NCBI RefSeq assembly: GCF_020520425.1
Contig: NC_079490.1
Coordinates: 1,984,001 to 2,048,000, forward strand
Source: Spinacia oleracea
Lineage: Eukaryota; Streptophyta; Magnoliopsida; Caryophyllales; Amaranthaceae
Length of the DNA stretch: 64,000 bases
Direction: 5' to 3'
Below, one piece after another: positions 1-64,000 of the stretch; within the stretch, counting starts at the first letter, position 1; every line of letters starts with the position of its first letter. The notes under the pieces were generated by a model that had not been told where the DNA came from, did no database searches, and saw only the letters and a program-made list of their open reading frames with translations. The position numbers and the translations under genes were made by a program.

Positions 1-264
1 CAAGCTAGAACAACATCCTAGTCTAACATGCTTCACTCGACAATGTAATAATCGATATGCAAAAGCCATTTAATTAAACAATTAATCATGGAGACAGACT
101 CGATACTTGACACGACTCTTAACTCGCAGATTAATAAGAATTAGCTTCGAACGGGTAATACACAAAACCACTTGAGGGAATCACAAGACCACCGAGGGAA
201 ACTGAGAGTGTTGGGAGCCCACCAAGCACCAAATAATTAAAGTTGGGCTTTCTACCGACAGTCG

Positions 265-1712
265 TGAAGGAAATAATGCCCTTGGTCCAAGTATGCATTC
301 AATGCTACTTCTAATAAATGCGGTTCAATATTAATTAATTATACAAGTTAATAATTCAGTGAGATCAAGTGAGTTGTATGCCTAGCTAGAGGCCGCTTCA
401 GTTCAAGTGAAATTAATAATATTAATCCACATCTTACTCTTGACTGAACCCGTAGGGTCACACAAATAGTACGTGAACGGATCAAGTACTTAAGTGAATT
501 AAATACTCCATTTATGGATATTCGGAATCGACGGATCTCGGTTCCAGTGGGAGCTGAAATCGTCAAAAGGCAAATTATGAGTACTCCGTAAACGATGATA
601 TTGCCATAAACGGAAATATTGATCGTATGGGAAATATAAATATTATCCAAGTCGTAGATGTTGTCGGAAACGAAAACATGGTATGTATCGGAAAATATTA
701 TTGGAAATGGAAATATTGCCGGAATCGGAAATATTGCCGGGAACGGAAATATTGTCGGAATCGGAAATATTATCGGAATCGGAAAATAATTCCGAAATCG
801 GAAATATTAAATATTTGTTCGAAACGGAAAATAATTTCGTAATCAGAAATATTAAATATTGTTCGAATCGGAAATGAATTCCGGAATCGGAAAATTAAAC
901 GGAAGCGCGTCGTACGAAATAAACATCGGACGAGCTTGCTAGACGCAAGGCCCAGCACGAATCCAGGCCTGCGCCTAGCAAAGCCCGCGCGCAGCAAGGC
1001 AAGCAAGCAGCCCGCCAAGCACCGCAAGGCCCAGCCAAGCAACACGCAAGGCCAGGCCCAACGAGGCTAGCAGGCTGGCACGCCCAAGCGTGACCTGCAG
1101 CGCTGCTGGGCCGAGCTCTCCGCGCACGCGCGCCCATCGCCCTTCGTGGGCTGTGCGGGTGTGTGCGTTGAGTTCGTGCATGCATCGAATCCTTAAGCGT
1201 TTAGGATTAGTTCGATTAAAGATTATTTTCCTAAAACTACTAGAGTTAGTTGTTGAATTAAACACTAACTTAATAGATTTAATTAGTATCTAATTCTAAT
1301 AAGATTAGGTTAATTAAATCCTAGTAGGTTTCTAGTTCCGATAATCCTACCCTATAAATAGGTGATGGCAATCACAATTTATAATACATCAAAAAGTATT
1401 CATATAGTTTTAAGTTAAAAACTAAAGTTAATAATTTGCCACAAATTATAATCGAATAAACATAAAACCTTAGGCTAAATTCTAGTTAATTGAATCTAAG
1501 GCGGATCCGAACGTGTTGTGGACTATCTACGGAGGACTACACTTGGAGTCCTAAACTTGTTCTTGTTCGGTTCGGGAGAAGCTAGGGAGGGCACACTACA
1601 AATGTATGCATCCTAAATTATGCTAATTGTTATGTGGCAATTAATTTGGATTCCCGGCTTTATGGTTTTTCCGCATGAAATATATATGTTTTATATTTGT
1701 CATAACCTAACA
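265..1712. mobile_element. Solo LTR (1448 bp) with 5-bp target duplication
   Basis: The segment starts TGAAGGAAATAATGCCC and ends CATAACCTAACA, that is 5'-TG...CA-3', and is flanked by AGTCG at 260-264 and AGTCG at 1713-1717. It interrupts the left arm of the surrounding inverted repeat: the sequence on either side (ACCGACAGTCG / GTCGGACCATACCGACAG) is continuous in the uninterrupted right arm near 5285-5320. No internal retrotransposon domain lies beside it, so it is a solo LTR left by recombination. Inside it 690-900 is a degenerate array of GGAATCGGAAATATT-like words and 900-1120 is GC-rich. CCTATAAATAGG near 1351-1362 is a plausible LTR TATA box in the + direction. The start sequence resembles plant Copia LTRs; the superfamily is inferred. 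Confidence 0.8.
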
Positions 1713-4669
1713 AGTCGGACCATACCGACAGAATTCCTGCGCATTTATAAGCGATAACCAAAAGAATGAAACAACGTCTTGTATCATTCAAGGAGTACGA
1801 GTTCTCTGACACGACTCCCCCCATTGTTCATACTCAAGGTGTATACGTTCAAAGAGTTTTGAAGCTCATTCGAGTACTTTACGTTATTTAGTATGTTATG
1901 TTCAAGCGACTCAAGACTCAACACAACACATAACATGCCAACAATTAACAAATCAATCAATGACACTTCATTTTAATCCTTTAGGATTTGTGATCAAACA
2001 TAAGACTGAAGTGAATTTATTTCCATAGTTCCATCTCAAAACACTGTTGAGATGACCCGGCATTGCCCTTTTAACAAGCGGGATGTGTCCTTAGCAAGAA
2101 TAGTCCTTAGTTTAATTCACATAGACTCTTTAAATGTATTCTACACAGCGATAGAATAAACGATGCACTAGGCAATAATCAATAGGCTCAAGCTATGCTA
2201 GACATCCCGTACAATAGCATAATCATAACTTGCATGTGAAACACTCATACATGCATATCAAATTGAACAACATGCTTGACATAATTCAACGATTATAAAA
2301 GTCCATAACATGATTGTTCACAAGAATTCATGGATTCAATAACAATTCATAACATGCTTGTTCACACATCAAACATGATTCCATAGTAATAACAACATAC
2401 TCGTTTCAATATCCAACACGAATCCAGAATAATAACAACATATTCATTCCCAATCATTAAACATGAATTCTCAACACTTTGACTTCACATGATTCACAAA
2501 CAATACACAACATATAACCCTCATGGGATAGGTGGTTACCCTAGTCATGTACGTACCTGGAATACCTACGTACGGGGGCCACTGTGCGAATCACGACTCA
2601 AGCTAGAAATCAACTCCTATAAACACAAAGGAGAAAATTAATTATTATTCATGTTTATCAACTATTTAAGATTCTACAACCTTTGGTTTATTTAGAAATT
2701 AATCGTTATTCGTTAAATAAATAGTCTCAAATAGTCAACTCAATTCCTAGCACAAAAACATTGATTTTTTGGCCTTAAAATCATTAAAACCAGCACTTTA
2801 AAACTTTATAACAAATCTGAAAATTTAGGTTGATCCCCATAATTTAAATCGTCATTAAATTCTGTGAATCAATCGCCTAAACAATTGGAATTAAAATCCT
2901 AACAATAAGTCTTCATAAAAACCATATTTTGACTATAAAGATTGACATTTTATTATTTTATTAAATCTGAAAATAATAGTATCAAACATTAAAATCAATC
3001 TCATCAATTTAAATGTGACAATAATAAAATACGATTTTCATAACCGTTCCCAACAATTTGAATAATCCAAACAATATTAATAATTAAATAATATAAGAAC
3101 GGAATTAGGAAAAAGGTTAAAAAGTATACGGAAATCGATCAACAACAACACACACACACACACAACACGATTGTATTGCGTGTGGGGCAGCGGCACGAAG
3201 CAACAACAGCAGCACGACGCTCGGCATGGGCGCTAGGCTCGTCGCAGCAACATGCGCGGGTGCGCTGCGAGCAGGGGCGAGAGAGGGGCGACCTGGCGCA
3301 AGAGAGGGGCGACCTGGCGCGGGCGCTTGGCGCGACGCAGCAACAGCGCACAACGTTGTGTGCGCGTTGGGCAGCGAGGGGAGCGCGATGGACGCGAGGG
3401 AGTGAGGGGGTGTGTGTACCCTCACAAAATTTTTAGCTCTCTCTCCTCTCTCTCCTTTCTTCCGCCCTTTTTTTTTCAGCCCAAGGCACGAGCATTGTGC
3501 TCGTGTGCCCAGCCTCGTGCGCGCACCCGCACTCCTCGAGTGCCCAGCCGAGCGCCCCACTCCCTCGCCTCACCTCGCAGCCCGCAGCGCAGCACTCGCG
3601 TGCCTACTGCTGCTGTTGCCTTGCGCTCCGCGTGCCCTCGCCCTCGCCCTCGCCCTCGCCCTCACCCAGCGCCCTCGTTGCTGTGCCGAGCGCTGCTTGT
3701 GTGCGTTGTTGCTGTGCCGCGTGTGTTGTTATTATTGTCGTTGCTTCGACGCCCCCCCACATACAACACATCAATTGTTGTGTGTGTATGTGTTGTTGAT
3801 TGGTGATAATCAAATTGTATACTTTTAAACTTTTAATTTTCAGTTTTTAAATTGTTTTAGTTATTTAATTGTTTTGGATTAATTAAATTGGTTGGAACGG
3901 TTATGAACACCGTGTCTTAATATTTAGTATTCGAATTGATGAGATTGTTTTTGATTCAAAAGAATTATAATTTTCAGATTTCAAAGTCAATTAAAGTGTC
4001 AATTTTTAAGACCAAAACATGGTTTTATTAATAATCTATTAGTTGGATTTTAATCCCGAGTGTTTAATAGATTGATTCACGTAATTTAATGATGATTTAA
4101 ATTATGGGAATCAACTTAAATTTTCATATTGTTTATAAGCTTTAAAGAGTCGAATTTTAATGGGTTTAAAGCTAAAAAGTCAATGTTTTTGTGCTAGGAC
4201 TTGAGTTGACTATTTGAGACTATTAATTTAATGAATAACGATTCATTTCTAATTAAACCAAGGGTTTTAGTTTCTTAAATAGTTGCTGTAAATTTAGTAA
4301 ACATGATTAATAATTAAGATTCTTCTTTGTATTTATAGGAGGTGATTTCTAGTGAGTCGTGATTCGCACAGTGGCCCCCGTACTTAGGTATTCCAGGTAC
4401 GTACAAGACTAGGGTGACCACCCATCCCTTGAGGATTTTGTGAAGTGTATTGAATGCGAATCATGTGAACTTATATGTTGGGAATTCATGTTTGATGTGT
4501 AGACAAGCATGTGAGAATTATTGTTGAATCTATGTGAACGAGCATGTTATGAATTGAATTATGCTTTATAGATTATGTTGAACTATCATGTTATGGACTT
4601 TTATAATCGTTGAATTATGTCAAGCATGTTGTTCAAGTTGGTTTGCATGTATGAGTATTGCGCATGCAA

Positions 4670-4782
<113 letters not shown>

Positions 4783-5996
4783 GCTATAGTACGGGATGTC
4801 TAGCATATGTTGAGCCTATTGAATATTGCCGGAGTGCATTGTTTATTCTACCACAGGGGTAAAATATGTTTAGAGAGTCTATGTGAATTGAACTAAGGAC
4901 AATTCGTGCTAAGGGCACACCCTGCTTGTTAATGGGCAATGTCGGGTTATCTCAAACAGTGTTTTTGAGAAGGAACAATAGGAGTAATTTCACTTGAGTC
5001 TATGTTTGATCACAAGTCATAAAGGATTAAAACGAAGTGTCATTGTTGAGTTGTTTAATTGTTTAATTGTTTGCATGTTATGTCTTGTGTAGAGTCTTGA
5101 GTCGCCTTGATCATAACATACTAATTAACGTAAAGTGTAACCCGAATGAGCTTCAAAACTCTCGGAACGTATATACCTTGAGTATGAACAATGGGGGGAG
5201 TCTGGTCAGAGAACCTGTACTCCTTGAATGATACAAGACGTTTTTTCATTCTTTCCTTTTAGGCCGTTGTGCATTGGAATTCCGTCGGTATGGTCTGACT
5301 GTCGGTAGGAGTCCGACTTGTTGTTGTTTGGTGTATGGTGGGCTCCCATCATCCTTTTCTTTCCTTTTGAGGATACTTTATTTTACCCGTTTGAAGCTAC
5401 TTCTTTATTAAACCGTGAGTCAAGAGTCGTGTCAAGTGTCGAGTCGTGTCTCAATGTTTACTTGTTTATTAGTTGGCTTTTGCATGTGGATTATTAATTC
5501 GTCGAGTGAAACATGTTAGGATAGAATGTTATTCTACCTTGTTTGTACTCAGCTTTTGCTGACTTCGTGCTTCATGTCTTCTGGTCATGGCCTTTGCCTT
5601 AATGACCCTATGATGATCATCAATTGCATTTGCGTTGTTGGGGAGTAGAATTTTAATAAAGCAGGTTTGTAGAGATAACTTGCGGGAAAAGTTATCATGG
5701 GATTCATGTTGAGAGTTTATTTCTTCCGTATTTTATAAACTCTATTTATAGTCATGACTACTACTTATAGTTAATGGATTTTGAAATATTTATTACTTTG
5801 GTTTTGGACCTTGATGGTTCCAGTTTGTTTTAATGACCATTGACTATTTAATATGTTTTGAAAGTTAGTTAAATTCCGCTGCGTAATTCTGGTAAATAGC
5901 CTTAGCCGTTATCACGGTGGCAGTAATATCTTGGTAATTCCTTTGTTTTAAGTTGGAAAATGTTTTATAAAAACAAGGAATTATTAGGGTGTTACA

Positions 5997-6009
5997 GCAA
6001 GGGAGGATA

Positions 6010-6056
<47 letters not shown>

Positions 6057-6445
6057 CTGAAATGGAATGTGGGGATTTAATGAGGGGAAGAATTGTATTT
6101 ATAGTTTTTCCTTCCCTCATGGGCTAGGTTTTAGGGTTTTGAGTTGGGCTTGCTTACGGGCTTAATTAGAATTAGTTTTTTGCAAGCCTTGTTGGGTTTG
6201 TAATGAAATTGGATCGGGCTTAGATTATAATAAAATTAGTTTTCAAAATACGACCCAACAATTCCCGAATAAATAAATTCATTAAATTTATTCAATAAAA
6301 ATCCGGTTTTCGTAATTAAATAATAATAATTAAATTATTTAAAAATAAAATACATTTAAATCACATTAAATGCAATTAAATTCGTAAAAATCTTTATAAA
6401 TACGATAAAATATATTTATAAATTACGAAAAATACGGGGTATTAC
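5997..6445 (-). mobile_element. Gypsy-type LTR fragment
   Basis: On the minus strand the segment begins TGTAATACCCCGTATTTTTC at 6445, a start typical of plant Gypsy LTRs, and runs through a TATA-like CTATAAATAC (about 6095-6105) into a (GA)n microsatellite at 6015-6054. It then meets the foldback terminus at 5996/5997. This suggests that the foldback inserted into this LTR and that the rest of the LTR lies left of the window. Superfamily assignment is by the look of the terminus only. Confidence 0.45.
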
Positions 6446-6450
6446 ACTAG

Positions 6451-6622
6451 TAACCCATTTTCAACTATGTTTGTTCATTTTCTTGTATATTCAACTCTAT
6501 TCTTAAAAACTACGTTCCCCGTCAATTATGATTATTGTAACCCATTTTCAACGAAGTTTATTCATTTACTTGTATATTCAACTTTATTCTTAAACTACGT
6601 GCCCCGTCAATTATGGTTATTG
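6451..6622 (+). repeat. Two-copy tandem duplication, about 86 bp
   Basis: The sequence from GTAACCCATTTTCAAC to the TATTG that follows CCCCGTCAATTATG is repeated once with a few differences. It is followed by a T-run at 6641-6660. No gene is seen here. Confidence 0.7.
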
Positions 6623-6666
6623 TGGAATGGAAGTAATAGTGTTTTTTTTTTTTTTTTTTTACAAGT

Positions 6667-7027
6667 GGAGATGGCAATTTAGTCCCAATTCGACAAAAGA
6701 AATAATATCTGAATGCGGAAAATGAAAATCCGATTCAAACTCTGTAGGACGTGTAGTTTGTGTAACATCTGACATATCCGACCCGAATCCGATTACTACT
6801 GCCACCTTATCATAAAAAACATTACGGAGTAATATGTTAAAACTCTTATTTGATTTTAATTGCTAAAATGATATAAGCCCTACTCAATCCCACCCGATCA
6901 GAGGCAAAATAACCCGACACAAATCCAATAAATATAATCCAAGTCCGAGTGCGAATAACGGTGGATCGGATATAGAGTTCGTATAATACGACCCGATTTG
7001 ACCCATTGTCAATTTGTCATCCCTAAA
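6667..7027. mobile_element. hAT-like MITE with TACAAGT target duplication
   Basis: Termini GGAGATGGCAATTTAG and AATTTGTCATCCCTAAA are imperfect inverted repeats. The element is flanked by TACAAGT at 6660-6666 and 7028-7034. Interior words such as CCGACCCGAATCCGA are typical of the short GC-tinged MITEs in this window. It is too short to encode a transposase. Confidence 0.6.
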
Positions 7028-7034
7028 TACAAGT

Positions 7035-7965
7035 AATTTTACCCTACAATATTAGTTAACCATTAGAAGTTTTGACAATAATTGCTTTGCCACAATTAAT
7101 CTCAGTTTAGGGAAATCTTGGAAGTATCTTAGCCGGTAACCCATAGCAAGAAATAGTGGGGGCTAATATTACTTTGGACAGTGATTATCACGGCCCTAAT
7201 TCTTCATCCCGTATATTTATTTCTAACATTTTATACTTTGGACACATATTTCAAAGCGTAAAGAACATTAAGGAACGGATCGAGAAGTATATAGTACTAG
7301 TATAGTAGTACACGCTAATTAATTCTAATGCATTTCTAACTCGCAATAATTTGAATCGACATACTTCTTTTTCTGTAACCTAGAGTGGAGCAAATATAAC
7401 TAGGTTAACAAGTTTTACGGTTGTATTTCATTTAATGATGCATATACATAGAATGAAGTACGTACTTTCGCACGCATCGCATGCATATAAAACTAGTATA
7501 TATATTAGAGCGTTACGTAGGATTACTAATGGTTTCGGCCAATGAAAAATAAGATATCTAATTTATTTTTGAATTGAAAAAACTGAGTGTCACGTAGATA
7601 ATTAAGTAGGTGCCACGTGGATATATATAAATGCAAACAAAAAGGGGAGTTTTTTGGGAGTTTTTTTAGTGCCACGTAGGATGATTATGTCATTAAGTGT
7701 AATTTAAAATAAATTTTAAATAACATAATAATAAAAAAAATTACTTAGAGATAGATAATTTATTCGGTTACAAAACGGATGAGTCCAAAAAAAAAAAATT
7801 GCAAAATAAACAAAAGATAAAATTTGCAAAAAAAACAAAAGATTATTATGGAAAATAGTTATACTCCTTATAATATCTTGATTATGCTTGAAAGTATAAT
7901 TTTTGTCAATTTGGTCAAATGTTCGCAGGAAGACTACTGGTATTGGCCCTATTTTTTCAAAAGGT
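7035..7965. other. Intergenic, AT-rich, no gene seen
   Basis: No convincing exon, RNA gene or complete element was found. Short AT-rich stretches and CACGTAG/CACGTGG words around 7585-7680 were seen without clear termini. Confidence 0.5.
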
Positions 7966-8285
7966 CTTGTGCGCACTAGGTGTACAATAAATTTATTGTA
8001 CACCAAGATAACTTTTACCTATTTTTTTGTAACTTTAATCTAGTTTTGATTAACTTTTATATTAGTAAAAAAAACGTTGATAGATAAGCATTTTAAAAAG
8101 GTTAAATGATTAATTTTATACATTATTAGTGATTTTGAAGAAACAATTTTTATTAAAATGAAAAAAATTTATCATTAAAAAATGGATAACTTTTACCTAT
8201 ATAAGTTTAACTTTTAAACCTTTTGAGTTAACTTTTACTTTGGTGTATAATATTTATTGTACAACCATTGTAAATAAGAATTTAT
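7966..8285 (+). mobile_element. Hairpin-ended MITE, copy 1
   Basis: Begins near CTTGTGCGCACTAGGTG. It carries close to its left end a perfect palindrome (GGTGTACAATAAA joined to its reverse complement) and near its right end a second, weaker palindrome around GTACAA. It ends near CATTGTAAATAAGAATTT. About 320 bp, AT-rich, non-coding. Related copies are at 42775-43100 (inverted), 61411-61740 (same direction) and 62125-62400 (inverted, degraded). Confidence 0.7.
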
Positions 8286-8299
8286 GCTATCCTTTTTGC

Positions 8300-8522
8300 T
8301 TTATGATGATATTGGTAGATTGAATGAGCATTTTATTTCTTTTAGTTGCAACCATGTTAGATGAGCGGGTAATACGGTAGCTCATATGATAGCTAGATGG
8401 GATACCGATGTCAATGTGGAACGTATTAGTATAAACTCATTCCCTCAAAATATTTAAATTTTGGTGGACCTTAACTTAATATAACCGATTAACCGCTCGA
8501 TCTTTCTCTCAAAAAAAAAAAC
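8300..8522 (+). mobile_element. 5'-truncated LINE tail (RNase H end), dead
   Basis: Translating + strand around 8336-8455 gives a piece like the end of plant LINE RNase H domains: CNHVR, a stop, then AGNTVAHMIARWDTD (the usual motif is V-R-x-A-N-x-V-A-H-x-x-A-R). The frame has an internal TGA and ends with TAA at about 8453. An A-run at 8511-8521 fits a LINE poly(A) end. Only the last 40 codons remain. Confidence 0.6.
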
Positions 8523-8712
8523 AGTCTAGCAAAAAATAACCTAGTACATCTTAACGAGTAGGTCATGGGCCGAATTTTCAACCCAATAGCCCACATAGAA
8601 TTATAGTAGGTTTATCAATTCAAACTGCAAAACGATTTTGCCATCCAAGTATCCAACTACTTTCAGGTTACAATTGTTATCTTTAAATAATGATAATTTT
8701 TAAAATTATATA

Positions 8713-8960
8713 CTTCCTCCATTTTTTTTACTTGCACCATTTTTCTTTTATAGAAATTGCATGTTAATTAGTTATACTATTTTATTTTATGGTATGTTTT
8801 CACAATTTTTTTTTGGGTTTGTTCACTCACTAAATACGTACTTTACCCTTATTAACATTTTCCCTTTTTTTTTTGTTATCATATTGACAATTTTACATTT
8901 ATAATTTTTAAAATTTTTTGTGCCCTATTCAAATGGTACAAGTAAAAAGCACGGAGCAAG
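8713..8960. mobile_element. Stowaway-like MITE (degraded)
   Basis: The ends TA-CTTCCTCCATTTT and an inverted degraded partner (GCACGGAGCAAG-TA) lie about 250 bp apart. Inner pairs CTTGCACCATTTTT and AATGGTACAAG are also inverted. TA flanks and CTCCCTCCG-like ends are Stowaway traits. Confidence 0.55.
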
Positions 8961-8965
8961 TATTA

Positions 8966-9528
8966 CCCATGTATTAATTTGGGTCAGCCTCGACTAAGAA
9001 GTTAAGTGCCCCTTCTGCGGCTACTCTCTCTTTTCTCTCTTCCTCCTTCAAAACCATATTTTTCTAGGGGCTACCACCAACCATTTGGTTGATGGTAAAC
9101 CCCTATTTTCTTGTTTTTTTTTTCTTCTAACTTTTGATTTCATGTTCGGAATAAAAACTCAATTATCTCCCTACTAGAGAGCCTTTTTACCCATTTATTG
9201 GGTTTTATCATTTGTGCTCTATGTTACAACGAAGGCCAGTTCTACGTCTACAGTCAATTAAATCGAATTTAATTCAATCCTAAAGCTACAACAGGTCGAA
9301 ATACTCCCTCATAGAAGGCTGTATCAAACAGTTATGTGAAAGAGGGTATTCATCATTATCAGATCTCATCCACAACGATCTTGGTCTTGTCGGATTAGAA
9401 TTTCGCTTGATCTAAGTTGTTTTGTATTTGTTATTTTGCTTTATATTGTAAATGTTGTATGCCTATTTATTTATGAACTAATTTTACCTTTTTTTAAAAA
9501 AAAGGTATCAATTTGTGTGGGACGTTAA
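8966..9528. other. Intergenic, no gene seen
   Basis: CT-rich and T-rich sequence with a small inverted word pair (GGGGCTACCACCAACCA / TGGTTGATGGTAAACCCC) near 9066-9105. Possibly old retroelement sequence. Nothing can be named. Confidence 0.4.
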
Positions 9529-9535
9529 TCACGTT

Positions 9536-9700
9536 TAGGGCTGTCAAAAGCTGACCTGATCCAACCGATTTCTAACAAAAACCGAAGTGATCCGAAACAA
9601 CAAATTCACACATTCAATCCGCATAAGCACAATAATCTCGTACAACTACATTATCCGATTATACCCGAACCGCACCCGACCGATGACCCGATTTGACACC
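9536..9700. mobile_element. Short hAT-like MITE, 165 bp, TCACGTT flanks
   Basis: Starts TAGGGCTGTCAAA and ends TTTGACACC, with TCACGTT directly repeated at 9529-9535 and 9701-9707. The interior (CTGATCCAACCGATTTC, CGAAGTGATCCG, GACCCGA) matches, inverted, the element at 39553-39736. It lies just upstream of the promoter of the coiled-coil gene. Confidence 0.65.
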
Positions 9701-9722
9701 TCACGTTACTCACGTCAGTGTA

Positions 9723-9773
9723 ATTGGGCCGTCAGAGTAGATGATACTCCTATAAAGCCTGGCCCATATAAAT
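9723..9773 (+). promoter_or_regulatory. Likely core promoter of the coiled-coil gene
   Basis: Two site-II-like words, TTGGGCC (9724-9730) and TGGCCCA (about 9760-9766), stand just before TATAAAT at 9767-9773. A probable 5'UTR exon follows within 60-100 bp. TGGGCY elements are common in promoters of growth- and cell-cycle-linked plant genes. The transcription start is inferred. Confidence 0.45.
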
Positions 9774-9829
9774 CCAAGTTGTACTATTCTCTATTTTCAT
9801 TTCGTCATTTCCCTTATTGAAATTTGGCG

Positions 9830-10004
9830 CCCTAAAGTTAAGCAGCAACAGGTTCTCTCTCCACTCTCAATCTCTCTCTTCTCCGTTTCCGAAATTTGGC
9901 AGTCTTAATTACACGAGATCACTAATTTCAATTTCTTAAACATTTTTCTGCAGCTGTTGAATCCGTAAGCTCAATTCAGCGAATCGCACATTCTACAATC
10001 GAAG
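9830..10004 (+). other. Probable non-coding first exon (5'UTR) of the coiled-coil gene
   Basis: CT-rich leader (TTCTCTCTCCACTCTC...) ending GAATCGCACATTCTACAATCGAAG followed by GTAAAA at 10005. The next plausible acceptor that leads to an ATG is TGGATGCAG at 15508-15516, 14 bp before the start codon at 15530. The 5'UTR intron would then be 5.5 kb. The exon's left limit is a guess. Confidence 0.45.
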
Positions 10005-10869
10005 GTAAAATCTGGCTCATTATTCAAGCAATTTGAACTTTCGAATTCCTAAATGTTTGGCTGTTTTTTTTGAAATTACTCGTGATTATGTGAATTTAAC
10101 TTACGAAAACCTAAATTGATAGAGTATTTGAGTCGCGAGGTCGATGAATTCGTAAAAGTTTGTTGTTCTATTAGGCGAATTGCTTAATTTTTGTTTTTTT
10201 TTTGAAATTACTCGTGATTATATAAAATTTACTAACGAAAACCTAAATTGATAGAGTATTTGAGTTGCGAGATCGCCGAATCCATATTTTTGTTGTTCTA
10301 TTAGGCGAATTGCTTGATTGTGAGTCGGATACGTCTTCTCGCTGCTCAGTTGATTTAGGTTCATGATTTTTATGTCAGCATGTTTTTATCATACGACTTG
10401 ATTGTTTTTATCAAAGTATTGAATCAATTGCAGTTATTATCATACGCTTGATTTTTCTTATCAATTGTCAAAGTTTTTGCGGAAGATTTTTAGTCATCTT
10501 AAAGTGTTTGGCGCAAAATTGATGTAATCTATTTTGAGTATTCAAAAAATCAGGCAGCATGATAGTTGTTACACGGATTTAGTGTTCGTTTGAGTTGTAT
10601 AACAGTGAGTTTTGCCTCTTTGGTACTGAAGTTTCACCACTTGTTGATGTAGTAATGTGACCTAATTGCTTTATGAAAATGCATTTATTTTATAAAATGA
10701 ACTCGGAGGATTAAATTCAAAAAGATTTTAGTTCTGCTCGTATTTCAGGATCATCTGAAATTTGAATTCTGAACTATTGTGTGCAAATGAATTTAATTGT
10801 TGGCTTTACGTGCAAATATCGAATGCAAAAGCGTACCGATTTCCTGCTTTGTTGAATTTCTTTCATATA

Positions 10870-13800
10870 ATTAGTGATGGTGTACTTTCTAATTTGATAG
10901 ACTTTTAACATCTGATTAATATGCATCCTCTCTTTCCTGGCTGAAAAATGCCGAAATTCATGTCAGTTACTTTCATGGACAATTTGTTCTGAAAACGTAG
11001 CTTATCTGTGAGTATACAATGCCTTTACAAGGACCTGTTTGGCTGCCTGTTACTTTGATATAAGGTCTGGATTTATGATCTTTACGGCTCTACCTGGTTA
11101 TGGTGTACCTATTCGGCTACTCCTTACGTGCAACATGTATGAAAATGGCTTGATAGAGTGTTCAACAGGTGGATCAATTGAATGCCTCAGTGTTAATTTT
11201 GATGATCATGCTGATGATTACCTTTTATATTCAGATTTTACATAATTAGTGATGGTGTACTTTCTAGTTTGATAGACTTTTAACATCTGATTAATATGCA
11301 TCCTCTCTTTCCTGGCTGAAAAATGCCGAAATTCATGTCAGTTACTTTCATGGACAATTTGTTCTGAAAACGTAGCTTATCTGTGAGTATAAAATGCCTT
11401 TACAAGGACCTGTTTGGCTGCCTGTTACTTTGATATAAGGTCTGGATTTATGATCTTTACGGCTCTACCTGGTTATGGTGTACCTACTCGGCTACTCCTT
11501 ACGTGCAACATGTATGAAAATGGCTTGATAGAGTGTTCAACAGGTGGATCAATTGAATGCCTCAGTGTTAATTTTGATGATCATGCTGATGATTACCTTT
11601 TATATTCAGATTTTACATAATTAGTGATGGTGTACTTTCTAGTTTGATAGACTTTTAACATCTGATTAATATGCATCCTCTCTTTCCTGGCTGAAAAATG
11701 CCGAAATTCATGTCAGTTACTTTCATGGACAATTTGTTCTGAAAACGTAGCTTATCTGTGAGTATAAAATGCCTTTACAAGGACCTGTTTGGCTGCCTGT
11801 TACTTTGATATAAGGTCTGGATTTATGATCTTTACGGCTCTACCTGGTTATGGTGTACCTACTCGGCTACTCCTTACGTGCAACATGTATGAAAATGGCT
11901 TGATTGAGTGTTCAACAGGTGGATCAATTGAATGCCTCAGTGTTAATTTTGATGATCATGCTGATGATTACCTTTTATATTCAGATTTTACATAATTAGT
12001 GATGGTGTACTTTCTAGTTTGATAGACTTTTAACATCTGATTAATATGCATCCTCTCTTTCCTGGCTGAAAAATGCCGAAATTCATGTCAGTTACTTTCA
12101 TGGACAATTTGTTCTGAAAACGTAGCTTATGTGTGAGTATACAATGCCTTTACAAGGACCTGTTTGGCTGCCTGTTACTTTGATATAAGGTCTGGATTTA
12201 TGATCTTTACGGCTCTACCTGGTTATGGTGTACCTACTCGGCTACTCCTTACGTGCAACATGTATGAAAATGGCTTGATAGAGTGTTCAACAGGTGGATC
12301 AATTGAATGCCTCAGTGTTAATTTTGATGATCATGCTGATGATTACCTTTTATATTCAGATTTTACATAATTAGTGATGGTGTACTTTCTAGTTTGATAG
12401 ACTTTGAACATCTGATTCGTATTCATCCTCTCTTTCCTGGCTGAAAAATGCCGAAATTCATGTCAGATACTTTTAAGGACAATTTGTTCTGAAAACTTAG
12501 CTTATGTGTGAGTATATAGTGCCTTTACAATGGACCTGTTAGGCTGCCTGTTACTAAGATCTAAGGTCTGCATTTATGATCTTTACGGCTCTACCTGGTT
12601 ATGGTCTGCCTACTCGGCTACTCCTTTTGTGCAACATGTATAAAAATGGTTTGATAGAGTGTTCAATAGGTGGACCAATTAACGCGTCAGTGTTAGTTTT
12701 GATGATCATGCTGATGATGTTCTAGTCATCTCAAAGTTTTTGCCGAAAATTTCTAGTCATCTTAAAGTATTTTGCACAAAATTCATGTCATCTATTTTGA
12801 GTATTCAAAAAATCAGGTTAGCATGATAGTTGATACAAGGATTTTAGTGTTCATCTGAGTTGTATAACAATGAGTTTTGCCTCTCTGGTACTGAATTTTC
12901 ACCGCTTGCTAATGTAGTAATGTGATCTAATTGCTTGTACAGTCTGGTTCCTTTAGAATTCAGTGCTTAGCAAAGGTAACCTGTTCTTTAAACAAAAAAG
13001 TTTGTTCTTTTATAATGAACTTGGAAGAACAAATTCAAGGAGATTTTAGTTCTGCTCGGTTTTCAGGACCATCTGAAATTTGAATTCTGAACTATTGTGT
13101 GCAAATGAATTTAATTTTTGGGTTGTGCAAATATCGAATGCAAAAGCGTATTGATTTTCTGTTTTGTTGAATTTCTTTTATATAATTAGTGATGGTGTAG
13201 TTTCTAGTTTGATAGACTTTGGACATCTGATTAATAAGCATCCTCTCTTTCCTGGCTGAAAAATACCGAAATTCATGTCAGATACTTCTATGGACAATTT
13301 GTTCTGAAAACGTAGCTTATGTGTGAATATACAGTGCCTTTACAAGGACCTGTTTGGCTGGCTGTTACTTTGATCTAAGGTCTGCATTTGTGGCTCTACC
13401 TGGTTATGGTCTGCCTACTCAGCTACTCTTCACGTGCAATGTGTATGAAAATGGTTTGATAATGTTCAATAGGTGGATCAAGCGTGCCAGTGTTAGTTTT
13501 GATGATCATGCCGGTGATTACCTTTTATATTCAGATTTTACATAATTAGTGATGGTGTACTTTCTAGTTTGATAGACTTTGAACATCTGACTAATACGCA
13601 TCCTCTCTTTCGTGGCTGAAAAATGCCGAAATTCAAGTCAGGTTATTTTCATGGACAATTTGTTATGAAATCGTAGCTTATGTGTGAGTATATAGTGCCT
13701 TTACAAGGACCTGTTTGGTTGCCTGTTACTTTGATCTAAGGTCTGCATACGGCTCTACCTGGTTATGGTCTGCCTACTCGTCTACTCCTTACGTGCAACA

Positions 13801-15363
13801 TGTATGAAAATTGTTTCATAGAGTGTTCAATAGGTGGATCAATTGAATGTGTCAGTGTTAGTTTTGATGATCATGCTGATGATTACCTTTTATATTCAGA
13901 TTTTACATAAATAGTGATGGTGTACCTTCTAGTTTGTTAGACTTTGAACATCTGATTAGTATGCAACCTCTCTTTCCTGGCTGAAAATGTCGAAATTCAT
14001 GTCAGATACTATTATGGACCATTTGTTCTGAAAAAGTAGCTTATGTGTGAGTATACAGTGCCTTTACAAGGACCTGTTTGGCTGCCTGTTACTTTGATCT
14101 AAGGTCTGCATTTATGATCTTTATGGCTCTACATGGTTATGGTGTGACTGTGCCTTCTCGGCTACTCCTTATGTGCAACATGTATGAAAATGGTTTGATA
14201 GAGTGTTCAATAGGTGGATCAACCAAGCGTGCCAGTGTTGGTTTTGTTGATCATGCTGGTGATTACCTTTTATATTCAGATTTTAAGGAGACAGCTATTG
14301 TTTCCTTCATAAATTTCTGTTCTAAATGCTTAATAAGGGGATAATTTGTCATAATTTCGGCCACAGAGCTTTATGCAGCTCAATGTCTTCCTCTTGAAAT
14401 GAATTGAACTAGCATGATATTAAGTGTTCATGTGTTAGTTTTAGCCCACATTACCGTTTTGCACAAAATTCATGTCATATATTATGAGTAACTAAAAGAT
14501 CAGGTAGAATGACAGTTGATGCAAGGATTGCAGTGTTCATGTGTTGAAGAAGTTCGTATAATGGCCAGAAATCTTTGCCTATTTGGTACTGAATTTCTCA
14601 CCGCTTGCTAGCGTGACCTAATTACTTGTGTTGTTAAATTCCTTTTAGAATTCAGTGCTTCCTCAAGAAAACATGTTTCTTATAAAAATGTTTTTACGGT
14701 CAATACAGTATGAACTTGGAAGATCAAATTCAAGAAGATTTTAGTTCTGCTCGAACTTTGTGACCATCTGAAATTTGAATTCTGGGCTATTTTGTGGAAA
14801 TATATTTAATTGCTGTCCGTGTGTCCATATATCGAATTATCAATGCAAAAGTGTAGTTATTTGCTGCTTTGAGGAATTTATTTTTTTGAAATTACGTATG
14901 GTGCACTTTATAGTTTGATAGACTTTGAACTTTAGATTGATATGCATCATTTCTTTCATGGCCAAAACATGCCAAAATTCATGTCAGTTACTGTTTATCT
15001 GTTATGGACAATTTATATGAAAAATTAAGCTTATATCATATAAGTACAAACTACAAAGTTGTGAATATTTGAGTATATGCTCTGTGATTTCTTTAGAACG
15101 GATCTGTCTGGCTGCCTGTTATTTTGATCTAAGGATTTCGTTAATTTATGATCTGTACGGCTCTACCTGATGTCAATGTGCCTATTTGGGTACTCCTTTG
15201 TACGCATGACTGCCACATGTATGAAAATGGCTTGGTAGAGTGTTCAATAGGTGGATCAATTGAACGCGTCAGTGTTAATTTTGCTAATCATGATGGTGAT
15301 TACCTTTTAATATTCAGATTTTACGTAGACAGCTACTGTTTCCTTCATAGTCTTCTGTCCTGA
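10870..15363 (+). repeat. 375-bp tandem array with higher-order structure, inside intron 1
   Basis: Four near-identical 375-bp units run 10870-11244, 11245-11619, 11620-11994 and 11995-12369, recognised by ATTAGTGATGGTGTACTTTC at each start. More diverged units follow at about 12370-12720, 13183-13545, 13546-13910, 13911-14290 and 14890-15340. A second module of about 400 bp (CATCTTAAAGT...ATTTTGAGTATTCAAAAAATCAGG...) occurs at about 10490-10870, 12720-13180 and 14450-14880, so the array has a higher-order pattern: module plus n x 375. Each good unit holds the same 68-codon open frame (MAACYFDIRS...LLYSDFT), for example 11039-11245, 11414-11620, 11789-11995 and 12164-12370. No known domain is recognised, and the frame may be incidental. 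Confidence 0.9.
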
Positions 15364-15529
15364 ATACTAAATCAGGAGATAGTTTGTCATAATTTTAGCC
15401 CTTAACCTGATGTACAATTCTTTCTTCTGTTCTTACTCTCATGATATTCAGAGTCAAGACTTACACGAAATGTGCGTTGGGAACCCTTATAATTAATTCT
15501 GTACTCGTGGATGCAGAATTGTAATCAAC

Positions 15530-16662
15530 ATGGAAGGGAAAGACGCTGAACTAGCAAAAAAGCGCAAGATAAATGATGTATGGTATAGAAGACTAAGAAG
15601 AGTACCAAATGATTCAGTCTTATTAGCTGTTTGATTTATCCTTTACATTCAGCTGCTAATTTCTCAACAACTTTCATCAGATGGAGCATGAAAGAACTGA
15701 GGACATAGGTGAAGCAAATGAAGAAAATGGAGAAGATGAGATGAACTTCTCTGGGTCAGAAGAGATGAGGCTTGGCATTGCTCGCCTTCATGAGAAAGTC
15801 GAGGCATATAATCAACTGGTAATCATTCTAGAAATATGCATGTTATGCTCATCCCTCGCATAAGTTACGGTTATAGAGTTCTAGTTAGACCCGATCATCA
15901 TGAGCCCGGCCTGAATTTAGCGGGGTTTGGGCAGAATCTATAGGACCGATTTTCGGGCCCGACCCGACCCATATTTTGGGCAACTCAATTTTGCAATTTA
16001 GTTATAAATTTGGCATGACTTGAAATGGCCAAAAAAGCCCGCTCTTTTGGCCCGAAAAGTGGGTTTTGGGCAGAATTTTTGGCCCGACCTGGCCCGTATT
16101 TTGGCAACTCAAATTTGCAATTTAGTTATAATTCTGACATGACTTGAAATGGCAAAAAAATCCCGCTCTTTGGACCCGAAATAGCGGGTTTGGGTAGAAT
16201 TTTGTCCCGACCCGACCCGGCACAACAGGCAGAATTTTAAAGACATGGCCAGACCCAAACCCGGCCCAACCCGCAATTTGATCAGGTCTAGTTCTAATGT
16301 AAGATCACTGTTAAATTGTTCGGAAGAAAAATGATCAAAACTCCTTTCAGGTTTCTGAGATGCTGGAATCTGGAAAGTCACTGTTCAACAAGCTAAGCCA
16401 GGATTATGAAGAGCGAGTTCTCATGTATATAAAACTCCACTGAATTGTGAATATTACTGTACTTGATTACATACAGTATAGAAAGCTTACTTTATTATTC
16501 CCTTGTTAAATTGGGTTGTTTTACAGGATCCACAAAGAGCAGATTGAGAAATGGCAGGAAGAGGTGAAGGAGTTAAGGATGATTGATTCAACTAACGAGG
16601 AAATGAGTGATCGTCTTAATAATGTCAAATGCCTACTTCAAACTGTTCATATCAGTCAATGA
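15530..16662 (+). CDS. Small coiled-coil protein, function not recognised (131 aa)
   Basis: Four coding exons join in frame: 15530-15577, 15681-15818, 16351-16424 and 16527-16662, total 396 nt including TGA. Every junction is GT-AG and the phases fit. The product starts MEGKDAELAKKRKIND, with a basic KKRK patch at residues 10-13 that could be a nuclear signal. An acidic stretch (residues 20-40, rich in E and D) follows, then a long, charged, heptad-like helix from about 45 to 125 (RLHEKVEAYNQL, SKSLFNKL-like and KEQIEKWQEEVKELR segments), ending ...LLQTVHISQ. It looks like a small nuclear coiled-coil protein. I do not recognise the family and give no function. A very long 5'UTR intron (10005-15516) is likely. 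Intron 3 (15819-16350) holds a hAT-like MITE. The 3' flank meets a MULE at 17024. Confidence 0.7.
15886..16290. mobile_element. hAT-like MITE family 1, copy in intron 3 of the coiled-coil gene
   Basis: Ends TAGACCCGATCATC and TTGATCAGGTCTA are inverted repeats. Flanks GTTCTAGT (15878-15885) and GTTCTAAT (16291-16298) are an 8-bp target duplication with one change, as in hAT elements. The interior is rich in GGCCCGACCCG-like words and contains an internal direct duplication of about 125 bp (TTTGCAATTTAGTTATAA occurs twice). Non-coding. Confidence 0.75.
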
Positions 16663-17014
16663 AGATGCAGAATATCAGCTGCTAGACCTTGATCCATTGC
16701 CCTTTCTGCTGCGAATCATGTTCACAAGTTTATGAAGATCGGTCTGCCAAATTTCGTATGACTCTCTTAATTCTCTATATATGTGCATATCACTAAATGA
16801 AATACCACTTGATCTAGCAGTTATGTTTGCTACTTTGCTCCACCTTAGATTACAGAAAAAGAAGTATGTCTGCTTATATTCTAGCTTTTAAACCCTTGAA
16901 ACTTTTACTCACTACACTTAGGTGGATAATGAGCTGCATATGAAATACGAAGTATGAATGATTGCCATGCTAACTGTATTACTAAGTACTCCGTATGTTC
17001 TTGTACTTCGCTCA
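16663..17014 (+). other. 3'UTR / 3' flank of the coiled-coil gene
   Basis: No further open exon is seen. The AT-rich sequence is consistent with a 3'UTR and 3' flank. The polyadenylation site cannot be fixed. Confidence 0.4.
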
Positions 17015-20000
17015 ATCTTTTCGTACAAACTTTTGTATAAGGCGGTCTTACAGGAAAGACCACCTTATATGTGGGTATTTTCGCGGGTCAATACACACGG
17101 ATATGGGTCTGGTTTAATTTTGGGTCGCATAAAAACCAAAATTTCATCCATTTCAAACCTAATTCCTGATCTCTCTCCTCTAAACTCTCTGATCCCTTTC
17201 TCTCTCCTCCTAACCGGAGTTGTTCTCTCTCCTCCGTCCGCCTCTTGGCCAAAGCCTAACACCGGCCAAAGCCTCCTCGCTGTTTCAATGCTCCGCCGCC
17301 ATCAACTCCTCACCTTTCCAGAAGAAGAACAAGGAACACCGGTCGTGCCGTCGTTGTCGCCATCACGTTTCCTCTTTGCCGCTTGTTGCGACCGCTGTCG
17401 CCGATGTTTCTTTAGTGTTCGTTCGGTGGTTCGAACCAAGGATTTCGGCGTCGCCGATTCGTTTGAGCAGCGGCGTCGCCAATTCGTTTGAGCATCGGTG
17501 GAGTAGTCGATGGTGGCGAGTTGTCCCCCGAAGGAAAAGCCTCAAAGAACTCAGTTAACTCCTTCCTCTCATGATTTTTTGGAATTTATTTGTTGATTAA
17601 TTGGTTGATTTTACAATTTAGGTGAATCGATGATGTTTTTTTTACGTTTTTTTATTTTTGATCTTTTTAAAATTATTTTTATGCGATTTCTTTTATGCAA
17701 TTTCGTTTGAATTAGTGGTGCGGTGATCATTCAGGCGTTTCTGATTTTTGAATCCGCAGGTATTGTTCACTTGGATGTTGTTGGCTGTTGTAGGCTAGTT
17801 ATGTGAACTGATGAAGAATTGGACCGACTGGTGGTTTTCTGGTGGCTGCGACACGCAGAGAGGCAGCTTCTGAAGCACCGCAAGGTTTGTGTGGTGACGC
17901 TAGGCTTGCACCATTAGGCTTGCTGTGCTGGTTGGCAAAATGCAAAGAATTGTAATTTAGTTTCCAATATGTATTGTAGATGTAAATAATTTTTTTCATT
18001 AGTCTAAGAATAATTTCATTTTAGTTACATTTTTGTTATATTTAGTTACAATTTTATGAGTTTTAGTTAAAATTAATTTTGTGGTAGTTAAAAATTATTT
18101 AAGTTTTAGTTAATATTTTTTAAGTTTTAGTTATGATTTTCTTGGTTTTAGTTAAGTTTTTTTTAGCTTTAGTTACGTATTTGTAAGTTTTCAATTCAGT
18201 GCTTTAGTTACGACATTTCGAGTTTTAGTTATGATTTCACAAGTTTAAGTTACGATTTTTTTGGTTTTAGTTAAGATTTTTTGAGTTTCAGATAACGAAT
18301 TTCAGAATTTTAGTTAAGATATCAAATTTTAAGCATTGAAACCAATAAGTTAAACAATTGAATCAATTAGTTATAAAATAAAACTAATAAGTTAAGTTTT
18401 GGAACCAATTGTTAAGCAATATAATAAATTTGGTAATCCATACAATCAATTAGTGAAACAATGAAACCAATTAGTGAAGCACTGGAAGCAATTAGTGAAG
18501 CACTGGAAGCAATTAGTGAAGCACTGAAATTAATTAGTGAGACACTAGAGTCAATTAGTTAAGTTTGAAATTCAATTAGTTAAATAAAGAAACCAATTAG
18601 TTATGCAAAGGAACTAATTAGTCAAACAATTAAACCAATTAGTCAAGCAATTAAATCAATTCGTTAAGTATTGCAACTAATTAGTTAAGATTTTATGAGT
18701 TTTAGTTAATAATAATTTTGTTTAAAAATAATAACTATTCGACTCATAAGTTTAACTATATGTTTTTATACCTTAACTATTTTGTTATTCAACTAGCTAT
18801 GATTTATTACAATTAGTTATGATTTTATTACTTTTAGTCAACAACATATTTCAAGAGGGCTAATTAAGATTTTTTGAGTTTTAGTTAAGATTATTTTTCG
18901 AGTTTTAGTTACGATTAACTTTGTTTTAGATAAGTTTTTCTAAGGTGTAGTAATGATGTTCTGAGTTTTAGTTAAGTTTTCTGAGTTTTTAGTTAAGAAT
19001 TTCCTAGTTTTAGTTATGTGCTTTGGAGTTTCAGTATGATTTTTAAAGTTTTAGTTAAGGTTTTTTGGATTTTAGTTATGGCTTTTGGAGTTTTAGTTAT
19101 GATTTTAGAAATTTGTTATGAATTCAAAAACTTTAGATACGTATTTTTGAGTTTTAGTTAGATTTCAGAAATTTTAGTCTAGTGTTTCCATGTTTTAGTT
19201 AAAATATTTTTGATTTAGTTAATATTTCTATGTTTAAGTCAAGATTTTCTGAGGTTTAGTTATGTGTTTTTGAGTTTCAGTTATTATTTTTTAGTTATGA
19301 TTGTTTGAGGTTGAGTAATAAGTTTGAAAGTTTTAGTTAAGATTTCCTGAATTTTAGTTATGATTTCATAAGGTTTAGTTACGGTTTTCCAGGGTTTAGT
19401 TATGATTTCGAAAGTTTTAGTTAAGATTTTTTCGGTTTTAGTTATGATTTTAGAAGTTTTAGTTATGATTTTTCGAGTTTTAGTTAAGATTTCAAAAATT
19501 TAGTTACGTGTTTTTGTGTTTTAGTTACATTTTTTGAGTTATAGTTAGTAATGATTTGAGAAGTTTTAGTTAAGAGTTTTTGAGTTCTAGTTAAGATTTC
19601 AGAAGTTTTAGTTACATTTTATTTGAGTTTTAGTTAAGATTTTAAAAGTTGTATTTTTTTTTGACTTGAGCAATGAAACCAATTAGTGAAGTGTGAAATT
19701 CAATTAGTTAAGCATAAAATTAAATTAGTTAAGCAATAGAACGAATTAGTTACGCATAAAATTCAATTAGTTAAACAATTGAACCAATTAGTTAAACAAT
19801 TGAACCAATTAGTTAAGCAATAGAACGAATTAGTTACGCATGAAATTCAATTAGTTAAACAATTGAACCAATTAGTTAACAATAGAACGAATTAGTTACG
19901 CATGGAATTCAATTAGTTCAACATTGAAACTAAGTATTTGTTAAGCCTTAAATTCAATTAGTTAAGCCTGAAATTCAATTAGTTAGACACTGAAATTAAT

Positions 20001-21867
20001 TAGTTAAACAAATAAACCAATTAAGTTAACAAAGAAATCAATTGGTTAAGCACTGAAACCAATTAGTTAAACAAAAAATGACTTAACTAAACCATTTTAT
20101 TTCATAACTGAATATAATTATTTTACAATCATAGATACAAATTACAAAATGTAAGTGGAGAGGACCGGAGAGAGTTGTTTACAATTGTTGCACCATACGG
20201 GCAAATCAAAGATGGAACAAGGAACTCTAGAAGCTATAAATCATCACTGGGAGGCTACTAACATTGTGACGCCACAATAATTCCTACAAAGGGAAGTACT
20301 CTGAATTCATGTCATCTCGCCGAATTTAAGTCAACTGACTCTACTAACCTAGATCTTCGCCTGCGCTTTCCATCAAGAGTGCACACCAGTCCATTCTTCT
20401 GCACCTTCATAAAATAAGTAGCTTCAAGTTTTGTTTGACACTCCTGTTTATAACCATGGAACAATATGCTGATAAGTTGGAAAACAATAAACAAAATGTG
20501 ATGGAAGTATAATGATAATACTCGAGGAAGTCCCACGTGAACATTGAAAGACGGAAGTGGGTTTAAGAAAGACGAAAATCATGTCTGATTCAAAAGCTAA
20601 CAGAAACTCAGTTGTAAACAGAATACACCTTGGAAGATCACCAACAAAAAAGTGAGATATAGGCACCCAAGCTAACTAGATTATTAGCTCCATCATATTC
20701 CTCATCCTGCCATGTTTCCCTTGTTCGTTCAAGATCACACAATGTCCTACCTACAAGGCTACAATGTCCTATTTGTTTTCTAACTCCATAACTGTCAGTA
20801 ACCCTCAAGCTCAACCAGACATGATTTCGGTCACTACAAATTTTATTGACATATTTTCGTCTACTATTTGCAAATTTGACTAGAGTCAGGTCAATCACAC
20901 AGAAACAGGCACCAAACATCTTAACTAAACAAAACAAAATTATAACTAAATATGACAATGCATTAACTAATTCCCATTGAAAACTAAACACAACAGAAAC
21001 ATAACTAAATATGAGAAATCCTTAACTAATTTAATTCATAACTACGCATGTCACATACTAGAGTACCACAAATCCAAACTAAAATTAACAAGAGATAACT
21101 AAAATGTAAATTTAATCAATACTTTCAACAAAATCAGCGTAATTAAGAGAACTATGGTATATGCAAAGGAACTGAAACACTTGATCTGGGAATTGAGTGT
21201 GAAATTGAATATAAAAAAATATACTTACACAATCTCAAAGAACGCGAAACGGTTAGCATTTTCCTCCGATAGATTTCGTGCCATTGTTGTGTAGGTAGAG
21301 TGTGGATTTAGGATAGAGGAAGTTGCAGAGTTGCAGAGTTTGTTCACCGGAACCCTAGATATGCAGTTCTTCCATGTGAGGCGGCGGAAAAGCTTCCAAA
21401 CAGGCGAAGGTTTCAGGAGGGAGAGAGACCGCCGACGAGTTTGAGAAGGTAGAGATGTCGGCGGGTAGATAGATGTAACACCACCGTCGTACCTCGGTGG
21501 TGGTGGCCATGGAATTAGCCGAAGGAGTTGCAGTGACGCCGGATTATTTGAGGAGGAAGAAAGATCGGCGTAGCAGCTACCGCCGGCGAGGAAGAGAAAT
21601 CGTGGCCCTCTCCATGGTTGTGCCTCCCAGCCGTGAAATTAGGATTTTAGGAGAGAGAAAAAACCAGAGAGTTTAGGAGAGAGGAGGGGCAGAGAGTCGT
21701 TGGGAGGAGAGAGACAAATGAATCGTGTTTGCAGGAGAATAATGGGAGGAGAGAGAAAAAACAACAATTTATACCGCGCGTGACACCACGCGCGCGTGGG
21801 TGTCTTACCTGGTCTTTTCTACACGCGCCCGTAGGGCGGTCTCATACAAAAGCTGCTGATCTTTTCG
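17015..21867. mobile_element. Non-autonomous Mutator-like element with perfect 9-bp target duplication
   Basis: ATCTTTTCG at 17015-17023 and again at 21859-21867 flanks an element of 4835 bp (17024-21858). The ends are related inverted repeats: left CTTTTGTATAAGGCGGTC (from 17029) and, on the minus strand, right CTTTTGTATGAGACCGCC (from 21853). A 9-bp duplication with such ends fits a MULE. No transposase frame is present. The inner flanks (17150-17560 and, inverted, 21230-21770) are CT/GC-rich and look like leader or captured gene sequence: on the minus strand an ATG at 21284 opens MARNLSEENANRFAFFEI, ending near a GTAAGT at about 21230. The core is a dense array described separately. Confidence 0.75.
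18000..20090. repeat. TTTTAGTTA / CAATTAGTTAA word arrays inside the MULE
   Basis: From about 18000 to 18330 and 18690 to 19660 the sequence is a loose array of GTTTTAGTTA(A/T)GATTTT-like units of roughly 20-30 bp. From about 18350 to 18680 and 19670 to 20075 it is an array of CAATTAGTTAAGCA(A/C)TGAAAC-like units of about 21 bp. Weaker inverted versions continue at 20920-21120. The arrays are degenerate, with no open frame. The same words, inverted, make up the small element at 45450-45850. Confidence 0.85.
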
Positions 21868-21913
21868 GTTTATGAATGATCGTTATTTGTCATGCTTAGG
21901 TAGTAAGGTATTA

Positions 21914-22416
21914 CTCCATCTGTTTATATTAATGGTTACATTTGAGTTTTTTTACAATAACCAAGAAAAAATGATTGGAAAGTAAGAAAAAAGTATGAGA
22001 AAAGTGAAATGTTGTAAGAAAAGAATAATACTCTCTTCGCTTCTGAATACTTGCCACACTTGTTTCTTTAGGCCATTTATGAATATTTGCAAAACTTACT
22101 CTTTTGGCATGAGACTACTAATTCTGTATTGTTTCCTGCTCTTTTTTACCTAACTACTTGCACAAAATTTTTATAATCTGTTTCACGTATTAATCAATTA
22201 AAATATCACCATTAACCCCATGTGCACATTAATTTATTCATTTCATGTACTACCCACAAAGTTCTTAAAACTACACGCAAACACAAGTGTTGCGAGTATT
22301 CAGAATGAATAGAGTAAAAAATTAAAGTGAGAAATAATAGTGTGAATAAATTAAAGCACAACTATTAATTTGAAAAATCCATTTTTAAAAACGTTACCAC
22401 TAATATGAAACGAAGG
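21914..22416. mobile_element. Stowaway-like MITE hosting a nested Stowaway-like MITE
   Basis: The outer ends TA-CTCCATCTGTTTATATTAA (21912) and, inverted, CCTTCGTTTCATATTAGTGG (22416) pair. Inside, 22031-22314 is a second element with ends CTCTCTTCGCTTCTGAATAC and, inverted, ACTCTATTCATTCTGAATAC, each beside TA. It is a small nested insertion. Confidence 0.6.
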
Positions 22417-22430
22417 TATAACCTATAAGA

Positions 22431-22774
22431 CTATAAGCCCAAGAAAATACGATTTCCTTGTGATAAAAAAGGAAAAAGAAATGAAAATAGTGGTATGGAT
22501 TGTGGAATATCCGAAATCCGTAAAGCACAGTTTACGCCTCACAGATTTCATACCCCTACGGCTACGCACTCTAGCTTACCAAAGTCATTTTAGTCAATCC
22601 ACCCCTACCCCTCATGTGGGCCCCATCCCTTTCATTTTTCGTTACTAGTCAACGACTCCACATTTCCACAACCCAAAACTGACCCCACACCCCACTATGT
22701 CTTTACTCTCTCTCCCCCACGTGTCAACATCAGCCTTGCATCTCACACCAAGCGCATTCTAGCACTCCCTCTCC
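22431..22774. other. Intergenic, no gene seen
   Basis: Low-complexity C-rich sequence (CCACCCCTACCCCTC, CCCCACACCCCAC). Nothing else is supported. Confidence 0.4.
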
Positions 22775-22783
22775 CTTACGCCT

Positions 22784-23324
22784 AGGGGTGTTCATCGGTC
22801 CAAACTCGGATCGGACTAGGTGTTCATCGGTCCAAACTCGGATCGGATCGAAGATCGAAATTTTGATAATTCAAAATTCAAAGACCGGACCGATTATGCT
22901 TGGACCGCCGGAAAAATCGAGCCTAAACCGGATCGGATCGTTTTGGACCGGTTGTAGACATATTTCTATATATTTTTTATTTTTTCTAAAAATTACGGTA
23001 AAAAAAATATATATATAAAAACCCAATTGTTAAGGCCTTTTTTGAAGCTAAAATAAAATATATCACAATAGTACTCCGTAACATTTACAACATATTAAAG
23101 GAGAGAATTAAATTTTTAAATAGATTATATTTTATTTTATTAAGGAAAAATCGGTCCGGTTCAAAATCAGGTTTTTGACCGGACCGGACCGGACCAGACC
23201 AAAACCAGTAATTGATATTTCTCGACTCAAAGACCGGACCGATTGCTTTTGATCCGGTCCGGTTCAGTCTGGGTAGGTCTGATCCGGTCAATTTTTCGAT
23301 CCAGACCAATTTTTGCACACCCCA
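22784..23324. mobile_element. TIR element with CTTACGCCT target duplication
   Basis: Ends AGGGGTGTTCATCGG and, on the minus strand, TGGGGTGTGCAAAAATTGG form imperfect inverted repeats. CTTACGCCT is directly repeated at 22775-22783 and 23325-23333. The left end contains a tandem doubling of GGTGTTCATCGGTCCAAACT. The interior is rich in GGACCGGACCGG. Non-coding, 541 bp, in the upstream region of the OBERON-like gene. Confidence 0.7.
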
Positions 23325-23559
23325 CTTACGCCTCCTCACGTGCACCGCACACCAATTTTCAACGGCGCGTGAGGTCATATTCTGTCCTTTCAAACTCCAC
23401 CCGTTGGCGTTGACTGTTGTTGCTCTCTTTTCTTCTTCGCTAATCTCACATCCTGTGACCTTCACTTCTGTCACCTCTTGGATACGATTGGCTGAAACTG
23501 TGGACCCCACTAGGCTGTGACGGAATTACAGAGGTTGATTAAAGCAAACCTTGTCTTCT

Positions 23560-23859
23560 CGTTCCCAACTTTCCCCCATTTTTCTCTCTCCTCTCACTTC
23601 ACGTTTTCTCTCTCATGGGACTGCAATCGCCGAACTTCTCGTCGGTAAATTCTTCCGTTTAATTTGAATATATACTTTTTACTTAAATTAAGCTGTTAAT
23701 TTCTGTAAAGTATCACTTTAATTTTCGGAAATTAGGTTTTCTTTAGATCTGGAAACGAGGGAAAAAAACGAGGGGTTTAATTATATGTCACATTTATGCT
23801 GTGGATTGTTTGTTGTTGTTGACTTGTTGTATGTAAAATTAGGAATAAAGGGTTAGATA
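23560..23859 (+). promoter_or_regulatory. Leader of the OBERON4-like gene with probable 5'UTR intron
   Basis: A CT-rich leader (TTTCTCTCTCCTCTCACTTC) ends at GTCG|GTAAAT (23644/23645). A T-rich, pyrimidine-poor stretch ends AAAATTAG (acceptor at 23841-23842), giving a 5'UTR intron of about 200 bp. The ATG at 23860 follows. There is no clear TATA box. Confidence 0.4.
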
Positions 23860-26800
23860 ATGAAGAGGTTAAGATCGTATGGTGATGATTTGGCGTCGGT
23901 TGGCGAGAAAGAACTCGACCGAACGACGTCGTTTTCGTCATCTCATCACCGAAGATTTTACTCCAAAGGGCCGGAAAACGGCCGGAATAGACCTTCTCCG
24001 GTGATAGATGATGATCGGGATCGAGAGGGTTCGTCTTCAAGGGTGGGAAGTATGAGGAAAAGAATGGACCATGATTTGGATGGTGTTGATGAGAGGGAAG
24101 GTTCTAGAGGGTTTAGGAAGAGAGCGGAACATGAATTTTCTGATGGGTTTGAAGATAGGGAAGGGTTTAGAGGGGTGAGGAAGAGAGTGGAGCATGAGAA
24201 TGATGGGTTTGATAGGAGGAAAGGGTTTGATCGGTATAGGGATCGGGATGGAATGGTGGGTTCGGGTTCGTCATTGGTGTCGCCACGAGGTGGTGGGTAT
24301 GTGGCAGATAGGGATAGAGAGAGGGAGAGGGAAAGACTCGAAAGAGAGAGGGATAATAGGGAAAGGGAGAGGATTCATCGGTCCGAGAGCTTTTGTGTTT
24401 CGAGGAGGGATTTCCCGAAAGGGTTTAGGTCGGAGAGGCATTGGTTGAGAAGGGAGGACGGAGGTTCGTCGTCGTGGAGGAGGTTTGATAGTAGGAGCAG
24501 GAAGGAAATTGATGAAGATGCAAAGAGCTCACCACCGGTTGAGAAGGGAGGGAGCATTAGCAGCAAAGGTGGTGGGGGCCCGGATAGTGGTGGTGTTGTT
24601 AGTAGTAGCAAGGAGAGTTTGAGTTTGAGGTCTCCACGAGGAGGAATTAAAGATGTCAAGTCACCCACGTGGTCTAAAGATTCAACTAGAGATTCGAAGG
24701 AGTCGGTGGGTGAGCCTGAGCCGTTGAAAGATACCAAGAAAAACGAGAGTATGGTAGCAGATAGTGCTGGCCCTGGTGCGTGTGGTGGGGCCATTGGGAG
24801 TGGAAGTGAGATGGAGGAAGGAGAGCTTCAACCAGAATTGAATCAGATGATTCAAGCACCGGATGATAGGGTTGTTTCTGAGCCGACTGTGGATAATGCA
24901 GAACAGTGTGCTGAGAATCCTCAAGTAGACAGGGATAATGGGAAGAAGCTACATGAGCGTAATGCTAGTCGAATGGTCGAGTCAAGAACAGCTGATGCAA
25001 TTGTTACAGACAGTAATTTGGCTCCAGAAAACGAAAAAGTGGTGAGTGAAGTAGGTGCTGCTGACAGGAAACAGGTTACGGTTGTAAAAGCAAACCACGA
25101 GATTGTGAAAGGTGCAGAAAAGTTCTCAGTTTCCGTTTCTGAAGACACTAAAGCGCCGGTACGTAAAGGTATTGTTGAAAATACAGCTGCTAGTGATGTA
25201 AGATTGAGGGAGAATCAACCCGAGTCATCTGCCCCTACTACAAACATGACCCTTGATAGTCAGGTGAAAGTGGAAGAGCATGATCCTACTAGATACATGG
25301 ACAAGCCATCACCAGAGAAAGAGAAATCACAAAATAATAATCTTGATCTCGAAGTTGGTTTGGGTGAGTCAAATAAAGCCATTGTAGAAGAAGGGTATAA
25401 AGAGCCTGAACAATCTATCCCTGTCACAAAAGATAAAGGGAAAGGCGTGGCTGTAAGCTCTCCTGGCGAGGCTAGTGTTAGAGAAAACAGTTTGCTGGTT
25501 GAAAGGAACTTCATTTCTTGCCAAGATGATGATGCTATGGTAGGCCCCAGTTCACGAGGGTTCGAGCTATTTTCTAGCACCGCTGGAGTCAAAATGGAGT
25601 GTGCTGCCAACAGGTGTAGCGGGTCTAAATCCGAAGCCGAGAAGCTAAAGTTGGAACCCTTAGATCTCTCACTTAGCCTACCTAATGTTTCAGTCCCTGT
25701 CAGTGTTGCTGCTGCACCCCCGAGCTCTCCTCCGCGTGCAAGGAGTGTTCAGTCATTTGGTACCACTCTCAGAACCGGCTCAGATTGTTTCACCACATCG
25801 ATTTCGTTCTCCGGGTCACAATTCCTTCACAATCCGAGCTGTTCACTTACTCATAATTCTGTTGATCATGACTTTGAGCAATCCGTGAAAAGCCGTCCCT
25901 TATTTCAGGGTGTTGATTGGCAGGCATTAAGTGCCAATGATCCTCTTCCGAAGGAAGTTCTTGCAAACACAAAACAAGCTTCAAATGGTAACGGGTCTCT
26001 ACATTTTACACAGTCAACCCCGGGAATTTTGAATGGTCGAGCTGTACAACACCAGCCAGTAGTACTTCATGGAGTGGATCGGTCTAGCATTCTTCAGAAA
26101 CAGCCCTCTGGAAAAATACGATATCAAGACGATTTCCGGTCTCCTGCTCAGAGTACTGGATCTCGTGATACTAGATCGGAATATGGGAAAGACAAGAAAC
26201 GGGTGACTGGGGAAGACAGTGTAGCTGGAGAAAGAGATCTCGTGGAGCGGTTAATTTACCTAATTGCTTCTGAACAAATCCAAACCATGTCGTGGAGAGT
26301 TAACGAAATGCCAGAACGTTCCGTTGCTTTCTTGAAGGACAGTGTATGTGATATTGTGTTAAAAGATGATAATCAAAGAAAGCTACGTGCGCTTCAGGAT
26401 ATGTTGCGGAAAAGGTCTGATCTTAATTTAGAGACCCTGTTAAAGTCACACCGTGTCCAGTTACAGATTTTAGTGGCTCTTAAGACCGGTCTTCCGGACT
26501 TCATTCAGCGTTCTGACAGTATTTCTTCGAGCGATTTGGCAGAGATTTACCTGAACCTGAAGTGCAGAAACAGTAACTGCCGAAGTGCTTTACCCGTAGA
26601 TGAGTGTGAATGTAAATTCTGCTCCCCGAAAGAGGGTTATTGCAGTTCTTGTATGTGTCTCGTTTGTTCCAAGTTTGACACGGCTTCCAACACGTGTGGT
26701 TGGGTTGGATGTGATGTTTGTGACCATTGGTGCCATACCGATTGTGGGTTGCTGAAATCTTACATTAGAAATGGTCGAAGTGCTGCTGGGGCCCAGGGGA

Positions 26801-29800
26801 TGATATCTGAGATGCAGTTTTACTGTCTTGCTTGTGATCATCCTTCTGAAATGTTTGGCTTTGTGAAGGATGTTTTCAAAATTTGTGCTACCGAATGGAA
26901 AGCTGAAACATTTCTTCGGGAACTTGAGTACGTGAGAAGGATATTCAGCGGTAGCAATGATTACAGAGGGAAAGTATTGCATGATGCTGCTAAGCAGCTG
27001 ATTGGTAGATTGCAAAGTGGAGCGAAAACTGCGGATATCTGTAATCAAATTATGGCGTTTCTAAATGGTAAGTACTTTCAGGAATGTTTTCTTCATAGCA
27101 GTACCTTATTTAAATTTCAATATTTGCTGCATGGTTTCCTTGTAGTATTTGTTTCTCTAGGCAACACTGAATACATTAGAAAGTTCGGATGGTAAGTACA
27201 TTGTTCTTTTAGAAAGTAATACTCCCTCCGTTCTTGAATATTAGTCCATTTTGGAATCTAAGATAATCCGGTTCCTTGATCAATTGTGGGGGGTTTAATG
27301 GGGATAAAAGTCTGTTTGAGGGTAAACAAGTGGGCATTTGAGATATTTATAGGTATAAAAAGGGGATAAATGTTAGACAAATAAGGAAAGATTCCAAAAG
27401 GGACTAATAAAAACGAACAACTCAATTAAGAAAGGGGACTAACGTTCAAGAAGGGAGGGAGTACTAATGTACTATATTTGTGCTGTTTTTGCTAATAGTC
27501 AAAAGTAAAAATCGGTGGTTTTTGCTAGTACATCCCGGTGTTGCTGTAGTAAATGTTGTGGCCCAATCTTGAAACTGGACTTGTTGCTACTAACTCATTT
27601 CAGCTGTTGCTTCTCATAACAAGGTCTCTTTGTTGTTGATTGTCTAGAATTTTCCTGCTGAAATGATCATTTTCTTGTTTGATACTTTGATGAACTCATT
27701 TCAGTTAAAAAGTTAATGCTCCATTAAGTGCATTTGAACAGCATTTACAGGAACTGGTAGTTAGGAGACGATTTCCAATTTCCAAATCGACCAAGTATTT
27801 GCCAAGCGTATTATTGACCCACTCACTGCAAAACCCAACTAGATAGATAGAGGGAGATGTATTAGGTCCATATTAGATCTAAAAAAAAAAGAAAAAGAAA
27901 GAAAAAAAAGAAAGTGATTTTGGTGCAGAGTTATTGCAGTTACTCTTGTTTTATTACTTTATAATTCCTGTCATCTAAGGTTTTCAGATTGGCCAAGACT
28001 CATCCTGCCACATGTCCGCCATGGTAAAAATACAGTGGCAGAGTTTTCTAAATTGGCATAACCCACCTCCAGTTTGATACATGAAGTACTTCTTTTAGTT
28101 GCTTGTTAAAGTGAGACATCTACCCACCCACACGGTCACACATACGGTTAAAGATCCTAGGAAACTTTCTATTGCCCTCCCTTAAAAAGTAACTAATGAT
28201 GCATTTAATCATAGGTGGGGAGAATGAGAAAGAGAGATCATACATGTGTGGATTAGTTACTGTGCTGCTGTATCTTTGTGAAATAATCTTTTTCTTTTCA
28301 AAATACAGAATACATTGAATCATATGAAACACTAATCTATATTGACAGTCGCTACAGACATTTTCTCCGTATTTTTTAACCATGAGAAGGAAATCCTTGT
28401 TCTTTTGGGTGTAGTGTATCATACCAATTCACATCACATCCTGATATTTTAGTAGGCATAGTTTTATTCCGGCAGCTACATTTTACAAAAAGGGAATATC
28501 TAGACCTGATCATCATGAGCCCTGCTCAGCCGGTTTTTTTTAACTTTTTGGGTGGGTTTTGGGCAACTCAAAATTGCAATTTTACTTATAAATTTGGTCT
28601 GGCCCGAAAATGGCCCGTTATTTGGCCAGAAATAGCGGGTTGGGCAGAAAAATCTGACCGAAGTTTGACCGGGTTCGGGCCCGCAATTTGATCAGGTCTA
28701 AATATTACATAACACTTGATGGCTCATTGTATAGATAGCTATGTTACTCCGACACTCCATTTGACGGTGGGTGTCGGTGTCGACACGACCCGATCCGCGA
28801 CACGACACTCGACACGTGCCTGGGGAGGTGTCGACACCAGTGTCGGAAAAGAGTCCAATTTGAAGTGTCGAAATCGGGAGTAGAAAGAAAAATTCGAAAC
28901 CCTAGATCTAGAAATTGAAGGTGGGGAGAAGCGAGAGAAGAACAATTATGTTGGGGCTTTTGTTGTTGAAGAAAAAACGCCTAGATTGCACTCTTTGATT
29001 CTGATTTTCACCGATAATTGACTGTTTGAGAGTCTTCCATGGTTGTCTTCGTTTCCTTCCGGTCATTTTTCTGCCTTATGCTGAGTTATGCGTTGTTGGT
29101 GATGGTGAGTGACTGAGTGGTGGACTGGACTTTCCAAACTTATTCTTTTTTTTTACCCTTTTTCAAAATACCCTAGGCCTACCCGTATACTTCGTAATAA
29201 ATAAAAGAAAGGAAAAGATGGGAAGTGGGGAACAAACCCACGTGCTCACTGATAACTTTACAAAAAGTTAGCATTTTCTTTTTTTTTCATTTGTTTCTTA
29301 CTTTTTCAATTCTTTGTACTTTTAAACTCTTTAGGATAGATTTTATCCTGCTTTAGAATTTTAACTTAAACTTAATTAATATTTTTATTTTCATTTTTTT
29401 TTATATAATTATATTATTTAACACTATTTTTGTAGTTTTTATTAAAAGTGTCGATTTTTTTTCCGACACTTGCAAGCGAACCGTGTCTAAAAAAAAGGTC
29501 AAGACACTCCTTTGACCGTGTCGGAGTGTCTGCAAATATTTGGATCGGAGTGTCAGATACTCCGACACCTTGTCGGACACGACACCGACACCCGTGTCTG
29601 AGTAACATAGATAGATAGTGCTTGAGGGTCTCACATATTTGGTTCCCATGCTATTAAGCAGGGAAATGTAGCCCCATCTTTTAGTAGTATAGTTTTATTT
29701 CTGCAGCTACATTTTACAAAAAGGGAATATCTAGACCTGATCATCATGACCCCGACCCGATTTTTTAATTTTACAAAAAGGGAATATTTAGTAGCATAGT

Positions 29801-30711
29801 TTTATTTCTGCAGCTACATTTTACAAAAAGGGAATATCTAGACCTGATCATCATGACCCCGACCCAATTTTTTAATTTTTTGGGTAGGTTTTAGGCCACT
29901 CCAAATTGCAATTTCAGTTATAAATTTGTCCCGGCTATAAATCCGTTAATTTTGGCCCGAATTAGCGGGTTGGGCAGAAAAATCTGACCCAAAGCCCGGA
30001 CCCGGCCTGGGATGCAATTTGATCAGGTCTAAATATTACATAACAATTAGATAATGCTTTGAGGGTCTCACATATGTATTCAATTTGCCTGCTTGTATAT
30101 TTTTTGTGGTCACTTCCTGACAAACTGATTGTGTCTGGTTTGCAGAGGGTGATGGCAAGTCTGCCGGTATAGTTGGATCTTCGGGAAGGGATCACGCCCA
30201 ACCTCAACCCCTTGAGAATAACAGAGCAAACGTTGTCCAAGATGGGGCCGCTATTGCACTCAGTCACGAACCAACATGGTCAAAACCCAATTCTGCAAAT
30301 GTCGGAATTACCCTTCCCGTTATAGAGGGGAGTGCAGTTGGTGGCGGTTCGTGGAGTACGGAGATGCTGATGGGAATGAGCGCAAAGGCCGGAGATGATC
30401 TGGACATTGTCAAGCTCAAGATGGCAGAAGCCCAACTGTTCCAAAAACGGGCCGATGACGCTCGTAAAGAGGCCGAGGCCCTCCAGCGGATAGCGGTTGC
30501 GAAGAACGAAAAGGTGGAGGAAGAGTACGCGGGCAGGATGGCGAAGCTGCGCATGCCGGAGGTGGAAGAGCGGCGCAGGCTGAAGCACGAGGAACTGCAG
30601 ATGTTGGAGAGGAGTCACCGCGAGTACTTCAACATGAAAACGAGGATGGAAACGGATATTAAGGATTTGTTGATTAAAATGGAAGCAACGAGGCGGAATC
30701 TCAGTACCTAA
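23860..30711 (+). CDS. OBE4: OBERON4/TITANIA2-like PHD-finger protein (1257 aa)
   Basis: Two coding exons, 23860-27067 and 30146-30711, join in phase (AAT-G|AG-GGT) across GTAAGT...TTTGCAG, giving 3774 nt. The N-terminus MKRLRSYGDDL is typical of OBERON3/4 proteins. Residues 50-210 are rich in R-E-D repeats. About 225-800 is low-complexity and acidic. A Cys/His-rich OBERON PHD finger lies at roughly 900-995 (CECKFC, CSSCMCLVCSKFD, CDVCDHWCHTDC, YCLACDHP). A conserved helical region follows, and a C-terminal coiled coil lies at about 1145-1250 (KMAEAQLFQKRADDARKEAE). OBERON/TITANIA proteins act in the nucleus and are needed for embryo and root meristem establishment in Arabidopsis; at 1257 aa this one is closer to the long OBE4/TTA2 type than to OBE3. 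If the intron is not spliced, the frame runs into it to a stop at 27193-27195. The intron is 3078 bp and full of MITEs. Confidence 0.85.
27222..27461. mobile_element. Stowaway MITE in the OBE4-like intron
   Basis: The ends are CTCCCTCCGTTCTTGAATA and, inverted, CTCCCTCCCTTCTTGAACG, both beside TA (27220-27221 and 27462-27463). 240 bp, non-coding. Confidence 0.8.
28501..28700. mobile_element. hAT-like MITE family 1, copy in the OBE4-like intron
   Basis: TAGACCTGATCATCATGAG to TTTGATCAGGTCTA, 200 bp, inverted ends. The 50 bp to its left (AGTTTTATTCCGGCAGCTAC...AAAAAGGGAATATC) recurs at about 29690-29730 and 29795-29838, each followed by another family-1 left end. The MITE and its flank were therefore duplicated together. 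Confidence 0.75.
28739..29610. mobile_element. TIR element, 872 bp, ATAGATAG flanks, in the OBE4-like intron
   Basis: Left end CTATGTTACTCCGACACTCC and right end, inverted, CTATGTTACTCAGACACGGG match. ATAGATAG stands on both sides (28731-28738 and 29611-29618), although this is a simple word. Subterminal words GTGTCGGTGTCGACACGACC recur inverted. The middle has leader-like sequence (GAAACCCTAGATCTAGAAA) but no transposase. Relatives with a GTTACTCGGACTC-type end are at 46217-47009. Confidence 0.65.
29731..30031. mobile_element. hAT-like MITE family 1: truncated copy plus full copy
   Basis: A left-end fragment (29731-29773, TAGACCTGATCATCATGAC...) is followed by a repeated flank and then a full 193-bp copy at 29839-30031 ending GATCAGGTCTA. 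This lies 115 bp before the acceptor of OBE4-like exon 2. Confidence 0.7.
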
Positions 30712-30718
30712 GTAAGTA

Positions 30719-30977
30719 AAGATGGTTGTGGTCCGGGTTGGGCTTTGGGCTGAGCGCACGAACTGTGGGCCTAGCCAAGCCCACTCTGCATCGTGCTGGG
30801 CCGGGTGGAAAAGTTCAAAACAGGGCCCAGGCCCATGGATCATCGTGTTTTTGTCTAATTTTACTAAATTTAGCATGCTCTGTCTTGTTGGGTCGGGTCG
30901 AGTCGTGCCGTGCTTTTTCCGTGCTCTTGTTCGGCCGGGCTTTGTTGTGACGGGTTGGGCCGACCCACAGCCATCTT
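30719..30977. mobile_element. hAT-like MITE family 2 in the 3'UTR of the OBE4-like gene
   Basis: Begins TAAAGATGGTTGTGG and ends CCCACAGCCATCTTTA, inverted ends. The interior is rich in GGGCC and GGTCGGG. It starts just 5-8 bp after the OBE4-like stop codon (TAA at 30709-30711), so it forms most of the proximal 3'UTR. Confidence 0.7.
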
Positions 30978-31975
30978 TATGTACTTTTCAGGTGCCTAGT
31001 ATGCTTTCTGAAGATGATGCTCATGTAGATTTACCGAGGCAACTCTCAATAGTTATGTCGATGTTGCCTCGCACACCTGTATTCATGAAGCCGCGAGCCC
31101 CGATATTGGCAGATTTGTGGCAGTTATAGAGGTGTATGTATTATTTCCAAGTGCCTTTACCGATCTCAGTTAAGTATAAATTTTTAGTCGAGATCTTTAA
31201 GAGAGCCATGTTATTATTCTTTTTACTGTCCTTTCTGTAGGTTTTTGTTTCAGGATCTCAGTGTAGGTTTCTGGTTTCTGGTTTCTGGTTGCTGGTTGCT
31301 GGTTGCTGGTTGCTTTTGCTTCGTTTTTGTTCTTTCAGTTGTAGTAGTATAAAACTAACCTGAAGCTTGTACAGAAAATACGAAGTAGCTGCTAGCTTCA
31401 CCCTCTTGTTACAAACATTTGGCATATATTGATCTTTTAGTGAAGGAGTTTTCTCTTTCCAATTTATTGACTTTCTTCTTGATTGAATCTGCTTGAGTTC
31501 AACATTTCTGCCCAAAAGATGGAAAGTGTAAGGTGATTTTTTGGTTAGACAAAAACATGGGAAATCTACTTCCTCCAAAATGGAGGAAGTTGCTTACCTA
31601 ACCAAATAATATGTCCCACTTTTTAGAAAAACGCTTATACATGGGAAAAATGTATTCAGTATTCCTATGATCAACCAAACGACTTTAATGATTCAGTACG
31701 TGTAATAATTAAACGGTTGTCTGATGCGTTTTTATTCGTCAAACTAACTACGAAGTATAAGTAAACCAAAGAGAAAATTATGGGATGACCGTTGAATATA
31801 AAACCCATTGGTTTTACCTACGAAATAAGTTTTAAGTACGAAATGACTTGAAATGCGGTAATTTAAAATGCTTTGTACAAAGTAATTATACAAGGGTAAA
31901 TGTTGAATTCAATAATACATTTACATTTTTCCAAAATATTTTCCTTTGCTTACTTAGAATTTATTTCGGGTTACT
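30978..31975 (+). other. Distal 3' region of the OBE4-like gene and intergenic sequence
   Basis: The sequence after the MITE (about 30990-31125, ending GCAGTTATAGAGGTG) has exon-like composition and is probably 3'UTR. A short GGTTTCT/GGTTGCT heptamer array lies at about 31266-31312. The rest is AT-rich with nothing recognised. Confidence 0.35.
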
Positions 31976-32165
31976 AATTTTCTAAAAGATGAAACCCTTG
32001 GCACCAGGGCTTTTATTGCCTGGTCACTCGAACATATACATCAATTGATCAGCTTACAAGGGATTATGTTTCTCACATGATTTGAGCTATAAAAACCGCC
32101 ATATATTTTTAAACTTGAACCCTTACTCTTTATCAACTGAGCTATGCGTTGGATGGCTGAGCCAG
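31975..32165 (-). mobile_element. tRNA-derived SINE-like sequence
   Basis: Read on the minus strand, GCATAGCTCAGTTGATAAAG (A box, 32131-32146 region) is followed after 10-20 bases by GGTTCAAGTTT (B box, 32111-32121). Then comes a non-tRNA body. The spacing and motifs match a tRNA-derived Pol III promoter. The 3' limit is uncertain, and it cannot fold as a tRNA. Confidence 0.45.
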
Positions 32166-32316
32166 TTTGAATTAGCAACATTTTTCACAATTTTTTTTGA
32201 TAAAAAAATTAATTCATTGATAAAAAATCATACGACATCTACGTAAAGACTAAAATACCACTAATTTTGAATTAGCAGCATTTTACACAATTAATAAGGC
32301 GTCAAATAAGATTTTT

Positions 32317-32350
32317 AGCCCAAATAAACCTTTTATCCTGAGAGGCCCAG
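32317..32350. promoter_or_regulatory. Site II elements upstream of the small mitochondrial-type gene
   Basis: AGCCCA at 32317-32322 and AGGCCCAG at 32343-32350 are TGGGCT/TGGGCC on the minus strand. Paired TGGGCY site II elements are characteristic of plant nuclear genes for mitochondrial respiratory proteins. A CT-rich leader follows (32397-32450), with a donor GTAAGT at 32451 and an acceptor TTTCTAG at 32602-32608, suggesting a 5'UTR intron. Confidence 0.45.
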
Positions 32351-32625
32351 TTTCGCGTTCTTGTTCATCGCACACCAGGCACCATCACCAGACTTCCTCC
32401 CGCTCTCTCTCTCTCTAGAAAAGTTGCCCTACCTTACTTCTCTCTCTTCGGTAAGTTTCTCTCTCCTCCAAATTCATCATTTCTTTATCAATTCGACTTA
32501 TCAGATGATCGAAATTATCTTCTGTATTTAAATTCAAGCTGAATCGTCTCTCAATTTATTCACAATTTTAAAATTTCTGAATCGATCTTTTTTTTGACGC
32601 ATTTCTAGCTTTGAAGGTCTCAGCT

Positions 32626-32972
32626 ATGGCGGCCAAGTACATCTGGGGCTCTCTCGTTGGATCCTGTGTCATTGCTTACGGTTGCGATTACATCATGTCC
32701 GAGCAGAAGATTTTCGGAGGTAAACAACGAATCACAATTATTCTTTTCCAGAAATTATTTTGTTTATCGATCTAGTGAGAATTGCAATAAACTGAAAAAA
32801 ATTTCGAAATTTGGATGATGTTTCAGGAACTATTCCATCAACTGTATCGAACAAAGAATGGTTTGAGGAAACCGATAAGAAATTTCAGGCATGGCCTCGT
32901 ACTGCTGGACCTCCGGTGGTGATGAACCCTATCAGTCGTCAGAATTTCATCATCAAGTCTACTGATTCTTGA
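32626..32972 (+). CDS. Small mitochondrial membrane-type protein (79 aa)
   Basis: Exons 32626-32719 and 32827-32972 join in phase (GGA-G|GA-ACT) for 240 nt. The product starts MAAKYIWGSLVGSCVIAYGC, a short hydrophobic N-terminal segment fitting one membrane helix (about residues 5-22). A soluble tail follows with the motifs KIFGGTIPSTVSNKEWF, KFQAWPRTAGPPVVMNPISR and NFIIKS. I recognise this as a conserved small plant protein family. Members have, to my memory, been found in mitochondrial respiratory complex preparations, probably complex I; I cannot confirm which complex. The upstream site II motifs agree with a respiratory-chain role. A CT-rich leader and a likely 5'UTR intron precede it. 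Downstream lies a degenerate tandem duplication that carries a relic of exon 2. Confidence 0.8.
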
Positions 32973-33089
32973 AGGTTTTATGCTTCATGATATATTTTCT
33001 AATTTTTTGTCGATTATTATCGTAATTGGAGCTGAAAAAAGGAAGAAATTGTATTCATGTTTTGGTTAGTAGAGTGGAACTCTTTCTAT

Positions 33090-35840
33090 TGGATTTGAAA
33101 TAATGATGCTATGAAACAAATCAATGCTCTTACTTTAGAGATTATGCTGCCTTGGTTTTCTGCGGCGGCGATTGTTGATATAAATTGGTGATTCTACTTG
33201 AAATGTTGTGTTTATTGTTGATATAAATTTGGAAGCTTGCTTTGAACTGAATGGAAACTATTGTGATTTAGCCATTGAGGTGTGTTGCGAATGTACTTTT
33301 CTTCGTAGGTGGTGATTGAGTGATTCACAAGTCTGTTGTTGATGTTAATGTGAATCTTGTTGAAATGTTTACTGTTTATTTAGGAGCTTGCTTTGAACTG
33401 AATGCAAACTATTGTGATTGAAGTGTGTTGCGAAATGGAGTTTTCAGTTTTCTTTGTAGGTGGTGACTGGTGAGTCATATGTGTCTGTTGTTGATGTTAT
33501 GTGAATCTTGCGGGTTTTGTTTGGAATCTGATTCTGTTGTTTGATTGAATATATGTAGTGTAACATGGATTGGCAGTTTTACTCTATATTGTACTCGACT
33601 ACTTGTGTATGGATATTGTTGATGGTTATGTGAATTTTGGTCTGCTTGACATTTAAGTTGTTAGTATGATCAGAATTTAAGCTGGGATTGATTTGAAATA
33701 ATAATGCTATGAAACAAAACTTGCTTTTACTTAAGAGATTACGCTGCCTTGGTTTTCTGCTGCGGCGATTGTTGATATAAATTGGTGATTCTACTTGAAA
33801 TGTTGTATTTTTTGTTTGGTTTAGAAGCTTGCTTTGAACTGAATGAAACTATTGTCATTGAGGTGTGTTGCGAAATGTAGTTTTCTTTGTAGGTGGTGAT
33901 TCGTATGCGTCTGTTGTTGATGTTTATGTGAATCTTGTCGAAATGTCGTGTTTATTGTTTGATTTAGAAGCTTGCTTTGAACTGAATGCAAACTAGTGTG
34001 ATTGAGGTGTGTTGCGAAGTGGAGTTTCTTTGTAGGTGGTGAGTCATATGCGTCTGTTGTTGATGTTTATGTGAATATTGCTGGTTTGTTTGGAATATGA
34101 TTTTGTTATTTGATTGCAGTTGAACTAATGCTGAGGTGAGTTTTATATGTAGTGTAACATGGAATGGTGGTTTTACTCTATATTGTACTCGTGTATGTAT
34201 ATTGTTGATGGTAATGTGAATTTTGGTTTTCTGCTTGACATTTGAATGTGTTAGTTTGATCAGAGGGTTAAGCTAGGGTTGATTGTAATCAATGAATGGC
34301 AGGATGAGTTGCATTTAAGGCGGGATATGAAACTGTGTTTGGTTTTTGGATTATTTGTTATTACTTGTATGGAGGTGTGGTGAATATTTGGACAAAAGAT
34401 TTGTGTTTGAATGAAAGCTGAGGTGAACTGTAACATGGAATATCGGTTTTCTTCTAAATTGTACTCGTATAGCAATAAGAGGTTTTTCATGAGGTTTGTT
34501 TTATGCTTTTGAGGTTTGTATACAAACCTTACTATTGCTTAGGCAAGCTTTTTCAAGAGAGGTTACTAAAAACAAACCTCATTGCATCTAATAAAGTAAA
34601 AATATATTTTTTTTTTTTACGTGAGTTGAATGATATATGGGTGGGGCCATACATAAATTTTTAAATAGGTTTGTCTATTATTAGCACAAGGTTTGTTGAA
34701 AATGGGGTTTGTAAAATGATGATGTGGCATAAAAATGTACCTTGATGAGCACTATTGCTATTGCCTGTATGTCATTTTGTTTTTCTACCTTAAATTTGAA
34801 TGATTTGTCTGATCGGAAGTTAATAGAATGGAATAAACGAATGCTAGGACGTTGCATATAAGGTGGGATGTAAAACTGCATTTGGCTTTTGGATTTAATA
34901 TTTGTTATTACTTGTAAGGAACGCTGTGGTGATTTTTGGACAATCACTTGGTGTTTGTTGAAGCGAGTGGTTATGAACCCTATCAGTCATCATAACTTCA
35001 TTATCAAGTCGACATACTCTTGAAGCTTCTGCTTCATTATATATTTGGCCTGTTTTCGATTAGAACTCTGCTTGGAATTGTATGGAAACTAGGGTAAATT
35101 GTTATTTGAGTTGTTGAGGTGTATTGTGAAATAACGTATTATTGTAGGCCATGGACCATGGTTCATATGTGGCTGTTGTTGATGTTTATGTGAACGTTGG
35201 TTGTTTGTTTGAAATATGTTTTTTTCTTGGTTGGAATTGATTGAGAGTTCGGTTGATTTATTTGCATGGTGTGTCAGTCACGCCGAATGCTGATTTTCTT
35301 GTAAATTGTACTATGTACACTGCTATTGTTGGAGTTTTATGTGAATCTTGAGTAGTCTGCTTGAAATTAAAAAAAAATGATTGGAATTGATTGACTGCTT
35401 ATGTTTCTTGAGCCGGAGTTTAATTGGAATTGATTGACTGCTTATGTTGTAAATTTGATTTGATTTTCTTGTAAATTTGTACTATGCATATTGCTTGGAA
35501 TTTTATTATGATGATTGGAATTGATTGACTGCTTATATTGTTTGAGCCACAGTTTAATTGGAAACTATTTACTGCTTGGTGAATCTTGAGCCAAAGTTTT
35601 TTGTGAATCTTGAGTAGTCTGCTTGAAATTTTATTATGATGAATTGAATTGATGGACTGCTTATATTGTTTGAGCCAAAGTTTAACTGGAACCGATTTAC
35701 TGCTTATGTTGTCTGAGCCAAAGTTTAACTGGAACCGATTCACTGCTTTTGTTGTTGTCTGAGCCAAAGTTTAACTGGAACCAATTTACTGCTTGGATGA
35801 CGTGCATTTGAGGAGGCGGGATGTAAAACCGTGTTTTGTT
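33090..35840 (+). repeat. Degenerate tandem duplications downstream of the 79-aa protein gene
   Basis: The segment starting ATTTGAAATAATAATGCTATG at about 33096 recurs at about 33691, 595 bp away, together with CTGCCTTGGTTTTCTGC and GTTGATATAAATTGGTG. Words such as TGCTTTGAACTGAATGCAAAC and GTTGTTGATGTTTATGTGAA occur four or five times between 33236 and 35190. From 35390 to 35795 a separate array of about 50-bp units (TTGACTGCTTATGTTG...GAGCCAAAGTTTAA) follows. No open gene is supported here. Confidence 0.7.
34967..35045 (+). pseudogene. Relic of the last exon of the 79-aa protein gene
   Basis: GTTATGAACCCTATCAGTCA and the following bases to CTCTTGAAG match the end of exon 2 at 32920-32975 (VVMNPISRQNFIIKSTDS-stop) with scattered changes, then continue into the same 3'UTR words (GCTTCATTATATATTT). 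No upstream exon is attached. It is a duplicated, non-functional exon end within the tandem duplications. Confidence 0.8.
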
Positions 35841-36225
35841 TGTTATCCGAATGGTGTAGTAAACAGTAATTTCATTGGTAGTCCTACTGCGTTTAAGTAT
35901 GCATTGTTCCTTAATTCTTTTATGCATATTGTTGAAACTAAAATTAAAGCTAGAAATCATAACATGAGTTTGCTCTCTTGTGCTCTACCCTGCAAGAACA
36001 TGAGCTTGATGTACATGTTCTCTTCCCACTATGATCAAGGTGCAACTCTCCATGCTTTTGCCTATTACCTTATTCACACTGAAGACTTTTAATTGAGTGT
36101 GGAAGAGGATGGATTGGGATAACACTTCTTTTTTTGTTTAAAGGTAAGGTAAAAGGGAAGGCATTATTAGGAGAGGGAAAGGAAGAAAGGGGAGTGTATT
36201 GTATTATCAGAGCAGCACATCTACG
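35841..36225. other. Intergenic, one unsupported 99-codon frame
   Basis: An open frame at 35793-36092 starts in repeat sequence and has no recognisable domain. I do not call it a gene. Confidence 0.4.
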
Positions 36226-36630
36226 CCTCTAAGGTGCATTTGGGTGCACCATGCCGTGCGTCCATGCACCTTTAAAGATTGCTATGGGCCGGGCCGACAT
36301 GAAAAAGCATGGCCCATCACGAGCACGAAATTGTGGGCCGGGCTTGGGCTACATTTTTTGGACAAAGCGACACGGCAAAGCACACTAATTTTATAAATTT
36401 AGGTTTAAGCATGATGGCCCGACACGAGGGCCCGTGGGCCTGGGTCATATTTGAAAAAGTTCTGTTTGGCACGGGCTGATGCAGAGTTGGCTTTGTGTGG
36501 GCTGGCCTGTTCAGGGCAACGACTCGTGGACTCGGCCCGAAGCCTAGCTTGGCCCACAACCATCTTTTTGCACCTCCAAAATACCCATGGGTGCATGGTA
36601 CACCCTGGTCTGCACCTAAGTACACCTAAT
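36226..36630. mobile_element. hAT-like MITE family 2 within a larger inverted structure
   Basis: The core 36274-36567 runs AAAGATTGCTATGGGCC to GGCCCACAACCATCTTT, with TGCACCT on both sides. Outside it, GGTGCATTTGGGTGCACC and, inverted, GTGCAGACCAGGGTGTACC-like words suggest that it sits in another foldback. Non-coding. Confidence 0.55.
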
Positions 36631-36659
36631 TATTTTTACCTCTCGTTTAAATAGGAGAG

Positions 36660-37639
36660 AACTCGTAATGCATTTGAAGAAAATAGTCGGAAACTTCAAG
36701 ACACATGACATTTGCAATCTAGACCATCTAGTTCAGTTATGTAGAAGTATAATGCAATACTTTAGCCCACAACTTTTGAGTTCCAAGTTTTGACATTTGC
36801 AATCCAGTCTAGTGTACAATAGCTTAGGCCACAACTTGATCTTCACAAGTTTCAAATGAGCAAATTAGCAAAAAAAACTAGTCTTTGTTATACTTACACT
36901 GTTGTACGGTGAAGATTCTTGCTAGAATCCACGGCAAGGACTGTTCATATAACCAAGTAGTATTTGGGTAAGAGGTTTCACCCTGTTATCCTAAACCCGA
37001 ATCCAAACCCCAACACCATGTTTATCCCATCTTTTAGAGTTTTAGTCCACATAGTACATTAACACCCCATTTTCGAAACAGGTCAATACGGTACCGATTA
37101 ATTAATATAATGAAGAATCCGAATAACATAGAAGTACTCTGCTGGTGTGAACTGTGAAGAAGAGACATCAAAATTCAAAATCATCAGTTAGAGTAGTTTG
37201 GTGGTGGGGATACAACTTTGAATTATTTTGTATAGTACTACTACTTACACGTGTACTAGTGGGCAACTAACAAAACCCTAATTGTTGAAAACCAAGTATA
37301 TATTAATCTCATCAACAGCAGCCGTAACATCCCATCCATTACCAGAAATTCAGAATGAGAGTCATCTTATTTCTCAAAAGAAATAAAGCCTGTTAGAATT
37401 ACTCTCTATTCTATGGAAAAACAAAACAAATGTGTTTGTTTGAATCTCTTCATTGGTATGAGGGGTCTTGGGAATTCGACACGTACTTTCCTTCAGGAAT
37501 TCGAGGGGTTGTTGACGGCGATGCTCATTTGCTAGCACACATGGCAACCGTTCTGAATACCAAGTTTGCGGAGAACTTTGAAGACTTGTTGGGAAGTTTA
37601 TGCTCGATTATATTGCTTTTTTGCCTTTCCCTCTAGGAA
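36660..37639. other. Intergenic, no gene seen
   Basis: AT-rich sequence. A 68-codon frame at 37430-37636 (MCLFESLHWYEGSW...) has no recognisable domain or splice partners. Confidence 0.4.
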
Positions 37640-37820
37640 GGATAGTATTTTACCCCTTGATATGAGTGTCAAGCGTCAAATCTACAAAGGATTTTACCCT
37701 TGATATGAGTATCAAGTGTCAAATCTGCAAAGGATTTTACCCTTTGATACGAGTATCAAGTGTCAAATCTGCAAAGGATTTTACCCTTTGATACGAGTAT
37801 CAAGTGTCAAATCAGCATCA
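37640..37820 (+). repeat. 43-44-bp tandem repeat, about four copies
   Basis: Units such as GATACGAGTATCAAGTGTCA plus AATCTGCAAAGGATTTTACC repeat at about 37659, 37702, 37746 and 37790. The inner GATACGAGTATC word is itself near-palindromic. Confidence 0.85.
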
Positions 37821-38685
37821 AAGCTTTGTTTGTTTTCAATTTTTCACTGGATTTTATCCGGTATAAATGTTACATTAATTTCTGAATTAAAATCCGTTTG
37901 TTTTCGGATTTTCAAGTCCTGTATTTCATCTATATTGAAGAGGGCTTTTAGCTTGTTAATTTTCTGATTTGAGCATATTTTTGTGTGTTAGCTTGAGTAT
38001 GAAATCTAGCTCGGAGTTTCTTGGTGGCATAACTTTTACCTAATTAAATCTAAACCTACAAATTTAGTTCTCAATTCTAATGTCTGTTTTTTCGATTGAT
38101 TTTTGTGTAAATGATATGACAATCTTTTAGGATTCTTCCTCAGTCAAATCAAATGTCTAATGATCTTAGAAAGTGTTAATAATTATGCAGTCTGCTGAGA
38201 ATTTGATTTCTGGGAAACTGCAGAAATTAATGGAAAGATTTAGTCCCATTTTCCAGATTTCGACAAATTTACAGTTATTTTCCGTTCTTATTTCCCAAAG
38301 TAAAGGGAACAAGGAAACAAACTCCTACAACAAGAAAGCTGTGCAATTACAGTAATATAGGCCATTAAAGCTGTTGCCAAATTGTGAGTAACAAAATAGA
38401 TTCTGTTTTTGCCTCTTTTGGCATGAAAAACCTGAAAAAACAGTTATGAAGAATACCCTTAAAAAGGAGAGAAAGATGGCCACTCTTTTTTTTTCTTTTT
38501 TTTTTTTTTTTTTTTGAGAATTCAATCGTATTTTCCTTTTATAAGGTAAGATGAAGTGCTCTACCAGACTGGAACTTTACACAGGTTAACCCGGTTCGGG
38601 TTAGCGGGATAAACACCTTGAGAAAACCAAAAGAAGCTCGGTAGTCAAGCCGCTAAACTTGTCCAAACCGGCTCAAAATCATGTC
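37821..38685. other. Intergenic, no gene seen
   Basis: AT-rich sequence with a T-run at about 38486-38515. No exon or RNA gene is supported. Confidence 0.4.
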
Positions 38686-38983
38686 ATCTGATCATTTTAT
38701 CTCGGACCCGAATTTTTGGATCCTATTTTTTGGGCCCGATCCGATTCGAATCTATTTTTTAAGGCGGGTTTTGGGCTACTCGAAACTGTATTTTTAATTT
38801 TAAAATTAGCATGGCCCAATATGACCCGTAAACCAGCCAAATTAGCCCGAAGTAGCGGGTTTTGGGCACAAATTTGGGTCGAAGTTTGGCCTGACCCGGC
38901 CCAACATGTTGGACTGATTTATAGGCCCCTGCTCCTTCCCATGCTGAACCCAACCCGGCCCATCTTTTGATCAGGTTCTACTG
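38686..38983. mobile_element. hAT-like MITE family 1, degraded copy
   Basis: Words CATCTGATCATTTT...GGGCCCGATCCGA at the left and CGGCCCATCTTTTGATCAGG at the right are the inverted family-1 ends. The interior contains GCGGGTTTTGGGC and AGCCCGAAGTAGCGGG. It lies 250 bp downstream of reductase gene A. Confidence 0.55.
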
Positions 38984-39234
38984 TCGGACCATTTTGATCA
39001 TCTCCATTATCAGTAGCTTAGTACAGACCAGGGGATAACACACAACAACAAAACCAAAGTTAACTTTAATTTATACAAGTCAAATGTTTCTCAGTTCTGT
39101 TTACAAACTTCTCCAAATTTCTTTCAATGTTTAGAACAGAACATGATAAATTAAAACGAAATTGGTACTTCATATAGATTTGATTGAACATACGATACAG
39201 AAAATTCGACAGTAGAGTAAACGAACAGCAGAAA

Positions 39235-42200
39235 TCAAACACTAACAAACTTCTTCTCGATCAAGCAATCGACAGTGTCCTTGAGGCAAGTTTTCAGGGG
39301 AATGTAGTTGATGCCTAAGCTTTCAGCCTTTTCCTTAGAAACCTTGTACGTCGGATCAAACGGGTTGTCATCTGCGGGCCTAAGCCCGTTCATGGTAGTT
39401 CGTTAGTAGTGAAATAAAAGAGGTAAACTAAGCTCTGAATTGTACCTGATCATCTTGAGCCTGGCCCGCTGGCCCGATACAGCCCGGAAATAGTGGGTTT
39501 TGGAAGAATATTTAGGCCCGTTTTTCAGACCCGGGAAGAATATCAAAAGACGTAGGGGTGTCAAATTGGGTCATCGGTCGGTTACGGGTCGAGTACAATC
39601 GGTTCGAGTTTAATTGGATAATGTAGTTGTATGGGGCCATTATGCTTATGCGGACTGAATGTGAGATTTTTTTTTTTTGGGTCACTTCGGTTTTTGTCAG
39701 AAATCGGTTGGATCGGGTTATTTTTTGACAGCCCTAGTCGGGACCAAAAAAGGAGCCCATAATGTCAGGTTGGTCCAAACTCCGGGCCTTTTTTGTGCCC
39801 AAAACCCTCTATTTTGGGTCATAAAATAGTGGGCTTTCGGGCCATTGCTGGGCCGTGCCAATTAGATAACTAAATTTGTGAATTTGAGTTGCTCAAAACT
39901 AAAATCGGGTTGAGGCGGGCCTGGAAAACGGGCCTAAAGTCTGCTCACAACCCACTGTTTTCTGGCCGGGTCGGGCTCAAGGTGATCGGGTCTACTCTGA
40001 ATACATAAGAGAATGAACAAAACAAACTTACTTGTTAGGGAGTTTGAGATTAGGGTAAAGCTCTCTTAAGATTTTCACAACTTCTGAAACATGATTAACA
40101 CTTTCGTTTAAGAGGTACCTCCCATTTGCTGATGGATTCTCGAATGCTAGAATATGTGCTTCAGCAACATCTTTGACATGTACCCATCCAAAGGTTGCAT
40201 TTTGGTAGGTTTCTAGTCCTGAAATATTGCAAAATATATCAGGAAAAATTAGTAGCTGTTGAAGATTAATACCCACCATTTTACAAAGGATTTGTTATTT
40301 TTTCACCTTACATTAATTAAGTTTCAAAAAACATAAGTTCAGTTACGGGTTATATTAAATTTTGATAAGTTCAGACCAGTACATAATAGACCTGATCAAA
40401 AGGTGGGCCGAGATGGGTTCGGGATGGGGCCACGACCAAAAGTTTTTTCCCATTATGTCGAGCCGGGACAAACTTTCGGCCGATTTTTTGTGCCCAATAC
40501 CGGCTGTTTTGGGCCGAAAGTAGCAATCTTTCCGGGTCATTTCGGACAGGGCCAGTTTTATAACCAAAATCAAAACTTAGTTGCCCATAACCCAACCATA
40601 AAATTGTAAAACCGGATCTGCCGGAGAAAAGGGCTTGTTAAATCTACCCCCAAAACCCACTTTTTCGGGCCGGGTCAGCAAGCCAGGCTCAAGATGATCA
40701 GGTTTAGTGCAGATAAACCTTTTAAGGTAAAAGGGATCCTTTTATGCATAAAACCAAGAAGATCATACCATTGACCAAACTTAAAACAGCAAAAGAACTG
40801 GTATTGATCGTTGGCTGCAGCAAAGGGCCTATAACAATTGCAGGGTTTATCGACACCATATCAAGCCCATGTTCTTTAACAAAGTTCCATGCAGCTTCTT
40901 CGGCCAATGTCTTTGACTGAAGATACCACTTCTGCATAACATAAACCAGGTTTTGTTTAGCTATTTTCTGTCATAACATAAAATAGCATATAATCAGATG
41001 ATTCAGATCAGAATTTAATGACAAGTATGCAAACCATTTGTTGTTTCTCGCAGATTTCCGGGACAGAAAACCATGTTTCATCGACAACAGTTTCAGCAGT
41101 TAGAGGTCTACCAGTGAGAAGAACTGCAGCCATTGATGATGTGAAAACTATGCGTTTGATGGTTGGGATTCTGGCGCAGGATGTAAGGACATTCAGTGTT
41201 CCTTTTACTGCTGGATCAATTAGCTCTGCCTGAAACATGATTTGTAAAAATAATTAACAGTTAGTAACCTTGATCCTGGCCCGCTGGCCCGACCTGACCC
41301 CAAAATGCCGGGGGTTTGGGCAGATTTTAGGCATGTTTTGGGCCCAGCCCAACAAGTATTTAACCTTTTTTTTTGACCGAGTAAGTTATAAAAATGGGAT
41401 GGCCTGAAATAGAGGGTTTGAGTACAAAAAATTGACCCGAAGCTTGTCCCACCCGGCCCGAAAAAATAACGGGTTCCAGGAAGTTTTTAGGTCCGTTATT
41501 TGGGCCCCCGGTCCGACCCAATTTTACTTTTTTTTTGGGAAGGCCTTGGGCAACTCAAACTTGAGGTTTTAGGTATAACATTGACCCGGTCCAAAAGGCC
41601 TGAAATCCCGCTGTTTTGGCCAGAAATAAAGGGCTTTGGGCACAAAAAATAACCCGTTGTTCGGGCCCGGTCCGACCTATTTCACTTTTTTTGAGCGGGT
41701 TTTAGGCAACTAAATCTTGTGATTTTAGTTATAAATTGAGCCAGCCCGAAAACGGCCCGAAATCCCGCTATCTTAGCCAGAAATAGAGGGCTTTGGGCAC
41801 AAAAATTGGCCCAAAGTTTGGCCTGGCTCTATATGGCCTGACATTTTGGGCTTCCTTTCTTGGTCCAGGCCCAAACCCGGCCCGCCTTCTGACCAGGTCC
41901 AATTTTCAAGTATTAGAAAAAATGAAAGAAAGACAGATGATAGTATTTAAGGGATTGAGATGATAAACTTGAGGATTTGAAACTTCGAGTTTAACGGGAG
42001 ATGCAGTATGGAAAACACCATCACATCCTTGAATAGCAGAATCAAAGGAGCCTTCTTCTAAGAGATTGGCTTCGAATAAGTGAAGTCTTTCTTTTGCTCC
42101 ATCTAATGCAAGCAAATGGTCTACTTTCTTCGGATCATCTGCAGTGGTGGATCCAAAAGTTATAGGTAGCGGGATCATTATTTAAAAATTAATTGAAATG

Positions 42201-44604
42201 AAGTGTTTTAAAATGCAAAATTAATGAAAACTTAACTAAAATTAAGCAAAATTTGTTTCCTAATCGGGTTTTCCTATGGTTCGTGTCCAAGTGTCATACT
42301 CGGTCATTTTTATGAGAAATTTCTATGTTCCTGATCCAAAATAATGTGTCTAAGAATCTAAACCCATGTTGGAGTGTCGAATACTATATTGTTTCTTGCA
42401 ACCTTCGTTGCTTTCTTATCAAACTTATTGACATTCAAATGTTCAATTGATGAATCAAAGATGTCTTGACCTAATGGTTAAGATTAATGACATGTATACA
42501 CTAGGTCTCAGGTTCGAATCCCCCCTCCCATATTTCCGACATGATTGACCAATTTGACAAGTCTTACTTATGTTTCATGAGTCATGCATGGTTGAAATAT
42601 TTTGATGAGCTTTTGTTATCTAGGTGTTTAGGCATTACAACAAACTTTTGAGATATAACTTTCAAATTTCCACAATATATCATCTAATCTATCTTCCCAA
42701 AATCATCAATCAAATTTGTTTCTTAGATAGCTTACCTTAGTACACATTTTTCTTACTCATATTCATATCAACACAAATTCTTATTTACAAAGGTTGTACA
42801 ATAAATATTGTACACCGGAGTAAAAGTTAACTCAAAATGTTTAAAAGTTAATCTTATATATGTAAAAGTTATCTATTTGTAAGTGATTTTTTTTTTCATT
42901 TTAATAAAACTTATTTCTTCAAAATCACTAATAATGTATAAAATCAATCATTTAACCCTTTAGAATATTTATCTATCAATTTTTTTTTACTAATATAAAA
43001 GTTAATCAAAACTAGGTTAAAGTTACAAAAAAATGAGTAAAAGTTATCTTGGTGTACAATAAATTTATTGTACACCTTGTGCGCGCAAGACCTTTTGTCA
43101 TATCAATTGGTATGAGAGTTAAAGACAAAACACTTGGGCATTTAATTAGTTACATCGTTTGCTAGAAGTTGTCAATGTCAAACCCATTCATAGACATTAG
43201 ACACCCATAAGTTGGCCATAACTATCCTTTATCCAAACCATGGCAAGAAATGTTCGTTACAACAAGCTAAGTTAACACGTACTCTAGCTAGAAAGTTCTT
43301 GGGAATTGGTACCATCAATGAAGCAACCACACAAATAAGATTGCCATAAATAAAGTACAACAAATCCAAAAAACTCAACAACCCCAAAAACCAAAACAAA
43401 AAAAAAACAAACAATTCCATTATTTCTCCCAAATTATGGACTTTAATTGTAAGAAGTGTGTGTGCCTAGAAACAAACTAAAGCTCATGCAAGTTTTCCAA
43501 ATTTATTAAATCAAATCTAGATCCGTCAAAGTTTGTAGGCTTTGGGGAGACAAGTACATACAAATACAAATACGTTTTGAATTAACATCTTTTCCCACTT
43601 GGATACTGATTCAGCGACCGTATTTCTAGCTTGTCTAACATAAACAAATTAACTACTTATATAAAAAATTTAAACTCATGCAAGTTAATTATCGATGTGT
43701 TTTCTTTTATAGACGATTCTCTCCCGTTACTGGACCATCTAGATGCAAAGTTCATAACTCATGCCTACAATTCATTACATATTACTTCCTCCGTTTCTGA
43801 AAGTTGTTTACGCTTAGGAATATGTGTCCAAAATATGAAAACTTTGACCGTAAATTCTCACTATTATATACATCAAAACGTTACATGTAAGATCTTGTTA
43901 GATTGGTCTCGATATGTATTTTCAGAATATCAACTTTTTATAATTTTTTCACATACGAAATTGAATATATTAGTATTTAAATATTGCATTGGAGTCCGTG
44001 CAAATAGTAACTGTAAAGAACATTCTGAAACGGAGGTAGTACATACTTAGGCTATAACCTAAACATTTCTTATACAAGAGTCGATGAAGGTACCAAAGCA
44101 AAATAGGACAAAAACTAAGAGTAACTAACACACATGCATACTTTGAATTAAATCAGTGTTTAACAAATCGAGACAATCAATGCTGCGGATGTCGTATGAC
44201 TTATTATTAAGGATAATAAAATAAGAAAAACATTTAAACTAAGAGTAATTAACACACATGCATACTTTAAATTAGTGTTTCACAATCGACACAATCAATG
44301 TTGCCGATATCGTATGACTTATTATTAACGATAACAAAATAAGAAAAACATTTAAACTAAGAGTAACTAACAAACATGCATACTTTAAATAAGTATTTCA
44401 CAAATCAAGACAATCAAATGATGCAGATGTCGTATGACTTATTATTAACGATAACCAAAAAAAAAAAAAAAACATACTTAGGCGACGAACGGTGGCGTTG
44501 ACGGTGTAACCACGGTCAAGCAAGAGTTTGACGATCCAAGAAGCAATGTAGCCTGAAGCACCTGTAACACACACCTTCTTCCCTTCTCCTCCTTTGGAAT
44601 CCAT
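39235..44604 (-). CDS. CCR-like / phenylacetaldehyde-reductase-like dehydrogenase, gene A (328 aa)
   Basis: Six exons on the minus strand join without a break: 44604-44478, 42138-41969, 41229-41035, 40931-40769, 40218-40032 and 39379-39235 (987 nt). It is an NADPH-dependent extended short-chain dehydrogenase of the CCR/DFR group. The Rossmann motif [10 protein letters not shown] is at residues 14-23, R/K residues that favour NADPH follow beta-2 (TVRRLNDPKK), Ser is in FTSSMAA (about 130), and catalytic Tyr167-x3-Lys171 is in KWYLQSK. It lacks the NWYCYGK signature of true lignin CCR, so an aldehyde or CoA-ester reductase of the CCR-like/PAR type is likelier. The substrate is unknown. Exon 6 uses an acceptor TTAG just before GCCCGCAG; the later CAG would give a stop. 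Introns 2, 4 and 5 each hold a family-1 MITE. Confidence 0.9.
39447..39996. mobile_element. Nested MITEs in intron 5 of gene A
   Basis: The outer family-1 element runs TACCTGATCATCTTGAGCC to GGTGATCGGGTCTA. Inside it, 39553-39736 is a second element with ends TAGGGGTGTCAAATTGGG and TTTTTTGACAGCCCTA, the family also seen at 9536-9700. Family-1 sequence resumes after it (GTCGGGACCAAAAAAGG). Confidence 0.65.
40389..40711. mobile_element. hAT-like MITE family 1 in intron 4 of gene A
   Basis: TAGACCTGATCAAAAGG to AAGATGATCAGGTTTA are inverted ends. The interior has GGGCCGAAAGTAGC and GGGCCGGGTCAGC. It ends 58 bp from exon 4. Confidence 0.7.
41265..41906. mobile_element. Family-1 MITE cluster in intron 2 of gene A
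   Basis: About 640 bp built of repeated family-1 units: CTTGATCCTGGCCCGCTGG at the left and CGGCCCGCCTTCTGACCAGG at the right. TTGGGCCCGGTCCGACC-like cores occur at about 41500 and 41660, as if two or three copies were fused or internally duplicated. The ends are degraded. Confidence 0.6.
42455..42560 (+). mobile_element. tRNA-derived SINE-like sequence in intron 1 of gene A
   Basis: GACCTAATGGTTAAGA (A box, about 42468-42484) and GGTTCGAATCCCCCC (B box, 42511-42525) are in Pol III promoter order and spacing. The sequence does not fold as a full tRNA. The 3' limit is not clear. Confidence 0.5.
42775..43100 (-). mobile_element. Hairpin-ended MITE, copy 2 (inverted), in intron 1 of gene A
   Basis: Mirror image of 7966-8285: starts ACACAAATTCTTATTTAC, ends with the perfect palindrome built on GGTGTACAATAAA, then CTTGTGCGCGCAAGACC. 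Confidence 0.75.
43785..44039. mobile_element. Stowaway-like MITE in intron 1 of gene A
   Basis: Ends CTTCCTCCGTTTCTGAAAG and, inverted, CTACCTCCGTTTCAGAATG, each next to TA (43783-43784 and 44040-44041). 255 bp. Confidence 0.75.
44110..44462 (+). repeat. About 120-bp tandem repeat, three copies, in intron 1 of gene A
   Basis: The unit starting AAGAGTAACTAACACACATG and ending near AATAAGAAAAACATTTAAAC begins at about 44118, 44242 and 44360. Copies differ by small changes. Confidence 0.8.
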
Positions 44605-44669
44605 AGCTTGTTTACTTATAAAAAAAAATACAAGTCTATGAATAAACTAAGGAGGGGGATGAGGGTACG

Positions 44670-44677
44670 TTTTTATA
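44670..44677 (-). promoter_or_regulatory. TATA box candidate of gene A
   Basis: TATAAAAA on the minus strand, 66-73 bases upstream of the gene A start codon at 44604. This leaves room for a short leader. Confidence 0.5.
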
Positions 44678-44679
44678 GG

Positions 44680-45440
44680 GAAATGTTACAAAGTTTCATT
44701 TACTAAAACACAATGCATGCATCCAACTACTAAAGGTATCAAGCATTGAATTAAACAATTCATAATTAATTGCTTGGAAAGTTGTGGAAAAATTATGGAA
44801 TTTAGTGAGTGATGTTGCTTTTGCTTTTGAACACAGATCCGATCTATCAGACTGTTTGACACTTATTTAACTGTTAATTGTATGAATAGTTTATCAGTTG
44901 AGTAGGAGGAGGCGAATGTGGCATGGGGTATGATAGTGTATAGCTAGACTTCTAGAAGGATTTTTACAAGAATTTGTTTTGTCCGTTATTACATTATTTT
45001 AAAAAGAAGTATTACTAGGATCTTTTGAGCGAATTTCATGGTTAAATTCGGTGTTGGAAGTGAAGAAAGTTCATCGATCAGAAGACACTTTATGTTGAGG
45101 GTTTCTTTATGTTGTCAGAGGAATCGAGTTTGATTAGTTTAGCCACGAGAGTACGAGACACATCTATAAACACACTTAAAATAAATATTGTTAGGTTAAA
45201 AAATCAATTTTATTTTGTATATGTCATATGTCTTTATTCTAATGAAATTTTCCTTTCCTATAAAAAAATTAAAAATTGCGAACCATTTTAATTTGTTATG
45301 AATTACAAGAAATTATTTATCTAATTTCTTTACTTCAATACAAATTCTCTACGTTTATAACACTAGTTATTGTCCATTATTCAGGAATTCGATTCTAACA
45401 CGCCACGTTGTTAAATTTGACACATCTAGCTAGCTTAAAA
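44680..45440. other. Upstream region of gene A, no gene seen
   Basis: AT-rich intergenic DNA. No element with clear ends was found. Confidence 0.4.
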
Positions 45441-45449
45441 GAAATCAGA

Positions 45450-45850
45450 AACTTTTGTGCAAGATCGTCTAATGGTTAGACCACTTTGTTAGTACTAACT
45501 AAATTAGTATAAAACATAACTAAAAGTAATAAAATCATAACTAATTAAATAAAAAATAGTTACGATATAAAGACAAATAGTTAAATTTATTAGTCGAGTA
45601 GTTATTATTTTTGAACAAACTTATTATTAACTAAAACTCATAAAATCTTAACTAATTCATCTCATTGCTTAACTAATCAGTTTCATTGTTTAACTAATTG
45701 GCCGGTTCAGTGCTTAACTAATTAGTTCGGTTGCATAACTAATTGGTTTCGTTGCTTAACTAATTGAATTTCAGACTTAAGTAATTGGTTTCAGTGGTTA
45801 ACTAATTAATTGTTCCAGTGTATAAAAAAGGTCTAACCGTTAGACCGTCA
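45450..45850. mobile_element. Small MULE-like MITE made of AACTAATTGG words
   Basis: Ends GTGCAAGATCGTCTAATGG and, inverted, CACAATTTCTGACGGTC..., both leading into GGTTAGACC, are inverted repeats. TCAGAAA flanks both sides (left near 45448, right near 45849) as a possible imperfect 9-bp duplication. Almost the whole interior (45500-45815) is the reverse complement of the CAATTAGTTAAGCAACGAAAC-type array seen inside the MULE at 17024-21858. Confidence 0.6.
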
Positions 45851-46216
45851 GAAATTGTGCTATCACAATTAGTAGTCAAAATTATGTTATGTCACGTAAC
45901 TTTGTTGCTCCATTTAAGGAACGTTTATATTACTCCCTCTTGTCCCAACATAGTACTACATTTAATTAAAAGGGTCACAATACTATAATTAGCCGAATAA
46001 TTAGCAATTTTTAATTATGGAAATTGACAATGAATGTGACACAATTTTTGTAGAAGTTGGCAAAATTAGTGGGTTTTCTTGTATAGTCGTGTAACTGTGA
46101 AATTCAGACCTTTTTTCTAGAAAGCTACAGTTATCTAAGACTAGTAGTAGGTTTGCACTTTGCATGCAACACTGCGAAACCATTAATTTCTTACGGAGTA
46201 ACCAAAGCAACTCATT

Positions 46217-47009
46217 ATGTTACTCGAACTCGGGTATTCATGTCGGATACAGACACGTGTACAAGTGTCAGATTAGGTTATTTTGTAAAACGTTCGTGAT
46301 TTTGGCTCAAAATAGAGTGTCAAGTGTCTAAATGTGTGTCAGTTTGTCGAGAATCCGATACAGATATTTGAGGTAAAATAAAGAGAAGTCTAAGTAACAC
46401 TCCGAAACTAACATAAGCTTCTAATTTGTTGTGGAGAAAACATAGCAGTTGTTACTCGGACTCAGGTATCCATGTTACTTGTACTCGGGTATCCGTAACA
46501 GATACGAGTACGTGTCCAAGTGTCCGACTAGGCTATTTTGTGAAAAATTCATGATTTTGGCCCCATATGAATGTTCATATCACTACAAGAAATTCTACCA
46601 TTAACGACGGGAAATCCCGTCGCTAAAGGCCAATAATCGTTGATTAATGACGGGATTTTATGTCGCGAACCCGTCATAAAAGGGGGCCGTCGTTAATGAA
46701 AAGTTCCGTCGTTAACCCGTCGTAAAAGACATTTTCGACGGTTGTTCCCATCTTTGTTTGGTTGTTAGCCCCATCGCAAAAGACTTTTTCGACAGGACTT
46801 TTCCGAGTGTCGAAAATTCAACGTGAGTTTTTGAGGTCTCGGATTCGGCCCTCGAGTACTCATGTCGGACATGGATACATGTTGAACCAACTGTTTAACT
46901 AGACTATTTTTTGAAAAGTTCATTATTTAATCTCCAAATGAAGAGTGTACATATCATGTCCGATTTTTGAAGATGCTTGTAGAATGTAGAGTACAAGTTT
47001 GAGTTACTA
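46217..47009. mobile_element. GTTACTCGGACTC-type TIR elements with a CACTA fragment
   Basis: 46217-46400 is bounded by TATGTTACTCGAACTCGGG and, inverted, GTTACTTAGACTTC. 46449-47009 is bounded by TTGTTACTCGGACTCAGG and, inverted, GTAACTCAAACTTGTACTC. Inside the second, CACTACAAGAAATTCTACC at 46581 begins a CACTA (En/Spm) terminus with subterminal CGACGGG/CCCGTCG words up to about 46795. No transposase frame. Confidence 0.55.
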
Positions 47010-47190
47010 ATACTTCAATAATAATCCATGACTTCATTTATTTTTCCATTTGGTTCCACTTCATCTTTAATTCTTAGAATCTCTACTTCTTGGCAAGAGT
47101 TGTTTTAACCCTAGAATTTCACTAATTAATACGTTTCTAATTATCTCTCACAAAAGTAACTCCACAAGAGATGATGTTAATTAAGAATCA

Positions 47191-47541
47191 TTTATTATTG
47201 ATGTGTTTGTTGTCCATTCTACGATTAGGGAATCATGAGGTAAATTAGCTTTGTAATCCCATCAGTAATATAGTGAGACTAATATAGCTCGCCCTAATCT
47301 AATTTTTTTTATCATTGATGTGTTTGTTGTCCATTCTACAATTAGGGAATCATGAGGTAAATTAGCTTTGTAATCCCATCAGTAATATAGTGAAACTAAT
47401 ATAGCTCGCCCTAATCTAATTTTTTTTATCATTGATGTGTTTGTTGTCCATTCTACAATTAGGGAATCATGAGGTAAATTAGCTTTGTAATCCCATCAGT
47501 AATATAGTGAGACTAATATAGCTCGCCCTAATCTAATTTTT
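47191..47541 (+). repeat. 117-bp tandem repeat, three copies
   Basis: GATGTGTTTGTTGTCCATTC starts at 47200, 47317 and 47434, exactly 117 bp apart. Copies are about 98% identical and each ends in a T-run of variable length. Very recent duplication. Confidence 0.95.
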
Positions 47542-47579
47542 TTTTTTTTATTATTCACTATTGTAATTTATATCTTGGC

Positions 47580-48223
47580 TAATGGCTATAGCCTATAGGC
47601 CCTCAATTTGTCAGGCCAATTATAAGGCACACACCACATTATTGTGACAAGTAGTCAGTAAATGATCTCGTGATCAAAGGCTACCAAATTAGCAATCAAT
47701 AATAACGTAAACTAGTAAAGCATTCCTTTGTTTTTGCATTTTATCGTGTTTTACTTGCAAAAGTGTGTGCCAAAATCAGTTTGCAATGTACAATCATGTC
47801 CAAAATTTTACGGAATATCATCAAAATTTCGAACTTAAAATATCCGCGCTCGGGCATTCAGGCCCGTACCACGTTATTACAGTAGACGATCTCGTGGTCA
47901 TAGTCTCATAGATACCAAAATTTCAATCATAGGCTTCGTGCTACAATCAATAATAACAATCTAAACTATAAAAACTACTTCGTATTTCATTGTGGCGTTC
48001 TCTGTATTCCACTTGTATGAAGGTGTGCCAAAATCAATTTACGATGTACAATTATTTTCCATAATTGTATGATTGTATCATCAAATTTCAAATTAAAAAA
48101 TATCCCCGCTCGGGCATTTAGGCCCGTACCACATTGTTACAGTAGATGATCTCGTTGTCCAGCTACAAAACCAAAAATCAATCAATATTACATAAACTAG
48201 AAAACCATTCCTTTATTTTTGAA
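47580..48223 (-). repeat. Duplicated 3' flank of the reductase genes
   Basis: Two or three degenerate copies of a segment of about 250 bp. Anchors are GTGTGCCAAAATCA (about 47766 and 48026), CGCTCGGGCATT...AGGCCCGTACCAC (about 47848 and 48107), GTAGA(C/T)GATCTCGT and CATTCCTTT. The last copy runs into pseudogene B, and similar words (GATAGCATTCCTTTATT) precede the stop of gene C near 50860. These look like repeated copies of an ancestral reductase 3'UTR. Confidence 0.6.
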
Positions 48224-48417
48224 CTAAGCGAAAAATGGTATCAAAAACTTCTCCTTTGAGCACTCAACTGTTTCCTTTAGAGCAGTTTCCAAAGGAATAT
48301 ACTCAACGCCTAACGTTTTAGCTTTGTCCTTCGAATGTGTGTAAGCAAGGTCAAAAGGCTGATCATCCGCGCACCTGAAACCGAAACATGCAGGGTTATA
48401 AATTAAAAGATAACTCT

Positions 48418-48748
48418 GGGTCGGGCCGGGCCGGACCGGGCTGCCTTCGCCCAACAGGGAAAAAGCACGATCACGAAGTCATGGGCCGTGGGTTGAGCTC
48501 AGGCCACATTTTTTTTGGAAAAGCACGACAAAACACGTTGAATTTAGTGGAATTAGGCTCAGACACGAAGGCCCGGCCCGACACATAGGTACATGGGATA
48601 GGGCCGTTCTTGGACCGCCCTTTATGAAACTTTCGACTCGGCCCGACCCCAAAAAGTAGCTTGGCGTGGGCCGTGTCTGTTCAAGTGTTCAGGCCCAAGG
48701 CACGTGGCCTCGGCACAAGGCACGACCCGACTCATTGCCATCTTTAGA
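48418..48748. mobile_element. hAT-like MITE family 2 in intron 5 of pseudogene B
   Basis: GC-rich block GGTCGGGCCGGGCCGGACC...GACTCATTGCCATCTTTAG with words GCACGA and GGCCCGGCCCGACAC. The right end matches family 2. The left end is degraded. Confidence 0.55.
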
Positions 48749-49189
48749 TATGGATATTGTAAAAAGAGCAGGAGTTGCAAAGTCAATGCAGAAGTGAGCA
48801 GATTGTATAAGATAGAAAGAATGAGGTTACTTCTTACCTTTCAGGGAGTTTAACACTCGGGTAAAGCTCGTGCAGGATTTTGACGATTTCTGAATAATGT
48901 GCAACCCTTTCGCTCAGTATGTACCTCCCGTTAGCAGAAGGGATCTCAAAGGCGCGAATGTGTGCTTCTGCAACATCTTTTACATGAATATTCCGTACTA
49001 AAGCTCCCTTTTGGATAGGTTTCCGACCCTGAAAAAAAACTCCGAAAACAAAAGCAATACGGAATATAAATGTATGATATTTTATTAAGTCTGTTAATTA
49101 CTACAACCAGATCAGATCAGCCTACAGAAAACTTTGAAACGAGGAAAATAATCATACCATTAATCAAGTTAAAAACCAGGAAAATGTTG

Positions 49190-50060
49190 GAGTAGTAGAG
49201 TCATGTTGTCTTTCCACTCATCATCATCATCAGTGTCTGTTGCCTTGCCATTTTGCTGATTTATCAGACTTGGCAACAGTTTTGCAATTTGATCAAGTTG
49301 CTGTTGAGTGAAAAAATACCCCTGAATCATTTCTTTGAACTAATCTTGCCATCTTGGGGTAATTGCTCTTTACCAGACCTGATCAACATGAGCCCGGCCC
49401 GACCCGAAAAATGACGGGGGTCTGGCCATTTGGGCAGATTTTTTAGGGCCGGACCCGACAAAATTTTAAATTTTTTTGGGTGGCTTTTGACGACTCAAAA
49501 GTGCATTTTTGTAGTTATAAAATTGGCCAAACCTGAATGGCCCGAAAGCCTGCTATTTTAGGCACGAAATAGCAGGTTTTGGGCAGAATTTTTGAGTCGT
49601 GGCCTGGCCCAAACCTAGCCCGCAATTTGATCAGGTCTACTCTTTATTGCATTCCATTTTGGTGTCTGACTTGATGTCCCAACTTGGTCTTTTGGTACGA
49701 TTTCTTGGCATCCTCTTTCCAACAACAGTCCAACACCTGACCTTTTACACCACAAGCCTGAAATATCATCTGCATTTTATCATTCTGACATTTCAATTAC
49801 AGTTTTCACTGATTTCAACACTTCTCTCTGTGACTCTTCTTGCTGCAACACAGCACAAGCACTCTCAACAGTAGGCAATGGACTCATCATCAGTATCTGA
49901 CTTCTCTGATTTCCATATTTGTCATTCAATCCATTCAAGAACCGAAACAATCTAGATTCTTCTTTCTGCTGATGTATTATGTATAGCTTCAATAAGTTTC
50001 TTTACATCAGCAGACATTGTTGTAGGACTCTAGTTCTTCCCAAATCATAATTTAAGGATG
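49190..50060 (-). mobile_element. Copia gag fragment inside pseudogene B
   Basis: Minus-strand frames carry WEELESYNN (about 50030), [19 protein letters not shown] and [18 protein letters not shown] (about 49940-49830), a decayed zinc knuckle (ACGVKGQVLDCCW, about 49755) and QQLDQIAKLLPSLINQQ (about 49310-49270). This order matches Ty1/Copia gag. There are frame breaks, including a TGA after the first motif. No LTR or pol is attached. A family-1 MITE (49374-49639) is inserted within it. Confidence 0.8.
49374..49639. mobile_element. hAT-like MITE family 1 inside the Copia gag fragment
   Basis: CAGACCTGATCAACATGAG to TTTGATCAGGTCTA, with CTCTTTAC (49366-49373) and CTCTTTAT (49640-49647) as an 8-bp target duplication with one change. 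It splits the gag reading between the zinc knuckle and the QQLDQIAKLL part. Confidence 0.8.
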
Positions 50061-50143
50061 TGCCAAGAAGCTATGAAGCCAGAGGTACCTGTTACACACA
50101 CTTTCTTTCCTTCTACTACACCACTCAAAACTTGTTCCATCAT

Positions 50144-50880
50144 ATTCTTTCTTAAGCTGGAACAGTTGAAATTGGATTTCGTATCCTGACATGGACAACT
50201 AATCAAAGAAATAGACCACTTACACTGCTCAGTCAATTCAACAGATCTAAGGCAAATTTGTTAAAAAAGACCATTTATAACTCAATTTTTGCGAAAAAGG
50301 ACCTTATATAATTTTTTTTGTGAAATCACACCTTAATGTAATTCTTTCTGGCAAAAAAAAATTTACATTAAGGTGTGATTTCAAAAAAAAAAATTATATA
50401 AGGTCATTTCTCGCAAAATTTGGGTTATAAAAGGTCATTTTTTAGCAAATTTGCCTTAATCTAACTAGTTACTCTTTACCTATTCATCCGAAAGAAGGTG
50501 TGACATTGTTCTTTTATCCTCTTTCAGTTGCTTAATACTTCAGTAAGGACACATTAGGAAATCGAAATACAAACAAACTATTTTGGGAAAGATAGACAAC
50601 TTTTTAATATAATCAGCGACGAAACTAGAGTTATATGTAAATTTGCAATACTATTTAGAAAAAAGGTGGACAATATGCAAAATGTGAACCATTAATATGA
50701 AATAGAGACAACCAGTACATATCCCTACTCTCCTATGGTCCAAACTTGAGATATTACTAAGAGAAAAACCCAACTCAGAACCATCCCTAGGCCACACGAT
50801 TATAGTAGATAATTATAGCTACCAATCACTAATCAGTAGCATCACAAGTTCACAACAGATAGCATTCCTTTATTAGTGCA
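50144..50880. other. Region between pseudogene B and gene C
   Basis: An inverted repeat at about 50240-50460 (AAAGGACCTTATATAATTTT and, inverted, the copy near 50390-50410, around TGTGATTTC words) forms a long hairpin, probably a foldback MITE. The rest is AT-rich. The 3'UTR of gene C lies at the right end. Confidence 0.55.
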
Positions 50881-50887
50881 GAAATCA

Positions 50888-53873
50888 TCAAACACTAAGG
50901 TTGAACTTCTCCTTTAAACACTCAACGGTTTCCTTTAGAGCAATTTTCAGGGGAATGAACTCAATGCCTAAGGTTTTAACTCTGTCCTTTGAAAGCTTGT
51001 AAGTCGTCTCAAATGGCTGATCATCCTCACACCTGAAAGCGAGAAACGCAGGATTTTATTTGTACCTAGACTTCATCTTGCAACGCAGGACAATATACTC
51101 ACTCACATTTGTACCTAACTAGTTAGCTCCCGTGCAATGCACGGATTTATTATATTTTTGAAAGCTGGCAACAAAACACTGGAAAATATTTTTTGTAGTT
51201 TCCATATTTTTGTTTTAGTTTCTAAAAAAACAAAAAACGATACCGAATGGGGCCTATAGAATTTTGATTTACAATGCAAACTGAAATTGCATTTAGATTC
51301 AATGAAACAATAAAAAGAATATGGTCACTTCGTAATTTACTCACAATAAATATTTTATAATGTGTATTATTTTGAAGAAGAATTTATTGTATAACTCAGC
51401 TAAAAAAAACAATTAAAAAAAACAATTGTGCTTTAGTATAATATATAGATAACAGAAATGTACTAGAAGCAAGTGACAGCACTAGTGGCAAATTTTAAGA
51501 AGGAAAGTATGAACTTACTTGTTAGGGAGTTTGGCATTTGGGTATAGCTCGTGCAAGATTTTGACAATATCTGAAAAATGTGCAACAGTTTCGCTCAGTA
51601 TGTACCTCCCATTAGCAGTAGGGATCTCCAAGGCTCTAATATGTGCTTCAGCAACATCTTTGACATGAACCCACCCTAAAGTTGCATTTGGGTAAGTTTC
51701 CGACCCTAAATCAAATCAAATTTTAGAAGCAATTTAACGTTCAATCAAGGTTCTTACAACATCAACTCAGCACGTGTTCTAAAATAGTGAACTAAGGAAG
51801 TTTTAATACCATTAATCAAGTTGAAAACATAGTAAAAGGTAGTAAGATTCATTGTTGGCTGCAACATTGGGCCTATTACAGCAGCCGGGTTTACTGATAT
51901 CATGTCAATGCCATTCTCTTTGGCGAATTTCCATGCAGCATCTTCTGCAAAAGTTTTTGATAGCACATAACATTCCTGTATAAGATAATTAAAAAAGGTA
52001 AAATCAGACATATTCTTTTGCCTTTTCTAATTCTATAATTTGAAATTATCATCCAAATAAAATAGAACAGAATCATACTACATACCCCTTTTTTGCCCTT
52101 ACAGCTTTCTGGAGAAGAAAACCAAGTTTCATCAACCACCGTCTCATTGGTAAGAGGTACATCAGTGTGTACAACTGCTGCAGTAGAAGATGTGAAAATC
52201 ACTCGTTTGACGGTTGGAGCTTTTGCACATGAGGCCAGCACATTTAGAGTTCCCTTCACAGCGGGATCAATCACTTCTGCCTGAAAAACCAAAAAACCAG
52301 AAATTACAGAGGTGCAACAAATACAAGTCTGATTATTACTGGCTAACCTGTAAGTATTAATATGGAGTACAACATCTAGTGCAACGTTAAAATTCAAAAC
52401 GCGTAAGAACCCCATGTAACACTAATGAAATGGTAAGAAAATGTCTAAAGTAAACCCGGAACGAAAAAGCCCGACCCGAGTACGAAAAAACACTGCCCGG
52501 CACGAGCACGAGCACGAAGCCCTGGGCCCTGTTTTGAACTTTTCAGTCCGACCCGAGTACGAAAAAACCTAATTTTTTAGAAAAACACGACAAAGCAAGC
52601 TAAATTTAGTAAAATTAGGTTTATGCACGACAGCCCATGGGCCTGGGCCCTGTTTTGAACTTTTCGGTCCGGCCCACGGCCATCTTTAGGGATAACCCAC
52701 CAAGAATTTTCCTAGGTAAAGCACTAAAGCCTATAGCCCGAAACCGGCACTGAATTGATTATAACCATTATTAACAGATGTTACAGATCAAAAATTGCAT
52801 TCGAATATATCAATCATAACACATAAACCAACAAATAAAGATAAGCGAAAATTGTAGAACCATTCTGAAATTAGGAAGTGAATGAATTTAGAAGGCTATA
52901 GTTGAACTTGAACCTCGGGGTTTGTGGAAAGAAATATAAGGGGAGTCGCGGTATGGAAAACACCATCACATCCATGAATAGCAGAATCAAAGGAGCCTTC
53001 CTCCACGAGGTTTGCTTCAAACAAGTGAAGCCTCTGTTCAGCACCATCCAATGCAAGCAAGTGCTCTGTTTTTGTGGGATCATCTGTATGCAAAACACCA
53101 TTTAAACTAACAAATAATTTGGAAACTTGGACAGCTAGAATGACTAATAAACTAGACAATCAGAGCCAGTAAATTGTTTTCTAGTCAGAAATTACTGTCT
53201 ACATACCATATCATCTAACCATTCATATTACCTGCCCTTTCAAATATGAAGGCGTTATCACTTGTAATTTCCACTACCAATGTGATGGTATTTGTCACCT
53301 TTGAATACAATCAAATAACTATAAACCCTTTAATACTCATCCATGAGTACTTATAGTTCACAAACAATGAATATAAGTTTATTATTTTACTAGTTATTGG
53401 ATTAGTGCTCTAATTGTGACGGAAAATGTTGCAATGGTAACCAGAAGTGGCAAGACTCCACTCCCCTCAGAAAATACACCTTGCGTTCGATAATAAGTGA
53501 CATATTAATAGCATAATTTAAACTAACTAGTTATGTAATAACTAAATTCCGACCTAGGTAGTACTATGATGAAGGGAGCCACTATGAAGAAGTTCCGGGG
53601 TGCAGACTACTATCAAAACTGAGTGAAATACAATACGATCCTAACGCTAATCAATAGCAACAAAATTTAGTGTGGATCTTTCAGGTTGAACACTTATAAA
53701 TCAAAAAAATATACAAAAACAGAGAGAGGGAGAGGAAATATACTTAAGCTGCGAACAGTGGCATTGACAATGTATCCTCGTTGAAGCAAGAGCTTGACAA
53801 TCCAAGAAGCAATGTAACCTGAAGCACCAGTCACACACACTATCCTTCCTTCTCCACTCATATTTTTTTCCAT
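50888..53873 (-). CDS. CCR-like / phenylacetaldehyde-reductase-like dehydrogenase, gene C (330 aa)
   Basis: Six exons on the minus strand join in frame: 53873-53744, 53083-52914, 52280-52086, 51975-51810, 51705-51519 and 51032-50888 (993 nt). The product starts [16 protein letters not shown]; a second ATG at codon 5 could also serve and matches gene D's start. Rossmann [10 protein letters not shown] is followed by [15 protein letters not shown], and the catalytic Ser is in FTSSTAA. Tyr168-x3-Lys172 is in ECYVLSK: the residue before the Tyr is Cys, where its paralogues and most family members have Trp. [27 protein letters not shown] and the C-terminal substrate-pocket region are intact. Exon 4 is one codon longer than in A, D and E. 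Intron 5 contains a small Helitron and intron 2 a family-2 MITE. Confidence 0.9.
51119..51449 (-). mobile_element. Small non-autonomous Helitron in intron 5 of gene C
   Basis: On the minus strand it starts A|TCTATATATTATACTAAA at 51449 and ends with a hairpin CCGTGC-ATT-GCACGG, then GAGCTAACTAG|T at 51119. A TC start, a short 3' hairpin a few bases before CTAG and insertion between A and T are the Helitron hallmarks. 331 bp, no Rep/helicase. Confidence 0.75.
52445..52690. mobile_element. hAT-like MITE family 2 in intron 2 of gene C
   Basis: GC-rich block with GCCCGACCCGAGTACGAAAA (twice), GGCCTGGGCCCTGTTTTGAAC (two versions) and the right end GGCCCACGGCCATCTTTA. The left end is degraded. Confidence 0.6.
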
Positions 53874-54773
53874 TGAGATTTACTCCTTGTTTTTCTTTTG
53901 AGTTTTGAGGTTTAAAGGGGTTGATTTTTCACCTCCTTATCCTATTGTTGACAATCGTGAGATGCTATTAGTGATTCTCCTTTCTTATTAGAGATGTTGA
54001 TTGTGAATTTAAAAATCAGTAAAAATATTTTACAATGTACAATATCACGTATCATTTAAAAGTGTCAACAAAAAATATCGTTAGTATTATCAATGAATAA
54101 GTAGTTTATATGAGTAACCTTATAAATAGGGCGGTGAGAAAATGATGGATAACCCCCTTTCTGATTTTTTATTATTGGCATAAAGATTATGGTCACATTT
54201 TTGCATTATTTTTTTAGACAAAATAAAGTTGTCATAATTTGTAGGACAAAATGGAAAGAAATAATTCCATTCAATCTAATGAGAGCTGGTAGGTAAGCCC
54301 AAACTAATATTTGTGGAAATAATCCAAATAATCCATCCACTAGCATCACTGTCTTAGTTTGTTGCTTTGTTATTGTTGCTTTTTCTGATAGTTTTATTAC
54401 TCAACTTGACTGTGACTAAGAATTTTAACCAAAAAAAAAAATAGAACCAACAGCCTTTGTGTTTGTTTCTTTTGTGGCTCAATCTAATAATTCCTTTCGT
54501 TTCTCGGTAAAATCTATCTATCTCTGCCAACAACCTTCATTACTAAAAAAAATCATCTGTTTTCCTCCAAAACCATTCAAGGACAAGAACTCTAAAAGCC
54601 ATGTTGATTGTCGAAGTCTTTAAGGAAGTGGTAGTGCCTCGCCTCCTTTACTAACAAGTTTTGGTTTTTAGGGATGGTACTGGAATGAAGAGGGTGGTTC
54701 TTGTCTTTTAGCCTGATAGGAAGAAGTTAAATGGCATACCCTATTATTAGTGCCTAAATTTGTTACTAATGAC
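53874..54773. other. Upstream region of gene C, no gene seen
   Basis: AT-rich. A TATA-like TATTTATAAG (minus strand, about 54120-54130) is 250 bp upstream, too far to be sure of. No exon is found. Confidence 0.4.
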
Positions 54774-54784
54774 TTAGGGATAAT

Positions 54785-55072
54785 TAAAGATGGTTGTGGG
54801 GAAAAGCACAGCCCGGCACAAGCACGAAGTCGTGGGCCTTGGGCCGCAATTTTCGGAAAAAGCACGACAAGGCACGCTAAATTAAGTAAAATTAGGCTTA
54901 GGCACGACAACCGACCAGACAGCCCGCGGGCTTGGGCCGGACTGGGCCCTGTTTTGAACGTTTCAGTCGGCCTGACATGTTGCAGAGTGGGCCTGGCTTA
55001 GGCCCGACCCGTTTAGGCCCAACTATATTTCTGTCTAGACCCGAAGCCCGACCCGGCCCACAACCATCTTTA
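54785..55072. mobile_element. hAT-like MITE family 2, intact copy
   Basis: TAAAGATGGTTGTGG to CCCACAACCATCTTTA are near-perfect inverted ends. GGGATAAT stands on both sides (54777-54784 and 55073-55080), an 8-bp target duplication. It abuts the relic reductase exon 5 at 55090. Confidence 0.85.
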
Positions 55073-55089
55073 GGGATAATCAATATCTC

Positions 55090-55970
55090 CCATGAGCCAA
55101 AGGTTCTTCAAAAGCTTGTAGATGAGTCACAACATCTAGAACATGTACCCAAGAATGTGCCACAACTGGAAATGTTTCTAACAGAAATTTTTGTAATCCT
55201 CAGTCGGAATTTGGTCATCACTTTACCGGTTCAGATTACACTACCAACATGATTATTATTGATTGCAGATGAGGTACAGTTTGAAGAAGGGAAAAAAAGA
55301 AGTTTAAGAGGCAGCTACACTAACAACTAGTGTAAGGTGCAATACAAAAAAGCCAGCTAAGAAGGGACCACTTCAGATTTTCACAACCAGAAGTCCAGAA
55401 CAATGAACATCGTGGGGTCCTTACTTCTCATTCCTACCTTTTTCTGGGGTCCCAACTATATTCAGAATATATAAGTATATAACGCAGAGGAACCAGGTTT
55501 CATTAAGAAAATATGCCAAATTTTGCAGCCAAAAGAGGTTGTCTAATAAACAAAATGCAGGCTACTTGAGCAACAGTTACTATATATTGATAGCGAAAAT
55601 CATTTTGAGTATGATTTTATTTACCCTTTCATGTGAATACTAGGAAACTAATTGCAGACTTTGCAAGAGGCGATGAAGCGTTAAAAGAAACAGATAAACT
55701 AGCAGACAGACTAACCACATTGGAGTCCATGCAGAACTCAGGATCAGACAACTAGCTTTCATCAACAAAACCCATCTGTCTAATAGTCACTACCAAAAGG
55801 AAAAGGTGGAGAAAGAAATTAGAACCAGCATATCTTGGTCGCTTAAACAAACATGAGATGCGGCATGAAAAATACCTTTACATCCAGCAAAAGCAGGCTT
55901 CTTACATCGGTCTCCTTTAAATAGGTGAAGCTTTTCTTTTCTCCCTCTAGTGCTACACAAGTCATACAAA
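55090..55970 (-). pseudogene. Ancient CCR-like relic between genes C and D
   Basis: Three decayed pieces lie in correct minus-strand order. An exon-2-like stretch at about 55965-55865 reads, with shifts, LEGE...LHLFK and GCKGIFHAAS. The end of exon 3 at about 55780-55720 reads, with shifts, VDES...SDPEFC. An exon-5-like stretch at about 55195-55090 reads ETFPVVAHSWVHVLDV and AFEEPLAHG (compare [17 protein letters not shown] and AFEVPAASG). Exons 1, 4 and 6 were not found. Many stops and indels are present. It is far older than pseudogene B. Confidence 0.7.
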
Positions 55971-56309
55971 CCGTCTTCCCTTCATGTTTTGCTGCCCCAC
56001 TCCATAGAATAACTCATGCTGCTGCTTCTTGACCAACAGAAACCTTAGGGAAATCAGGGAGACAGACAAAGAGATGGTGTGGCATTACAAGGATAACATT
56101 TGATGAGATACAATACATTACACAGAAAATGTGTGTAAGAATTAAGTAAGATATGCTGCTGCAACATGCACAGGAGTGTAGGCTGTCAACTGTGACAAAT
56201 TTGTCAGCAGTTAGTTCATTTAACAATGAGTCAATGACAATGACTGCCATATGATATCAGAGTTCCATCCAACCGAACCAGAACCAAAACCAGGCCCATG
56301 CCCAAATAA

Positions 56310-56645
56310 AATTCTATAAGCAAGAACTGACGAGTATGATGCTGATTTCAATATGGTGAATAAATTCAAGACAGAAGTTCAGCAGAATTTAGCACTGTTA
56401 AACAATATAGACAAGTATGAAATTCTATAAGCAAGAACAGACAAGTACGATGCTGATTTGAAAACGGTGAATAAATTCAAGACAGAAGTTCAGCAGAATT
56501 TAGCACTGTTAAACAATATAGACAAGTATGAAATTCTATATGCAAGAACAGACAAGTATGATGCTGATTTCGATACGGTGAATAAATTCAAGACAGTAGT
56601 TCAGATGAATTTATCACTGTTAAACAATATAGGCACAGAATAAGA
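56310..56645 (+). repeat. 111-bp (37-codon) tandem repeat, three copies
   Basis: AATAAATTCAAGACAG recurs 111 bp apart at about 56360, 56471 and 56582, within units containing GACAAGTATGATGCTGATTT and CACTGTTAAACAATATAGAC. The period is a multiple of three and one + frame is open across the last two copies (56458-56643, VNKFKTEVQQNLALLNNID...). Copy 1 is not open in that frame from an ATG. No known domain; probably non-coding. Confidence 0.8.
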
Positions 56646-56713
56646 CATATCTCCATCTCTTAAGATTCTGATCATTTATCAATAATAATTTACACGGTCC
56701 AGTAAAACAGTAT

Positions 56714-59700
56714 TTAGCCCTCAAAGCTGACAAAGCCCTTCTCCTTCAAGTTTTCGACCGTCTCTTTGAGGCTTACTTTAAAGGGAATATAGTTGATGCC
56801 CAAACTTTTCGTTTTCTCTTTGGAAACCTGATATGTTGGTGCTAAAGGCTTGTCGTCTGCACACCTGAAGAAACAGTTCTTGGGTGATTAAGAAGAGCGA
56901 ATGAAATTTGAAAGTAGATAGATGCCAAAGAAAAGAGGATGCCAAAAAATGAAAGAAAGAAAGAAAGAAAGACAATAAACTCACTTATCCGGGAGTTTAA
57001 GTGAAGGATAAAGTTCTTGTAAAATCCCCACAATTTCGAAACAAGGAACAACATTTTCGACCAAAATGTACCTCCCAGAAGCTGCAGGAACCTCAAATGC
57101 TAAGATATGTGCAGTTGCAACATCCTTAACATGGACCCAACCAAAGGTTGCATTTGGATAAGTTTCTGACCCTGTATAGAAAAACAAAAAACAGGTTTAA
57201 GTCAATGACATAATTCTTACTTTTTTAAGTACTAATTTGGTACCATGATCAGAAGAGATACACACCATTAATTAAGTTCAGAATTGGAGCTACAGATGTA
57301 TTTAGTCTTGGTTGCAACATGGGACCTATTACCATGCCTGGGTTTATCGTGATCATGTCGATACCATTCTCTTTGACAAATTTCCAGGCAGCATCTTCAG
57401 CCAAGATTTTAGATCTAGTATACCACATCTGCACTAGCCAATGAGATCACATAAATCAATAATAATAGAAAGAAAGTGCTAAAGGGTATCACATAAAGCC
57501 CTCCCAAGGCTAATGTATACTATGTAGTTACAAAAGAGACTGAAAAGCATAAAAACAAACACTCTAGGAGAGAGTTAACAAAATCCCAAGGCTTGAAAGA
57601 ACTACATGATCAGGGAAGTCAAATCATCACATGAGCAAATCCTAGAGTATAAGATCCTTGAAAGACAAGCACGTATATATTACTTCCTCTGTTTCAAAAA
57701 AATTGTAACACTTTGACGAGCACGTTTGCCAAGACACAACTTTGACCATACTTATCCCTAATTAACTTTTTTCTAAAAGAATCTTGAAATTTTAAATTAT
57801 GAAAGTATATAATTAAATCAATTCAGTGACATTTTTCTTGATAACATTTGCTTTCAATAAATTAGTAAAAGTACATGGTCAAAGTTGGTGTATGAATAGT
57901 GGCAAAACTCAAAGTGTTGCAACTTTTTTGAAACGGAAGAACCGAAGAAGTATTTAATGTAAACAGCATGGGGAATTGTTTTGACTTTGATGTCCAACTC
58001 TTTCACTGTACCCCCCCCCCCCCCCCACCCCGCTCCTAAATAAGTGGTAAGGTGTATGTTTTACAGCAGGACGTACCATAGGTGATTCCGTGCACAACTC
58101 TGGATCAGAAAACCAACTTTCATCGACAACAACCTCAGGAGCTCGAGGTTTTCCATTGTATAAAACCGCAGCCATTGAAGATGTTAAAACCACTCTTCTG
58201 ACAGAAGGGAACTTTTTACAGGACGTGAGAACGTTAAGTGTTCCCTTGATTGCAGGGTCAAGCACATCAGCCTGCCAATCACAAAGTATAACATTATAAC
58301 ACAGGAATAAATAGCTTGAAGTATTGAAAGTCACAGCAACTAGGAATCACACCTTCATACTCCGTATCTATTAAGTTGAAACAGTGTTATTCTCTAATCA
58401 CCCCATGAACCACGAACCAAAAAAATGAATTATAACATGAAAATGGTACAATTTTGGTCTAATTTAGCAAATTAGGTAGCGAATTGCGTACCCGTACCCA
58501 GTCTCATACTAGCGAATCAGGTAACATTGAGTTGAAATGAAGAAGTGCAAAAGTAGCGGAAGGATCATCTTCCCCTAAAACATAAAATTGAATGTAGGAC
58601 ATAGTATACAACATTAGACTTGAATTGTTGAATCCCTTAATTATCAATACTTCAACCTTGAAATTTCCAATAATGAAGTGAATTATTATTTTAGGAATTT
58701 AGGGTGAGGATAACAATAAATTTGTGATTTATCATGAACTGTTTAACTATTAAACTTAGAGGTCATGCCATCTGTCACTATTCAAAGTGGTCTATGAGTT
58801 TTAATCCTCGTAATAGGGATACTTAATAACAACCACCGTCCACCACTACCACCACTAGCCTATACCGTGAGCTGGTGTTATTGGTTGAGGTTCAAATCTG
58901 TGCAACCTCATCCCTTTAAATAGCGCCATTTTCAAGTAAGAAATGATGATAATGCACACATAAATATAAGCCCACATGAGACAGCTAATGGTAAAAATTA
59001 CTACTATAATCACTGTAGAATCAATATTAGGCCATGAATAGTTTTTGGTAGCTATACATAAAATTGACAAGAGATGTAGCTTGTTTTGTGGGCCAACTCA
59101 TAAGAATTATAAATTCCTCAATACTAAACTACCTTAACCATGGATCCCTACTTCTCCCTCAATGAAAAGCTTGGTTGTTTTGGTGGCACGGAACCTGCCT
59201 TCCGTCCACCCCGTCTCAAGTTCGAGTCCCCCATCTCAAACCCCAGGCATTCTTCCGACATATGTGCCCCGTGAGGCCCCCACGCACCCAAAAGTACCAA
59301 ATACTTCCTCTATGTAACAGCAATACCTTTTTTTTTTTTTTTTTGGCTTCTTGTTCAATATTCCAAATTTGCACTATTAATGTGAATACAAGAAATAAGT
59401 CTTAATCCATAGTATTTAGCTCCACAGAATCAATATAAACAGTGGAATCACACTGAATCAATACAAAAAGCAGAATCACGCAGAATCAGTACAAAAAGTG
59501 GAATCACACAGAATCAATACAAAAAGCAGAATCAGTACAAAAAGCAGCATCACACAGAATCAATACAAAAAGCAGAATCAGTACAAAAAGCAGAATCACA
59601 CAGAATCAATACAAACAGCAGAATCACACATAATAAACCTAAAATAAGAAATTTCTGAAGAAAAAAAGAACCTGGGGATCTTTGACAGTGAAAATAACAG

Positions 59701-60396
59701 GAGAAGCAGTATGAAAAACACCATGACAGCCAGAAATAGCAGAATCAAAGGAACCCTCATCCATCAAATCTGCTTTGAAAAGGTGAAGTCGTTCCTTTGC
59801 TCCCTCTAACCCCAACAAATGCTCAATTTCTGTCTGACCATCTGAAACAGCAATTCCAATCAATTCCCAATTTGATGAAAAACATAACCTAAATTAATCT
59901 GAATACTAGGAACTAACAAATAAATCAAAAGGGTTAGTTAAATTTCAACTAATGAAGTGAAACCCAGCTGAAATTTCCAATAAAAATTAACAAAATTGCT
60001 GTTTAAATTTAATCAAAAGGGGTAGTCAAATTTCAACAAATAAGTGAAACCCAGCTGAAATTTCCAATAAAAATTAACAAAATTGCTGTTTAACTTTAAT
60101 CAAAAGGGGTAGTCAAATTTCAACAAATAAGTGCAACCCAGCTGAAATTTCCAATAAAAATTAACAAAATTGCTGTTTAACTTCAATCAAAACTCAAAAG
60201 GGTAGTCATATTTCAACAAATAAGTGAAGCCCAGATGAAATTTCCACTAAAAATAAACGAAATTAAGGTTTAAATTACTTGGGTCACGAACAGTTGCATG
60301 GACAGTGTAGCCATGGTGGAGCAAGAGTTTTACAAGCCATGAAGCAATGTACCCAGAAGCTCCAGTTACACACACGATCATCCCGTGTCCACTCAT
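56714..60396 (-). CDS. CCR-like / phenylacetaldehyde-reductase-like dehydrogenase, gene D (327 aa)
   Basis: Six exons on the minus strand join in frame: 60396-60279, 59841-59672, 58271-58077, 57428-57266, 57171-56985 and 56864-56714 (984 nt). It starts [20 protein letters not shown] (Rossmann motif), then [25 protein letters not shown] and LTSSMAAV (Ser) follow, then Tyr164-x3-Lys168 in [19 protein letters not shown] and [17 protein letters not shown], and it ends [10 protein letters not shown]. An NADPH-dependent reductase of aldehydes or CoA esters is expected. CCR signature NWYCYGK is absent. Gln-Thr-Glu replaces Pro-Lys-Lys after the VRDPND motif, which could affect cofactor preference. 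Introns 1 and 2 hold tandem repeats and a SINE; intron 3 has a Stowaway-like MITE and a 16-base C-run. Confidence 0.9.
57683..57945. mobile_element. Stowaway-like MITE in intron 3 of gene D
   Basis: Ends CTTCCTCTGTTTCAAAAAAA and, inverted, CTTCCGTTTCAAAAAAGTTG, with matching inner words (GTAACACTTTGACGAG / CAAAGTGTTGC). TA on the left; the right end is worn. Confidence 0.65.
58011..58026 (+). repeat. C16 homopolymer in intron 3 of gene D
   Basis: Sixteen C residues followed by ACCCC. A likely site of length variation or assembly error. Confidence 0.9.
59168..59344 (+). mobile_element. tRNA-derived SINE in intron 2 of gene D
   Basis: GCTTGGTTGTTTTGGTGGCA (A-box region), then GTCTCAAGTTCGAGTCCCCC (B box, about 59212-59231), a body of about 95 bp and a T-run at 59327-59344. 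The motifs, spacing and T-rich tail fit a plant SINE. Confidence 0.65.
59424..59632 (+). repeat. Minisatellite CAGAATCA(A/G)TACAAAAAG in intron 2 of gene D
   Basis: Eight or more short units alternate AGAATCAATACAAAAAGC and AGAATCACAC, period about 28. The array ends just before exon 2's donor side at 59671. Confidence 0.85.
59930..60245 (+). repeat. About 87-bp tandem repeat in intron 1 of gene D
   Basis: Units containing AAACCCAGCTGAAATTTCC and AAATTAACAAAATTGCTG recur at about 59962, 60049 and 60137, with a partial fourth at about 60225. Confidence 0.85.
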
Positions 60397-61410
60397 CTTT
60401 CTTTCTGGATTCTGAGTTCTGAATTCTGAAGAGCTGATGTTTAAATGCAGAAATTGTTCAGAGACTAATCAGTTCAGAGACTAATGAACTGGTATAAGAT
60501 TTGAATGAAGAAATGAAACAAGTCAAAAATAAACTTTTTTTTGGTGAAACAAGTCAAAAATAATCCGAGCTTTTTCTTATTGTATTTTATTATTTCTGGG
60601 TGTAGATAGGTCGATAAAGTGTAGATGGTCTAGACGGGATTCGATCTCAGTTCTTGTATATCATTCTTAAAGATTGTTGACATCTAAATCGTTAAAGTCT
60701 TGTTAAAATCGTGTGTTTACTAATTTATTGATGAGGTAGTATTACTCTAATTTTATTCCTCTCGTTTTGTTTGAGTCGAATCATTTTACGTTGAAAATGC
60801 TATGTTTGCTTCAACGAAAAACAAGTTTCGTTGGAAAATGATTGAAATCAATGGAAAACGCATGGTAACTATAGTTTTGTAGTAGTATTTCTAGAAGAGT
60901 GTTTAAAATTCATGAAATTCTATTTTCACAAAAGACATAAAGTAGCTAATTAGTACTCCGTAATTAAGAAGAAAAAAGGAAGAAATAACACAACTAAACT
61001 TATTAAATACTCCGTAATAATTCTCAAAATAAAAATAACAGCAATACCTAATCTCTCTCGTGATTTGTTGAGTTTGTAGTCCGTATTTTGTAGATGATTT
61101 TTTGTTAAATTGTTACTTGATAAAAATAGGAAACATAACTAATATATAAAGCTGAGTTTCATACAACAAATAATCAAAACTTTGGAGAATTCAGTTTTGT
61201 TTTCAACAAATTTATATTGGCGTGTTACTTGTGATGCATACATCCCGGCTCACACACACAACGTTCCCTCAAAAAAAACTTATATTGGTGTGTTACTTGT
61301 GTAGTTGTGTGCACATCAAACCAGTCATAATTACTCAACTTCCAATACCAAATCATATAAATTATAATTTATACATCATTTTATTCGTTTTAAAAAGCAC
61401 ATTAAAACAA
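60397..61410. other. Region between genes D and E
   Basis: A minus-strand SINE-like B box (GAGATCGAATCCCG, about 60632-60645) is seen, with no clear ends. The rest is AT-rich with ACTCCGTA words. No exon is found. The promoter of gene D must lie at its left end. Confidence 0.4.
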
Positions 61411-61740
61411 ACAAAAGATCTTGCACGCACTAGGTGTACAATAAATTTATTGTACACCAAGATAACATTAACCCAATTTTTTATAACTTTAACCTAGTTT
61501 TGATTAACTTTTATATTAGTAATAAAAAAGTTGATAAATAAACATGTTAAAGGGTTAAATGATTAATTTTCACATTATTTGTCATTTTAAAGAAATAAGT
61601 TTTACTAAAATTAAAAAAATTATCACTAAAAAATACATAACTTTTACATATATAAGCTTAACTTTTAAGCATTTTTAGTTAACTTTTACTCCAGTGTACA
61701 ATATTTGTTGTACACCCATTGTAAATAAGAATTTGTGTAA
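61411..61740 (+). mobile_element. Hairpin-ended MITE, copy 3, in the 3' flank of gene E
   Basis: Same plan and direction as 7966-8285: GATCTTGCACGCACTAGG, the perfect GGTGTACAATAAA-based palindrome, an AT-rich body, a second weaker palindrome around GTACAA and the end CATTGTAAATAAGAATTTG. Confidence 0.75.
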
Positions 61741-61899
61741 AACAAAATCCATTTATGTTATGTCTTAGTACAAGTAGATTGAAAAAAAAAAGAGATTCAT
61801 TTCCATTAAAATAACATAGAAAAATGAGAAAATACATATATTGTTCAAATTTTATTGAATGAAACCCATGGTACTTAGCATTATGAATGCTAATCAAAG

Positions 61900-63983
61900 T
61901 TATTCCATAGTAGCATTAGGAATGGTAATCAACTTCTTTTCTTTAAAGGTTTCAACAGTATCCTTAATACTGTCTTTCAAAGCAATATATTGAATGCCAA
62001 GGCTTTCAGCTTTGGTTTTGGATATTTTGTATGTTTTCGCCAACGGTCCTTCATCCGCACACCTAATAATAAAACCATTCGAGAAAGTTATACTTCGTAA
62101 GAGATAGATTGTAACTAGAGAAACACAAATTCTTATTTACAAATGGTGTATAATAAATATTAACACTGGAGCAAATTTAACTGAAAATGCTTAAAAGTTA
62201 CCCTTATCTATGTAAAAGTTATCTATTTTTTAATGATAAAAATAGTTTATTCAAAATTATTAATAATGTATAAAATTAATCATATAACCCTTTAAAATAT
62301 TAATCTGTCAACTTTTTTAAATAATACAAAAGTTTAAAACATGCTAAAAGTTTCAAAAAATTAGGTAAAAGTTATATTATCATCGTGTACAGTTATTGTA
62401 CTAAAGAATGCATCGGATTTTCGGAGATTTAATTAAGGATCAACACTTACTTATCAGAAACTGGAAGAGTAGGATAGAGATCGTGTAACATTTTGACAAT
62501 CTCTGAGTGATGTACCACGCTTTCGACTAAACAATACCTCCCGTTAGCCGAAGGAAGTTCAAATGCACGAATGTGAGCTTCCGCAACATTTTGGATGTGC
62601 ACCCACGGTAGTGCGACGTTTGGATATGTTTGTTCCCCTAACAATTAAACATTGTCGCACATCAAAGACAAAATCAGATAATAGGGGTGGGGGATTGGAA
62701 CCTGAGACTTATCATACACAGACTTATCATACACAGACCATCCGTCTTAACCACTATGCCAAGACCTCATTAGTACAGATTCAGATAATTGCATCATGAA
62801 GATATAATTAATACGAGTACGAACCATTGATCAAGGTGAAAATAAGAGATACGGTTTCGTTGAGCTTCAGCGGCAGCATAGGACCAATTACCATGCCTGG
62901 GTTCATTGAGACTAGGTCAAGACCATGCTCTTTGGCAAACTTCCATGCAGCCTCTTCAGCCAAAGTTTTGGATGTTAGATACCACATCTGCAAATCAAAT
63001 TAAAGTTCAAGAAGTTAATTTTATCAAAATATACCAACACCTTTTGTAGCTCATTCACACACAAAACAAAACCCGGATGTACAAGGATAAATTGGAAAAA
63101 AAAAGAAAAAACTTCGTAGATAACTTAATTTTCTAGCTCTCTCTAGAAACTGCCCAATTAGAGTTGTGCATGGGCCAAGCCTACACGCGGGCTGCGTGAG
63201 CTCGGTACGAAATTGGTCAGACACAGCATTGTAAACCCAACACGACACGAGAGGCATGGCGATGAGTCATGGGCCGTGCATGGATATCATTTTAGAAATT
63301 TTACACGGGCCCAATACGAGCAGGACGGACCAGCCCACACGCCGGCACACTTATTTTTTTAATCTATTAACAAAAAATCTTAAAATTAGTAACTAACCAT
63401 GCTAGCACGGCACGGTCCGGTCCGGCCCGATACAGCACGTGAGACGGGTCGTGTATGAGACTCATGACTCATCTATGGAAGAGAGGCACGACTGCACGAG
63501 CCTAACACAACACGACACGGCACGACTCGACGTCACTTTCTCTCGGGTCGTTCTAGGCACGGCCTGTTAGGAGTCCTAACTTAGGACACTAGGCATGCGA
63601 GGCCCATCACGTGGGCGTACACGGCCCAACACGTGCCCAACTCTATGCCTACTTCTATAGTTCTATCGCTTTATTGCAATTGTTATTTGTTCCCTCAACT
63701 CTTACCTTGTTACCCACAAACTACTAGGCTAGCTACACCAAAATTAGCTTGATAACATTGGTTTTGAAAAGGATTCAACACGTACCATGTTAGGGTAATA
63801 GTTGCAAAACTCTGGTTTAGAAAACCAAGTTTCATCAACCAAAACATCTGGTGCTAGAGTTATACCAGTGAATAGAACTGCTGCCATTGAAGATGTGAGA
63901 ACTACTCTTCTTACAGTATCAGCTCTTTTACAGGCATTCAGAACATTCAGTGTTCCCTTTACTGCTGGATCAATTACTTCAAC
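61900..63983 (-). CDS. CCR-like / phenylacetaldehyde-reductase-like dehydrogenase, gene E (partial)
   Basis: Exons 3-6 are present on the minus strand: 63983-63786 (198 bp), 62987-62825 (163), 62637-62451 (187) and 62062-61900 (163). Exons 1 and 2, with the Rossmann motif, lie beyond 64000. All four exons are open and in phase. They encode [23 protein letters not shown], Tyr-x3-Lys in [38 protein letters not shown] and a C-terminus ending [19 protein letters not shown] instead of WVHVKDV and a Gly-Glu-Gln exon-5 start make it the most divergent copy of the cluster. Nothing seen suggests decay, so it is probably functional if exons 1-2 are intact. Confidence 0.85.
62125..62400 (-). mobile_element. 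Hairpin-ended MITE, degraded copy 4, in intron 5 of gene E
   Basis: ACACAAATTCTTATTTAC at the left and AAAAGTTATATTATC then GTGTACAGTTATTGTAC at the right. The palindromes have decayed and the outer end is lost. Confidence 0.6.
62681..62776 (-). mobile_element. tRNA-derived SINE-like sequence in intron 4 of gene E
   Basis: On the minus strand GGCATAGTGGTTAAGACGG (A box) precedes CAGGTTCCAATCCCCC (B box). Between them GTGTATGATAAGTCT is doubled. No tRNA fold. Confidence 0.5.
63159..63645. mobile_element. hAT-like GC-rich MITE in intron 3 of gene E
   Basis: Ends TAGAGTTGTGCATGGGCC and, inverted, TAGAGTTGGGCACGTGTTGG. The interior has CGGCACGGTCCGGTCCGG and CACGACACGGCACGAC words, related in style to family 2. 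No clear target duplication. Confidence 0.6.
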
Positions 63984-64000
63984 CTACATAAATAATTATA

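Follow-up and report, generated by a model that had tools for sequence, protein, structure and literature searches.

A non-autonomous MULE-like element of spinach with a core of TTAGTTA words in one orientation, mostly 21 bp apart

MULEs duplicate 8-11 bp of their target, most often 9 bp, and carry inverted ends that are long in many members but degenerate or absent in some. Their transposase is encoded by the element or by an autonomous relative that has the same ends. Sequence-specific anti-silencing by transposons has been worked out in detail in the VANDALs of Arabidopsis. There, VANA and VANC genes lie in the element or in an autonomous relative, and the word arrays are bound by VANC and become hypomethylated when it is expressed. 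In the TNPA/Ac-type systems of CACTA and hAT elements, too, an element-encoded protein binds a short word that is present many times; these elements make duplications of 3 bp and 8 bp, respectively. The VANDAL clade has been described from Brassicaceae (PMC6446971), and its ends are degenerate (PMC10398659). The target words of VANC, YAGTATTAY or AGTTGTMC, lie in the same orientation within dense tandem repeats of noncoding regions; the available portion of the account does not state a fixed 21-bp pitch for them (PMC5735166). In the case of TnpA, activation correlates with demethylation (PMC10398659). For spinach itself, a survey of transposable elements names MULE-MuDR and MITEs, and the part of it that is available has nothing on word arrays (PMC6337768). 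A limited search of the literature found no published description of AGTTA arrays from elements of this kind.

Limits, ends and coding content of the element

The sequence-only reading of a 64-kb stretch of spinach DNA (the whole stretch is called the window here) had proposed a MULE with a perfect 9-bp target duplication and related inverted ends. Direct inspection bears this out: the element, called element 1 in Table 1, consists of 4,835 bp enclosed by perfect 9-bp repeats, while random pairs of 24-bp stretches from the window share a word of at least 9 nt at a frequency of only 0.0024. The two ends are indeed related, and CTTTTGTAT begins at base 7 inward of both duplications. Because only 19 of 25 positions match, the ends are short and degenerate. 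Both the duplication and ends of this kind are found among MULEs.

Table 1. Positions of the features of element 1 and of other elements in the window, numbered from its first base
Feature	Position	Strand	Evidence or detail
Element 1, left target duplication ATCTTTTCG	17015..17023	.	direct reading
Element 1, right target duplication ATCTTTTCG	21859..21867	.	direct reading
Left end, degenerate inverted repeat relative to right end	17024..17048	+	19/25 vs reverse complement
Right end, degenerate inverted repeat	21834..21858	-	19/25 vs left end
Left shoulder, CT-rich, leader-like, GC 0.50, CpG observed/expected 1.18	17024..17560	+	composition; Pfam-negative
Right shoulder, leader-like, GC 0.51	21221..21858	-	composition; Pfam-negative
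Sub-array A1, unit TTAAGATTTTTTGAGTTTTAG, ~15 copies	18003..18325	+	
Sub-array B1, unit TTAAGCAATGAAATCAATTAG, ~18 copies; its end is matched by the small element (45.5 kb)	18325..18700	+	
Linker, few words (2 AGTTA, 3 TAACT), mostly common to the small element	18691..18860	+	
Sub-array A2, ~37 copies	18864..19650	+	
Sub-array B2, ~20 copies	19670..20085	+	
Reversed TTAGTTA patch, again at 21-bp pitch	20922..21029	-	four paired-word minus-strand matches
Small element, ~0.42 kb, related ends and array core	45446..~45866	- (array orientation)	82.65% over 317 columns
MITE2, 326 bp, perfect 9-bp duplication TCATATCAA at 42763 and 43098	42772..43097	-	six words, spacings 21,21,133,21,21
MITE2, 326 bp, perfect 9-bp duplication TAAAACAAA at 61403 and 61738	61412..61737	+	5/6 words intact as TAACT
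MITE2, 329 bp, duplication 7/9 (CTATTTTTT / CTATCCTTT)	7958..8286	+	six words, spacings 21,21,136,21,21
MITE2, decayed, limits approximate	62124..62414	-	four words, three of them intact and one with a single change

In agreement with the claim that no transposase is present, none of the 49 stop-to-stop ORFs of at least 40 aa that overlap element 1 reaches the Pfam cut-off, and no VANA or VANC gene is found by Pfam among ORFs of this size. Sub-threshold Pfam rows, the best being NPV_P10 (E 0.0024, in a translated repeat) and Rap1a (E 0.011), were regarded as chance. A 127-aa ORF at 20638-21021 on the minus strand was also rejected, its best E-value against PDB being 0.48. Across the entire 64-kb window, there are no Rfam matches at the gathering threshold and no ARAGORN genes. 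The shoulders are CT/GC-rich, as described earlier, and have in common a CT-rich inverted match of 32/38. The minus-strand ATG stretch is present as well; it starts at 21284 and runs, within the right shoulder, into a putative splice donor, GTAAGT at 21228-21223. These findings support the view that element 1 is MULE-like and non-autonomous, that it is flanked by a 9-bp duplication, and that its core is an array.

A one-way array of TTAGTTA words

The array is built upon the word TTAGTTA. Between positions 18000 and 20090, AGTTA is found 67 times, compared with 14.3 +/- 3.7 (maximum 25) in 500 Markov-1 sequences, and there are just 5 copies of TAACT (67/72, binomial P 6e-15). Exactly 21 bp separates the words in 39 of the 66 successive AGTTA spacings, a number for which the 500 Markov-1 sequences give a mean of 0.07 and a maximum of 2. 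Furthermore, TTAGTTA-N14-TTAGTTA with at most one mismatch occurs 64 times across the window, where 0.05 would be expected; 55 of these lie in element 1, nine in a small element at 45.5 kb, and none elsewhere in the window. Since off-pitch spacings, such as 14, 25, 35, and 36, are present, a strict 10.5-bp phase along the whole array is not claimed. The main array occupies the middle of the element, with ~1 kb between it and the left end and ~1.8 kb on the other side. The two word arrays of the earlier description are far above chance; however, they do not interlock but follow one another as successive blocks, A1-B1-linker-A2-B2. That description had overlooked that the words keep a 21-bp pitch and face one way, as well as a patch in reverse orientation beyond the right edge of the main array. 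Around this patch (20880-21130), there are seven TAACT and no AGTTA.

A word of this form could belong to the host, i.e., it could be an MBSII-like site for R2R3-MYB proteins that draws host factors for transcription of the element. Such sites contain TTAGTTA and match the word. However, MYB binding alone would not account for a fixed pitch, a single orientation, and dozens of copies, and this explanation is considered very unlikely.

The A and B unit types have 10 of 21 consensus columns in common, nine of which form the run TTAGTTAAG. In all five sub-arrays tested, the top seven columns either are TTAGTTA or overlap it by 5-6 columns, and the conservation excess of the best seven columns, 0.20-0.22, was attained by none of 150 simulations in each sub-array. 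When element 1 is compared with the small element, the word is identical at 41 of 42 positions and sequence outside the word at 221 of 269 (P 0.004); with the small element as reference, the values are 64/70 and 198/244 (P 0.03). Some other A/T-rich 5-mers, such as TTTAT (0.95), equal the word's conservation in this comparison.

It might then be argued that the array is a neutral minisatellite that expanded within the element, and that the word appears conserved as a result of unit homogenisation together with A/T-rich alignment. Consistent with this idea, A1-B1 and A2-B2 match as whole blocks at ~68-70%, and one of five ordinary tandem arrays used as controls (43-bp unit, 0/40), all having just 4-8 copies each, likewise beat its own simulations, with an 18-bp-unit array being borderline (9/150). 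In addition, Plasmodium falciparum chromosomes have, according to the available part of one report, 21-nt repeats with TTAGTTAAG in their consensus (PMC3287587); consequently, look-alike arrays do arise elsewhere. Nevertheless, the word is common, at the same pitch, to spacers that differ; it varies less than the remainder between elements at separate sites; and AGTTA recurs at the same pitch in a different family, described below. An array of purely neutral origin is, therefore, judged to be clearly unlikely.

Related copies and a separate MITE family in the window

The small element consists of little beyond related ends and an array core, which matches 18528-18838 of element 1 and has word spacings of 21,21,21,21,24,21,21,21,90,21,21. 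Its left limit was set by analogy with element 1, its right limit is approximate, and its target duplication is not established; the pair TCAGAAACT/TCAGAAATT (8/9) was rejected as unproven and would give unequal ends. The earlier caveat that other copies might lack the array or the ends is not borne out by this element: as the one copy in the window that is related to element 1, it has retained the array together with related ends.

MITE2 is a separate MITE family with four copies in the window. Its AGTTA words, also at a 21-bp pitch, sit in both subterminal parts, three near each end. With the 42.8-kb copy as reference and gaps excluded, the word test gave P 0.006 in each case. Masking was applied to element 1, the small element, a TTA microsatellite, and every MITE2 copy of Table 1 except the decayed one; elsewhere in the window, two 21-bp AGTTA pairs were found, both in the decayed copy, and just one of these joins true words. 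From the window copies alone, the link between MITE2 and the array of element 1 may be a coincidence.

The array had originally been offered as either binding sites or a replication by-product. Binding sites are now the preferred option, because the word is kept while the spacers vary and because AGTTA recurs at this pitch in the small element and in MITE2; the by-product option is weakened accordingly. For the latter reason, the array is also unlikely to be one-off cargo. If it is indeed bound, the words could be sites for the transposase itself or for a TNPA-like helper, with a role in cut-and-paste rather than in anti-silencing. The placement of MITE2 words near each end and the reversed patch in element 1 would fit such a role, as would the available data for Aedes, in which 10 of 12 MULE families with long TIRs have subterminal tandem repeats of 9-15 bp and the ends of Muta1 bear nine copies of a 12-bp repeat (PMC5225508). 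However, the main array is very long and central, the right patch is weak, and the MITE2 words run in one direction at both ends rather than being mirrored, a feature that also counts against the docking array considered next. A role confined to cut-and-paste is thus possible but rather unlikely.

A proposed docking array compared with known systems

Given all of this, the reading that is favoured, with a probability of about 0.45, is that element 1 is a degenerate-ended, non-autonomous MULE, with an interior that serves as a docking array for an element-encoded protein acting in trans. In this model, an autonomous relative would supply the DNA-binding protein, which would recognize TTAGTTA. 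Sites that are mostly spaced by two helical turns (21 bp) and share one direction would let many copies of the protein align along the same side of the helix; dense arrays would then be occupied and stray single words left unbound. The first choice for the protein would be a VANC-like anti-silencing factor and the second, a transposase or TNPA-like binder. A VANC-like factor would strip DNA methylation, and the ends and leader-like shoulders of the element would stay open. Slippage or unequal exchange would enlarge or shrink the array, with wordless units being lost or decaying, and small derivatives would retain ends and words because factors acting in trans need exactly those. Against anti-silencing docking, the part of the element 1 interior that lies right of the array has low CpG observed/expected values (0.52 and 0.30), resembling those of long-methylated DNA.

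A broader proposal is that several MULE and MITE families of this plant lineage have in common an anti-silencing docking code with an AGTTA core and helical phasing at 21 bp, such that a single trans factor licenses many non-autonomous elements and recognition depends on pitch and orientation besides density. This is put forward tentatively, and the odds are against it. Such a code would represent a diverged or independent VANC-type system whose geometry is directly testable. The two-turn pitch, the one-way array of dozens of words, and the small elements of little more than ends plus words would reveal a minimal target and would suggest that non-autonomous elements borrow an anti-silencing system. 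What passes for "minisatellite junk" in plant transposons would then become a searchable code.

The array has the look of a landing strip, on which a protein that prevents silencing or aids movement would settle. Like Pack-MULEs, which carry captured fragments of host genes, element 1 is a non-autonomous MULE with a non-transposase interior, but its main cargo is a word array, and no captured gene was recognised (Pfam, ORFs of at least 40 aa). It resembles the TNPA/Ac-type motifs in its many copies of a short word, with the binder here being putative; those systems, however, belong to other superfamilies and their words are confined to the ends. The Muta1-type MULEs of Aedes, as described in the available text, likewise have 8-9 bp duplications and repeated short words, there in autonomous and non-autonomous copies; in them, however, the repeats are 12-bp units with 3-4 bp spacers inside long inverted ends, whereas element 1 has a central array and short ends (PMC5225508). 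The nearest known counterpart is the VANC target array of the Arabidopsis VANDAL MULEs. As in the targets of VANDAL21 and VANDAL6, short words beginning with AGT are dense and one-way in noncoding tandem repeats of a degenerate-ended MULE, at least as far as the accessible parts of these accounts go (PMC5735166, PMC10398659). The known VANC words themselves are nearly missing from element 1 (no YAGTATTAY and one AGTTGTMC); since words vary among VANC families, this excludes just the VANC21 and VANC6 specificities. Element 1 differs from the VANC targets in its word, TTAGTTA, its mostly strict 21-bp pitch, its ~2-kb array, and its lack of a VANC gene, and the locus differs from the VANDAL system as a whole in having small derivatives that combine ends and words.

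Element 1 and related elements

The window has the character of plant nuclear DNA, with Oberon domains in two of its ORFs, and its repeats resemble those of Caryophyllales in style. Element 1, a MULE-like element, lies between perfect 9-bp duplications, ATCTTTTCG; a 9-mer or longer match common to two random 24-bp stretches of the window has a frequency of 0.0024. Its ends are inverted and degenerate, matching at 19/25 positions beginning at base 7 on either side, and a CT-rich inverted match (32/38) lies inside them. None of its 49 ORFs of at least 40 aa contains a Pfam domain at the cut-off. The sequence-only reading had claimed a perfect target duplication, related inverted ends, and no transposase, and in each respect it was borne out. 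These features fit a non-autonomous, degenerate-ended MULE.

A small element at 45.5 kb is related to element 1. Its left end is 72.5% identical to that of element 1 over 40 columns, and its right end, with GACGGTCTAACGGTTAGACC, also matches the element 1 left end (15/19 columns); the match between the two right ends is weak. Its core is 82.65% identical to 18528-18838 over 317 columns. The small element is ends plus array and little else. The nearby sequence at 46595-46840 bears a likeness to a CACTA-type non-autonomous element, and the two exon-like ORFs further right are perhaps tandem reductase genes.

Features of the window
Feature	Position	Particulars
Tandem array	10867-14285	unit ~365-375 bp; ~5 copies at 97%, second block of ~3 copies at 87%
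Element 1	17024-21858	4,835 bp
ORF (large)	23857-27195	Oberon PHD domain (Pfam PF07227, E 5.9e-36)
ORF	30121-30711	Oberon coiled coil (Pfam PF16312, E 7.4e-34)
Small element	45446-~45866	related ends around array core
Inverted repeats	46595-46840	start like CACTACAAGAAA, then short inverted CGACGGG-type repeats
Exon-like ORFs	51900-52421 and 57954-58346 (minus)	weak 3Beta_HSD (PF01073) scores, slightly under cut-off
MITE2 copy	7958-8286	duplication 7/9
MITE2 copy	42772-43097	exactly 326 bp, perfect 9-bp duplication
MITE2 copy	61412-61737	exactly 326 bp, perfect 9-bp duplication
MITE2 copy	~62124-62414	decayed

The word array at 21-bp pitch and the conservation of its word

Within 18000-20090, AGTTA, the core of the word TTAGTTA, occurs 67 times and TAACT 5 times (binomial P 6e-15), and 39 of the 66 successive AGTTA spacings are exactly 21 bp. 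Autocorrelation, suggested for the array by the sequence-only reading, was run and placed lag 21 top in all six sub-regions examined, the small element among these. When the entire window was scanned on both strands for TTAGTTA-N14-TTAGTTA with at most one mismatch, 64 pairs were observed versus 0.05 in shuffles. Element 1 accounts for 50 plus-strand and 5 minus-strand pairs, the latter consisting of one at 20084 and four in 20922-21029; the small element has the other 9, which leaves none elsewhere in the window. Spacings in the small element run 21, 21, 21, 21, 24, 21, 21, 21, 90, 21, 21. The blocks of element 1 are ordered A1-B1-linker-A2-B2, and the A and B consensus units have 10/21 columns in common, nine of them contiguous as TTAGTTAAG.

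Each sub-array (A1, B1, A2, B2, and the small element) was aligned to its own unit of 21 bp, with the word playing no part in the alignment, and compared with simulations of neutral decay. In all five, the best-kept seven columns are TTAGTTA or overlap it by 5-6 columns, and the excess of these seven over the remaining columns (0.20-0.22) was matched by 0/150 simulations in each. Among five control tandem arrays of the window, which have just 4-8 copies, matching simulations numbered 9/150, 42/150, 0/40, 10/40, and 32/40; one control (43-bp unit) is equally extreme and one is borderline. When element 1 is compared with the small element, 41/42 word positions are identical versus 221/269 elsewhere (P 0.004), or 64/70 versus 198/244 when words are defined by the small element (P 0.03); it should be noted that some A/T-rich 5-mers, such as TTTAT (0.95), are equally conserved. 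These comparisons provide moderate evidence for constraint on the word, with within-array homogenisation as an alternative.

It is also conceivable, if unlikely, that the array is a neutral minisatellite. One report (PMC3287587, Table 1) describes 21-nt repeats on Plasmodium falciparum chromosomes whose consensus includes TTAGTTAAG; such a combination can therefore arise elsewhere, and the agreement in word and period is put down to chance likeness among AT-rich arrays of 21 bp. Less probable still is the idea that the words are host MYB sites.

One-way words in the MITE2 family

MITE2 is a separate family with four copies in the window. A 26-bp palindrome, GGTGTACAATAAATTTATTGTACACC, lies close to its left end, and three of the four copies retain it intact. 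The copy at 42.8 kb has six words TAACTTTWA (AGTTA in reverse) with spacings of 21, 21, 133, 21, and 21; all six recur at 8 kb, where the middle spacing is 136, and five are exact at 61.4 kb. When the copy at 42.8 kb serves as the reference and gaps are excluded, invariant columns amount to 52/54 in words versus 225/271 in other columns for three copies (P 0.006) and 45/52 versus 164/238 for all four (P 0.006). MITE2 and element 1 ends agree at 35/64 positions versus 17.6 for random partners, although the P of 2e-4 is optimistic, the comparison having been picked after the ends were seen.

This family bears on a second choice for the role of the array, namely that it docks a transposase or a TNPA-like element protein. 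MITE2 words run in the same direction at both ends, which fits no mirrored transposase-site rule. This second choice is considered rather doubtful.

Comparison with VANC targets

The nearest known likeness is to the targets of VANC, the anti-silencing proteins of Arabidopsis VANDAL MULEs. As described in PMC5735166, the VANC21 word is YAGTATTAY and the VANC6 words are AGTTGTCC and AGTTGTAC; these are dense, in one orientation, and often within tandem repeats of noncoding regions, words at low density elsewhere show no association with binding, and elements lose methylation when VANC is expressed. PMC10398659 reports that the same noncoding regions are targets of both VANC and RNA-directed DNA methylation and that VANDALs have degenerate ends, and a 2026 review (PMC13317346) reports strong conservation of Ulp1-carrying VANC genes across eudicots. 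The VANDAL label was withheld from element 1: the Pfam scans of its ORFs revealed neither a VANA nor a VANC gene, and the two known words are practically absent (0 YAGTATTAY, 1 AGTTGTMC).

CpG content to the right of the array counts against a VANC-like role: observed/expected there, within element 1, is 0.52 and 0.30, as in long-methylated DNA. The shoulders, the CT/GC-rich flanks inside both ends, reach 1.18 and 1.04 versus 0.75 for the window, levels that leader-like sequence alone could explain.

The array of element 1 differs from VANC target arrays in having another word and a mostly strict two-turn pitch, but its architecture is the same. From this likeness comes the proposal that the array may dock an element protein acting in trans; a VANC-like protein is the first choice, a reading given a probability of roughly 45%.
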